Below, one piece after another: positions 1 through 42,634 of a stretch of DNA of 42,634 nucleotides. The notes beneath the pieces are model-generated. The model was not told the origin of the DNA, searched no databases, and saw only the letters and a program-made list of their open reading frames with translations. Within the stretch, counting starts at the first letter, position 1; every line of letters begins with the position of its first letter. The position numbers and the translations under genes were made by a program. Location: positions 1 through 42,634 of the IMG/VR virus record IMGVR_UViG_3300022929_003443. One strand, written 5' to 3'. This DNA is from a virus.

Positions 1-102
1 TGCGAAGATTTCGATCTACAACCTACAAAAGCAATACACTTGGCCAGCAAAGACGGCAAGCCTGTCGGTGTTAGACCCTTGCTAAGATGTCTTCAAAAAT
101 AG
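1..102 (+). CDS. 3' end of an uncharacterised gene (partial)
   Basis: Frame 1 is open from the window edge for 33 codons and stops with TAG at 100-102; the tail reads ASKDGKPVGVRPLLRCLQK. No family can be assigned from so short a piece. The main support is context: it would overlap the end of the minus-strand radical SAM gene by 32 bp, and every other convergent pair in this window overlaps the same way. The other two plus frames are also open for more than 20 codons here, so the call is tentative. Confidence 0.35.
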   Translation, partial: CEDFDLQPTKAIHLASKDGKPVGVRPLLRCLQK

Positions 103-1165
103 GATCTAAGTCGTATATACTTGTTCCCCTTATGCTGTCTAGCCATCCGTTGTATCTTTTATAATTTTTTACTTCATTAGGATTGTATTTGGACACATGT
201 AAATGTTTGATTGCTTGTTCAGCTGTAGGATGATTAAACTTTTTTAAATAAGCAATTTTCTTTTGTTTAATATCATCAGGAATACAATCAAGTTTTCCAG
301 GCACACCATACATAGGACTCATGTTAACTTTTTCAGCAGGGAATTGTAAGAAATATTCAAACCAATCTTCGATTATAGCAAAACTGTTTGTTTGTACTAC
401 CATTTGAATACTATAATCTTCTGCTATAGAAATAATCTTTGGGATGTTTTTTTCAACTTTGTGCCACTCGGCACCAGTTCTTATATATTCATATGCTTTT
501 CCTGCTGCATCAATACTTAAATTTACATGAATATCTTTAAATTTCTCAACACGGTTCATCCAAGGCTTATTAATACTTGTACAATTAGTTGTATAATTTA
601 ACCGTGTTGTTTCGTTCATTCCTTTTTCAATTAGATAATCTAATATAGGAAACATGCGTTTATTAACTGTAGGCTCGCCGCCTAATATAGCCAAGCATTT
701 CAAGTTTGACAAATCAAAGTCCATAACATCAGTTGTATCTCTTTGCTCAATAGGATTCCAGCCATGTGCTACAAATTCTTCTTCAATCAAGCTACTACTA
801 TGCATACTACACATTCTACATTTGAGATTACAAAGATTGTCAGGACGGTAATCAAGTTTGTTGAGAACATCAATTTCATACCAGTTCAAATCTAAATCTC
901 TATCTATGTAATTTCTAGCTGACTTTATACCATGCTGTTCTGTCTGAATACATTCCTCACAAGTTTTACTAATAACTGACATATCATGATTTTCCATTGC
1001 AGTTTTAATATTATCAAGATATTCACTTGTGTGATAATCACCTACTGCTCCGGTAAATTTATCACCTTTCCATTCACAGCAAGGACTAATACCGCCACCG
1101 CCATATGTACCTCCATATTGAGCTGTAGTCCACGGTGCGTAACAATATGGATTATTTTTTGCCAT
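71..1165 (-). CDS. Radical SAM protein with N-terminal twitch (half-SPASM) segment
   Basis: This 364-residue protein carries the [4Fe-4S]/SAM motif CNLKCRMC (C112, C116, C119) and the SAM-binding GGEP turn (LGGEPT near residue 162). Ahead of the barrel lie C8 (CYAPW), C29-C30 (PCC) and C69/C72 (CEEC). This spacing recurs in seven other proteins here and would suit an auxiliary cluster. The layout matches my memory of 'twitch domain-containing radical SAM proteins', whose reactions are mostly unknown. The ATG at 1165 overlaps the upstream stop as TAATG, which supports the start. It is the last gene of the long minus-strand block and converges on a gene entering from the left edge. The substrate is unknown; a peptide, sugar or base are all possible. 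Confidence 0.88.
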   Translation of the reverse strand: MAKNNPYCYAPWTTAQYGGTYGGGGISPCCEWKGDKFTGAVGDYHTSEYLDNIKTAMENHDMSVISKTCEECIQTEQHGIKSARNYIDRDLDLNWYEIDVLNKLDYRPDNLCNLKCRMCSMHSSSLIEEEFVAHGWNPIEQRDTTDVMDFDLSNLKCLAILGGEPTVNKRMFPILDYLIEKGMNETTRLNYTTNCTSINKPWMNRVEKFKDIHVNLSIDAAGKAYEYIRTGAEWHKVEKNIPKIISIAEDYSIQMVVQTNSFAIIEDWFEYFLQFPAEKVNMSPMYGVPGKLDCIPDDIKQKKIAYLKKFNHPTAEQAIKHLHVSKYNPNEVKNYKRYNGWLDSIRGTSIYDLDPIFEDILARV

Positions 1166-2190
1166 TAATAATAAATTATATTACCTTTTCTTTGCCACTG
1201 CTTGCTGTATGTATAGGAATATTTTAAACAATCGCCTGCGGCTGTAGTATACACAGCGTCTTTATCAAATATAGGAGATCCTTTTCCAACACATAAAGAT
1301 ATCAAAGGCCATGAGTATGATTGATTTGTTTTATATCCAAATCTTTTCCATATAATATCACTCCACTGCTGCGTAATTTCTTCTCCAGGATATGTTGTAC
1401 ATCCAATAAAACTAAAATCAAACCCTTGAGTTAAAATATAATTTAACACAGCGCCTCCATGCATTCCTATGTGGAAATGTTTTGTGTTCCATGATCCTAA
1501 ATCAATACCATCTGGAAAATGTTCTTCACCGTCTTCAGTGTGTGCTAATGTTAAATAGACAATAGGAGCAGTAACTACTGCCAATTCATGTTTATCTACA
1601 GACGGATTACAGAAAAAATGTGTTGCTAAAAATTCTTTAATATGTAAATCACTTGGAAGTAATTTCATTATAGAAAACCGTGCTTTTCCAGAAGTTTGCA
1701 TAGGAGCATGATGTAAAATTGTTTCTATTCTTTCTTGAACTGCTGTTGGTATTACAATAGAACTATCAAAAACTTTAAAGTTTCTACGATTATCCCAATC
1801 AGAATTGATTTCACCTGGTCCATCTTGAAGACCTTGTTTCAGCAGTTCTATAGCATTTACAACAGTTATTTTTGACTGTTCATTTATACTTGCGTTTTCA
1901 AACATTTCTAAAATAAGCACTTTTAAGATATCATACATTTCTAATTCAACATGAATTGATTTAAGTTGTAAAGTGTCTCCTAAGTAAAAAACTTTTACAA
2001 GATGATCAATAGCCAATGTGTCATTTGATTGAATACAGGTGCTCAGTGCTTGAACAATATATTGAACATCTCTTACACATTTCTTATATTCTGTTGTTCT
2101 ATTAGGATAATTTTCTCTTACTTTCGCTTGGATAATCTTTCCTAATTCTTTCTTTTTGTTACGTAATAATGTTACAGCATTCCAATCCAT
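1165..2190 (-). CDS. Nitroreductase-like flavoprotein with phage-structural-type N-terminus
   Basis: I place the start at ATG 2190 (341 aa). It forms TAATG with the upstream stop and has GGAG 7 nt upstream; a longer frame from 2226 would run back into the previous gene. Residues of about 118-341 resemble the nitroreductase/FMN fold: an ILHHAPMQTSGKARFSIMKL segment, an IGMHGGAVLNYILTQGFDFS helix, a conserved glycine/cysteine turn and PLISLCVGKG. The N-terminal ~105 residues contain YPNRTTEYKKCVRDVQYIVQ, which resembles a helical domain I recall from structural proteins of marine T4-like phages (YP..Y..KC.RD..YI). The flavin reductase role is inferred from fold only. A nitroreductase-type domain joined to a phage-type helical domain is unusual. 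Both calls rest on pattern recall and need a profile search. Confidence 0.6.
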   Translation of the reverse strand: MDWNAVTLLRNKKKELGKIIQAKVRENYPNRTTEYKKCVRDVQYIVQALSTCIQSNDTLAIDHLVKVFYLGDTLQLKSIHVELEMYDILKVLILEMFENASINEQSKITVVNAIELLKQGLQDGPGEINSDWDNRRNFKVFDSSIVIPTAVQERIETILHHAPMQTSGKARFSIMKLLPSDLHIKEFLATHFFCNPSVDKHELAVVTAPIVYLTLAHTEDGEEHFPDGIDLGSWNTKHFHIGMHGGAVLNYILTQGFDFSFIGCTTYPGEEITQQWSDIIWKRFGYKTNQSYSWPLISLCVGKGSPIFDKDAVYTTAAGDCLKYSYTYSKQWQRKGNIIYY

Positions 2191-3338
2191 TACAATTCTC
2201 CAACATGCCAACCTACTGTTTTCCATGTATCACAGTTTCTGTACTGGTCTGTCATTGATACATGCGACTTTAACATATTTATATGGCTGGGAGTGTTGGC
2301 CTTTTCGATAATGTTGTACAATTCTACAATCTGTTCTGATTCTTCTTGTGTATACTTTGATAGGTCAATATTTTTTATATCGATATTTGCTTGATTTCTA
2401 ATTTCAATAGGTGTATTATCAAGATTATACCAAGGTGCTCCGTTGAGCCAACTAAACCCAACTTTGAATCTATCTTGATAATTGGTATACTCTTTGAAAA
2501 ATTTAATACTATCAGCTAAATTTAAAATATTTAAGTTATGAGGAACAATAGCAAACTCACATGTTAACCATGGATACTTTTTAAGTATGTCAATTTTTTC
2601 AAGTGCTTCGTTCCATTTTAACGGCCAACGCAAGTATTCGTAAAAGTTTTTTCCGCTGCCATCAATGCTGTAATTAATGTGTAAATGATCAAATGCTTCT
2701 AGTTTTTGTATTTGTTCTTCTGTAAAACTACCGTTTGTAGTAATGTTTAAGCCTGGCAAAGACTTTCCGCTGTTAAGCAAAGCATCGATCATTCTATCAA
2801 AATGTACATTTATAAATGGTTCGCCGCCTGTAATTTCTAATTTTCTAATGTTATCGGCTCTGTCTACAATATCATTGATTATATTTCTATACCAAGTTTT
2901 ACTTTTTGACCAGTCATGTTTTTTAGTTACAAGTTTGTATAGATCAGGATCATCTATACTACTAGTCATAGCTTTGTATTGTTTTTCAATCAAACTACTT
3001 CTACTAGCATTACATATTCTACAGGCTGTATTACACTGATTACCAAAAGTAATCATAATATGTTCTATGCCTTTGTCGACTTTGCCTTCGTAATAAGCGT
3101 TGCGTTTTTGTCGCATACTTTTTGCGCCATTATCTTCTTGCCGCCAGCAAAAATCACATCCACTTACACGCTCTCCTGAATCTAATCGATTTTTAAAATC
3201 TTCGAGCCAACTACTTTTTAAATATTCTTCAAAGTTTTCAACTTCTGGTCGTTCGCCAACATACTGACAGCATGGGCCTAGATTACCTCTGCTATCAAAA
3301 TGTATTTGTTTGTAAGGTTCGCTACACTTTGTATTCAT
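2190..3338 (-). CDS. Radical SAM protein with N-terminal twitch segment
   Basis: The 382-residue protein has N-terminal C5, C23-C24 (GPCC) and C61/C64 (CDFC), then the radical SAM motif CNTACRIC (C102, C106, C109) and TGGEPF, in the same order as the other twitch proteins of the window. I chose ATG 3338, which overlaps the upstream TGA as ATGA; the frame extends to 3398 but would overlap the methyltransferase gene by 64 bp and add a non-conserved leader. The DNFCWRQE-type sequence after the second cysteine pair (C-x2-C-W-R-Q-E) recurs as CWHNE and CYKEE in paralogs. The substrate is unknown. The gene lies between a methyltransferase-like and a nitroreductase-like gene in one co-directional string. 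Confidence 0.87.
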   Translation of the reverse strand: MNTKCSEPYKQIHFDSRGNLGPCCQYVGERPEVENFEEYLKSSWLEDFKNRLDSGERVSGCDFCWRQEDNGAKSMRQKRNAYYEGKVDKGIEHIMITFGNQCNTACRICNASRSSLIEKQYKAMTSSIDDPDLYKLVTKKHDWSKSKTWYRNIINDIVDRADNIRKLEITGGEPFINVHFDRMIDALLNSGKSLPGLNITTNGSFTEEQIQKLEAFDHLHINYSIDGSGKNFYEYLRWPLKWNEALEKIDILKKYPWLTCEFAIVPHNLNILNLADSIKFFKEYTNYQDRFKVGFSWLNGAPWYNLDNTPIEIRNQANIDIKNIDLSKYTQEESEQIVELYNIIEKANTPSHINMLKSHVSMTDQYRNCDTWKTVGWHVGEL

Positions 3339-4060
3339 TCTAAACCGTTTGTTACTAAGTAATATTGCGGAGTATCTGCAATTGGAAAATCGTCCCAAGT
3401 ATACACTATTTTAAAATACTTGTTTATAACTTTATTTTTATATGTAAGATAATCTACAAGTGATTTACTATTATAATCGTACCTACAAAAAGCCATCCTA
3501 TCTTTACCTGTCCACAATACTTTGATTTGTTTTGTGTGAATAAATTCTGAAAGCACTAGTAGCCTGCAAATTGCTTGATTCGGGTTACAGTCGTCTAATA
3601 CAATAATTAATTCATTACTACCTGTTTCTAACAAATGTTCAAATACCTGCTTCATATTTTTAGTATTACAATCCACTCTAGCATAGTCAATAGAATCTGT
3701 TATTTGATTTTTAATATCATTGTAGTCTTTTTCAAAAACTGTAGCGTTTATTGTATTGTTTGTAAATTCGTTTAAATTATTTTCTAAATCATCTATGCTT
3801 TTAGGAAACTTTTCGTACAAAGTATATTTGGATAATTCATGAAAATTTTCTGTAAGATAAAATTTTAAACCTTTGATGTTGTTGTGAATCCATGCAGCCC
3901 ACGCACCTGTAGCTGTACCCAGCTCGAGTATATTTTTGCTATTCATTGCTGCTAAGATTTCTCTTTCAACTATAGCATCCTCAGCAGAACTCATAATCAA
4001 TTTAAATTCAGGATTTTCTTTCCCTAGTTTATCTTCATATCTAAAGATGTTTTTGTTCAC
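3335..4060 (-). CDS. Class I SAM-dependent methyltransferase-like protein
   Basis: The protein is 241 residues. Residues 44-52 read ILELGTATG, a good motif I (SAM-binding glycine loop) of class I methyltransferases, followed by a predicted Rossmann pattern and a later VLDDCNP segment at the position of a substrate-side strand. The start is GTG at 4060, since no ATG lies near the N-terminus; AGGA sits 8 nt upstream of the GTG. It overlaps the end of the oxygenase gene by 20 bp and is coupled by ATGA to the radical SAM gene downstream. The acceptor cannot be predicted. Some proteins with this fold in glycan loci act on sugars, but that is only contextual. Confidence 0.65.
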   Translation of the reverse strand: MNKNIFRYEDKLGKENPEFKLIMSSAEDAIVEREILAAMNSKNILELGTATGAWAAWIHNNIKGLKFYLTENFHELSKYTLYEKFPKSIDDLENNLNEFTNNTINATVFEKDYNDIKNQITDSIDYARVDCNTKNMKQVFEHLLETGSNELIIVLDDCNPNQAICRLLVLSEFIHTKQIKVLWTGKDRMAFCRYDYNSKSLVDYLTYKNKVINKYFKIVYTWDDFPIADTPQYYLVTNGLE

Positions 4061-4934
4061 TACGCCATTCCTGTAATAAATCCTCGTCTAGTTCAATCAT
4101 AAATGTCATCAACAATCCCATTTTGCTGTTCCACTTTTTTCGAGGTTCTGTATTTAATGATCCTTCATTTGTAGCATGTAATTGTACAGCATCAAAAATA
4201 CAAGGTGAGCCAGTTTTCCAATCAAATACACTTTCTGCGTTAAGTCCTGCTAATCGTTTATAAGGAGTATTCATATATTTTTTATGAAACTCTTTGTCAA
4301 ACGGTTCATTGCTCTGTGGCATTGGATCTCCGTTGCGATCATAAAATTGTAAATGACTGTAATCGGTTACAATTTCATAAATGCTGGCAATATTTTTTAC
4401 TTCGGCTCCACCGTTGTATACTTTTGCCCAACCAATATCACGCTGTTCAAAAAACACAATTTGACCGCCATCTTCTTCGTCAAGATGGGTGCCAATCCAC
4501 AGTGGTGTAATTATATTCTTCCAAGTTGTGTATTTGCGTTGTGGATGATTCAATGGCACATTTTCGCACATGCCTTTGTAGCCTTTTTCACGCATAGCAT
4601 CTTGGTGTAGTCCATACTGTTGTGGAGTAATAAAATAATTACCACCAATTGTAGGAGATTTTTCTGCCACCGGTCCTAGTACACTATCAAATTTTTCTTT
4701 ATATCGTTTGTAAATAACTTCCATATCAACATCAATAATAACAGTGCCGTTGCGATTTAATCTTGGTTTGTTATAATCTGCTGTAAAGGCATTTTTCCAT
4801 AGCCAATCTAATTCGTCTTTGTCAAACAAATCATCTACACAATCTGCTTTACTACTATGTCTACGTACATTTTCAATGGCTATTGGATGGTCCATTGGCA
4901 ACATATAAAATCCCGGTTCGTCAGGTGTACTCAT
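4041..4934 (-). CDS. Putative Fe(II)/2-oxoglutarate-dependent oxygenase
   Basis: The 297-residue protein shows a likely double-stranded beta-helix iron site: H110-x-D112 in YGLHQDA, and a distal H253 in FDAVQLHATN. A basic residue about 12 positions later (R265 or K266/K267) could bind 2-oxoglutarate. Known enzymes of this type hydroxylate or otherwise oxidise a bound substrate using O2 and 2-oxoglutarate. The substrate here is unknown. The gene overlaps the upstream radical SAM gene by 14 bp and the downstream methyltransferase gene by 20 bp, so the three are probably co-translated. Cupin-like or phytanoyl-CoA hydroxylase-like relatives remain possible, because only the metal triad is clear. 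Confidence 0.6.
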   Translation of the reverse strand: MSTPDEPGFYMLPMDHPIAIENVRRHSSKADCVDDLFDKDELDWLWKNAFTADYNKPRLNRNGTVIIDVDMEVIYKRYKEKFDSVLGPVAEKSPTIGGNYFITPQQYGLHQDAMREKGYKGMCENVPLNHPQRKYTTWKNIITPLWIGTHLDEEDGGQIVFFEQRDIGWAKVYNGGAEVKNIASIYEIVTDYSHLQFYDRNGDPMPQSNEPFDKEFHKKYMNTPYKRLAGLNAESVFDWKTGSPCIFDAVQLHATNEGSLNTEPRKKWNSKMGLLMTFMIELDEDLLQEWRSEQKHL

Positions 4935-5997
4935 AATGTTCCTCCATATATTTGTATAGTTCCATATTTACATCTTTTAATTGTAAACCAGTCACTTTGT
5001 CTATATTATAAGTGAAATCAATAAATTTGTCAAATAAATTGTTTTGCTCAATACTTTTGTAATACTTTATGTTGTAATCGTCTTTAATAACATTTAAGTA
5101 TTCTTGCGGTAAAACATGTACGCTTAAAAATTCTGGAACAACAAGAAGACTGCTGTAATGTTTAAAACCTAAATCCGTAGCATATTGTTTTACACGTTTC
5201 ATATCATGTAAATTATAAGCCTGTACTGTGCTGTAAACCGCCATATCAACACTGGTATTAGCACTGTACTCTGCCCATTGTTTGGTCACAGCATCTACTG
5301 TGTTCCATGTTTTACCATGCCGCACGTAGTCGTTTACAAGCTCTACACCGTCAATGCTTAGTTCAATTGTGACAGCTTTGAACTGGTCCAAATACTTTAG
5401 CCATTTGTTTGGAAAAAATGTACAGTTAGTGTTGAGTTCAAGTTCAATATTACCAATTACGTTTTTGTCTGCTAAGTATTCAAATAATTGTTTTGTTTCT
5501 GGTGTAATAAAAGGTTCACCACCCAAATACTTGATTTTTTTAAGTTTGCTAAGATCTACATCAGCAAAAATACTTGGCACACTTATCTCAGGCTGTACAA
5601 CAGTATGATGATATTTTTTCAGTTGAGAATTTTGCTCTACTAATTTATTCCACAATGTGCTGTAAGTTGGCGCACACATTTTACATGCTAGATTACATTT
5701 ATTGCTTAAACTGATTTCAATGTATTCAAGATCAGTTGTGCCTGAAAAGTTTTCGTTCATTTGTTCACGTAAACTGTTGTGTCCACGCTGTTCTTCTTTC
5801 ATACATTTTTTACAACCGTCTGCCCATCCGTCAGTCATATCATATATAACACCTTGATAAAAATCACTTTGTTTGTAATCAGTAAAACTGGTTTGTGTAA
5901 TATCTACGTGAGGAAAGTTGTTAAACCTACAACAAGGACGCCAACTGCCTGCGACAGTTATACACATATGGTTGTTTAAAGCATTACAAACTGGCAT
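4921..5997 (-). CDS. Radical SAM protein with N-terminal twitch segment
   Basis: The 358-residue protein has N-terminal C4 and C12, C22-C23 (RPCC), C62/C65 (CKKC), then radical SAM CNLACKMC (C101, C105, C108) and LGGEPF. It has the same order and spacing as the other seven twitch proteins, with the MKEEQRGHNSLRE segment after the second cysteine pair typical of this set. Start ATG 5997 overlaps the SGNH gene upstream by 14 bp; the ribosome site is weak (AAAAGAAA). An oxygenase and a methyltransferase follow it. The reaction is unknown. Confidence 0.87.
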   Translation of the reverse strand: MPVCNALNNHMCITVAGSWRPCCRFNNFPHVDITQTSFTDYKQSDFYQGVIYDMTDGWADGCKKCMKEEQRGHNSLREQMNENFSGTTDLEYIEISLSNKCNLACKMCAPTYSTLWNKLVEQNSQLKKYHHTVVQPEISVPSIFADVDLSKLKKIKYLGGEPFITPETKQLFEYLADKNVIGNIELELNTNCTFFPNKWLKYLDQFKAVTIELSIDGVELVNDYVRHGKTWNTVDAVTKQWAEYSANTSVDMAVYSTVQAYNLHDMKRVKQYATDLGFKHYSSLLVVPEFLSVHVLPQEYLNVIKDDYNIKYYKSIEQNNLFDKFIDFTYNIDKVTGLQLKDVNMELYKYMEEHYEYT

Positions 5998-6613
5998 TTT
6001 CTTTTACCCAGTTAGCTGTCCATTCTAACCCCTCTTTTCCAAAATGAGTGCCAGCTTGCCACCATTTTTTACACTGTTCTTTTCCTAGTATATCTTCTAA
6101 ACATGGCAAGTCTAACTTACGTTCTTTGCCCTCTGTTTGAAGATAACAAAAATCAGTATTATTTTTTATGTATTCATAACTAAGTTTATATTCAAGTTGA
6201 AATGCTTCGTCGTTCATAACTTTATAATATGCTTTAGCTAGGTCAATTGTTTCTTGCTTGGTTGTTAAATCAGCAGACTGCGAAACACTTTGAATAGTTG
6301 CTATTTGTACATCATTGTACACACTATGATCAAATTGTTTAATATTATTTTTTTGTTTTAGATGGGTTGTCCAATCAACATTATCGTTCCAATATGTTAT
6401 TCTTTCAGGCCTTGTAATTTGAAATACATATTTGTCAGCTGGATTATTTTGTTTTACCCAGTTTAATAAATGTATTTGGAATAGTAAACTGCTTCCTGCT
6501 ACAGCATAATTTTCAACTCTGTAGTCAGTGTCTAACAATTGCGGCCAACTTAAATAATTATCAATTTGTCCAACACCGTGTGTCCAACTACATCCAAAAA
6601 TTGCTAGTTTCAT
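5984..6613 (-). CDS. SGNH-hydrolase-like protein (tandem copy 2)
   Basis: The 209-residue protein begins MKLAIFGCSW, with GCS in place of the usual GDS and S9 as the putative nucleophile. It has an AGSS segment (block II) near residue 40 and GTHFGKEG near residue 190, where SGNH enzymes keep the catalytic Asp/His. SGNH hydrolases are esterases or acyl-/acetyl-hydrolases, and several act on glycans. The neighbour upstream (6610-7245) is a paralog with the same GCSW start, AGSS block and C-terminal W-T-A-x-W, so this is a tandem duplication. The ATG at 6613 overlaps the copy 1 stop as ATGA. The block V motif is weak, so an inactive or altered enzyme is possible. Confidence 0.6.
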   Translation of the reverse strand: MKLAIFGCSWTHGVGQIDNYLSWPQLLDTDYRVENYAVAGSSLLFQIHLLNWVKQNNPADKYVFQITRPERITYWNDNVDWTTHLKQKNNIKQFDHSVYNDVQIATIQSVSQSADLTTKQETIDLAKAYYKVMNDEAFQLEYKLSYEYIKNNTDFCYLQTEGKERKLDLPCLEDILGKEQCKKWWQAGTHFGKEGLEWTANWVKENASL

Positions 6614-7245
6614 ATATTATCCAATATCCAATCTGCTGTCCACTGACTGCCTTGTTTGTTAAAGTGCTGGCCTTCATCAGCAACAAACTTATCACCAACT
6701 ATATCCATTAGTACAGGCACACCGCCAATTTTACATACGTCTTCGTTATGGAAGTATACAAAGTCAGTTTTGTTTTTTACATATTCAACAACTGCTTTAT
6801 ACTCAGTTCTGTGAATATTTTTATTAATGTACTTATAGTACAAACTGGCAAAATCGTGCTTATCTGGATACTTCCAGAAACTGTCTTTTTTAGAAAGATT
6901 TAGATGTCCAGGAGTGATACAAATAAAATTTCTATATATGTCTCCACTACGATCTAATTCTCTATAATTAACATATTGCTTTAGATATTTTCCATAATTT
7001 AATTGGTCATTAAAGTATGTTAATCTATGAGGTGATGTAATTTGAAAAATTATTTTATCATATGAATCATGTCTACACACATCGTCCATTAGGTATGCTT
7101 GAAAACTTAAACTACTTCCTGCTAATGCCCAATTATCAACCTGCCAGCTTGGATTAGCATCTGCTAGTGCTTTAGGCCAACAATAAGCATTATCTACTGG
7201 GCCAATTCCTTGTGACCAGCTACAGCCAAAAGTTGCTATTTTCAT
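6610..7245 (-). CDS. SGNH-hydrolase-like protein (tandem copy 1)
   Basis: The 211-residue paralog of the next gene starts MKIATFGCSW with S9 as candidate nucleophile. It shares the ALAGSSLSFQAYLMD block, an ITSPHRLTYFND segment (ITRPERITYWND in copy 2) and the GQHFNKQGSQWTADW end. Unlike classical GDSL esterases it has GCSW; the H in GQHF is the likely catalytic histidine. It overlaps the B12-type radical SAM gene by four bases (ATGA). The divergence between the copies suggests an old duplication with separate substrates. Esterase or deacetylase activity on a glycan is an inference from family and context. Confidence 0.6.
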   Translation of the reverse strand: MKIATFGCSWSQGIGPVDNAYCWPKALADANPSWQVDNWALAGSSLSFQAYLMDDVCRHDSYDKIIFQITSPHRLTYFNDQLNYGKYLKQYVNYRELDRSGDIYRNFICITPGHLNLSKKDSFWKYPDKHDFASLYYKYINKNIHRTEYKAVVEYVKNKTDFVYFHNEDVCKIGGVPVLMDIVGDKFVADEGQHFNKQGSQWTADWILDNI

Positions 7246-8693
7246 GCTACTTCCGTAAGTTTATTTTGTATTTCGGCTTCTTTTTTCATAAACATCCAAG
7301 ACTTTTTCTGTCCTGTTAGTTCTTTAATCAAGTCGTTTACTTCTTTAAATCTTCTGTTACGAGTTTCTAGATCGTTGCCTTTATAACTCCAATCAACTTC
7401 GTCATTGTAATAATCCAAGTCATCTTTGATTTCTTGCCATAACGGTTGTGTTTCATCTAACATTAATGTATTAGCAAAGCTAAACCATATAAGAGGTGTT
7501 TTACCGTCATCTGCTTTACTGGTTGCCCAACCAAGATCATAAATTTTTCTTACAGTGTCTAGAGTTTGCTGATGATCTTCTTCAGTTTCAGTAGGCCATC
7601 CTACAATCATCATAAGTGTACTAGGTATCTTGTACTTTTGTAACATCTCTAGACAGAACCACATGTCTTCGTCTGTGAATTTTTTCTTCATGTCATAGCG
7701 TATTTTTTGTACAAAACTTTCCATGCCAATTTCAACTTCTTCGCAGCCAGCTTCTTTCATCATTCGATACCATTCTTCTGGAAACTGTCTTTTGCTGCGT
7801 ATAATCCATTGGCTTACCCAAGTAAAATCATCGTTGTATGTTTTACGATATTCACTGAGTCCTTCTAGCAGTGTTTTAAATGCTTTCATACTGCCATTAA
7901 TCAAACTGTCAGTAAACCTAAATGTTTCTCTGTCATATTTTTCTCTAACAGTTATAATTTCTTTAGCAATGCTTTCGCCTGAACGGAACGTGTACTTGGG
8001 CCATATTTCGTAAACATTACAGAATGTACAGCGTTTTACACAGCCTCTGCTGCCAGTCACATACACAGGCTTTTTGAACTTTAATTCGTGATACTGACTC
8101 CAATCAATGTCGTCATAATTTGGTATTTCCACTGTGTTTAAATCTTCAAGTTGTGTAGCATCTTTGTTGATACCAGGAGCATCGTAGTTGCCTGCCATGA
8201 GATCCAGTATTGCTTGTTCACCATCACCCCAAACATAGAAATCAATCATACCATTGTCAAGATATTGTTTAGTTCTGTGAGTAACCTCGGCGCCGCCCCA
8301 AACGATTTTCGTGTCAGGCATTTCGTGCCTAAGTCTATAACTAAGTATTGTAGCTATAGCTCTACTATAACTGCTCAACATGCTCATACCAATAAACTTA
8401 GGGTTAAGCAGTTTGAACTCCTCCATCCATTGGTCAATTACATATTCATACTTGGTTAGTATTTCGTCTCTAAAAAAATCGTTGTCGTCAATGTCTTTTT
8501 TGAACACACGATCATTTTCAAAGAAATATTGTTTATCTCCATGCTTTTCAAATTCTCTAAACAATCTAATGTTGAGATCTAATACTTTACAACTATACCC
8601 TGACTTTTCCAATGTGGCTTTTAACACAGCTGGTCCAACCGTAGGAGCATCTGGATTAATCTTAGGTATAATACAAAGCAGCATGTCAAGCAT
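7242..8693 (-). CDS. Radical SAM protein of the cobalamin-binding (B12) class
   Basis: The protein is about 483 residues. An N-terminal Rossmann-like half (residues ~1-170, with LLCIIPKINPDAPTVGPAVL, a GMSMLSS turn and IVWGGAEVT) matches the B12-binding domain that precedes many radical SAM enzymes. The barrel motif RGCVKRCTFC follows (C218, C222, C225), and then GWPTETEED typical of this class. The DxHxxG cobalamin lower-ligand motif is not seen, so base-off or no B12 binding is possible. Known relatives are methylases, cyclases and methylthiotransferases. Start: ATG 8693 overlaps the end of the upstream gene; TTG 8699 and ATG 8684 are alternatives. It is the only member of this class among the 19 radical SAM genes. 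Confidence 0.85.
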   Translation of the reverse strand: MLDMLLCIIPKINPDAPTVGPAVLKATLEKSGYSCKVLDLNIRLFREFEKHGDKQYFFENDRVFKKDIDDNDFFRDEILTKYEYVIDQWMEEFKLLNPKFIGMSMLSSYSRAIATILSYRLRHEMPDTKIVWGGAEVTHRTKQYLDNGMIDFYVWGDGEQAILDLMAGNYDAPGINKDATQLEDLNTVEIPNYDDIDWSQYHELKFKKPVYVTGSRGCVKRCTFCNVYEIWPKYTFRSGESIAKEIITVREKYDRETFRFTDSLINGSMKAFKTLLEGLSEYRKTYNDDFTWVSQWIIRSKRQFPEEWYRMMKEAGCEEVEIGMESFVQKIRYDMKKKFTDEDMWFCLEMLQKYKIPSTLMMIVGWPTETEEDHQQTLDTVRKIYDLGWATSKADDGKTPLIWFSFANTLMLDETQPLWQEIKDDLDYYNDEVDWSYKGNDLETRNRRFKEVNDLIKELTGQKKSWMFMKKEAEIQNKLTEVA

Positions 8694-10098
8694 TATCAAA
8701 TATTTCTTTCATTTCTGGAAATGTTTCAGCAAAAGTTATTCCTCGTTGTTGATCACACAAACTCAAAAACTCTTTCATTTCCGGCAAACGCTGGCTCCAA
8801 TCTTCGCTTTCCATAAAACTGAGAATACCATCTAATCTTTTAATACCATATTCAGCACTGCGCCATTGTTCATAATCAACTTTGCCTTTGTGCCAACTAG
8901 GTATACCCAATTCCCAATTTTCTTCCCACCAAGGGTACCATGCTTCGTATTTAGCTCTACATTTTTCCTTGAATTCTTTGGGCAACACTTTTACATTCAA
9001 GTGCGCTGGCCAGTATACAAAGTGCTGACTGATACCGCCTGCGCCAAATGGCCACATGTTGATTTTGCGAAAGCCCTGTTCTAGTTTCCATTGAATAAAG
9101 TCTGGCAGGTAATACACATTAAGTGCTTGTATTGCTGCTGCTATAGTAACTTCAACATTGTCTGTGGTTTGTGTATCAAGAATATGGAACACTTCTTCTT
9201 GTCTTTTCCATTTGCTAGGATAACGAATGTAGTCATTCATTTCTTTGATGCTGTCAATGCTGTAATGGAACCTCACAAGTTTGAAATGACTCCACAGCTC
9301 AAACAAATCTTCACGCCATTCTACACCGTTGGAGTTATATCTCAATTCTAACTGTGGAGCAAGTCCTTGTCGTATTGCTTCTTCGAGAATTTCGTAGTGT
9401 TCTTCAATGATAAGACTTTCGCCTCCAGCAAAGTAAATTTGCTGCATTGTTGGCATTTGTTCGTAAAACTGTTTCCAAAATATAGGATTTTGTTTATGCC
9501 AATTATAACTACTACCGTTGGTGCTGCCTTTGTTGTCCCATTGCATGATTTCTTTAAGACTTTCATTTTTTACAGCAGGAAAAATCTTTTTATAATCTTT
9601 GATCCATCCTGAACTATCATGTGGAGAACACATTACACAGGCAAGTTGACATTTAGTGCCAAATCTTAAATCAATGTATGCTAAGTTAGGAGGCACACTA
9701 CCATCCTCATTAGTTTCTTCTAATATTTTTTCGAGATCAACACGTTTACTCCAATAATTGGTTTCCCACATACGCTTGCTTCTATGTCCTGCTGCTTCTT
9801 CTTTGTAGCACTTTAGACAACTAGGAGGTTGCTCGCCGTTAAGCATTTGCTTACGAACATTCTTCATATAATTACTATTCCAAGCAGTTTCAAAATCACT
9901 TACATTAAGATTATTAGGCTTGCCGTCGTCTGTTTTGAGAATACCAACTTGTCCACCGTGTTCTTTTTCGTTTGTAGGTCCTACACTACTTGCGTTTGCT
10001 GTACAGCATACTCGCATACTACCGTCTGGTCTTGTGCTTAAATGTACCCAAGGTAATAGGCAAAATGTATCTGAAGGAAATTTTGTGTTGTCTGTCAT
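8686..10098 (-). CDS. Radical SAM protein with N-terminal twitch segment (GGES variant)
   Basis: I start the 470-residue protein at ATG 10098, which forms ATGA with the upstream stop and has AGGA 7 nt before it. A TTG six bases earlier is less likely. Cysteines: C13 (CLLPW), C31-C32, C94/C97 (CLKC), then CQLACVMC (C150, C154, C157). The SAM-contacting turn reads AGGES instead of GGEP. It is a close paralog of the gene at 34210-35589: both share TRPxGxMRxCC, AWNS, VMCSPHDSS and a long insertion before the GGE turn. That pair forms a longer subgroup than the other twitch proteins. The substrate is unknown. Confidence 0.87.
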   Translation of the reverse strand: MTDNTKFPSDTFCLLPWVHLSTRPDGSMRVCCTANASSVGPTNEKEHGGQVGILKTDDGKPNNLNVSDFETAWNSNYMKNVRKQMLNGEQPPSCLKCYKEEAAGHRSKRMWETNYWSKRVDLEKILEETNEDGSVPPNLAYIDLRFGTKCQLACVMCSPHDSSGWIKDYKKIFPAVKNESLKEIMQWDNKGSTNGSSYNWHKQNPIFWKQFYEQMPTMQQIYFAGGESLIIEEHYEILEEAIRQGLAPQLELRYNSNGVEWREDLFELWSHFKLVRFHYSIDSIKEMNDYIRYPSKWKRQEEVFHILDTQTTDNVEVTIAAAIQALNVYYLPDFIQWKLEQGFRKINMWPFGAGGISQHFVYWPAHLNVKVLPKEFKEKCRAKYEAWYPWWEENWELGIPSWHKGKVDYEQWRSAEYGIKRLDGILSFMESEDWSQRLPEMKEFLSLCDQQRGITFAETFPEMKEIFDNA

Positions 10099-11219
10099 GT
10101 ACAATCCTGATAAATGTGTGGAAATAGTTTTTCGTAATTAATACCTTTGAACATCGCAATGTCCTTTAAGGTTTGATGTTGTTTTTCTATACTGTGTTTA
10201 TCCATAATTTTTGGCTCTGATAGATATCTTTGAATATAAATGTGCCATCTAAATTTTTTCAGTGAATTTAATATTTGTTCTTTTGTGTTATCACTTAAAT
10301 ATGTTGGACGTAAATGTTCCGGATGCTGAATAACTTGTTGGAAAAATGCTTCTGGTCCATACCACATGTTATTATCCTTAGCAAATTTGTATAATTTTTT
10401 CCAATGCGGCAAAGTAAAATTACTCCACGTAGGAGTAAGGTTATGAAAAGAATCTGGAAAGTCTTTTTTTAGTTGTTTAATATTTTTTTCTATATTTGTC
10501 CAATTACTATTAAGCCTTACAGCATCATTAATTTCTCCAAACCCGTCTACACTATAACACCAATTAACCGTTTTAAATCTTTTTAATTCATTTACAAATT
10601 CTTGTTTGTATAAACTAGCATTTGTTACTATTAATATTTTTACAGTATCAGGAAGCTCCTTAAGAAATGGTATATATTCTTTAATCATAAATGGCTCGCC
10701 TCCTAATAAAGTTAATCTTTGCAATGATTTTGCTTGACGAGTAAACTTTGCCATTGTTTCTTTTGAGTCTATCCACTTTGGATCTTTTGATGTCCAATTC
10801 GTAGGAAGAAAATTAAAATTTTTAGATAAATCATAAATGCCTGAACTACTTGTAGGTGTACAAATAATACAAGCAAGATTACACAAATTTTTTAAACTTA
10901 CTTGGCTTTGTAATATGTTAGGTTGAGATATTAAAGGATTATAGCCAGGATAGTTCTCCTTTATCTGTTCTACACGTAAACTAAAATTTGTATTTCTTTC
11001 TTTTGTCATACAAATTTTACAAGCTTCAGGCCAAAGATTTTGGGTAAAAATTTTTTTTTGCTCTGCTTGCCAACGTCTCAATTTTTTTATACTTTTAAAT
11101 CTATAATCAGTTGTCCAACAACAACCATAAAAAGTACCATCTACTTCTACGTTGACTTCATAATCTAGTACTGGACACCCTTGAGATACCGGAGGAATTG
11201 TATACGTTTTTTTTATCAT
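10095..11219 (-). CDS. Radical SAM protein with N-terminal twitch segment
   Basis: The 374-residue protein has C15, C33-C34 (GCC), C67/C70 (CKIC), then CNLACIIC (C113, C117, C120) and LGGEPF. In place of the CxxPW of other members it has a shorter GCPVLDYEVNVEVDG start, so the first auxiliary ligand is C15. The ATG at 11219 overlaps the upstream TGA as ATGA and is preceded by TAGGTATG, a fair ribosome site. It sits between another twitch protein and a SPASM-type radical SAM gene, all coupled by ATGA overlaps. Confidence 0.87.
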   Translation of the reverse strand: MIKKTYTIPPVSQGCPVLDYEVNVEVDGTFYGCCWTTDYRFKSIKKLRRWQAEQKKIFTQNLWPEACKICMTKERNTNFSLRVEQIKENYPGYNPLISQPNILQSQVSLKNLCNLACIICTPTSSSGIYDLSKNFNFLPTNWTSKDPKWIDSKETMAKFTRQAKSLQRLTLLGGEPFMIKEYIPFLKELPDTVKILIVTNASLYKQEFVNELKRFKTVNWCYSVDGFGEINDAVRLNSNWTNIEKNIKQLKKDFPDSFHNLTPTWSNFTLPHWKKLYKFAKDNNMWYGPEAFFQQVIQHPEHLRPTYLSDNTKEQILNSLKKFRWHIYIQRYLSEPKIMDKHSIEKQHQTLKDIAMFKGINYEKLFPHIYQDCT

Positions 11220-12313
11220 TCTACATACCTATTTTTTGTCATCTTTACTGTGTTAGTATTTAAGTTTGTAGATATGTGTTTGTTTTCCCAACGCTGACGT
11301 CTACTTTTTATACATGTATTTGTACAAATAGGATTACAGTCTGTGGGCAAGTTGCCTCCATGGTTTCTATTTGTCCAGCTTGATGTCAAATCATTAGAGA
11401 AAAATTTTCCATTTACAATATCATTTATTTCATTATAATATGCGTTATTCCAATTTTTACCATAAGCATTTTCATACCTAGCTGTATGCTCTGGAAAATG
11501 TACAACTTGATAGCGTACATTGTATAAGAAACAGCAAGGAAAAATTTCTCCTGTGTGGGCTACAAAATATGCTTTTTCGTCATTTGAGGTTTTACAATAG
11601 ATGTCTCCATTGTGATATTTTTCATCGCTCATACTGTGGACATATCTATCCCAATTCCATTGTGACCGTTTCTTTTCTAATTCTGTTCTTTCATATAACT
11701 TATCTAGCTCTCTATTGTCCAAGCAGGTATCAGGGCGTTCTTTGAATCTTGTGAATCCAATTTGTTTAGCAAGATCTTTGGCTTCTTCAATTTGATGCTC
11801 ATTCCAAGGAAAAACAACCCACTGCCATTGTGGACGGCCTCCGGCTTTGACAAACGCTTTTGCGTTTTCCATAATCTTGTCAAAGTCTGTTCCTCTACGA
11901 TATATTGGGTTAGTGTCCTTTAAACCATCAACACTGAAGTTCAATGTATACCTACTGCCTTGTAGTATTGTTGCCATTTCGGCCCAGTACTCTGGTTTAC
12001 GCAAACTACCGTTTGTGTGTATAACTATACTCTTATCAGTATTATACACTATGTGACGTAGCATGTCAAGAAAGTCAGGATGCATAGGCGGATCGTCAAT
12101 ACTACCACAAAACTGTATTTCTTCTATATCTTTGAAAAAATCAGCATCAACAATTTTTTTGAAAATATCAATGTGTAAAAAAATGTTTTTTTTAATAACA
12201 GGATTTAGTTTTAGTTCATCAAGTGGATCAGCACGACTACACCCAATACAATTGGCATTACAATTACTACTAATTTCAAATTGTAATACTTTTGGTTTAT
12301 CTAAATAGTGCAT
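11216..12313 (-). CDS. Radical SAM/SPASM-like protein (CGNxGDP group)
   Basis: The 365-residue protein has the cluster motif CNANCIGC (C18, C22, C25) close to the N-terminus and a C-terminal cysteine set C240, C260-C261 (FPCC), C326, C330, C334, which fits a SPASM-type auxiliary cluster domain. At residues 69-75 it has CGSIDDP where most family members have GGEP; three paralogs here (16046, 17065, 29346) have GNxGD at the same place. SVDG-L-DTN-YRRG is shared by all four. SPASM proteins usually modify peptides or proteins and some act on sugars; which applies here is unknown. It overlaps the next upstream radical SAM gene by 13 bp. Confidence 0.85.
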   Translation of the reverse strand: MHYLDKPKVLQFEISSNCNANCIGCSRADPLDELKLNPVIKKNIFLHIDIFKKIVDADFFKDIEEIQFCGSIDDPPMHPDFLDMLRHIVYNTDKSIVIHTNGSLRKPEYWAEMATILQGSRYTLNFSVDGLKDTNPIYRRGTDFDKIMENAKAFVKAGGRPQWQWVVFPWNEHQIEEAKDLAKQIGFTRFKERPDTCLDNRELDKLYERTELEKKRSQWNWDRYVHSMSDEKYHNGDIYCKTSNDEKAYFVAHTGEIFPCCFLYNVRYQVVHFPEHTARYENAYGKNWNNAYYNEINDIVNGKFFSNDLTSSWTNRNHGGNLPTDCNPICTNTCIKSRRQRWENKHISTNLNTNTVKMTKNRYVE

Positions 12314-13248
12314 TTGTCAATCTCAATATCACTTCCACAAGTACATTCTTTGTAAGCACAAATAATTGGTTCATTTAAAAGATTTACTTTTTCTGGTGAT
12401 GTTTTTATATTGCCCATACTTACCTTATTGTTACAAGCATTAGCAGGAACAACATCACCGTTTGCTTTTATAACTACTAAATCTCTGCCAATATTACATG
12501 CCCATCCTTCGAAACGGTTTTTACCTGCTTGTATTAAATCATGATTGTTTTCTTGTGTAATAGAACCGTCGTCATAATAACAGTTGATGCCTAAACTGGT
12601 TTTGTTGCGTTTTGTGCTGGGCCTATTAGCAGTGCTGCGATGTGCTTCAGCCATCCACTGTCTTTGCTCATCAGTGTAGGGCATCCAGTCTCGCTGTCCA
12701 AATTCAATTTGTAGCTTTTTTATCTGTATGGGCACCACAGTGTTGTCTCGCAGTTTTTCGTATATACCAACACACTTGTCCCACGCATTGATATCCATTA
12801 GCATTTGAATGTTGGTTTGACAATCCTGTTGTATTGTATTCACAACTTCAATGGTGTGATCTACATCAGCTTCTTGATGGTGATAGCTAATGCTTACTTT
12901 ATCCAAGTATGGCTTGGTTCTGTTCCACCATTTGATTGTTCTACTGCCGTTGGTTAGAATGTTTACTACACTATTAGGATCAACTGACTTAATGATTTCA
13001 CTGAGCTTTGTAAAGTTCTTCCACACTGTAGGCTCGCCGCCTAGTATAGTATATATTCTATGATCATGTGTGCTTTGTTCTGTGATACGCCGTACTACAG
13101 TTTCACACTGTTCAATATCAGGCCAATACAAATCGCCACCATTGCTGTCCGGTGTACAGTATGTACATTTGAAATTACACACATTGCTGAGTATCCAGTC
13201 TACTACCAGTATGTTGTTTCTTGTTTTTATTTTGTATAAGTTTGCCAT
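12301..13248 (-). CDS. Short radical SAM protein with C-terminal Cys-rich tail
   Basis: The 315-residue protein has radical SAM CNFKCTYC (C24, C28, C31) and GGEP at 70-73, then ISYHHQEAD. Its C-terminal tail has C251 (GWACNIG), C272, C297, C302, C304 and C313. The order WxCNxG....GxV....C....C....CxC is common to six short radical SAM proteins of the window and probably binds an auxiliary cluster. Start ATG 13248 overlaps the cytidylyltransferase gene by 22 bp. The paralogs at 26512 and 33305 are the closest by eye. The reaction is unknown. Confidence 0.85.
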   Translation of the reverse strand: MANLYKIKTRNNILVVDWILSNVCNFKCTYCTPDSNGGDLYWPDIEQCETVVRRITEQSTHDHRIYTILGGEPTVWKNFTKLSEIIKSVDPNSVVNILTNGSRTIKWWNRTKPYLDKVSISYHHQEADVDHTIEVVNTIQQDCQTNIQMLMDINAWDKCVGIYEKLRDNTVVPIQIKKLQIEFGQRDWMPYTDEQRQWMAEAHRSTANRPSTKRNKTSLGINCYYDDGSITQENNHDLIQAGKNRFEGWACNIGRDLVVIKANGDVVPANACNNKVSMGNIKTSPEKVNLLNEPIICAYKECTCGSDIEIDKCTI

Positions 13249-13910
13249 AATAATTCAAATCTTTTCCAATCGTCAGGATAATCAATGTCCAAACTTGCCA
13301 TCCATGATGATTTGTAGAATCCTATTTTACCCGGTAGTCTATTTCCAGTTTGTACAAAATCTTTGTGCCGACTTACAAACACTGCTGAATTTATTTCGTA
13401 CACAGATTCTAGTGTTTGTGTCAACGGCCAATATCCTACAGCATTAGGATCGTAATTCAATGGCTCTCCATCTTTCCATAAAAAATTTTTAATTTCATTT
13501 GCTGTCGCTACACTATCGTATTCAGAGTCAGCGTAAAATTCTAACAAGTCGTCAATGTCATGTTCAGTAAAGAACGGTGCTGTAGCAAAAACCATTGCTA
13601 TGTTATCTGCTGGTATGTTTGTTACTTGTTGAGACAGATGTTTTACCCACACATCTCCCGGACAAGTACCGGCATACTGTGTATCTCTTTTGTGTAAATG
13701 TACTTTTTTATCTCCAGGAAGTTTTGAAACTATATCTAAAACTTCGTTACTTTCACTACTAACAAATATTTCTGAGATGTGTTGACTTTTTTGTAATTGT
13801 TCTATTTTTATTTCGGTAATTCCATAAAGATACTTTCCCACTGGACGCAGATTCTTGCGTGGCACTCTTTCGCTGTTTCCTTTTATAGGTAGTATAGCAA
13901 GTGTGTTCAT
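13227..13910 (-). CDS. Nucleotide-sugar-acid cytidylyltransferase (NeuA/PseF-like)
   Basis: The 227-residue protein starts MNTLAILPIKGNSERVPRKN, the nucleotide-binding signature of CMP-sugar synthetases (A-I-P-x-x-G-S-x-x-x-x-x-K-N). Later it has FATAPFFTEHDID, at the place of the family's TSPLR-type segment, and a Y-E-I-N-S-A-V-F strand. Such enzymes activate sialic, pseudaminic, legionaminic or related acids with CTP before transfer. The exact sugar cannot be told. ATG 13910 gives an ATGA overlap with the upstream gene and matches the family N-terminus; an in-frame ATG at 13928 would add six residues. It is one of the clearest pointers to glycan synthesis in the window. Confidence 0.75.
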   Translation of the reverse strand: MNTLAILPIKGNSERVPRKNLRPVGKYLYGITEIKIEQLQKSQHISEIFVSSESNEVLDIVSKLPGDKKVHLHKRDTQYAGTCPGDVWVKHLSQQVTNIPADNIAMVFATAPFFTEHDIDDLLEFYADSEYDSVATANEIKNFLWKDGEPLNYDPNAVGYWPLTQTLESVYEINSAVFVSRHKDFVQTGNRLPGKIGFYKSSWMASLDIDYPDDWKRFELLWQTYTK

Positions 13911-15034
13911 AATAATTCTTCTGCCCATGGATATGCTGCTAAAAACTCTACATTACATCTATAGTCCCAAATGTCCTTGCTGTAATGTTGTAGTAGACTG
14001 CGTTCAGTTGTACTTATTTGTCTGTGTTCATACATGGTTTTAGTCTGGAATGTTCTCCAATTAGTATTCACATCAATAAATTCTACAGCAGCAAATTGTT
14101 TGTAAAATTCTGTTCTAGCATCTAGCGGAATCAATCTAAAGTCCAAGAAACTAGGATAGTCAACTTCATTATAACTTACTCTTGCTTGGGGAAACTGATT
14201 AGCCCAAGCAAAAAACTCTGGCATGTTGTGATATGTAAGCATACTCACAGCAGGTGTAAGTCCTACCATACAACGGCTGTTGTACATTCTAACAAAATTG
14301 CGTTCAATGGTTTGCCAACGAGCAGGGTACCGCTGATACTCCAATGCTGCTCCTACAGCGTCAATACTACACATTAGCTCTACATGCCGAAACTTTTCTA
14401 ATGTTTGTAATATGCGAGTTTTGGCACTGGTACAGTTGGTTATGAATTCTATTTCAAGATCAGTTTTGCCTCGCTCTACCAACTTGTACAAAAATTCTTC
14501 TACTTCCGGCATGATAAAAGGCTCACCGCCAGCAAATCTCAGCGTTTGTAAGTCTGGTAAATCCAGCACTAAATCCAGCAAGCGTCCTACATCTGTGTCC
14601 ACGGTGCTGGGTATGCTACGAAGCAAGTCATTGTCCACACCATTAGCTTTTAATTCCAGTGCTAGGTTTGCTATTTGGTCACTGAAACCTCCGCTACACA
14701 TTTTACACTGTAAATTACACTTGTTGCTGAGTCTTAGATCCAAGTGTCTTATGCTTTGATCAGTGCTGCCGTACTGTTGATTAACTCTGTGGCGTTTGCT
14801 TTCTCTGCCGTTGCGTTCGTTGTGCCAGCAACTTTCACATGCTGTGTTTTCTATGCTTGATTCTAAATCTTTGCGTACAGTGTTCAGCCATGAATTTGAT
14901 TTGTACCAAGCATTCATATCGTCAACTGTGTTCCAGTCTACCCTTATGTCACGCTTTTGTATACAGCAATGTCCTACTCTGCCTGTGGTGTCTATATTAA
15001 AGCCGTTGTTGGTCAGTGTACAAAATTTATTCAT
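13907..15034 (-). CDS. Radical SAM protein with N-terminal twitch segment
   Basis: The 375-residue protein has C5, C23-C24 (GHCC), C66/C69 (CESC), radical SAM CNLQCKMC (C106, C110, C113) and FAGGEPF. The CWHNERNGRESKR stretch after the second cysteine pair matches the E-x-x-G-x-x-S-x-R pattern in the other twitch proteins. The start ATG at 15034 overlaps the glycosyltransferase-like gene by 8 bp. It lies between a probable glycosyltransferase and the sugar cytidylyltransferase, so a sugar or glycan-linked substrate is a reasonable but unproved guess. Confidence 0.87.
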   Translation of the reverse strand: MNKFCTLTNNGFNIDTTGRVGHCCIQKRDIRVDWNTVDDMNAWYKSNSWLNTVRKDLESSIENTACESCWHNERNGRESKRHRVNQQYGSTDQSIRHLDLRLSNKCNLQCKMCSGGFSDQIANLALELKANGVDNDLLRSIPSTVDTDVGRLLDLVLDLPDLQTLRFAGGEPFIMPEVEEFLYKLVERGKTDLEIEFITNCTSAKTRILQTLEKFRHVELMCSIDAVGAALEYQRYPARWQTIERNFVRMYNSRCMVGLTPAVSMLTYHNMPEFFAWANQFPQARVSYNEVDYPSFLDFRLIPLDARTEFYKQFAAVEFIDVNTNWRTFQTKTMYEHRQISTTERSLLQHYSKDIWDYRCNVEFLAAYPWAEELL

Positions 15035-16049
15035 AACTGCCCTCTAGCCACAAATCGTTATTCAGTAGTTTTTGATATATTGGCTCAAGATCTACTTCTA
15101 TTGAGGTTCTATCTTTTCGAAAGTTTTGTTGTTTTACTCTACATTTATCAAACACTGTACCAATATCGTCTGTTTTATTAATTTCAACACTTGGTCTTAT
15201 AATTTCTGCGTTCCAACAATTGTGATTGTTTATAAATTCCAACTTTTTTCCAAACTTTAAAAACAATAAATTTTGAAATTTAATTTGATTGTCGCCTATT
15301 AAGTCGTATAAAGCAAGTTTATCTTTTGTAAACAAATCAAAAAAAGTTTTTTCAACATCAGGAAACCATTGTGATATAATATTTTGTTTATGAACATACA
15401 GATAATCTGCTATCAACGGCTTACTAAATCTTACACTTAATATATGAGACATAACTTGTGTACTAATATTTTCTAAATCGTTAGCACTATAATTTATAAT
15501 ATCTAAACATCTTTGTAAATCACCAGACTGAAAATAAAATAAACAATCTGGTCTTGTTTGTAAAATTAAATCATATTCGCTGTCTATTAAACTATAACCT
15601 CTTGCTGCTCCCCAGTGCTGTGACATAAAATGTAATGCATGTAATCTACGTTTATAATCAAATTTTTTTGAAGATCCGCCATATAGAAGATTAGGAGCAT
15701 GTGTATCAATATTTAAAATATTTTTAAAAGTTTTGTCTTTGGCATTTTCTTTTATTATATTATTAACAGTATTCAAAAATTTACTAGTTCCCTCAATAAT
15801 ATATTTTTTTGGCTTCCAATATTTTAAATAATTTTCATGTATGTAATTTAAATCTTGAATTTCAACATCATATAGATTTTGTGGCCTGTTCTTTGCATCT
15901 GTAGCATCGCATATCGTTTCTGTGTTTGTGGTATGAATAAAAACATCAAATTGGTGTTGCGGATTTTCGTCAACAACAAAGCGTTGAAATAAGTCTGATC
16001 CTAGTTTAGCACATCTAGCTTGACCTCTTAACACTACAGCAATTTTCAT
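15027..16049 (-). CDS. Putative glycosyltransferase-like protein (LRGQxR family)
   Basis: The 340-residue protein begins MKIAVVLRGQAR and continues with FDVFIHT, a mid-protein RRLHALHFMSQHWGAARGYS and YDLILQTRPDC. This combination (LRGxxR, DVFIHT, YDLI.RTRPD) is one I recall from uncharacterised proteins of capsule/LPS clusters and marine phages that are often labelled glycosyltransferase-like. No canonical DxD is obvious. ATG 16049 forms ATGA with the upstream radical SAM gene. Activity and sugar are not predictable. Confidence 0.45.
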   Translation of the reverse strand: MKIAVVLRGQARCAKLGSDLFQRFVVDENPQHQFDVFIHTTNTETICDATDAKNRPQNLYDVEIQDLNYIHENYLKYWKPKKYIIEGTSKFLNTVNNIIKENAKDKTFKNILNIDTHAPNLLYGGSSKKFDYKRRLHALHFMSQHWGAARGYSLIDSEYDLILQTRPDCLFYFQSGDLQRCLDIINYSANDLENISTQVMSHILSVRFSKPLIADYLYVHKQNIISQWFPDVEKTFFDLFTKDKLALYDLIGDNQIKFQNLLFLKFGKKLEFINNHNCWNAEIIRPSVEINKTDDIGTVFDKCRVKQQNFRKDRTSIEVDLEPIYQKLLNNDLWLEGSYE

Positions 16050-17068
16050 GATATCACCGTGTTATATATTGGAGCAGGTTTTTCTTTGCCGCCGCAACGA
16101 TTACATATATCTATGCTTTCACGCTGCCATGCTAAATGTAAATCATTGGCAAATTCTTGTGTTAATGTACGCAAGTTGGCATTTCTTATATGATTGTTTT
16201 TATACTTTGAATAATTAAAGTTTGTTCTTAGATCAAGTTGTCTACCACTGATATAACAGCATGGCCAAATATTGCCCCAAGGATCGATTTGTAGCATGCC
16301 TTCCTCAGCATAAGGACAAGCAAAACTTCCTACAGGTTGTACAGCATTAGTCGGAGGTGTTGCTACATGAGAACGGAATGTATCACGTCTAGCATATTTT
16401 TCACTGAATGTTTTTGTATCAGGGCCAGATAACTTTTGCTGTGGAAAATCTTTGTAGGCTTTCATGTCAACCTCTGATCGATTGCGATTGGTTTGAAAGG
16501 CCATACAACCTACAGATTCGGCAAAATTGCTAATAGCATCTATGTCATTTTTGTTGTAATCAAATACAATACACTTCCATATACTGTTGCCGCCAGCATT
16601 GTTAAACGCACGTAGGTTGTCTATGCGTTTTTTCCAGTCAATGCCACGCCTATACACATCATGATTATGTTTAAGTCCGTCAATACCCCATTTTATATCA
16701 TGTTTAGCAAACCGTTGTAATACCACAGCAAGGTCATGCCAAAATTTTGTATTACGTGCGCCGCCGTTGGTATTCAAATTCAAATATACATCTGTTTTGA
16801 CTTCAGCTAATATTTCTATCATTTCAATAAAATTTGGATTCATACTGAAGTCACCAAAATTACCATTGAAAATAATTTCTTGAACATTTTGTAAATTGTC
16901 TTTGGTGATAAAACTACGCCAATCTTCAACACTGATATGATTTAGTTTTAGATTAGGATGATTTTCGCCGCCGTCGATGTTTCTATCACATGCTCCGCAA
17001 TAAGCATTACAATAACTTGTACAATCTATTTCTATTTTTTTAATTGTATCAAACTGATAAAGATTCAC
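16046..17068 (-). CDS. Radical SAM/SPASM-like protein (GNFGDF group)
   Basis: The 340-residue protein has CNAYCGAC (C20, C24, C27), with an extra C16 just before, and GNFGDF at 69-74 instead of GGEP. C-terminal cysteines are C251, C270-C271 (WPCC), C322 and C325, in a SPASM-like order. IDGLKHNHDVYRRG matches the S/IDGL motif of its three paralogs. It starts with GTG at 17068, overlapping the preceding stop as GTGA, and GGAG lies about 10 nt upstream. It is immediately downstream of its closest relative (17065-18144), so the pair is probably a tandem duplication. Confidence 0.84.
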   Translation of the reverse strand: MNLYQFDTIKKIEIDCTSYCNAYCGACDRNIDGGENHPNLKLNHISVEDWRSFITKDNLQNVQEIIFNGNFGDFSMNPNFIEMIEILAEVKTDVYLNLNTNGGARNTKFWHDLAVVLQRFAKHDIKWGIDGLKHNHDVYRRGIDWKKRIDNLRAFNNAGGNSIWKCIVFDYNKNDIDAISNFAESVGCMAFQTNRNRSEVDMKAYKDFPQQKLSGPDTKTFSEKYARRDTFRSHVATPPTNAVQPVGSFACPYAEEGMLQIDPWGNIWPCCYISGRQLDLRTNFNYSKYKNNHIRNANLRTLTQEFANDLHLAWQRESIDICNRCGGKEKPAPIYNTVIS

Positions 17069-18144
17069 TTAAATTGTTCTCCAAAAGGATCAAATTCTTT
17101 GCCGCATTTCATTGAACAAACTTTTAGTTTTCCGTTTCCACAGCTAGGTTGATTCCAACTATCTTCAATTTCGTCAAATAGTCCTGTATCAAAAACTGCT
17201 TTGAGTCCATGTTTTTTAGCACTAATTGCGTCTTTGCCGCCAGAACGTTCAATAAAATCCCATACTTGTTCTACCATAGGATTTTTATGCCACCATTTGT
17301 ACATACGTCCAGCAGTCCAACAACATGGCATAGCAAGCCCTTCTGCTGTAATAAACAAACTACCTTCCTCTTTTACTTTACAATTGACTGGAACTACATC
17401 ATAGTAAGCATCCATCGATCCGTATTTTTGTATAAGCACATCTTGTTTGCTTAATGCTTTATTTTGATACTTTTTTTCTGGCTTTTTAAGTTCTGTTGTT
17501 TTTTCGCCTTTGCGATTGACTGCTTGGTGTGATTCTTTATTTTCGCTTTTTGCTGTTACAAATCTTCCAGTCTTTTTTGCTTGAAATCTTTCAAAGCCCA
17601 TTAGTTTGCTTATTTCTTCTGCTTCTTCAACTTGATGTTGATTGTGTTCAAATATTAGAAAGTCCCATCTTGCTCTACCTCCAGCAGCAATAAAACTTTT
17701 CATAGCTCTTTCTACGTTGTCCCAAACAACACCCTGCCTGTATAAGTGATTAGTATCCCTAAGACCATCCACGCTAAAAATAACAGTACCCATCCTGCCG
17801 TAGATTTTGGCCAATTCAGCCCACCATGCTTCATCTCTTGCTCCTGCGTTTGTATTCATGCTGAGCCACATATCTTTGTTGTGTTCTCTAAAATATTTAA
17901 AAATTTCTAGCGTATCTTTAGCAACAATAGGATCTCCTAAATTGCCGCACATGTACATTGTTTTTAGTTGAGCAATAAACTCTGGCTCAAAGATGCGCTT
18001 ACAATCTTCTAAGGTTAGTTCACTTAAATCAATATGCGGATTTATATCTCCACCGTTTTGGTTCCTATCACACATAGGACAACTTGCTTGACAGTTCTGT
18101 GTGTTTTCTAAATGAATAACACGTACATCTTCATACTTATACAT
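17065..18144 (-). CDS. Radical SAM/SPASM-like protein (CGNLGDP group) with Lys-rich insert
   Basis: The 359-residue protein has CQASCPMC (C18, C22, C25), CGNLGDP at 66-72 and a SPASM-like C-terminus with C255, C274-C275 (MPCC), C335, C343 and C347. Residues about 190-235 form a charged, lysine-rich insertion that the paralogs lack or have shorter; it may be a flexible linker or partner-binding segment. The start ATG 18144 overlaps a 74-codon gene by 8 bp. Closest by eye to 29346-30392 (shared CPMC-x-R-N, CGNxGDP, FIAAGG-A-W, H-N-x-H-Q-V). Confidence 0.86.
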   Translation of the reverse strand: MYKYEDVRVIHLENTQNCQASCPMCDRNQNGGDINPHIDLSELTLEDCKRIFEPEFIAQLKTMYMCGNLGDPIVAKDTLEIFKYFREHNKDMWLSMNTNAGARDEAWWAELAKIYGRMGTVIFSVDGLRDTNHLYRQGVVWDNVERAMKSFIAAGGRARWDFLIFEHNQHQVEEAEEISKLMGFERFQAKKTGRFVTAKSENKESHQAVNRKGEKTTELKKPEKKYQNKALSKQDVLIQKYGSMDAYYDVVPVNCKVKEEGSLFITAEGLAMPCCWTAGRMYKWWHKNPMVEQVWDFIERSGGKDAISAKKHGLKAVFDTGLFDEIEDSWNQPSCGNGKLKVCSMKCGKEFDPFGEQFK

Positions 18145-18361
18145 CGTATACTAACTTTACATCCTTACCGGGGCCTGCTTTACTAGGCAAATCACCATAT
18201 TGATCGATATACCAATGTATTACAGCACAATACCAGTTCCAACTATTATGATGTGCTGCTTTATTAAACTGCCAAATATTATTATTAGTTGCTTCTATCG
18301 TGCTTAATGCTCTAGCACTTTCTAGTTGTAATTCTCTAGTACTTAAAGTTGACAAATCCAT
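18137..18361 (-). CDS. Small uncharacterised protein, 74 aa
   Basis: The frame is tightly packed: its ATG at 18361 makes TAATG with the methyltransferase stop upstream, and it overlaps the radical SAM gene downstream by 8 bp, which argues that it is a real gene. No signal peptide or transmembrane segment is seen. The middle is rich in aromatic residues, His and Asn (HHNSWNWYCAVIHWYIDQYG), and the first half is Ser/Thr/Leu-rich and probably helical. No family is recognised. It could be a small accessory subunit, or a peptide substrate for the neighbouring SPASM-like enzymes; the second idea rests on position only. Confidence 0.55.
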   Translation of the reverse strand: MDLSTLSTRELQLESARALSTIEATNNNIWQFNKAAHHNSWNWYCAVIHWYIDQYGDLPSKAGPGKDVKLVYDV

Positions 18362-19260
18362 TACTTGCGTCCAATCAACATAAATCTTTTATATCCTGGT
18401 AGTTGTATTTCGCCTTCGTATAAAATTTCAGATAATTTAAATTTCTTTTTCATGGCATCTATACTTGTGACACAGTTAACATGTTCTTTAACATCTAATA
18501 AGTTATTGCTTTGAATAGCAACTATAGCATCTATCTTGATATTGTAAAACCAACTTTCGTCCATGTGTTCTGAACTAGTGTTTACAATTAAGTCAGGCTC
18601 AAATCTTGTGTCAATATTTCTACCGTCGCCTGTAACCAAAGGCACAACACAATGATCATTGTAGTGTACTAGATCATTAATATCACTGTTGCTTGCGACC
18701 ATACGCCACCCTTCAATCTTATCCATGTTAAAAATATGATCGCTAATATCACAAGCATCTACGTCAAGATCTATATTTCTAATGTTATCATATTCAATGC
18801 CACAAGCATCAAAATACAAAGTAGCTTGCCCCATCCATCCAGCACAAAGCAAAATATTATCGTATTTGTTAGATATTTTCTTCAGTTCTTTTGCTAACCA
18901 AATTTTACTGCTAACTTGTCCTCTGCTAAAGGCATCTTCTAAAAACTTTTGGTTATAACCTCTGCGTCCATATTTATGAAAGTAATCGAGCAGTGGAACA
19001 TCTGTAAGTCTTTTGCGCATGATACTAACAGTTTCTACAAAGTCAATTGGGTTTTCATCCAACAATTTGAAATAAAAATTAAACCTAGGTAATTTTTCAT
19101 TAGGATCGCCAGAATCTGCTAAACAAAGGTTTTTTACACTATTAGCTTTGTTATCACTAAAATATACACTAATAAGTTGATCTACAAATAATTTTGCTAC
19201 AAAGTCGTCTTCAAAATCAAAATAATCTTGTAAACCGTATAACCAACTAGGTGGTTTCAT
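18361..19260 (-). CDS. Methyltransferase-like protein, long paralog (NTSxEH family)
   Basis: The 299-residue protein has two parts. The N-terminal ~110 residues are unrecognised (WLYGLQDYFDFEDDF start). The rest aligns by eye with the whole of 35586-36188: NILLCAGWMGQATLY at the position of methyltransferase motif I, an IDLDVDACD acidic segment, LIVNTSSEHM, AIVAIQSNNL and a C-terminal LIGRK. The Rossmann-like order and acidic strand suggest a class I SAM-binding fold, but the glycine loop (CAGWMGQ) is atypical. The acceptor is unknown. ATG 19260 overlaps the upstream gene by 14 bp. Confidence 0.5.
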   Translation of the reverse strand: MKPPSWLYGLQDYFDFEDDFVAKLFVDQLISVYFSDNKANSVKNLCLADSGDPNEKLPRFNFYFKLLDENPIDFVETVSIMRKRLTDVPLLDYFHKYGRRGYNQKFLEDAFSRGQVSSKIWLAKELKKISNKYDNILLCAGWMGQATLYFDACGIEYDNIRNIDLDVDACDISDHIFNMDKIEGWRMVASNSDINDLVHYNDHCVVPLVTGDGRNIDTRFEPDLIVNTSSEHMDESWFYNIKIDAIVAIQSNNLLDVKEHVNCVTSIDAMKKKFKLSEILYEGEIQLPGYKRFMLIGRK

Positions 19261-20569
19261 TAAATTTCTCCTCTAACCAATCAAAGTCATTGATTTTTCT
19301 AAGTGCTTCAATATCTCCAGCATGTTTTTCGCCATATTCTTTACCAGCTTTAGCTCCTATAATAGAATAGTTGCCGTATTTACGTTCTGCGCCAACAGTA
19401 GTCCATATATTTAGACGTTCTTGTGTTTCGTCGTCTCTTTGTCTGTCAATTATTTTACTACTAAGTTTACAACATTCTCTAAAAGCACTTTTCCATGTTT
19501 CAAATTCTCCTGTATTAAATCCTGTGATAACACTTAATTCACCTACAGCTTTAAATTTACTACTTATACTAGTTGTCATATCAGGCTTGCTTAAATCCAT
19601 ATCAATTGTTTTTTGAGTTGGAAATAGTTTTACACCACCGTATCCATAGATCAAATCGTTTATAGGATTCATACTTCGCCATACGTGTACAACATCTTTA
19701 TCCCATTGCGCACATTGATAGTTAAACTTAAAATCATCAAGTACAATAGCGTCACCATCAACAATCCAAAACATTTCAGAAGAACATTGTTTAGCACCTT
19801 CAATATGTGCTTGGTGTATTCCTTTAACACCATGTACACGTTTTGCGTTTGGAAATCTTTTGAGTAAACGTTGATAATTTTTGTCTGCGTTTGGTTCTTT
19901 ATAACTAATAAAAACTATATCATAAGGTTTGGGTGTACTAATAGGTATATCGACTTCTTTTTTATGGGATATAAATTTATATTCAAATTCTTTTTTACTA
20001 AAACGAGAATGTTTACTACACAACACAATACCATCGTGATATTTGCCATTTAAATACACATGATTAATATTTCTATCATAAGCATTATGATGACTAAAAT
20101 AGGTATCAAACTTAAATCTATCAGTTGGATTTACATAATCAGGTATTATCCAGAACATATCTGTATTAGTGTTTTCTAAAGCAAATATATAATCATCGTA
20201 TGTTTTGACATTATATTTTTTATACGGCAATGGTGTACTGGCTACTACTTCAACTTTTTTATGAGCAACAAAAAACCTATGAGATAATTCTTTTGGATTT
20301 ACATTTATAGATTTTGGTATTAAGGCAATACCATCATAATAAGTACTATTTAGAAATACATGTACAATGTCTTGACTCCATTCATCAGGAACATAATCAA
20401 AATTAAAATTGTCACTTATGTCTAAGTCATCATGAACTACCCAAAAGAATTTTGTAAACGCAATTTTTTTTGCTTCGTTTACGTCTTTTGCTTTTTTTAC
20501 GATTAAAAACTTGTTTTTAAGTTTGTTGTATTGCTCAATATTGTCGCCAACAAAAATGATATCGTACAT
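19247..20569 (-). CDS. Glycosyltransferase-like protein with three internal repeats
   Basis: I start at ATG 20569 (440 aa, MYDIIFVGDN); TTG 20590 and ATG 20587 would add six or seven residues. Three repeats of roughly 90-105 residues are visible. Each has a F-W-(V/I)-(V/I/P)-acidic core (FFWVVHDD 42-48, MFWIIPDY 138-145, MFWIVDGD 266-273), then FKF/FNF and H-V-(F/Y/W) followed by a short turn and DGI or GGV. The third contains DGD, compatible with a nucleotide-sugar/metal DxD motif; the first two have HDD and PDY. This suggests triplication with perhaps one catalytic copy. It is the first gene of the long minus block, divergent from the tail-fibre gene across 73 bp. Confidence 0.5.
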   Translation of the reverse strand: MYDIIFVGDNIEQYNKLKNKFLIVKKAKDVNEAKKIAFTKFFWVVHDDLDISDNFNFDYVPDEWSQDIVHVFLNSTYYDGIALIPKSINVNPKELSHRFFVAHKKVEVVASTPLPYKKYNVKTYDDYIFALENTNTDMFWIIPDYVNPTDRFKFDTYFSHHNAYDRNINHVYLNGKYHDGIVLCSKHSRFSKKEFEYKFISHKKEVDIPISTPKPYDIVFISYKEPNADKNYQRLLKRFPNAKRVHGVKGIHQAHIEGAKQCSSEMFWIVDGDAIVLDDFKFNYQCAQWDKDVVHVWRSMNPINDLIYGYGGVKLFPTQKTIDMDLSKPDMTTSISSKFKAVGELSVITGFNTGEFETWKSAFRECCKLSSKIIDRQRDDETQERLNIWTTVGAERKYGNYSIIGAKAGKEYGEKHAGDIEALRKINDFDWLEEKFNETT

Positions 20570-20573
20570 GTTA

Positions 20574-20581
20574 CTATTATA
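20574..20581 (-). promoter_or_regulatory. Possible promoter element for the long minus-strand block
   Basis: On the minus strand TATAATAG lies 4 nt before the ATG at 20569. It resembles a bacterial -10 box more than the TAAATA form found at other heads. No ribosome site is visible in between, so a leaderless transcript is possible. Confidence 0.3.
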
Positions 20582-20617
20582 TAGCATCAAAAAATATCTG
20601 TCAATCGCTATCTGACC

Positions 20618-20625
20618 GATAAATA
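20618..20625 (+). promoter_or_regulatory. T4-late-like promoter box GATAAATA
   Basis: GATAAATA differs by one base from the T4 late consensus TATAAATA. It is followed 17 nt later by the ATG of the tail-fibre-like gene, with TAGGAG (20631-20636) in between. A transcript from here would have a short leader with a normal ribosome site. Late expression fits a structural gene. Confidence 0.55.
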
Positions 20626-20630
20626 TAGTA

Positions 20631-20636
20631 TAGGAG
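20631..20636 (+). promoter_or_regulatory. Ribosome-binding site TAGGAG
   Basis: TAGGAG stands 6 nt before ATG 20643 and fixes that start. It is one of few strong ribosome sites at a transcription-unit head in this window. Confidence 0.6.
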
Positions 20637-20642
20637 ATTAGT

Positions 20643-22445
20643 ATGGAATTATACGAAGGCGGTCAATACAGAATTGATATTGTAGGATCCGACAGTTCTA
20701 TTATTATAGATAGTCAGCAAGGAGTCTTGAGAGCAAACGTTATCGGTTCTGACAACACTGTTTTACTAGATAGTGAAACAAGAACTTTGGTTGGCAATGT
20801 TACAGGAGATGTCACAGGTAACTTGACTGGCAAAGTTTCAGGTAATTTACAAGGCGAATTTGTAGACCAATACGATAACAGATTAATTGATACATCAGGA
20901 GTTTACATTCCTCTTCATTCAGATTTATATTATAATGATACTGTAAAAGCCTATGATAAATCCACTAATACATTTACAGGAAGATTTGTTGGTACATTAC
21001 GCAACGAAAACAATGAAGTAGTTTTTGATAGCACTGGAAACGGAGCAGTAACTTTTGAATCAACTGGTAACTTGAACAGCACTGGTGGCTTAACAATAGT
21101 TGATACAGATGATAGAACTGTGCTTGCCGATTTGTTAGATAACGATGGTAATACCCGTTATTCAAGAGATAGCGGATTATTTCAAGGATACTTTAAAGGA
21201 AATATTTTAGCAAGTGACGGATCAACTCTAATTGAACATTCAGAAAAAATGTTCTTTGGAAAACTAAATGGAGATATTACTAATCCAGCAGGACAAGTTG
21301 TGTTAGATCATGAAACACAAACTCTCACTGGAAAACTTGTTGGCAATATTGTTAGTAACGACGGTGAAGTTATTTTATCTAACTCAGAAAGAAAGTTTTA
21401 TGGTACATTAGTTGGTAATATAGAAAACGCTGACGGTGTTTCTATATACAACAAATATGATAATATTTTGCATTCAACTAATCTACATGGAAATTTAGTT
21501 GGACATATTCAAAATACAGACGGAAGTGATATATTTAATTCCTCAACAGGAGTATTCAGCTTTCCTATCACTGCCACACTCAAAGGTAATATTATAGATG
21601 TAGACGATGATATAGTTTTAAATATTAACACAAGAACATTAACTATGGAGAGTATTGTAACAAACAATATTAGCGGTAATCTTGCTGGATCGCTTAGAGG
21701 TAATATTTACGATTCTGATGGATTAATGATGTACGATAGTACATTAGGACACATATCTAATACATCTTTTAATGGCTATATCTATGATAATAACAACTTA
21801 GAAGTTTTTGATCCTTTACAAAATGTTATTTCAACAAAAACTTTGTATAGTGATAACGTAGTAGCAACTGCTATTGACTTAGATGCTGTAGTTGTAGACC
21901 AAGATGGTGTATTAGTAAATGTCCAATCTGCGTATAGTAATCCAGCATTTACAGGAAGATTTTTTAGAGAACAACAACCAAACAATATTCCTGATTGGTT
22001 TCAACAAGGTATCAGATTAGAAGCAATTGGCGGATCATGGCTGGATCCAAACCCAATTTCAGCAGGAACAAAACTACCAGCAGTAGCATGGGTAGGTGCT
22101 ATTAAAATTAATGAAAATTTTGAAGATAGCACAGAAGATCCTGACGATGAAGAAAAAATGGTTGCTGTTGCTGGTATGTATGGATACATTCCAGATGATG
22201 CTGAATTTGATTTAAATGCCGGAGAGCATAGAGGATGCCCGGGAGAACTTTGGTTTGTTACCCAATCGCCGACATATGGAACAAATTATATGAAGTTTGA
22301 CGCAAACGGTCAGCTTTCAACCGAATTAAAAGAATTTAAAGTTCATGGAGAAACAGGGGTAACACCAAGCAACACTAGTACGCCTGATAGTTGGTTACAA
22401 GCAACTGTTAACGGCGAAACTAAATTTATCCCGCTTTACAGCTAA
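20643..22445 (+). CDS. Tail-fibre-like virion protein built of short repeats
   Basis: The 600-residue protein consists, from about residue 25 to 395, of ~30-residue repeats of the form G-x-L-x-G-N-I-x-x-x-D-G-x-x-(I/V)-x-D/N-x-x-x-x-x-(L/F). These are typical of beta-helical fibre shafts in marine T4-like phages. An early run NVTGDVTGNLTGKVSGNLQG shows the motif most tightly. The C-terminal ~150 residues are different: WFVTQSPTYGTNYMKFDANG, then STPDSWLQATVNGETKFIPL, an ending I recall from phage structural proteins. It probably binds a receptor or forms part of a fibre or decoration. It is the clearest phage gene in the window, expressed divergently from the glycan/radical SAM block, and its stop overlaps the next ATG as TAATG. 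Confidence 0.75.
   Translation: MELYEGGQYRIDIVGSDSSIIIDSQQGVLRANVIGSDNTVLLDSETRTLVGNVTGDVTGNLTGKVSGNLQGEFVDQYDNRLIDTSGVYIPLHSDLYYNDTVKAYDKSTNTFTGRFVGTLRNENNEVVFDSTGNGAVTFESTGNLNSTGGLTIVDTDDRTVLADLLDNDGNTRYSRDSGLFQGYFKGNILASDGSTLIEHSEKMFFGKLNGDITNPAGQVVLDHETQTLTGKLVGNIVSNDGEVILSNSERKFYGTLVGNIENADGVSIYNKYDNILHSTNLHGNLVGHIQNTDGSDIFNSSTGVFSFPITATLKGNIIDVDDDIVLNINTRTLTMESIVTNNISGNLAGSLRGNIYDSDGLMMYDSTLGHISNTSFNGYIYDNNNLEVFDPLQNVISTKTLYSDNVVATAIDLDAVVVDQDGVLVNVQSAYSNPAFTGRFFREQQPNNIPDWFQQGIRLEAIGGSWLDPNPISAGTKLPAVAWVGAIKINENFEDSTEDPDDEEKMVAVAGMYGYIPDDAEFDLNAGEHRGCPGELWFVTQSPTYGTNYMKFDANGQLSTELKEFKVHGETGVTPSNTSTPDSWLQATVNGETKFIPLYS
20715..21827 (+). repeat. Coding repeat region, about 30-residue G-N-(I/V)-x-x-x-D-G units
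   Basis: Protein-level repeats inside the tail-fibre-like gene: GNVTGD, GNLTGK, GNILAS, GDITNP, GNIVSN, GNIENA, GHIQNT, GNIIDV, GNIYDS. Each is followed by D-G or D-D and a beta strand. The boundaries are approximate. DNA identity between units is low, so this is old, diverged duplication. Confidence 0.6.
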
Positions 22446-23113
22446 TGTTTGAATATTATTACAACACAGTGCCAGGCAAAGGCCTGTGTAGAAATAATCT
22501 TGTATATACAAGCAAGATAGACAGACAAAATAATCTGTTTAGTGTTCATTACACAGTAGACCAAACCTATCACAAAAACGAATGTTTGCCTCAAAGTGTT
22601 CTAAACGAAAAATGGCGTAGAGAATTCAAGTATACATTAGAAGCACCACATACACTTGATGTTAAAGAACTAGATAGTGTAAAACGTAGAATTATTTTTA
22701 ATATAGAAGATGATGATTTTTGGCAACTTGCGGATTGCGACTACCGTAACTTTGCCAAAGTATTGCCAGACTGGCAAGAACAAATGCTTACTATATTACA
22801 AGACTATAGAAATAAAGGCATTTGGAAATACAGTTTACATCCGAGTAGTTTTTTTATTATAGACGGACAGTTAAGAACTGTTAATCATTTTTTCTGCTAC
22901 AGCGATGAAGAACAAGAAGTTAGTATAGAAAGTGTACTTGATCATATTAGCAAAGATAGACAAGCAAAACTTTTTGAATATTTAAATTCTAACGGAATAG
23001 ATCCAAGTAAAACATTTTCGTTTAAGTTTTATGGAGGCGTAGTTTTAGATAATTTTAGCGGAGATTATCCTAGTGATTTTATTGATAAAGCAAAGAAAAT
23101 TTATCTGGCATAA
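22445..23113 (+). CDS. Uncharacterised protein downstream of the tail-fibre gene
   Basis: The 222-residue protein is translationally coupled to the fibre gene (TAATG at 22443-22447). It has no signal peptide or membrane segment. A central stretch KYSLHPSSFFIIDGQLRTVN has the look of the catalytic/metal part of a kinase-like fold (S-L-H-P-x-N/S-F), but the N-terminal ATP-binding motifs are not evident. I recall similar proteins beside fibre genes of marine T4-like phages. A fibre chaperone or modifying factor is possible. Its end overlaps the convergent oxygenase gene by 35 bp. Confidence 0.6.
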   Translation: MFEYYYNTVPGKGLCRNNLVYTSKIDRQNNLFSVHYTVDQTYHKNECLPQSVLNEKWRREFKYTLEAPHTLDVKELDSVKRRIIFNIEDDDFWQLADCDYRNFAKVLPDWQEQMLTILQDYRNKGIWKYSLHPSSFFIIDGQLRTVNHFFCYSDEEQEVSIESVLDHISKDRQAKLFEYLNSNGIDPSKTFSFKFYGGVVLDNFSGDYPSDFIDKAKKIYLA

Positions 23114-23735
23114 CATCAACTAAATGATTAATCCAAAAAGAATTTGTTAAAAATTTGACACCTGTTGAAGTAATTTCAAAATTATTCATTGCTTGGCGTA
23201 AATTAATTTCATTTAACAATGGTGAAATGTATTTGTCAAAAACAAAACGTGGATTTTCTCCTCCGGCTACAATTTCAACTGGATCTGTTACCCAATCGCT
23301 ACGTTTTAACAAACAACGTACAACTAATTGATATCTTGGGTATTGTCCAAAATTAGCAGCACTATGATTGCGACCAGCATCCATTAAATAGTATTTGCCA
23401 TCTGCTTCTAATGGATACATATGATTATTGTGTAAATCAATAAGAGCTGCATTGTCGCCTGATATGTTTAAATGATATCTATTATCAATATCACTATGGG
23501 CAAAATAGCACGTACCAGACTCTTGTTTAACAATTCTTGCTTCACCGGTATTTTTTAAAGGTAATAATAGTTTTTCAAATATAGTATCTTTATACTCAGG
23601 CAGTATTTCCCAAGAATCATAAAAGAAATCTCCAGTAGGTTTATTTAAAACTGTTTTACCTTCCATTGTTTTACACAACTCAAATGCTTGTTGTACTTCT
23701 TCAAGACTAATTTTGTATTCAGTGTTACTAATCAT
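23079..23735 (-). CDS. Aspartyl/asparaginyl hydroxylase-like 2-oxoglutarate oxygenase
   Basis: The 218-residue protein shows a full candidate iron/2-oxoglutarate site: H80-x-D82 in CYFAHSDIDNRYHLN, H124 in AGRNHSAANFG and R140 (LVVR), with the beta-strand rhythm of the AspH fold. Family members hydroxylate Asp/Asn or proline in proteins or peptides, or free amino acids. The target here is unknown. It forms a single-gene minus unit between two plus units, with its own TAAATA-type box 4 nt before the ATG. Confidence 0.65.
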   Translation of the reverse strand: MISNTEYKISLEEVQQAFELCKTMEGKTVLNKPTGDFFYDSWEILPEYKDTIFEKLLLPLKNTGEARIVKQESGTCYFAHSDIDNRYHLNISGDNAALIDLHNNHMYPLEADGKYYLMDAGRNHSAANFGQYPRYQLVVRCLLKRSDWVTDPVEIVAGGENPRFVFDKYISPLLNEINLRQAMNNFEITSTGVKFLTNSFWINHLVDVMPDKFSLLYQ

Positions 23736-23739
23736 ACTG

Positions 23740-23747
23740 TATTTAAT
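23740..23747 (-). promoter_or_regulatory. Late-like promoter box ATTAAATA, 4 nt before ATG
   Basis: Minus-strand ATTAAATA is followed by CAGT and the ATG at 23735, with no ribosome site. It has the same spacing as the boxes before 30392, 30431, 38124 and 40630, suggesting transcription begins at or next to the start codon. Confidence 0.5.
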
Positions 23748-23748
23748 A

Positions 23749-23756
23749 TATAAGTA
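23749..23756 (+). promoter_or_regulatory. Late-like promoter box TATAAGTA, 5 nt before ATG
   Basis: TATAAGTA is one base from TATAAATA and stands 5 nt before ATG 23762, with no ribosome site between. Only 26 bp separate this divergent pair, so the box for the minus gene lies almost against it. Confidence 0.5.
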
Positions 23757-23761
23757 GTTGT

Positions 23762-24568
23762 ATGATACGAGGTTTCGAAAACTTACCTTACATTGACCTA
23801 GATCCTTTTTTAGATATAGACGGTTTTAAAAAATTAAATGCGGAAATATGTAGAGGTATGGCTCAAGCACGACTATTTGCCAAAGAAGGCACATGGATGC
23901 CAGCAGGATTTGATTTAAAAGACATGAGCTATATAGGCAACTGGAAGCCAGTATACAAAGCCTATGAAGAATATCAAGCATTAGAACCAAATAATCCGAT
24001 ACGTATTGAAGGTGATAAAATATTTCCTAAAGATTTTACCAACTATATAGAACGTAATCAATTTGTAAGATATTTAAAAAGTGCTATGGGCGCACACGAT
24101 CCATACACTTACTATGTTTTACAAGAAGAAGGCACCAATATGAAAGACAGAGGTTTGGAACAAAGAGCCGCAACAGACGAAAGTGCCTACTTTCCAGGCG
24201 TTATGGATTGGATAGCACAACTAAAGGAACAATCAATTGTAGAACACGTAGGTAGAGTCATGTTTTTTGTAAGTGAAGCAAGTAGTAGGCCCTTTGAGCA
24301 TAGAGATTTAGATCCAGAAGTAAAAGACTATACTGATCACAATATTGAGTTTATTCATATACGTCCAAACACCAAGCGTGGCTTTTATATTTGGGATCCA
24401 GAGCACAAACGCAAGCATTATGTAAATTCTCATGCTTGTTTTTTCAACGACCAAGACTGGCATGGCGGTGAGCATAGTATGGAACAAGAATATGGATTGC
24501 GTATTGATTGTAAATTCACACAAGAATTCAAAGAACGCATAGGAATAGGACACTTGACACATTACTAA
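23762..24568 (+). CDS. Putative Fe(II)/2-oxoglutarate-dependent oxygenase
   Basis: The 268-residue protein has H180-x-D182 (FEHRDLD), H234 (DWHGGEH) and R247 (YGLRID), in the order and spacing of a double-stranded beta-helix oxygenase. The first ~120 residues are unrecognised and begin GFENLPYIDLDPFLDIDG. It is not similar by eye to the other three oxygenase-like proteins apart from the metal site. It heads a six-gene plus block that continues with a PP-loop enzyme and four radical SAM genes. The substrate is unknown. Confidence 0.62.
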   Translation: MIRGFENLPYIDLDPFLDIDGFKKLNAEICRGMAQARLFAKEGTWMPAGFDLKDMSYIGNWKPVYKAYEEYQALEPNNPIRIEGDKIFPKDFTNYIERNQFVRYLKSAMGAHDPYTYYVLQEEGTNMKDRGLEQRAATDESAYFPGVMDWIAQLKEQSIVEHVGRVMFFVSEASSRPFEHRDLDPEVKDYTDHNIEFIHIRPNTKRGFYIWDPEHKRKHYVNSHACFFNDQDWHGGEHSMEQEYGLRIDCKFTQEFKERIGIGHLTHY

Positions 24569-24581
24569 ACTGTGTTATAAT
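24554..24581 (+). promoter_or_regulatory. Sigma-70-like promoter, TTGACA-16-TATAAT
   Basis: TTGACA (24554-24559) and TATAAT (24576-24581) are both perfect consensus hexamers, 16 bp apart, with ATG 24587 five bases after the -10 box. Transcription from here would start at about the A of the ATG. The -35 lies inside the last codons of the oxygenase gene (His-Leu-Thr-His), so chance cannot be excluded. It would allow the PP-loop/radical SAM part of the block to be transcribed by host polymerase alone. Confidence 0.5.
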
Positions 24582-24586
24582 ATATT

Positions 24587-25282
24587 ATGGTAATCGATGG
24601 CGTAACAATACCACTACAAAAAGAATGGAAACGTATTGGCATTAGTCTAAGTGGCGGTGCTGACAGTGCTTTGCTGGCTTACTTTGTGTTGAGTAACACA
24701 AATGCTGATATCTACTTTACCACACAGGTGCGTATGTGGAAAACACGCCCTTGGCAACGTTGGATTGCTAGAGATGTGGTAAGTTGGTTCCGTGAAAAGT
24801 TTAACAATCGTATCGAACACATAGAAGGCTTTATACCGCCAGAGATGGAAGAGCCACACACAACACATATTACAGACGAGTATGGGCAAAACAAGCCCGG
24901 AAACAGAATTATACTACGAGCTCACAATGAATACATAGCACATTTACACAAACTTGACGCATGGTATGCTGCTGTTACCCTAAATCCAGATGAAAAGTTT
25001 GAAGGTGCTCCTGAGGATAGAGAATATGCTAGACTACCTATTGAAACAGAACATATGGGTGTAACAGTTTGTCATCCATTTAGTGTAGTACGCAAAAATT
25101 GGATAATCAAGCAATATGTTGATAATGAAATTGGCGAACTATTGGAAATAACACGTAGTTGTGAAGGCGAATTTGAAGGGCTAGACTATACAACATACAA
25201 ACCCTATCAAAGAGTTCCATACTGTAATGAATGTTTTTGGTGTAAAGAACGTGAATGGGGTATTATCAATGCATCCAAGTAA
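24587..25282 (+). CDS. PP-loop ATPase related to QueC (7-cyano-7-deazaguanine synthase)
   Basis: The 231-residue protein has the PP-loop S22-GGADS27 near the N-terminus. Its C-terminal cysteine set C192, C213, C216 and C219 (CNECFWCKERE) fits the zinc site and C-x2-C-x2-R end of QueC. QueC turns 7-carboxy-7-deazaguanine into preQ0, which some phages insert in DNA. The sequence between is not a close match to QueC, and no QueD, QueE or DpdA partner is recognised here, so another PP-loop adenylating/amidating role is equally likely. It overlaps the next radical SAM gene by 14 bp. Confidence 0.6.
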   Translation: MVIDGVTIPLQKEWKRIGISLSGGADSALLAYFVLSNTNADIYFTTQVRMWKTRPWQRWIARDVVSWFREKFNNRIEHIEGFIPPEMEEPHTTHITDEYGQNKPGNRIILRAHNEYIAHLHKLDAWYAAVTLNPDEKFEGAPEDREYARLPIETEHMGVTVCHPFSVVRKNWIIKQYVDNEIGELLEITRSCEGEFEGLDYTTYKPYQRVPYCNECFWCKEREWGIINASK

Positions 25283-26534
25283 AACTTTTTGCTTACATCC
25301 GTTTACAGGACTTGCTACTAGAGAAGATGGTGCTATCAAAGTATGTTGTCGTAGTTTACCTATTGGATGGATACAAGATAGTACTTTGGAAGAAGTTTGG
25401 AATAATGGTACAATGCGTGAAGTACGTAAACAAGTGCTTTCAAATGAGAGACCAGACGTTTGTGCCCCGTGTTTTAACTTAGAGGATCAAGGTGTCGAGA
25501 GTTTAAGACAAAGGCACATACGTGATAGCTTTCCCGAAGCACGAATAAACTTATATCCTGATGCGCTTGAATCGTTACGTACAGATTGGAGTATGCCATT
25601 TGAATTTCCTACAATAGAAATAAAAATTAATAACTTATGTAATTTAAAATGCCGCATGTGTAATCCTTTAGATAGCACACAATGGAAAGACTGGAAAGAA
25701 GTTGAAAACTTTTATAAGGATGAAGGAAATTATCTATACGATACAGTAAGAAAACTAGGACTTACTGAAGCTCCTTATATTGATTTATTTAATGACAAAG
25801 TAGATTTTTGGAATAACATTGAAAAACTATTACCTTATTTCCGTAGAGTAGAGTTTGCTGGCGGAGAGCCATTAATGGACCCTACACATTATCGTATATT
25901 GGATATGTTAGCACCGTATGGAAAAAACATAGAGATAAAATATGCTACAAACGGCACAGTGACTGGTATAAAAGGCGGAAGGACAATACACGACTATTGG
26001 CCTAAGTTTAGGAAAGTAAGTGTTAATGTAAGCATAGACGGTATACACGATGTATACGATCATATAAGAGGCAACGGTGACTTTACACAAGTAGAAGAAA
26101 CAGTAAAAATATTCCAAAGTTTTCCTAATGTTGATTATGTTGTAGGAGCATGTACAGTACAAGCAGGAAATGCTTTACAATTATCTGATATAATTGATTA
26201 CTTTTTAAACAAAATGGGCATTGTGTTTTACTCGCATAGAGTAAACTATCCAAACGTATTAAGTGCGCAATGCTTACCAAACAAATATAAGACAAGAATT
26301 ATACGGCAACTAGAGATGCTTAAAGCACAAGTAGTTGACTACCCTATTATGAGCGTAGACAAAAGATTACTGCCTATTACACTACAACAGATACAGGACA
26401 ATATTAACTTTTTGACTGCTAGAGATTTAAGCGACAAGTGGCCGCAAACTTTAGAGTTCAATCGCAGACTTGATGTGAGTCGCGGACAAAGAAGTTTTGA
26501 AAGTTTGATAGATGATTACGCAAGTTACAAATAA
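25269..26534 (+). CDS. Radical SAM protein with N-terminal twitch segment
   Basis: The start is ATG 25269 (421 aa, MHPSKTFCLHPF); an upstream in-frame start at 25227 would lie deep in the QueC-like gene. N-terminal cysteines are C8 (CLHPF), C26-C27 and C65/C68 (CAPC), then CNLKCRMC (C124, C128, C131) and FAGGEPL. It has the E-D-Q-G-V-E-S-L-R-Q pattern after the second pair, as in the others. It is first of four consecutive radical SAM genes. TGGGG about 9 nt before the ATG is a weak ribosome site. Confidence 0.88.
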   Translation: MHPSKTFCLHPFTGLATREDGAIKVCCRSLPIGWIQDSTLEEVWNNGTMREVRKQVLSNERPDVCAPCFNLEDQGVESLRQRHIRDSFPEARINLYPDALESLRTDWSMPFEFPTIEIKINNLCNLKCRMCNPLDSTQWKDWKEVENFYKDEGNYLYDTVRKLGLTEAPYIDLFNDKVDFWNNIEKLLPYFRRVEFAGGEPLMDPTHYRILDMLAPYGKNIEIKYATNGTVTGIKGGRTIHDYWPKFRKVSVNVSIDGIHDVYDHIRGNGDFTQVEETVKIFQSFPNVDYVVGACTVQAGNALQLSDIIDYFLNKMGIVFYSHRVNYPNVLSAQCLPNKYKTRIIRQLEMLKAQVVDYPIMSVDKRLLPITLQQIQDNINFLTARDLSDKWPQTLEFNRRLDVSRGQRSFESLIDDYASYK

Positions 26535-27456
26535 TATCAATAACGATACGTTAATGATAGATATGAGTATTGGTAATATTTGTAATTATCAATGCTGGTA
26601 TTGCTTTAAGGGCGCACACGAAGGTAATCACAAATGGTTTAATTACGATATATTAATTAAAAATACAGATAGACTGCTTAATTGGTATAAAAATCAAGGT
26701 AAAACTAAATTTGACATTCATTTTGTAGGAGGTGAACCAACACACTGGCCAAAACTTCTTGATTATATTAAATATCTTAAGGACAATTACAACTGTTTAA
26801 TCAGCATGACTAGCAATGGCAGTAAAAAATTAGACTTATGGAATAAATTTGCCAAATATTTTGACAAAATACACCTAAGCTATCATTATAGACAAGCAAA
26901 TTTACAATCGTTTATTAATGTTGCTGATTTATTGTATAAGAACAAAGTTATTGTAAGTGCTAGTGTAATGATGGATCCTTTGGATTGGGACAAATGTATT
27001 TTAGCTATTGAAAAAATGAAGAAAAGCAAGTACCGCTGGACTATTAGATATTCAGAAATTTTAAGCAATAAAGAATATACAGAAAAACAAAAGATTATTT
27101 TAAAGAAACATAAAGCTCGTAGTGCTAATCCTTTATGGTTTTTTATTAATAACAAATATAAATCAACTAAAATATATGTAGACAAAAAACGTGTGCCAGA
27201 CAATTATATTTTAGTAAATAAACTTAATAAGTTCAAAGGATGGAAATGTAATTTAGGACTAGACTGGATACACATTAGTCCAAACGGTGAATTAAGTGGA
27301 ACATGTGGACAACATTTATTTGGCAAAGATAAAAATTATAATTTTAGACAAAAAACATTTTATAAAAAATTTAATCCTACGTTACAACCTGTTGTTTGTA
27401 CTCAATGCGAATGTAATTGTATGCCGGAGACTAATATTACTAAATGTTTAGTGTAG
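26512..27456 (+). CDS. Short radical SAM protein with C-terminal Cys-rich tail
   Basis: The 314-residue protein has CNYQCWYC (C24, C28, C31), GGEP at 73-76, SYHYRQAN at the place of the YHH motif, and a tail with C246, C265, C296, C299, C301, C303 and C312. It matches 12301-13248 and 33305-34213 in length and cysteine order. It is lysine-rich. The ATG at 26512 overlaps the previous gene by 23 bp. The reaction is unknown; the extra cysteines suggest one auxiliary cluster. Confidence 0.85.
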   Translation: MITQVTNNINNDTLMIDMSIGNICNYQCWYCFKGAHEGNHKWFNYDILIKNTDRLLNWYKNQGKTKFDIHFVGGEPTHWPKLLDYIKYLKDNYNCLISMTSNGSKKLDLWNKFAKYFDKIHLSYHYRQANLQSFINVADLLYKNKVIVSASVMMDPLDWDKCILAIEKMKKSKYRWTIRYSEILSNKEYTEKQKIILKKHKARSANPLWFFINNKYKSTKIYVDKKRVPDNYILVNKLNKFKGWKCNLGLDWIHISPNGELSGTCGQHLFGKDKNYNFRQKTFYKKFNPTLQPVVCTQCECNCMPETNITKCLV

Positions 27457-28340
27457 AAAATAGGTGGCCGCACTATAGAGATAGTGTTAAAGTTGAGTGG
27501 AATTTAGGTAAACGTTGTAACCTAGACTGTTCATACTGTCCTCCTGAAATACATGATCAACATAGTCCTCATACAAACATAGGTAAACTGTTTGAAACAG
27601 TAGATACACTTTCTCAAATCAAAAATGTACGTATTAGTTTTACAGGTGGTGAACCGTGCGTTCATCCTCAGTTTGAATATTTGATTGAGTATGCTCGTCC
27701 TAAAATTAATTGGTTAAGTGTTACAACTAACGCTACTAGAAAAGCAGAATACTACTTACAACTGCCAGTCAATTACATAGTGTTCAGCTTACATATTGAA
27801 GATAAAGACTGGCGTAAAAGACTTGACACTATTTTATATTTTGCTGGCACAGTAGGTGGTATAAAACATTCTAAAGACTTTCATGTAATGATAATGGCAC
27901 ATCACGAGTTAATGAAAGAAGTAAAACTAGCAACTAGATTACTTACTGAACATAATATTGCTTTTAGTATTAGACGCATACGATGGACCGAACGTCATGA
28001 CTGGTTTGACGATATGCGGTATGAACTTAAAGATTTAGAATGGATAAAAAGCACAGAAACAACAGCTAAACCTAACACTCTTGTTGACAGTAAAGATTTG
28101 ATGCACACAAACGATTTACTTAAAGAAAAATTAAATATGTTTAAGGGATGGCAATGTAGAGCTGGTATAGAAAGTTTAATGATAAATTGGGATGGAGAAG
28201 TACATAGAGCTACATGTAGAGTTGGTGGAAGTTTAGGAAACATATATAATGGAAGTTTTGAACGTCCCGATGTTCCTATAATTTGTACTAGAGATTGGTG
28301 TACATGTGCTGCTGATGTGAATATAACTAAATGGAAGTAG
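27444..28340 (+). CDS. Short radical SAM protein with C-terminal Cys-rich tail
   Basis: The 298-residue protein has CNLDCSYC (C25, C29, C32), TGGEPC at 67-72 and a tail with C238 (GWQCRAG), C258, C281, C286 and C288 (CTC), ending DVNITKWK. FSLHIED replaces the YHH motif of its paralogs. It overlaps both neighbours by about 10-13 bp, making a tight run of four radical SAM genes that are likely co-translated and may act together or on related substrates. Confidence 0.85.
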   Translation: MFSVENRWPHYRDSVKVEWNLGKRCNLDCSYCPPEIHDQHSPHTNIGKLFETVDTLSQIKNVRISFTGGEPCVHPQFEYLIEYARPKINWLSVTTNATRKAEYYLQLPVNYIVFSLHIEDKDWRKRLDTILYFAGTVGGIKHSKDFHVMIMAHHELMKEVKLATRLLTEHNIAFSIRRIRWTERHDWFDDMRYELKDLEWIKSTETTAKPNTLVDSKDLMHTNDLLKEKLNMFKGWQCRAGIESLMINWDGEVHRATCRVGGSLGNIYNGSFERPDVPIICTRDWCTCAADVNITKWK

Positions 28341-29383
28341 ATGCTATAAAATTAACCAATCCTGAACCTATGATGGTTACATGGGATATTGGTAGACGTT
28401 GTAATTTTGATTGTACTTACTGCGAAAGCACTAGGCATAACACTTATAGCCCGCCTACAAGTTGGAATGAATTATGTGACACATTGTCATTTGTTAAACA
28501 ATACACATCATTATATAAACAACCAAATGCTAATATAGGATTTACCGGAGGGGAACCAACAGTTAATCCAAAGTTTTGGGACTTTGTAGAAAAAATAAAC
28601 AATGAAACTGAGTTTCAAGTTGGCATGACCAGCAACGGCACATGGCCAGAAAAGCATATTGATTTTATTAAGCAAAACTTTGTAGGCATAACACTAAGTT
28701 ATCATGCCGAAGCAGCACTTTTTAGTAAAGAACGCACAGTAAATAACGCTATATTAGTACATGACGCAGGTATTTGGAATACAGTAAATGTAATGATGCA
28801 CGCTGATCACTGGAATGAATGTGTAGAAGTACATGAAAAATTAAAGGCGCACGGTATTGATAGCAAACCAACGATAATAGGCGACGGGATAGTAGGAATT
28901 ACAGATTGGTTTGAGGATACTGAAGGTGTCAAACGCAGGACCAGTCATCCTTATACAATAGAACAGCAACAATGGTATCTTAAAGAAAAAGGTTTGTCAA
29001 TTGATTTAGTTGAACGTGTAAAAGAAGGATATGAATTGCCTAGAGGCTGTTGTGGTGCTAGAAGTATACAAGGAAGCTGTAACGGATGCTGGAATAAAGT
29101 AGAAGCTGTGAACACTAATTTTAAAGATTGGTATTGTGCTGTAAACAAGTATTTTTTACATATTGATCAACATACAGGAAAAGTTTATCATCACCAAACT
29201 TGTCAAACAAGTTTTAGTGGACGAAAAGGCCCAATAGGACGTTTAAGTAATCCTGATGGAATATTAAATTATGCCTATGAAAATCGCGATAGAATAATAA
29301 AATGTCCACACAATAGATGCGGTTGCGGTATGTGTGTACCTAAAGCTAAGTCACTTGAAGTTTTTCAACAAATTGTTCGCTAG
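28331..29383 (+). CDS. Radical SAM protein with extended C-terminal Cys-rich region
   Basis: The 350-residue protein has CNFDCTYC (C24, C28, C31), GGEP at 73-76, LSYHAEAA, then an inserted cysteine-rich stretch (GCCGARSIQGSCNGCW) and a C-terminal C325, C330, C332, C335 (CGCGMC). It is a clear paralog of 32257-33312, which has the matching CCGNKTLCASGC insertion, the DH/NK-YFL-I-x-Q-x-T-G-x-V strand and GPIG-L. With up to twelve cysteines outside the barrel it may hold two extra clusters. Its end overlaps the convergent radical SAM gene by 38 bp. Confidence 0.85.
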   Translation: MEVDAIKLTNPEPMMVTWDIGRRCNFDCTYCESTRHNTYSPPTSWNELCDTLSFVKQYTSLYKQPNANIGFTGGEPTVNPKFWDFVEKINNETEFQVGMTSNGTWPEKHIDFIKQNFVGITLSYHAEAALFSKERTVNNAILVHDAGIWNTVNVMMHADHWNECVEVHEKLKAHGIDSKPTIIGDGIVGITDWFEDTEGVKRRTSHPYTIEQQQWYLKEKGLSIDLVERVKEGYELPRGCCGARSIQGSCNGCWNKVEAVNTNFKDWYCAVNKYFLHIDQHTGKVYHHQTCQTSFSGRKGPIGRLSNPDGILNYAYENRDRIIKCPHNRCGCGMCVPKAKSLEVFQQIVR

Positions 29384-30392
29384 GTGTAGCAACTAAATTT
29401 CCGCAAGTCCTAGCACAAGTATATAATTTTTGCGTAGTCCAGTAACGTTTCCATACACTTGTGTAACCAGGCTTACTTATAATATTTTTTATCGAAGTAT
29501 TTTTTAAATTTGTATTACCCATATCAAATATAAGGTTTTCATATTGAGCTTTTGTTATCTCTTTAGCTTCGTATAATGGATCTTTTTTATTATGCCAATT
29601 ATAAGGAATACTGGCTAAGAAACAGCAAGGCATTAAATCAAGATGCGCATCAATGTAAACTTCGCACTGCTTTTTAGCCCAACAATCAATAATTGTTTGA
29701 TCTACTAAAGTAGGTATAAGTTCAGGAGAAATAGGACTTACTTCTTGGTATGGTTCTAATGTATCCACAGTTTTACCAAATTTATTTAATACCGCAAATT
29801 TATCATCAAAAGCAAAACGGCTGCTATCTTTAACTGTAAAATATTTAAATCCATAATACTTAGAAACTTCTTTTGCTGCCGATACTTGATGCGCATTGTG
29901 TTTAAACCTTATCATACTCCATTCGGCAGTACCGCCTGCTGCTATAAACGAACGAGCGTTGTCAATTATTTTATTGAAATCTGTGTTTATTCGATATCTG
30001 CTGTGTGTATCAGCTAAACCGTCTAACGCAAATACAACTTTGTGTGCTGCTGGCAAATGGTTTGGTAATTCTTTCCAAAATGTGTGATTACGTAAACTAC
30101 CATTAGTATGTATATCAATATAAATATCGTCGTTTTTAACATAATCAAGCATTTTTACTAAATGAAAATTAAGCAACGGATCGCCAAAATTACCACAAAA
30201 TGTTATTTTTTCTATTTGTTGTTTTACTTCTTCTGTAAATATATGTATAAAGTCTTCAATAGTCCAATCGCTTTCTGTAAGTAAAGGATTTCCTATTCCG
30301 CCATGGTGGTTACGGCTACACATAGGACACTGTGCCTGACAACGATTTGATATTTCTATGTGGACGCTTTTGAGATCTGTAAAACTAAACAC
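29346..30392 (-). CDS. Radical SAM/SPASM-like protein (CGNFGDP group)
   Basis: The 348-residue protein has CQAQCPMC (C18, C22, C25), CGNFGDP at 66-72 and C-terminal C237, C243, C256-C257 (MPCC), C326 and C330. It is the nearest relative of 17065-18144. The start is GTG at 30392, placed 4 nt after a perfect TATAAATA and with no ribosome site, so the message is probably leaderless. It stands alone as a minus gene between two plus units, which suggests it was inserted or moved as a single cassette. Confidence 0.84.
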   Translation of the reverse strand: MFSFTDLKSVHIEISNRCQAQCPMCSRNHHGGIGNPLLTESDWTIEDFIHIFTEEVKQQIEKITFCGNFGDPLLNFHLVKMLDYVKNDDIYIDIHTNGSLRNHTFWKELPNHLPAAHKVVFALDGLADTHSRYRINTDFNKIIDNARSFIAAGGTAEWSMIRFKHNAHQVSAAKEVSKYYGFKYFTVKDSSRFAFDDKFAVLNKFGKTVDTLEPYQEVSPISPELIPTLVDQTIIDCWAKKQCEVYIDAHLDLMPCCFLASIPYNWHNKKDPLYEAKEITKAQYENLIFDMGNTNLKNTSIKNIISKPGYTSVWKRYWTTQKLYTCARTCGNLVATPSEQFVEKLQVT

Positions 30393-30396
30393 TTTT

Positions 30397-30404
30397 TATT
30401 TATA
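30397..30404 (-). promoter_or_regulatory. T4-late-consensus TATAAATA, 4 nt before GTG start
   Basis: A perfect minus-strand TATAAATA is followed by AAAA and GTG 30392. It has a mirror-image partner for the divergent gene at 30419-30426. Confidence 0.6.
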
Positions 30405-30418
30405 TGCGTAGTTAATGA

Positions 30419-30426
30419 TATAAATA
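30419..30426 (+). promoter_or_regulatory. T4-late-consensus TATAAATA, 4 nt before ATG start
   Basis: Perfect TATAAATA, then CCAT and ATG 30431. No ribosome site fits between, so initiation would have to be leaderless. Confidence 0.6.
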
Positions 30427-30430
30427 CCAT

Positions 30431-31180
30431 ATGGATCATATAAAATTTTATAATCAGCATCGCAATGCTGTATTAGAACCAAAACCACTTCCAGATTACA
30501 GTTTAGAAGATCAAACAAAATGGATTATTAGTGGACATGGATATCAATACTTAGAATTAGATTGTTTATTTAATACTAAAGGTTGGTTATCGGATAGCAA
30601 ACTTGCTGAGCCTTATTATGTAGCACACAGAGATGAATCTACAGGCGAAGGAACACATCGAGGCTGGAGTAGTTGTGTACTACATGGTATTGATGTAGAT
30701 AAGACAAATGTTTGGCAAACTTACGGATACGAAAAAGAACCTAATTATAACTGGACATCTTTAGGTAATAAAACAAAAAAAATTAAATTATTTTTTAAGT
30801 CTGTTTTTCCAGCTGAAACTTATGCCCGAATTAGGTTTATGAAATTGGAAGCAGGTGGATATATATCTCCTCATAATGATTACTCACCGTTTGTTACAAG
30901 TGAAAATTTATTTGATTGGCCTATTCCTGTAAACATAGCAATTGATCATCCTGACGAATGTCACATGACAATCAAAGATTCTGGAGTAGTACCCTTTAAG
31001 TCTGGAAAGATGATAATGTGTAATATTTTTAACGACCATAGTGTAGTAAACAATAGTGAAAAAGATAGAATACATTTAATAGCTCATTGCTATTTAGGCA
31101 ATAGAAAAAAAGAATACTGTGAACTAATTGTAGATAGTTATCGTAAACAACATGAACGTATATCAAAGCAAATTTACTGA
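30431..31180 (+). CDS. Aspartyl/asparaginyl hydroxylase-like 2-oxoglutarate oxygenase
   Basis: The 249-residue protein has H148-x-D150 in GGYISPHNDYSP, H203 in FNDHSVVNNS and R213 (DRIHLIAH), a full iron/2-oxoglutarate signature of the AspH/proline-hydroxylase type. The N-terminal half (YVAHRDESTGEGTHRGWSS) is conserved-looking but unassigned. Known relatives hydroxylate peptidyl Asp/Asn or free amino acids. It is the first gene of a two-gene plus unit and shares 29 bp with the next gene. Confidence 0.68.
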   Translation: MDHIKFYNQHRNAVLEPKPLPDYSLEDQTKWIISGHGYQYLELDCLFNTKGWLSDSKLAEPYYVAHRDESTGEGTHRGWSSCVLHGIDVDKTNVWQTYGYEKEPNYNWTSLGNKTKKIKLFFKSVFPAETYARIRFMKLEAGGYISPHNDYSPFVTSENLFDWPIPVNIAIDHPDECHMTIKDSGVVPFKSGKMIMCNIFNDHSVVNNSEKDRIHLIAHCYLGNRKKEYCELIVDSYRKQHERISKQIY

Positions 31181-32309
31181 TAAAGATACTTGTGTATGTA
31201 TTGTAAACGATGTTGCTGAATACACTGTAGACAAGCAACTAGTAGTAAATCGTGCTGACTACACAATTAGTAACTTAACTGGCATGGGTTACACTGTGTT
31301 CGAAGACGCTAGTGTAGACAAACTACTACAATCAGCCTGTGCTAAATACGACCATGCTGTGGTAATAAGTGCTGGCACAGAATTCATTAACGGCACACAG
31401 TTTTTTGAGACACATCCTGAAGAATATGATTTGCTGTGTCACATACTGGACGGAGGTGATGCCTATTATGGAATACACCCGCAGTGTTTCAGCATTGACT
31501 TACAAACATATATAGATCTAGACTGTCCAGAGTTTGGAAAACCACAGTTCTTTACGGATTACCAGGCACTTGAACCAATGCGAAGTCACGGTAGCATACA
31601 CGATGACTATTTGCCTACATGGATTGGCGCAGGTAAAATAGAAGTAACGTACAAACACAAACAGGCAGGTTGGAATTTAATCAAAACCCTGCTAGACAAT
31701 CATTATACTATTGAAGCATATTCTGAAGATCAACGTGGCGGCAAGTTTTATCAATACAGAGGCGGAGAAACCAGCAGTTATATCTATCAAAAATACAATT
31801 ACTGTTTAACTACACACGTACATACACAAGCAACAGGAAAGCCTGACTATCCAAGAGTATATGATACACCTATTATGCGTCTTGTAGCACCTGCTAATCC
31901 ACTTGCCGCAGAACAACGTGGCCCTGCTGCTGAACACATTTACTATGATTACAATCTCGCAGCACTAGAAGCAGCAGGTGGCGGCATACATGTTGATCCT
32001 ATAAACACACCTGAACAGTTTGTAGCGCATATACCTAAAGACAATCCGCAAGGCACAGTAATTGACATGAGCAATGTGTTTTGTTATGAAGGTACTGCTG
32101 CTATGTACAGTATGCGTTATAGAGTTGCGCAAGAAAATAAATTGATACTTGCTTTACAACAAGAATTGGGTGATGCGACTGTAATATTTGATCAAAGAGC
32201 AGCAGAGGGTATACAACCTTGGTGTGCCGAAACAGGATTGGTTAAGGATTTAGTTCTTACTGATTTTGACTGTTTAAATCTGCCATCATGGCATCAAACT
32301 TTACTTTAG
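31152..32309 (+). CDS. Uncharacterised protein, 385 aa
   Basis: I do not recognise a family. The protein starts at ATG 31152, inside the oxygenase gene, without a clear ribosome site, so the start is uncertain. It is soluble by eye, with no signal peptide. Segments such as YDHAVVISAGTEFINGTQFF and CHILDGGDAYYGIHPQC resemble the donor-binding half of some nucleotide-sugar transferases. The second half (TVIDMSNVFCYEGTAAMYS, with repeated Ala/Glu-rich helices) could be a separate domain. A glycosyltransferase-like role fits the neighbourhood but is a guess. Its last 53 bp overlap the convergent radical SAM gene, the longest such overlap here. Confidence 0.6.
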   Translation: MNVYQSKFTDKDTCVCIVNDVAEYTVDKQLVVNRADYTISNLTGMGYTVFEDASVDKLLQSACAKYDHAVVISAGTEFINGTQFFETHPEEYDLLCHILDGGDAYYGIHPQCFSIDLQTYIDLDCPEFGKPQFFTDYQALEPMRSHGSIHDDYLPTWIGAGKIEVTYKHKQAGWNLIKTLLDNHYTIEAYSEDQRGGKFYQYRGGETSSYIYQKYNYCLTTHVHTQATGKPDYPRVYDTPIMRLVAPANPLAAEQRGPAAEHIYYDYNLAALEAAGGGIHVDPINTPEQFVAHIPKDNPQGTVIDMSNVFCYEGTAAMYSMRYRVAQENKLILALQQELGDATVIFDQRAAEGIQPWCAETGLVKDLVLTDFDCLNLPSWHQTLL

Positions 32310-33312
32310 TTCGTGCCTTAGGCGCACATATACCACACCAACAACTAGACTTTTTACACACTATACCACGATTGTGTGCTTCTTTTATAATTTTGTTAGT
32401 GTCTGACAAATACCCAATTGGACCGATTGAATTTTGGTAATTCATTTTACAATCTTTATTAGTAAAAACTTCACCTGTAGTTTGTCTAATATATAAGAAA
32501 TGATCTGCTACACTACAATGCCAGTTTTTAAATTTATTATCAACATATTTTGTATAACAACCGCTGGCGCACAGTGTTTTGTTGCCACAACAAGCTCTAC
32601 CTTCTGCGCTTAAATTTAATCCTTTTACAAAAGCGTGAGATAATTTATCTTTTAATGTAATTTTTTTGCCTAAAAGATATTCAGCTTGTTTAGCAGAATA
32701 GTTCCACCGCATATCTAACCAATGATGGTCCAATTGTCTTGCGTGATGAGGTATATTGTGTTTTTTACACCATTCAATCATTTCAACACAATCGTTCCAA
32801 TGTCTTGGATCCATCATAATATTTACAGTAAAGTTTTTTTGTTTTTTTACACAATATTGTATGTTTTTCCTTACAATATTTTTTTGTTTTTGTGTCGCAC
32901 TGGCATGATAGCTAATAGTATAGTAGTCAACATACTCAGTTATACGAGTCCACTGTCTAGCACCAACCACAGCATTTGTTATAAATGCTATGCCCATATA
33001 CCAATCGTATTTTTGTCTTTTGAAGTTTATCCATTTCAGTATATCAACTATGTGAGGATGGAATAAACTTTCGCCACCTTGTATATTTAAATTGGCTTGT
33101 CTAGCCGATTCAGGACGCTCGGACATCTTGAGATCAACATAGCGAAATATAAAATCTACAGTTTCATTACACTCGCCTAAACTAGGATGTTCTGTTTTGT
33201 TGTCATGCCCGTCTCCACAATACGCACAATCGAGATTACATTTCAATGTGCTTTCCCAAGCAATTTGGAATATTCTATCTTCTTGTGGTATTAGTGTATC
33301 AAACTCAGGCAT
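32257..33312 (-). CDS. Radical SAM protein with extended C-terminal Cys-rich region (GGES variant)
   Basis: The 351-residue paralog of 28331-29383 has CNLDCAYC (C25, C29, C32), QGGESLF instead of GGEP, ISYHASAT, a mid CCGNKTLCASGC stretch and a final C319, C324, C326, C329. The change of Pro to Ser in the SAM-amino-binding turn is shared only with 8686-10098. Start ATG 33312 overlaps the upstream radical SAM gene by 8 bp. It ends the six-gene minus block. Confidence 0.85.
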   Translation of the reverse strand: MPEFDTLIPQEDRIFQIAWESTLKCNLDCAYCGDGHDNKTEHPSLGECNETVDFIFRYVDLKMSERPESARQANLNIQGGESLFHPHIVDILKWINFKRQKYDWYMGIAFITNAVVGARQWTRITEYVDYYTISYHASATQKQKNIVRKNIQYCVKKQKNFTVNIMMDPRHWNDCVEMIEWCKKHNIPHHARQLDHHWLDMRWNYSAKQAEYLLGKKITLKDKLSHAFVKGLNLSAEGRACCGNKTLCASGCYTKYVDNKFKNWHCSVADHFLYIRQTTGEVFTNKDCKMNYQNSIGPIGYLSDTNKIIKEAHNRGIVCKKSSCWCGICAPKARTKVKFDAMMADLNSQNQ

Positions 33313-34213
33313 GTGCTCTCCACTTGGTGGTTATTGTTTCGCCGCTACATGGACAAGTGTATTTACTACATTTTACAGGTGCTATATCAATATCGGGTAA
33401 ATCATATATATTGTAACCAAGGTCAGTTCCGCAATTGCCGCCAACGTTGCCCTGTCTATCTATTTTAACAATATCAACACCTAAATTACACTGCCAACCC
33501 TCAAAGTGATTGAGGTTGTTTACCACAAAGTAGTTGTCGTCTGTGTGTGCTTCGCCGTCTATACTGAATTCAGTTCTTGGCTTGCGTTGAACTTCCGTAT
33601 ACCAATCCATATCAGGATATTGTTTGATTGGATCACGCACATACTCAAGTTGTTCTTCGTTATAGCGGTGTTCGCCGTTATACAAAACAGTCTTAGCAAG
33701 CACAGGAAACGGCTTCCAACCGCCTGTTACAGCGTCTACAAGCGTCTTACAGCGCCCAAAGTGGTCAGGATCCATTAACACATCAATGTTTGTTTCAACT
33801 TTATAATCGTATAATAGTTCGGCAACACCTAAACAATGAGCAGCATCTCCTGCCTCGTGATGTAAACTAATATGGACCACATCAAAACAATGCCAATGCC
33901 TTTTCCACCAATTTAGGCTTTGACTAGCATTAGTACTTAAACATATTTTGATGTTGTGTGCCATTTTAAGTGTATTACACAGCCTTGGCAAGTGTTTCCA
34001 CAGTGTAGGCTCACCGCCTATCAAATACAGTCTAGTAGGTCTGTCGTGTTGTTTGATATATTTCAGCAGTGCTGTTTCTAATCTATCTACATTAGGCCAA
34101 CGCACTGTGCCTTCGTTAGCACCTGGAAAACAATAATTACACTTGTAATTACAAGTGTTGCCCAAGTCTAATTCAATGACAAAATCTGTATCGTAATTTT
34201 TTATAGATATCAT
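33305..34213 (-). CDS. Short radical SAM protein with C-terminal Cys-rich tail
   Basis: The 302-residue protein has CNYKCNYC (C21, C25, C28), GGEP at 66-69, ISLHHEAGD, and a tail with C242 (GWQCNLG), C261, C282, C287 and C289 (CPC). Closest relatives are 26512-27456 and 12301-13248. The ATG at 34213 overlaps the upstream stop as ATGA. It is placed next to a twitch-type protein, and the same pairing of one twitch and one short-tail protein occurs at 25269-27456, so the two types might act in sequence. Confidence 0.85.
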   Translation of the reverse strand: MISIKNYDTDFVIELDLGNTCNYKCNYCFPGANEGTVRWPNVDRLETALLKYIKQHDRPTRLYLIGGEPTLWKHLPRLCNTLKMAHNIKICLSTNASQSLNWWKRHWHCFDVVHISLHHEAGDAAHCLGVAELLYDYKVETNIDVLMDPDHFGRCKTLVDAVTGGWKPFPVLAKTVLYNGEHRYNEEQLEYVRDPIKQYPDMDWYTEVQRKPRTEFSIDGEAHTDDNYFVVNNLNHFEGWQCNLGVDIVKIDRQGNVGGNCGTDLGYNIYDLPDIDIAPVKCSKYTCPCSGETITTKWRAHA

Positions 34214-35589
34214 AACAAGTGAGCTAATTCAGGAAATACATCTTTAGCATTTACTCCTCTAATAGCATCAAGTTTGTTTACATACTCTTTGAATCCCGGA
34301 AGCAGATGACTCTTGTCTTCGGCGTCCATATGATTTAGTATTGCTTCCCAACGTCTCCAACCATACGGATTTAATTCCCAAAAGTTAGGATCCTGTGTCC
34401 AACTGTCATATAAAAATTCTTTGAATTTTCCAAACAGTTCACGTATTTCTGCTTTGTCCTCTTTTGGTAATATTTGTATACTCATAAATGTTGGAATATA
34501 CAATAAGTGCATATTGATTAGACCGCCGCCGACTTTTACTCCACGAATTTCTTCTGTGTTTACTTTTTTAAAATCTTGTGATATTTTCCAGTGAATAAAG
34601 TCTGGCAAATGTTTAATGTTAAAAATTTGTATAGCAGTGGCAATACTTGGCCGTATGTTGTCAGGTGTATTATCCAACATGTGTAAGTTACGTTCTACAG
34701 TATCCCAGTCTGTTGGAAACCGTATGTAGTTGTTACGTGGTCCAGCAGCGTCCATACTAACACCTACTTTTACTATTTCAAAGTGTTTCCATAAATTAAT
34801 TAAATCTTTATCAACTAATATGCCATTTGTATTATAGCGTAAACGTATACGTTTATGATAGCCTTGTCTAACAATTTCTTCGATAAACTTTTTGTGTTCT
34901 TTTATCATCAATGGCTCACCGCCAGCAAAGTATACTTCACGTAGATTAGGTATTTGTTTGTATAGATCGTCCCAGAATATTTCTTGTTCGTGCCACTTGT
35001 TGTTGAAAGCAGATTTATCCCATTGCATCTGTCTCTTGACTTCTAGATCTTTTAGCTGTGGCTCTAATACTTTCCAGTCCTTTACCCACTTGCTGCTGTC
35101 ATGTGGCGAACACATTACACACTTGATATTACAAGTATGCCCAAGACGCAGGTCTAAATATTGTAGTTCTTCTTTGTAGTATCCATCTTTGTGTGTTTCG
35201 TTTAATAAATCTTGTATATCAAGACCACGTTCCATCCAGGTTCCTGTTTCCCACACACGTTTGCTTACTACACCCTTTGATTCTTCAGCAAAACACTTTG
35301 TACAACTAGCAGGTATTTTACCATCCATCATGGTACGTCTTACACCACGCATGTATTCGCTGTTCCATGCTTCCATAGGAGATGTTGACGCAAAGTTTAT
35401 ATGCTGTCCGCTATCGTCTTTTACAATACCCACTGTATGATCTGTGCCTGCTCCGCTGGCGTTAGCACTACAGCACAACCGCATATCTCCATTTGGACGT
35501 GTGGCCATGTGTATCCAAGGCAACGCACAAAAAGTTTCTGTTGCTTCTGCTTTTAGTCTGTTATTAAATAATTCTAAAAAGTCTGTCAT
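34210..35589 (-). CDS. Radical SAM protein with N-terminal twitch segment
   Basis: The 459-residue paralog of 8686-10098 has C21 (CALPW), C39-C40, a CTKC pair near 101-104, CNIKCVMC near 154-161 and FAGGEPL, here with the normal GGEP. Shared TRPNGDMRLCC, AWNSEYM, MCSPHDSSKW and LHMLDNT-type segments show common descent. ATGA overlaps at both ends couple it to the methyltransferase-like gene upstream and the short radical SAM gene downstream. Confidence 0.88.
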   Translation of the reverse strand: MTDFLELFNNRLKAEATETFCALPWIHMATRPNGDMRLCCSANASGAGTDHTVGIVKDDSGQHINFASTSPMEAWNSEYMRGVRRTMMDGKIPASCTKCFAEESKGVVSKRVWETGTWMERGLDIQDLLNETHKDGYYKEELQYLDLRLGHTCNIKCVMCSPHDSSKWVKDWKVLEPQLKDLEVKRQMQWDKSAFNNKWHEQEIFWDDLYKQIPNLREVYFAGGEPLMIKEHKKFIEEIVRQGYHKRIRLRYNTNGILVDKDLINLWKHFEIVKVGVSMDAAGPRNNYIRFPTDWDTVERNLHMLDNTPDNIRPSIATAIQIFNIKHLPDFIHWKISQDFKKVNTEEIRGVKVGGGLINMHLLYIPTFMSIQILPKEDKAEIRELFGKFKEFLYDSWTQDPNFWELNPYGWRRWEAILNHMDAEDKSHLLPGFKEYVNKLDAIRGVNAKDVFPELAHLL

Positions 35590-36188
35590 TTGCGCCCAAT
35601 CAAAAGATATCTATCATACAATGGTAATTTAAGAGTATCCTCTGTATATATCTTTTGTAAACCACTGGACATTTTGAATTCTTCTAATGAATCATAACAA
35701 CGAATATGATCAGCAATACTTTTATAATTGTTATTTTGTATAGCAATAGCACTTGTTTTTGGAACACGTTCTAACCATGTTTCATATTGTTCTTGTGTTA
35801 TATGTTCTGTACTAGTGTTTATTACAAGATCAGGAGTAAATTCATATTCGTATGTACACATATCGCAAGTAATAGCATTAAATTTGCCTTCAATTTCTTG
35901 CCTCTTACAAATCATGTTAGCAACTTCTTCACAACTCGGATCTATATCAACACTACGTATGTCATTTATGTCTAATTTACTGTTAAACAACAAACTAGAT
36001 AATACACCGTTCCAACCGCCAAAGATTACAATGTTCTCTTGACGCCAATGAGAATTATGTAGATGCTCTACAAGCCACACTTTGCTTTTAAGTTGTCCTT
36101 TCCAAAAACTTTCTAACACACCGAAATGATTTTCGTTGTTTCGCACAGCATCCATCCAAAATGCTACATCGTCTAAGTCTACCAACAT
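35586..36188 (-). CDS. Methyltransferase-like protein, short paralog (NTSxEH family)
   Basis: The 200-residue protein corresponds to the C-terminal two thirds of 18361-19260: IVIFGGWNGVLSSLL at motif I, VDIDPSCEE as the acidic strand, LVINTSTEHIT, AIAIQNNNY and the final LIGRK. The clearer GGWNG loop and DID acidic strand support a class I SAM-binding fold. The N-terminal domain of the long paralog is absent. The acceptor is unknown. It overlaps the GT-like gene upstream by 10 bp. Confidence 0.55.
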   Translation of the reverse strand: MLVDLDDVAFWMDAVRNNENHFGVLESFWKGQLKSKVWLVEHLHNSHWRQENIVIFGGWNGVLSSLLFNSKLDINDIRSVDIDPSCEEVANMICKRQEIEGKFNAITCDMCTYEYEFTPDLVINTSTEHITQEQYETWLERVPKTSAIAIQNNNYKSIADHIRCYDSLEEFKMSSGLQKIYTEDTLKLPLYDRYLLIGRK

Positions 36189-37165
36189 GTTTTAATCATT
36201 TCTTGTCTAATTTTTTTAAAGTGTTGAAAATTATGTTTTCTAATTTCTAACGTGGCTTGATTAAGTTCTTCTATAGAATAATTATTAATTGTATTATACA
36301 ACGAATTGGCTGCCATGTAAAGTCTTTTTTTATAGTCTTCATTGTCATAACTTTCGTCCCAAATTTTATCAAAAGTTCTAAATCCAAGTTCTTTCAAATA
36401 TTTTAAAGAATGCTTAGGTCCTACAATGATAAATGCTTGTTTACAAACTATAGGCTTCCATATTTTTTCGCTAAAAAACAAATTGCCAGTATTATTCCAT
36501 TCTTGTCTATAATATGTTTCAGTTACAACATTTATTAAAGACTTAGCATATATTAAAGGATTATAATCATTTGGCCTTGAACCTATTCCGTCAATAGATA
36601 TTTTATGAAAGTCGCTACTTACAAGTCCTTTATCTAATATTTCATTATTTTGTAAATCTTGTATTAGTAAAACTCTATGTTCATGATGTCTGTTATTCAA
36701 ACAACAAAAATACATATCTTTTCGATATGAAAACTTTTTTAATCTATAGTCTATAAGATTATCGTATACTCTATGATACCACTCGGGATAATAAAAAGCA
36801 GTAAAAACTTTTGGCAACTTATATTGTTGTAGCCAATCTTCATATTCTTCTGCTGTGCTTTTTAAACTAGTAGAAAAATAAACTTTGTTGTGTAAATTAT
36901 TTTCATTAACAAACGCATCTATTTTTTTAAATCTGCGTTTGGCATAACCTTCTAAGTTATCATGTAAAATATAAAAAACATTTTCATTTTCTTTTACATT
37001 TTTTATAATCTCTTCGTCATCGCGATCTCTAAAATATTTTATAAAAAAATATTTTCCAACAGGATTTTCCTGCCAGTGTTGAAAAGACTTGTAAGGTAAT
37101 CCAAATGGATCTGTATATCTATTATGAGCCTTATTACTATAGTTTATGTTAGAATTGATTTCCAA
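36179..37165 (-). CDS. Glycosyltransferase-like protein (FxEKxxKP family)
   Basis: The 328-residue protein has a C-terminal stretch FFSEKIWKPIVCKQAFIIVG followed by LKYLKELGFRTFD. I recall this block from glycosyltransferase-like proteins of marine phages and bacterial glycan loci. The same block recurs in 39503-40591. The start is TTG 37165, with AAAGGA about 10 nt upstream; there is no ATG near the N-terminus. It overlaps the epimerase gene by 22 bp. Donor and acceptor are unknown. Confidence 0.5.
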   Translation of the reverse strand: MEINSNINYSNKAHNRYTDPFGLPYKSFQHWQENPVGKYFFIKYFRDRDDEEIIKNVKENENVFYILHDNLEGYAKRRFKKIDAFVNENNLHNKVYFSTSLKSTAEEYEDWLQQYKLPKVFTAFYYPEWYHRVYDNLIDYRLKKFSYRKDMYFCCLNNRHHEHRVLLIQDLQNNEILDKGLVSSDFHKISIDGIGSRPNDYNPLIYAKSLINVVTETYYRQEWNNTGNLFFSEKIWKPIVCKQAFIIVGPKHSLKYLKELGFRTFDKIWDESYDNEDYKKRLYMAANSLYNTINNYSIEELNQATLEIRKHNFQHFKKIRQEMIKTCW

Positions 37166-38055
37166 TGGTGTATAGTCCTTTCAACACCTTCTTCGTAAGA
37201 TACTTTGGGTTTCCACCCAGTTTTACTTGTAAGAAGATTATGATTACTATTAAGCCACCAAATTTCTCCGTGTCGTGGATCTTTTGTATCCCAGTTTATA
37301 GTTCCATTCCACCCTAATTGCTGTTGGATATAATGAGCACAATCTTTAATCTTACGTGGATCATCTGGTCCAATAGTATAGAAGTTGCCTTTACACGCAT
37401 CTCTATTTTCAATTACAGCCATCCACGCATCTAGCAAGTCACTAATGTAAATAAAGTTTCTATAAGGTTCAGCATAACCTAAATTACAAGTATCACCTTT
37501 TATCATTTGAGAAATAATTTGTTCAGTAACGAAAAAGTCATTGTCTTTGCGTCCGTAACTATTAGTCTGTCTAAAACTAGCCCAAGGCAAACCGTATGCT
37601 CTACCAGCATATTCTAAATATTTTTCACAACCATACTTGGCAACAGCATAAGGAGCATTTGGATTAGGCTGCGTATATTCATCAAAAGCAACGCTTTCTT
37701 TATAAGTTCCGGTTTGTTCTACTTCATCTGAAATGGGTTGCCAGCCATAAACTTCCATTGTACTTGCGAATACAAAATAAGGTAATGTACTTAGTTGTCT
37801 ACATGCTTCGATAAGATTTACTGTTCCTACATAATTTACTTCACTAAAACTTACTTGTTCGTAAAAACTTTTTTGAACTTCTGTCCTTGCTGCTAAATGA
37901 ACTACAATATCAGGATTTACTTCTTTTACTTCTTGTTGAATACCAGTGTGATGTGTCAAGTCTGTTTTTAATTCGTGAACTTCTCCAATTGCTTGTAATC
38001 TAGGTAACAAATGCTGTCCAATAAATCCGCTTGATCCAGTTAATAATATTTTCAT
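37144..38055 (-). CDS. NAD-dependent nucleotide-sugar epimerase/dehydratase (extended SDR)
   Basis: The 303-residue protein has TGSSGFIG (6-13) as the Rossmann glycine motif, HLAAR at 53-57, STMEVYG and the catalytic Y136-x3-K140 (YAVAK), with S98 or T99 as third residue. This is a complete extended short-chain dehydrogenase typical of UDP/GDP/dTDP-sugar 4-epimerases, 4,6-dehydratases and reductases. The ATG at 38055 has a strong AAGGAG and a late-like box CGTAAATA upstream, which rules out the longer frame. It heads the six-gene minus block and supports sugar-nucleotide synthesis here. Confidence 0.85.
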   Translation of the reverse strand: MKILLTGSSGFIGQHLLPRLQAIGEVHELKTDLTHHTGIQQEVKEVNPDIVVHLAARTEVQKSFYEQVSFSEVNYVGTVNLIEACRQLSTLPYFVFASTMEVYGWQPISDEVEQTGTYKESVAFDEYTQPNPNAPYAVAKYGCEKYLEYAGRAYGLPWASFRQTNSYGRKDNDFFVTEQIISQMIKGDTCNLGYAEPYRNFIYISDLLDAWMAVIENRDACKGNFYTIGPDDPRKIKDCAHYIQQQLGWNGTINWDTKDPRHGEIWWLNSNHNLLTSKTGWKPKVSYEEGVERTIHHWKSILT

Positions 38056-38061
38056 GTAGAA

Positions 38062-38067
38062 CTCCTT
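38062..38067 (-). promoter_or_regulatory. Ribosome-binding site AAGGAG
   Basis: AAGGAG on the minus strand lies 6 nt before ATG 38055 and decides that start over an in-frame codon 30 bases upstream. Confidence 0.65.
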
Positions 38068-38071
38068 ACAG

Positions 38072-38079
38072 TATTTACG
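38072..38079 (-). promoter_or_regulatory. Late-like promoter box CGTAAATA with leader
   Basis: Minus-strand CGTAAATA is followed by 16 nt containing AAGGAG and then ATG 38055. With the site at 20618 it represents the leadered form of the promoter class; the others are leaderless. Confidence 0.45.
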
Positions 38080-38111
38080 ATCCATTAACCATGTACTTAT
38101 TAGATCTGGTG

Positions 38112-38119
38112 GTTAAATA
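38112..38119 (+). promoter_or_regulatory. Late-like promoter box GTTAAATA, 4 nt before ATG
   Basis: GTTAAATA, CATT, ATG 38124. The box supports the short start and argues against longer in-frame extensions back to 38031, which would read through the divergent promoter. Confidence 0.5.
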
Positions 38120-38123
38120 CATT

Positions 38124-38711
38124 ATGTTTGATACGGTAGATAAGTTTGAAAAAGAAATAGCAGAATTTTTTGGTGCTCCATATGCTGTAAGCACTGACTG
38201 CTGTACTCATGCTATCGAATTAATTCTAAGATACAAGGAAGTAAAAAATGTATCTGTGCCAAAGCAAACATATCTAAGTGTACCTATGACAGCAAAAAAA
38301 GTAGGTGCTACTGTATCATGGGCAAACACTCGATGGGAAGAATATTATTATCTAAGTCAAAACATATACGATGCTGCTGTGTTATGGAGACGAAACAGTT
38401 ATATTGTCAACAGTTATATGTGTTTAAGTTTTCAATTTAAAAAACATTTGAGTTTAGGTAGGGGTGGTGCTATACTTTTAAGTAGCAAGCAAGAAAGAGA
38501 TGATTTAATAAAATTGGGATACGATGGCAGACATCGTAATGCTCCATGGGCAGAACAAGATATTCACAGTGCCGGATATCATTATTACATGACTCCAGAA
38601 ACAGCACAACTAGGATTAGACAAATTGCCTGATGCTATCAAATCAAAACCAAAACTTTGGACATACAAAGATTATCCAAACATTTATAATCTAATACACA
38701 ATGTTATCTGA
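38124..38711 (+). CDS. Shortened DegT/DnrJ/EryC1-type aminotransferase
   Basis: The protein is 195 residues, about half the usual ~370. It keeps recognisable DegT landmarks: F-F-G-A-P-Y-A-V-S at the start, VPKQTYLSVPMTAKKVGA, the PLP-lysine block SFQFKKHLSLGRGGAI (K106 or K107) and a YYMTPETAQLGLDKL helix. These sugar aminotransferases make amino sugars from keto-sugar nucleotides. The strand after GGAI is followed directly by the TPETAQLG helix, so the C-terminal small domain is largely missing. No frameshift is evident, so it is probably a compact form and not a broken gene; activity is uncertain. Its end overlaps the SGNH gene by 21 bp. Confidence 0.65.
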   Translation: MFDTVDKFEKEIAEFFGAPYAVSTDCCTHAIELILRYKEVKNVSVPKQTYLSVPMTAKKVGATVSWANTRWEEYYYLSQNIYDAAVLWRRNSYIVNSYMCLSFQFKKHLSLGRGGAILLSSKQERDDLIKLGYDGRHRNAPWAEQDIHSAGYHYYMTPETAQLGLDKLPDAIKSKPKLWTYKDYPNIYNLIHNVI

Positions 38712-39506
38712 TAGAGACCAGCTACCTACATATGGGTAAATGTTTGCTTTATATTTTGCTCTTAGACATCTAAGAGTGGCATTTCCTACAGTATCGCCAA
38801 CAAGATTATTTACATTTTCTGGTTTACGGTATTCTTTTTCTAAATCAACATGTAGTTCTTGAAAAATAACTTTTGTTTCTGGACGTAATTGTAAATCTAA
38901 ATCGCTGTACATGTATTTTTCTAAAAGATTCATGTGTCCTATTACATCAGGATGTAAATCGTCTAACAACCCATTCCAAGCATTACCTTTTTCATCAAAC
39001 TCAATACAAATAGGCAACTTGGGTAATTTATCTTTGTATAATTCTTCAAACTTTTTACCAGCTAATAAATCTAAAGATTTAATATATGCTCCGCCGTCGC
39101 CTATGTGTGGATCAAATGCCATACCTTGCCAAAAAATATTGTCTTTCCAAGCACGGTTAACTGTAATAATTTCACTATAATTGAAAACTAAATCTTCTGG
39201 ATAATTCCATCTATCTTGAAGCCATTTCATTTCTCTACCGTGAGCAAAAATACTACCAACCGCTTGATATTCTCCATCGTGTATATGATCCCAACGTTCA
39301 AAACTTGACCAAAGTATTACAATTTTATCTTCAGGTTGAATGTTAAATTTAGCATCAGCTTCAACTATACGATTCATAATACCTCTATTGCCTAAGCCTG
39401 CTATAGCAAAATTGTATATAGGTATTTGTAAATCATACGCCATAATAGTAGCCCATGTAGGCCAAGCATAATTTGTAAAACTACAACCAAACGCAAATAA
39501 TCTCAT
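38691..39506 (-). CDS. SGNH-hydrolase-like protein
   Basis: The 271-residue protein starts MRLFAFGCSFT (putative nucleophile S9), has AIAGLGNRG (block II/III Gly and Asn), VILWSSFERWD and DDLHPDVIGH, which gives the Asp-x-x-His-type C-terminal catalytic pair. It matches the SGNH order better than the tandem pair at 5984-7245. Known relatives are esterases and O-acetyl hydrolases or transferases on sugars and lipids. ATGA overlap couples it to the GT-like gene upstream. Confidence 0.65.
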   Translation of the reverse strand: MRLFAFGCSFTNYAWPTWATIMAYDLQIPIYNFAIAGLGNRGIMNRIVEADAKFNIQPEDKIVILWSSFERWDHIHDGEYQAVGSIFAHGREMKWLQDRWNYPEDLVFNYSEIITVNRAWKDNIFWQGMAFDPHIGDGGAYIKSLDLLAGKKFEELYKDKLPKLPICIEFDEKGNAWNGLLDDLHPDVIGHMNLLEKYMYSDLDLQLRPETKVIFQELHVDLEKEYRKPENVNNLVGDTVGNATLRCLRAKYKANIYPYVGSWSLSDNIVY

Positions 39507-40591
39507 TTTATTTCCTTAAAATTAAAATTGTGTCTTACACACCATTCATTAAATTTTGTTCTGTCTATGAATATACGAGGGTTATATACTTCTTGCATAT
39601 GTAAATGCTCAACATTTTCGACCATGTCTAAAAATTCTTTTGGCAAATGGTTTTGAGGATTTAAACACATAGTACAAAGCCAATTAAAATTGTAATCAAT
39701 TTTTTCTTGTAATTCTTCTTTTACTTTAGCATGATCTAAATCATGTAATTTGTTTATCTGTTTCCAAAATTCTTCAGCACGTTTTCTATCGTTGTCTATG
39801 CTATCAAAACTATAATCAATATATTCGTCAAACAGTTTAAATCCTAAATTTTCAAGTGCTTTGTTAAAATTTGGAACAGCATAGGTTACAAAAGGACGCT
39901 TATGTAAAATTGGAATGTATGTTTTTTCTGTTGTAAATATACATTCTGTATTGCTTTCACATACTACACTCCATAAACTACTACCAAATTGTTTTGGAGG
40001 AAATAATATGTCATTTCTTGGATCATCAACTGACTCCCAATCAAGTTTTTGTGGAATGTTAGGTGTATCAAAGTATTTCCATTTATAGTCCCAATTGATA
40101 TCGTTAGCACCCCATGAAACAAAACCTTTGTGTCGTTGATTTTGTTTATACATTTCATCAAAGAAAATACACCTATGTATATGACCTTTATTATTTAGAC
40201 TTGTAAATGTTTTCTTAAAAACTTTGGGTTGTATTACTGTATATTTGCTATTAATGTAAGTATGTAATGCTGCTGCTCCAAAATAATGCATATATTGTAT
40301 TAAATTTTTGCCTTCGGTAATGTAATGCCTGTAATTTAATTCGGTGTCTAAATAAGCAGGTCTAATTAAAAATACTTCTACATTACATTCGGCAGCATAT
40401 TTTAAAAAATCGTCCCAGTCTTGTCTATTTCCATACACAGACATTACTTCATATTCTTCAAAGCCCATTATCATTAATTTTTTAACTTCTGGTTCGGCTA
40501 TTTTTCTTCTAAGATGTTTACCGTCTATCTGTGCCCAAACAAACCAATAGTACACGCCATCAAATACTTTGTCAAATATAAATTTATCCAT
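39503..40591 (-). CDS. Glycosyltransferase-like protein (FxEKxxxP family)
   Basis: The 362-residue protein has TECIFTTEKTYIPILHKRPF followed by LENLGFKLFDEYIDYSFD, the same block as in 36179-37165 (EK-x-x-x-P-I, then LGFxxFD). The N-terminal half differs. The family assignment is from recall. ATG 40591 is 4 nt after CTTAATTA, a weak version of the local promoter box. With the following SGNH gene it makes a two-gene minus unit. Confidence 0.5.
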   Translation of the reverse strand: MDKFIFDKVFDGVYYWFVWAQIDGKHLRRKIAEPEVKKLMIMGFEEYEVMSVYGNRQDWDDFLKYAAECNVEVFLIRPAYLDTELNYRHYITEGKNLIQYMHYFGAAALHTYINSKYTVIQPKVFKKTFTSLNNKGHIHRCIFFDEMYKQNQRHKGFVSWGANDINWDYKWKYFDTPNIPQKLDWESVDDPRNDILFPPKQFGSSLWSVVCESNTECIFTTEKTYIPILHKRPFVTYAVPNFNKALENLGFKLFDEYIDYSFDSIDNDRKRAEEFWKQINKLHDLDHAKVKEELQEKIDYNFNWLCTMCLNPQNHLPKEFLDMVENVEHLHMQEVYNPRIFIDRTKFNEWCVRHNFNFKEIK

Positions 40592-40595
40592 ATTA

Positions 40596-40603
40596 TAATT
40601 AAG
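40596..40603 (-). promoter_or_regulatory. Possible late-like box CTTAATTA, 4 nt before ATG
   Basis: Minus-strand CTTAATTA then TAAT and ATG 40591. Three mismatches to TATAAATA, but the same 4 nt spacing and no ribosome site. Confidence 0.3.
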
Positions 40604-40617
40604 TACGCATTTAATTT

Positions 40618-40625
40618 TGTAAATA
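40618..40625 (+). promoter_or_regulatory. Late-like promoter box TGTAAATA, 4 nt before ATG
   Basis: TGTAAATA (one mismatch to TATAAATA), CGTT, ATG 40630, with no ribosome site between. Confidence 0.5.
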
Positions 40626-40629
40626 CGTT

Positions 40630-41631
40630 ATGAATATTTATAGTACAAACGAATGGGATACGTTGAAAAAGGTTTGTGTCGGAGTTGCTGACTATTGCCG
40701 CATTCCCGAGATGGACGAAAGTTTGCGTGTAATCAATTACGCAGACAGACAGGATGTAAGTGATGTAAAGGCTGGCTTATATCCTGATCAAGTTGTAGAA
40801 GAATCAAACGAAGATCTTGAAACTTTTGTAAAGTTTTTAGAAGGCGAGAGTGTTGAAGTAGTAAGACCTAAGCGTACAGAAGAAGTTGAATACTACAACT
40901 ATTGCCCACGTGATACTGTATTTGTTCATGGCAACAGAGCTTTTGCTGCTCCAATGGCCCTCGCAGCAAGAGAAACAGAATGGCGACATCTACTGCCTGG
41001 TGTTAGTCCTATTGAAATAGGACACGGCATCGACAGAACAGGATTGTATGACGAATCATGCGTTGGAGATCCAGATCGCCTTGCCCTCACTGAAGTAGCA
41101 CCTTGTTTTGACGCTGCTAATGCTATTAGAGCTAACGACGATATTTTGTATTTGGTAAGCAATAGTGGTAACAAAGCAGGTGCTGCTTATTTACAAACTT
41201 GGATAAACAAACCTGAAAACAGTTTTTCTGAACCAGGTAATATACGTGTTCATCGTCTTGAAGATGTATACAGCTATATGCATATCGATAGCACTATTGC
41301 GTTTTTGCGTGAAGGATTATTACTTGCTAATCCTAGCAGAATAAAAAGTATGGACGTTCTACCTGATCCTTTTAACAAATGGGATGTAATTTGGGCACCT
41401 GATGCTGTAGACGCTGGACACTATCCAGGATTGTGTAACAGTAGTATTTGGACTTGGAACGTAAACTTGTTCAGTGTAAATCCAAACTTAGTTGTATTAG
41501 AAGAACATCAAGAGCCAACACGTAAGGCACTAGAAGCACACGGTATTGAATGTGCTATGCTACCACTTCGCCATGCTAGAACGCTAGGCGGCTGTTTTCA
41601 TTGCTGTACATTAGATCTCGTAAGAGGATAA
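40630..41631 (+). CDS. Amidinotransferase (glycine amidinotransferase-like)
   Basis: The 333-residue protein keeps the guanidino-group-modifying enzyme signature: EWDTLKKVCVG at the start, PRD at 93-95, FDAAN around D161, the H218-x-D220 pair in MHIDSTIAFLREG and the C-terminal LGGCFHCCTLDLVR with catalytic Cys most likely C325. Length and motif order fit arginine:glycine/inosamine amidinotransferases, which move the amidino group from arginine to an amine, giving guanidino compounds. In a sugar-modifying setting an amino sugar or aminocyclitol could be the acceptor, but that is inference. It is a single-gene plus unit. Confidence 0.8.
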   Translation: MNIYSTNEWDTLKKVCVGVADYCRIPEMDESLRVINYADRQDVSDVKAGLYPDQVVEESNEDLETFVKFLEGESVEVVRPKRTEEVEYYNYCPRDTVFVHGNRAFAAPMALAARETEWRHLLPGVSPIEIGHGIDRTGLYDESCVGDPDRLALTEVAPCFDAANAIRANDDILYLVSNSGNKAGAAYLQTWINKPENSFSEPGNIRVHRLEDVYSYMHIDSTIAFLREGLLLANPSRIKSMDVLPDPFNKWDVIWAPDAVDAGHYPGLCNSSIWTWNVNLFSVNPNLVVLEEHQEPTRKALEAHGIECAMLPLRHARTLGGCFHCCTLDLVRG

Positions 41632-42402
41632 AATATCGTTAAGTTGTTCTGCTGTTGATAAATGGAATTCAGGACCATCGTGGCCACAATCTCTAGCACC
41701 AAAACTACCTACTGCTGAATGTATATGATGCATCTTTGTATATAAAGGTACTTCTAACCAATTTTGTTCCCAACAAAAATTTAGCACAGGCACACCAAGT
41801 GCTTGCCACACAGCGTTTAATCCTTCGTAATGTCCTTGTACTGTTAGATTCATGTCTCCAACATCATCTAAGTACCTTCTGCCCCACCATTTACCATCAA
41901 GTGTTTTTGTTTCGCTTCTATCATTTAACGTAATAAAAAATTGATTGTGTGTATCGCCAAATAAACGTCTTGTTTTTTGAGGCCATTGACATACAACTAA
42001 TTTTGGTATTGGTAATTTATTTGCTTTCCACATTATAGAATTTTGAAAAGGCACAAGAGACGAACTTGCCTGTTTACTAGCATTAAATAGATCTAAACCG
42101 CAATACTCTGCTACATGCCTAGTCCAGATATCATCCTCTGATATTCCAACTCCTTCAGTAAAACTACATCCAAATGCTAACATAAAATTTTTATCTAAGT
42201 CTGATATTTCTTTTGTTCTATAACCTAAAGAATTAAATTTATAATTAATTTTTTCAGTAGCATATCTCCATGTATGCCCCATCTTTTTCCTGTTAAATCT
42301 ATAAGCATTTTCGTCATCGGTACTATACCATTCATAATCACCGTTGACATGCTCTAGATCGATTAGAAGAGGAAAATTTGTATTAAAAGTAAGTTGATCC
42401 AT
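41611..42402 (-). CDS. SGNH-hydrolase-like protein with N-terminal extension
   Basis: The 263-residue protein has about 70 residues before the nucleophile block: a YKFNSLGYRTKEI segment often seen before phage-type SGNH domains, then FALGCSFTEGVG-like MLAFGCSFTEGVG. The C-terminal ARDCGHDGPEFHLS contains the candidate Asp/His pair. It differs from the other three SGNH-like proteins in both ends. Start ATG 42402; a degenerate A/T-rich element TTGTAAAA precedes it. Its 3' end overlaps the amidinotransferase gene by 21 bp. Confidence 0.6.
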   Translation of the reverse strand: MDQLTFNTNFPLLIDLEHVNGDYEWYSTDDENAYRFNRKKMGHTWRYATEKINYKFNSLGYRTKEISDLDKNFMLAFGCSFTEGVGISEDDIWTRHVAEYCGLDLFNASKQASSSLVPFQNSIMWKANKLPIPKLVVCQWPQKTRRLFGDTHNQFFITLNDRSETKTLDGKWWGRRYLDDVGDMNLTVQGHYEGLNAVWQALGVPVLNFCWEQNWLEVPLYTKMHHIHSAVGSFGARDCGHDGPEFHLSTAEQLNDILSSYEI

Positions 42403-42486
42403 TTTGTTTTACAATAAATATATGCGTATATATTTAACCATCCATGGAGTACCAAATTGTATAACTGGTTTAATTGCTTATATTTT

Positions 42487-42634
42487 ATGCCTCGAAACAA
42501 CTTACTGCCAGAGCTTATCAGAAAAGATGGTTCTAAAACACCTCTATCTCAAATAAAAGAGATTGAAGGATTAATGGACTTAGTAAATGAAAGTTTTTTA
42601 AAAAAACATCCAGAACCAACAATTATTTACAATG
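42487..42634 (+). CDS. 5' end of an uncharacterised gene (partial)
   Basis: A frame opens with ATG 42487 (MPRNNLLPELIRKDGSKTPL...) and stays open for 49 codons to the edge of the window. Composition is charged and helical, with no recognised motif. The 84 bp between it and the divergent SGNH gene contains ATAAATA at 42413-42419 on the plus strand, 67 nt before the ATG, which may be its promoter. A competing 44-codon frame from 42422 ends inside it. Confidence 0.5.
   Translation, partial: MPRNNLLPELIRKDGSKTPLSQIKEIEGLMDLVNESFLKKHPEPTIIYN

Follow-up and report, generated by a model that had tools for sequence, protein, structure and literature searches.

The conserved unit in the phage DNA described here is a pair of radical SAM (rSAM) genes, twitchA (25269) and shortA (27444), without the two further rSAM genes at 26512 and 28331 that lie between and behind them. 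Pairs of this type have kept together in dozens of related viruses, as well as in certain bacteria, an indication that each acts as a unit.

Source virus and gene content

The window, meaning the whole stretch of DNA analysed (42,634 nucleotides, IMGVR_UViG_3300022929_003443), represents part of the genome of an uncultured jumbo myophage, a large and mostly marine virus that infects bacteria. The virion genes of related records resemble those of the Atu_ph07/SCTP-2/RaK2/PA5oct group of jumbo myophages. Models of Terminase_6N and T4 gp23 gave no match in 20 records, and the phage group was therefore assigned from the baseplate wedge, which was found in 11 of the 22 related records searched and places them in that group at 34–37% identity; the window fragment itself ends short of the virion genes. 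In the related records the upstream virion genes are baseplate wedge, hub and fibres, and the rSAM island lies directly after the tail-fibre genes, approximately 30–40 kb downstream of the baseplate-wedge gene. Its outer parts vary strongly.

Table 1. Genes of the two arms and their conserved neighbours, with positions in the window
Gene or product	Position	Strand	Evidence or occurrence
Conserved protein, kinase-like catalytic-loop resemblance (HPSS), by eye only	22445..23113	+	25/25 full loci
Aspartyl/asparaginyl β-hydroxylase-like protein (AspH type)	23079..23735	−	PF05118 sub-threshold, 19.5 bits; 25/25 full loci
Putative 2-oxoglutarate/Fe(II) oxygenase	23762..24568	+	conserved FEHRDLD...WHGG...R, by eye; 23/25 full loci
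QueC-fold PP-loop ATPase (QueC-like), first gene of arm A	24587..25282	+	QueC fold
twitchA, radical SAM with N-terminal twitch (N_Twi_rSAM)	25269..26534	+	NF033640, 304.7 bits
Short-tail radical SAM, lineage-specific, between twitchA and shortA	26512..27456	+	window's clade only
shortA, short-tail radical SAM, conserved twitchA partner	27444..28340	+	twitchA precedes in 40/40 assessable clusters
extA, extended-tail radical SAM, facultative third member of arm A	28331..29383	+	12/25 full loci
extB, extended-tail radical SAM of arm B	32257..33312	−	paralogue of extA, 28% identity
shortB, short-tail radical SAM, twitchB partner	33305..34213	−	twitchB adjacency
twitchB, N_Twi_rSAM of arm B	34210..35589	−	NF033640, 395.8 bits; 25/25 full loci, convergent to twitchA
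Methyltransferase-like protein upstream of twitchB	35586..36188	−	22/25 full loci

Arm A consists of a QueC-like gene and then four rSAM genes, all on the + strand, with successive overlaps of 14, 23, 13, and 10 nt from the QueC-like gene onward. One of the four is of the N-terminal-twitch type, two are short-tail and one is extended-tail. The first-pass annotation had described exactly this run of consecutive overlapping rSAM genes behind a QueC-like enzyme, and the open reading frames, PF04055, NF033640 and the tail motifs confirm it. All four contain the CxxxCxxC motif and score above the cut-off of Pfam PF04055, which places them in the radical SAM superfamily. Membership of N_Twi_rSAM was judged by the NF033640 cut-off of 170 bits over the whole protein, which is exceeded by the products of both 25269 and 34210. 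The twitchA reading frame extends over 25227–26534, and its orthologues favour the start originally chosen, 25269. With numbering from 25227, its invariant cysteines in 11 orthologues are C22, C40, C41, C79, C82, and C138/C142/C145. The tails of 26512 and 27444 are of the CxxxxCxC type, while that of extA is C-x4-CxC-x2-C after a longer middle; extA is 46–55% identical to its orthologues.

Arm B is convergent with arm A, so that two twitch and short pairs face each other. The recurrence of the pairing at 33305–35589, also proposed from the first inspection, is real, and in most clusters extB comes after shortB. Part of the pairing was further said to recur at 8686–13248. The transcribed order there is short (12301), SPASM-like (11216), twitch (10095), twitch (8686), with no twitch gene immediately followed by a short gene, and a third pair was rejected on this gene order. 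Of the window's eight twitch genes, six are without a short-tail partner and two have one.

Among the neighbouring genes, the AspH-type product has a conserved HxD...H...R, and Pfam Methyltransf_25 matches 11 of 28 orthologues of the methyltransferase-like protein (best E 1.8e-4).

Conservation of the pairs in viral contigs

Among viral contigs, shortA comes after twitchA in 37/37 sequence clusters, either as the next gene or with a single gene separating them, and conversely shortA has twitchA before it in all 40 assessable clusters. The gene at 26512 occupies the position between them only in the window's clade (2/37 clusters), and its relatives adjoin twitchB in other loci; outside this clade the position is empty or holds an unrelated gene of about 280 aa, an unrelated gene being found inside the pair in nine clusters. 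The four-gene run was therefore discarded as an operon and as the unit, since 26512 is clade-limited and extA is facultative (12/25 full loci). In arm B, 38/46 clusters have twitchB directly upstream of shortB, the two usually overlapping by 4 nt; in 5 others it lies one gene further away, which makes 43/46. Overlaps within pairs are mostly 4–50 nt, and the genes of a pair are probably translationally coupled.

A twitch gene followed by a short gene on the same strand occurs 49 times in 37 loci, compared to 4.7 expected, and the maximum in 2000 label shuffles was 12. The pairs are kept in genomes in which everything around them is rearranged; thus in the type represented by loci L090, L114, L124, L127, and L145 the QueC-like gene has moved and twitchA and shortA are still paired. 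Distance correlation across loci did not single out twitchA–shortA as co-evolving (r = 0.56, compared to 0.72 for twitchA–twitchB and 0.67 for shortA–QueC-like).

Two pair lineages extend to bacteria: in genomes that are relatives of a Bdellovibrionales MAG, their twitch and short genes are likewise adjacent. For the two lineages shared with bacteria (the L151 pair and the L056/L183 pair), the twitch and short trees agree. One bacterial chromosome has, in the same order, a fibre-tip-like gene, two glycosyltransferase-like genes, a 19247-like gene, twitch, twitch, and short. A short-pattern scan of cellular genomes with twitchA gave no relative; a later scan with shortA reached distant bacterial pairs, and the blank result is therefore attributed to the limits of short patterns.

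The first-pass annotation had suggested that the mixed pairs are partner enzymes, and had named a lack of conserved adjacency in related genomes as the result that would refute this. The counts above, together with the bacterial orthologue pairs, did not refute it. To the extent that gene order and overlap can tell, twitch and short are therefore partners that are conserved and expressed together. The variable outer island, and the recurrence of rSAM arrays in other phages (PMC2853527, PMC5332604, PMC7029224), could instead indicate an accretion hotspot that gathers rSAM genes without any partnership. Such neutral clustering is strongly disfavoured for the pairs, and we regard it as very improbable, given their strict adjacency (37/37 and 40/40 clusters) and their co-inheritance with bacteria while the neighbours shuffle; it may apply to the window's remaining rSAM genes.

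The QueC-like ATPase

The QueC-like gene is directly upstream of twitchA in 28/37 clusters. Its product has an SGGADS loop and four invariant cysteines in 38 orthologues, and orthologues clear the Pfam QueC cut-off by a narrow margin. A profile search of solved structures with the sequence gave no significant match, and for this reason a fold search was used. The AF2 model (pLDDT 92.4) has QueC (2PG3) as its best PDB fold, with E 5e-6, and Cap9 at rank 5. The protein shares with the QueC superfamily (QueC, QatC, Cap9; PF06508) the PP-loop ATPase fold, the SGGxDS loop and four C-terminal cysteines with CxxCxxC, and it has the combination of loop and fold seen in canonical QueC (PF06508 cluster 1). 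It differs in being only about 14% identical to solved QueC and in lacking the canonical substrate motifs: YxQxHxxE, VPxRN, and YPDC, the published motifs of canonical QueC (PMC13329287), are absent from the invariant columns of the 38 orthologues. Nor does it match the canonical C(x)8CxxCxxC zinc motif, the window protein having C192-x20-C213-x2-C216-x2-C219 with a spacing that varies in orthologues.

These differences bear on the idea that the locus makes 7-deazaguanine for phage DNA or tRNA, with 24587 as a true QueC and one of the rSAM proteins as QueE. The QueC fold and zinc-type cysteines are consistent with this, as is a QueE-like fragment, recognised by visual inspection, where one contig ends. 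Against it, the canonical motifs are not conserved, a second QueC was sought in the 357-kb record and not found, and the four rSAM proteins of the window fall far below the QueE cut-offs, other models scoring better. We consider this pathway highly improbable, and it was rejected on the QueC motifs and the best matches of the rSAM proteins.

Structure of shortA and the nature of the substrate

In 37 orthologues of shortA, CxxxCxxC and five further cysteines, C238, C258, C281, C286, and C288, are invariant. The tail, C238-x12-G251-x6-C258 followed by C281-x4-C286-x-C288, departs by 1–2 residues in spacing from the SPASM/twitch C-terminal pattern, CX9-15GX4C followed by further cysteines. Read from the sequence, an auxiliary-site pattern CX12GX5-6C plus CxxxxCxC resembles that of twitch/SPASM enzymes. 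The AF2 model (pLDDT 87.6) has BlsE, EpeE, SkfB, and MoaA as its best folds. It shares its overall fold with BlsE, EpeE, SpeY, BtrN, and SkfB (TM 0.37–0.61), but with only 14–17% identity. To our knowledge, these five enzymes act singly and are not paired with an N-twitch rSAM protein.

Two other pathways were considered. In the first, the rSAM pairs would process a ribosomal precursor peptide whose gene lies nearby, as in a RiPP pathway. Peptide modification is common among twitch/SPASM enzymes, three peptide maturases (EpeE, SkfB, and anSME) are among the best fold matches of shortA, and there is a conserved 74-aa ORF at 18137–18361. However, non-coding space makes up about 2% of the loci, no small ORF family occurs in more than 6 of the 37 clusters, and a precursor gene near the maturases was not found within these loci, although a distant one could lie elsewhere in the genome. 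We consider this pathway distinctly unlikely.

In the second, the rSAM enzymes would act purely on nucleotide sugars, which decorate either the host surface, blocking other phages, or the virion. The top fold of shortA is BlsE, a cytosylglucuronate decarboxylase, and SpeY, BtrN, and DesII are further matches; the window contains cytidylyltransferase, NDP-sugar epimerase, and DegT genes; and the relatives of QueC include N-sugar amidotransferases (PMC13329287). However, the fold matches are generic (TM approximately 0.4–0.6), and the sugar-nucleotide genes are present in few of the 25 full loci, in contrast to the nearly universal AspH-type hydroxylase, twitch and short genes. A pathway of sugars or glycans only is possible, but on the whole unlikely.

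Discussion

The interpretation towards which we lean is that the locus is a host-recognition-island pathway tailoring a virion fibre or surface glycan, with the twitch and short rSAM proteins as co-expressed partners. The unit would be two radical SAM enzymes, with the auxiliary-cluster cysteines N-terminal in twitch and C-terminal in short-tail. The pathway would comprise both pairs together with the QueC-fold ATPase, the AspH-type and other 2-oxoglutarate oxygenases, the methyltransferase-like protein and glycosyltransferase-like genes. The QueC-like enzyme may activate a carboxylate with ATP, by adenylation and then amide or nitrile formation or conjugation. The partners would then carry out radical C–H chemistry on the same substrate, as a physical complex or successively, to be followed by hydroxylation, methylation and glycosylation; this chemistry and order of steps are what we infer. 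Sequential action on one shared substrate, as suggested at first, is one such possibility, and the data agree just as well with a complex or with action in parallel. The substrate is likely to be a virion fibre protein or a host or virion surface glycan. It cannot be read from the surroundings, because the fibre and glycan genes that adjoin the core vary. The pairs probably act on a surface molecule with a part in host recognition. A more specific and more speculative version, which we regard as unlikely, is an undescribed two-component system in which twitch and short-tail form an obligate heteromer that, after the QueC-fold ATPase has activated the substrate, modifies residues at the tip of the tail fibre or a homologous bacterial surface fibre.

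Arrays of rSAM genes in phages are already known. Campylobacter phages CP220/CPt10 have 11–12 such genes (PMC2853527) and marine T4-like environmental genomes have 12 (PMC5332604), while pelagimyophage islands with tail fibres, glycosyltransferases and rSAM cassettes have been interpreted as host-recognition clusters (PMC7029224). All of these resemble the present locus in having many rSAM genes in an interchangeable myophage island, and the pelagimyophage cluster does so also in placing them beside tail fibres and glycosyltransferases. A conserved twitch and short pair with a QueC-like gene is not described in these three papers. Vibrio phages K566/K567, of about 255 kb, have five N-terminal-twitch rSAM genes within 18 kb, but that stretch is without short-tail, extended-tail or QueC-like genes, and identity is about 20–25%. 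GenBank phage records gave weak matches to twitchA, twitchB, and shortA and none to the QueC-like or extended-tail genes, and no cultured phage among them has the module. NF033640 itself (twitch domain-containing radical SAM protein) shares with 25269 and 34210 the N-terminal cysteine cluster and the CxxxCxxC core, but it is a subfamily model to which no function is assigned, defined without a fixed pairing to a separate short-tail rSAM protein.

Phage rSAM arrays have thus been noted since 2010 (PMC2853527), with the functional unit unrecognised in the array literature cited here. With gene order retained in dozens of phage lineages, and with bacteria sharing it as a unit, the pair is a defined and testable two-enzyme system. 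It points to the role of the phage arrays, and to how uncharacterised twitch-domain radical SAM proteins may work.

Radical SAM genes and their arrangement

In the window, a 42,634-base virus record from IMG/VR, Pfam finds 17 radical SAM matches, while a motif count gives 18 and, in addition, a B12-type enzyme at 7242; ORFs were called mechanically and gene classes were assigned from motifs. Five genes, designated by their start coordinates, run in one direction with successive overlaps of 14, 23, 13 and 10 nt: 24587 (QueC-like), 25269 (N-terminal-twitch type, twitchA), 26512 (short-tail), 27444 (short-tail, shortA) and 28331 (extended-tail, extA). The first-pass annotation had described the last four as overlapping end to end and as one twitch, two short-tail and one extended-tail gene. 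The overlaps of 23, 13 and 10 nt bear this out, the types match NCBIfam and the C-terminal Cys patterns, and the start proposed for the twitch gene agrees with orthologue alignments. A convergent arm contains 35586 (methyltransferase-like), 34210 (twitchB), 33305 (shortB) and 32257 (extB). NCBIfam assigns 25269 and 34210 to N_Twi_rSAM. The short proteins 26512, 27444 and 33305 carry a CxxxxCxC-type C-terminal tail, and the longer proteins 28331 and 32257, which are 28% identical, carry C-x4-CxC-x2-C.

Other genes of the island
Feature	Coordinates	Strand	Remarks
Small ORF, 74 aa, previously unlisted	18137-18361	-	Occupies the sole sizeable gap between larger genes; conserved relative in 6/37 clusters
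Tail-fibre-type repeat protein, 600 aa	20643-22445		Mid-island; no Pfam or PHROG match
Kinase-loop-like protein	22445-23113		In 25/25 full loci; KYSLHPSSFF resembles a protein-kinase catalytic loop, but lacks the usual Asp
Amidinotransferase-like protein	40630-41631		Recognized by eye; matches PHROG 25854, of unknown function; 81% identical to its counterpart in phage contig L056

Conservation of the twitch and short-tail pairs

Scanning viral contigs with twitchA yielded at least 470 stretches coding for relatives. The best 80 were analysed, as in every scan, and form 37 clusters at 95% identity. In all 37, shortA lies downstream on the same strand: 26 adjacent (overlaps of 4-50 nt), two via 26512, and nine via an unrelated gene that encodes some 280 aa. 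This intervening family (L076, L078, L080, L092, L107, L125, L126, L143, L144) lacks CxxxCxxC, and a PHROG search with one member gave no match. The QueC-like gene is immediately 5' of twitchA in 28/37 clusters. The reverse scan from shortA gave 49 clusters, and in all 40 with sufficient flank twitchA is upstream, directly in 29 and one gene away in 11. The second arm behaves similarly: twitchB is immediately upstream of shortB in 38/46 clusters, in one of which its frame is broken, and another five have one gene in between; most of the overlaps are 4 nt long.

The adjacency on which the first-pass annotation based its suggestion of partner enzymes is thus conserved (37/37, 40/40, and 38/46 plus 5). 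Shuffling of labels within loci gives 4.7 expected twitch-short neighbours against 49 observed, although the clusters share kinship, so that neither these figures nor the cluster counts represent independent events. The pair persists in several types whose surroundings are rearranged (for example L090, L114 and L127). All 25 loci whose flanks are complete contain twitchA, shortA, twitchB, 23079 (AspH-like) and 22445. The QueC-like gene is present in 24 of them, 23762 (putative 2OG oxygenase) in 23 and 35586 in 22, while extA and relatives of 26512 are each found in only 12. Gene order, overlap and co-inheritance provide good support for the pairs as partners. The two members of a pair may also share a substrate and work on it one after the other.

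The virus group and its relatives

Records sharing genes with the window reach 357 kb, and related records encode SbcC-like, baseplate hub, baseplate wedge and exonuclease proteins. The wedge protein, present in 11/22 related records, is 34-37% identical to those of Sinorhizobium phage Phosso, Atu_ph07, SCTP-2, RaK2 and PA5oct. On this basis, the group is assigned to uncultured jumbo myophages, as judged from gene content. The array follows directly after tail-fibre genes, some 30-40 kb from the wedge gene where mapped, and 20 records hold 6-22 radical SAM genes each.

Among 50,697 phage records, the QueC-like gene and extA had no match, and twitchA, twitchB and shortA had weak matches only. 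In the stretch of Vibrio phage K566 that was examined, five twitch genes occur without a short-tail or QueC-like partner.

Bacterial counterparts

A scan of cellular genomes with shortA led to a contig of a Bdellovibrionales MAG, the source from which the bacterial island is known. In the island, at the contig end, a fibre-tip-like gene is followed by two glycosyltransferase-like genes and then by 19247-like, twitch, twitchA-like (27% identity) and shortA-like (35-49%, split over two frames) genes; elsewhere the contig has, by eye, ordinary chromosomal genes. Phage contig L056 has the same gene order plus one extra twitch gene. The two bacterial islands each have their short-tail gene broken up into overlapping ORFs, one for the core and one for the C-terminus (L151:7983-9133, L152:12433-13490), which could be a natural split, a frameshift or a sequencing error.

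Genomes akin to the MAG have up to 13 N_Twi_rSAM genes and further adjacent twitch-short or twitch-extended pairs. Two types of pair show concordant twitch and short-tail trees. In one, the twitch gene of bacterial L151 clusters with twitchA (85/76, modest) and its short-tail partner with shortA (99/97), while the L056 and L183 pairs cluster together in both trees (100/99 and 97/93). The window's twitch gene 8686 (8686-10104) is 57-61% identical to genes in MAG-related bacterial genomes (L180, L182, L184), which indicates that phage and bacteria have exchanged genes.

In L180, a bacterial QueC-like gene (13864-14616, 26% identical to 24587) follows a twitch gene and adjoins 35586-, 7242-, 17065- and 28331-like genes. 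In this region, much of the phage island has its equivalent in a cellular genome. Bacterial ORFs of about 650 aa fuse a short-tail-like radical SAM protein to a further part (L170:43-2007, L158:526-2472, L174:58-2025).

Predicted structures and role

The model of the QueC-like protein (pLDDT 92.4) matches QueC best among solved structures, with Cap9 fifth. It retains SGGxDS and four Cys, while the canonical QueC substrate motifs are absent. The shortA model (87.6) matches BlsE, EpeE, SkfB, MoaA, anSME, viperin, SpeY and BtrN, enzymes acting on sugars, nucleotides and peptides, and therefore no particular substrate can be read from the fold.

Radical SAM arrays in phages are already known (PMC2853527, PMC5332604, PMC7029224). 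Within the open-access literature searched, the new elements are the conserved twitch and short-tail pairs, the two-armed core that these form with a QueC-like enzyme, and the bacterial counterparts. We favour a role for the array in tailoring a virion fibre or surface glycan, in view of its location in an island, the link of the bacterial island to a fibre gene and the precedent from pelagimyophages (PMC7029224).
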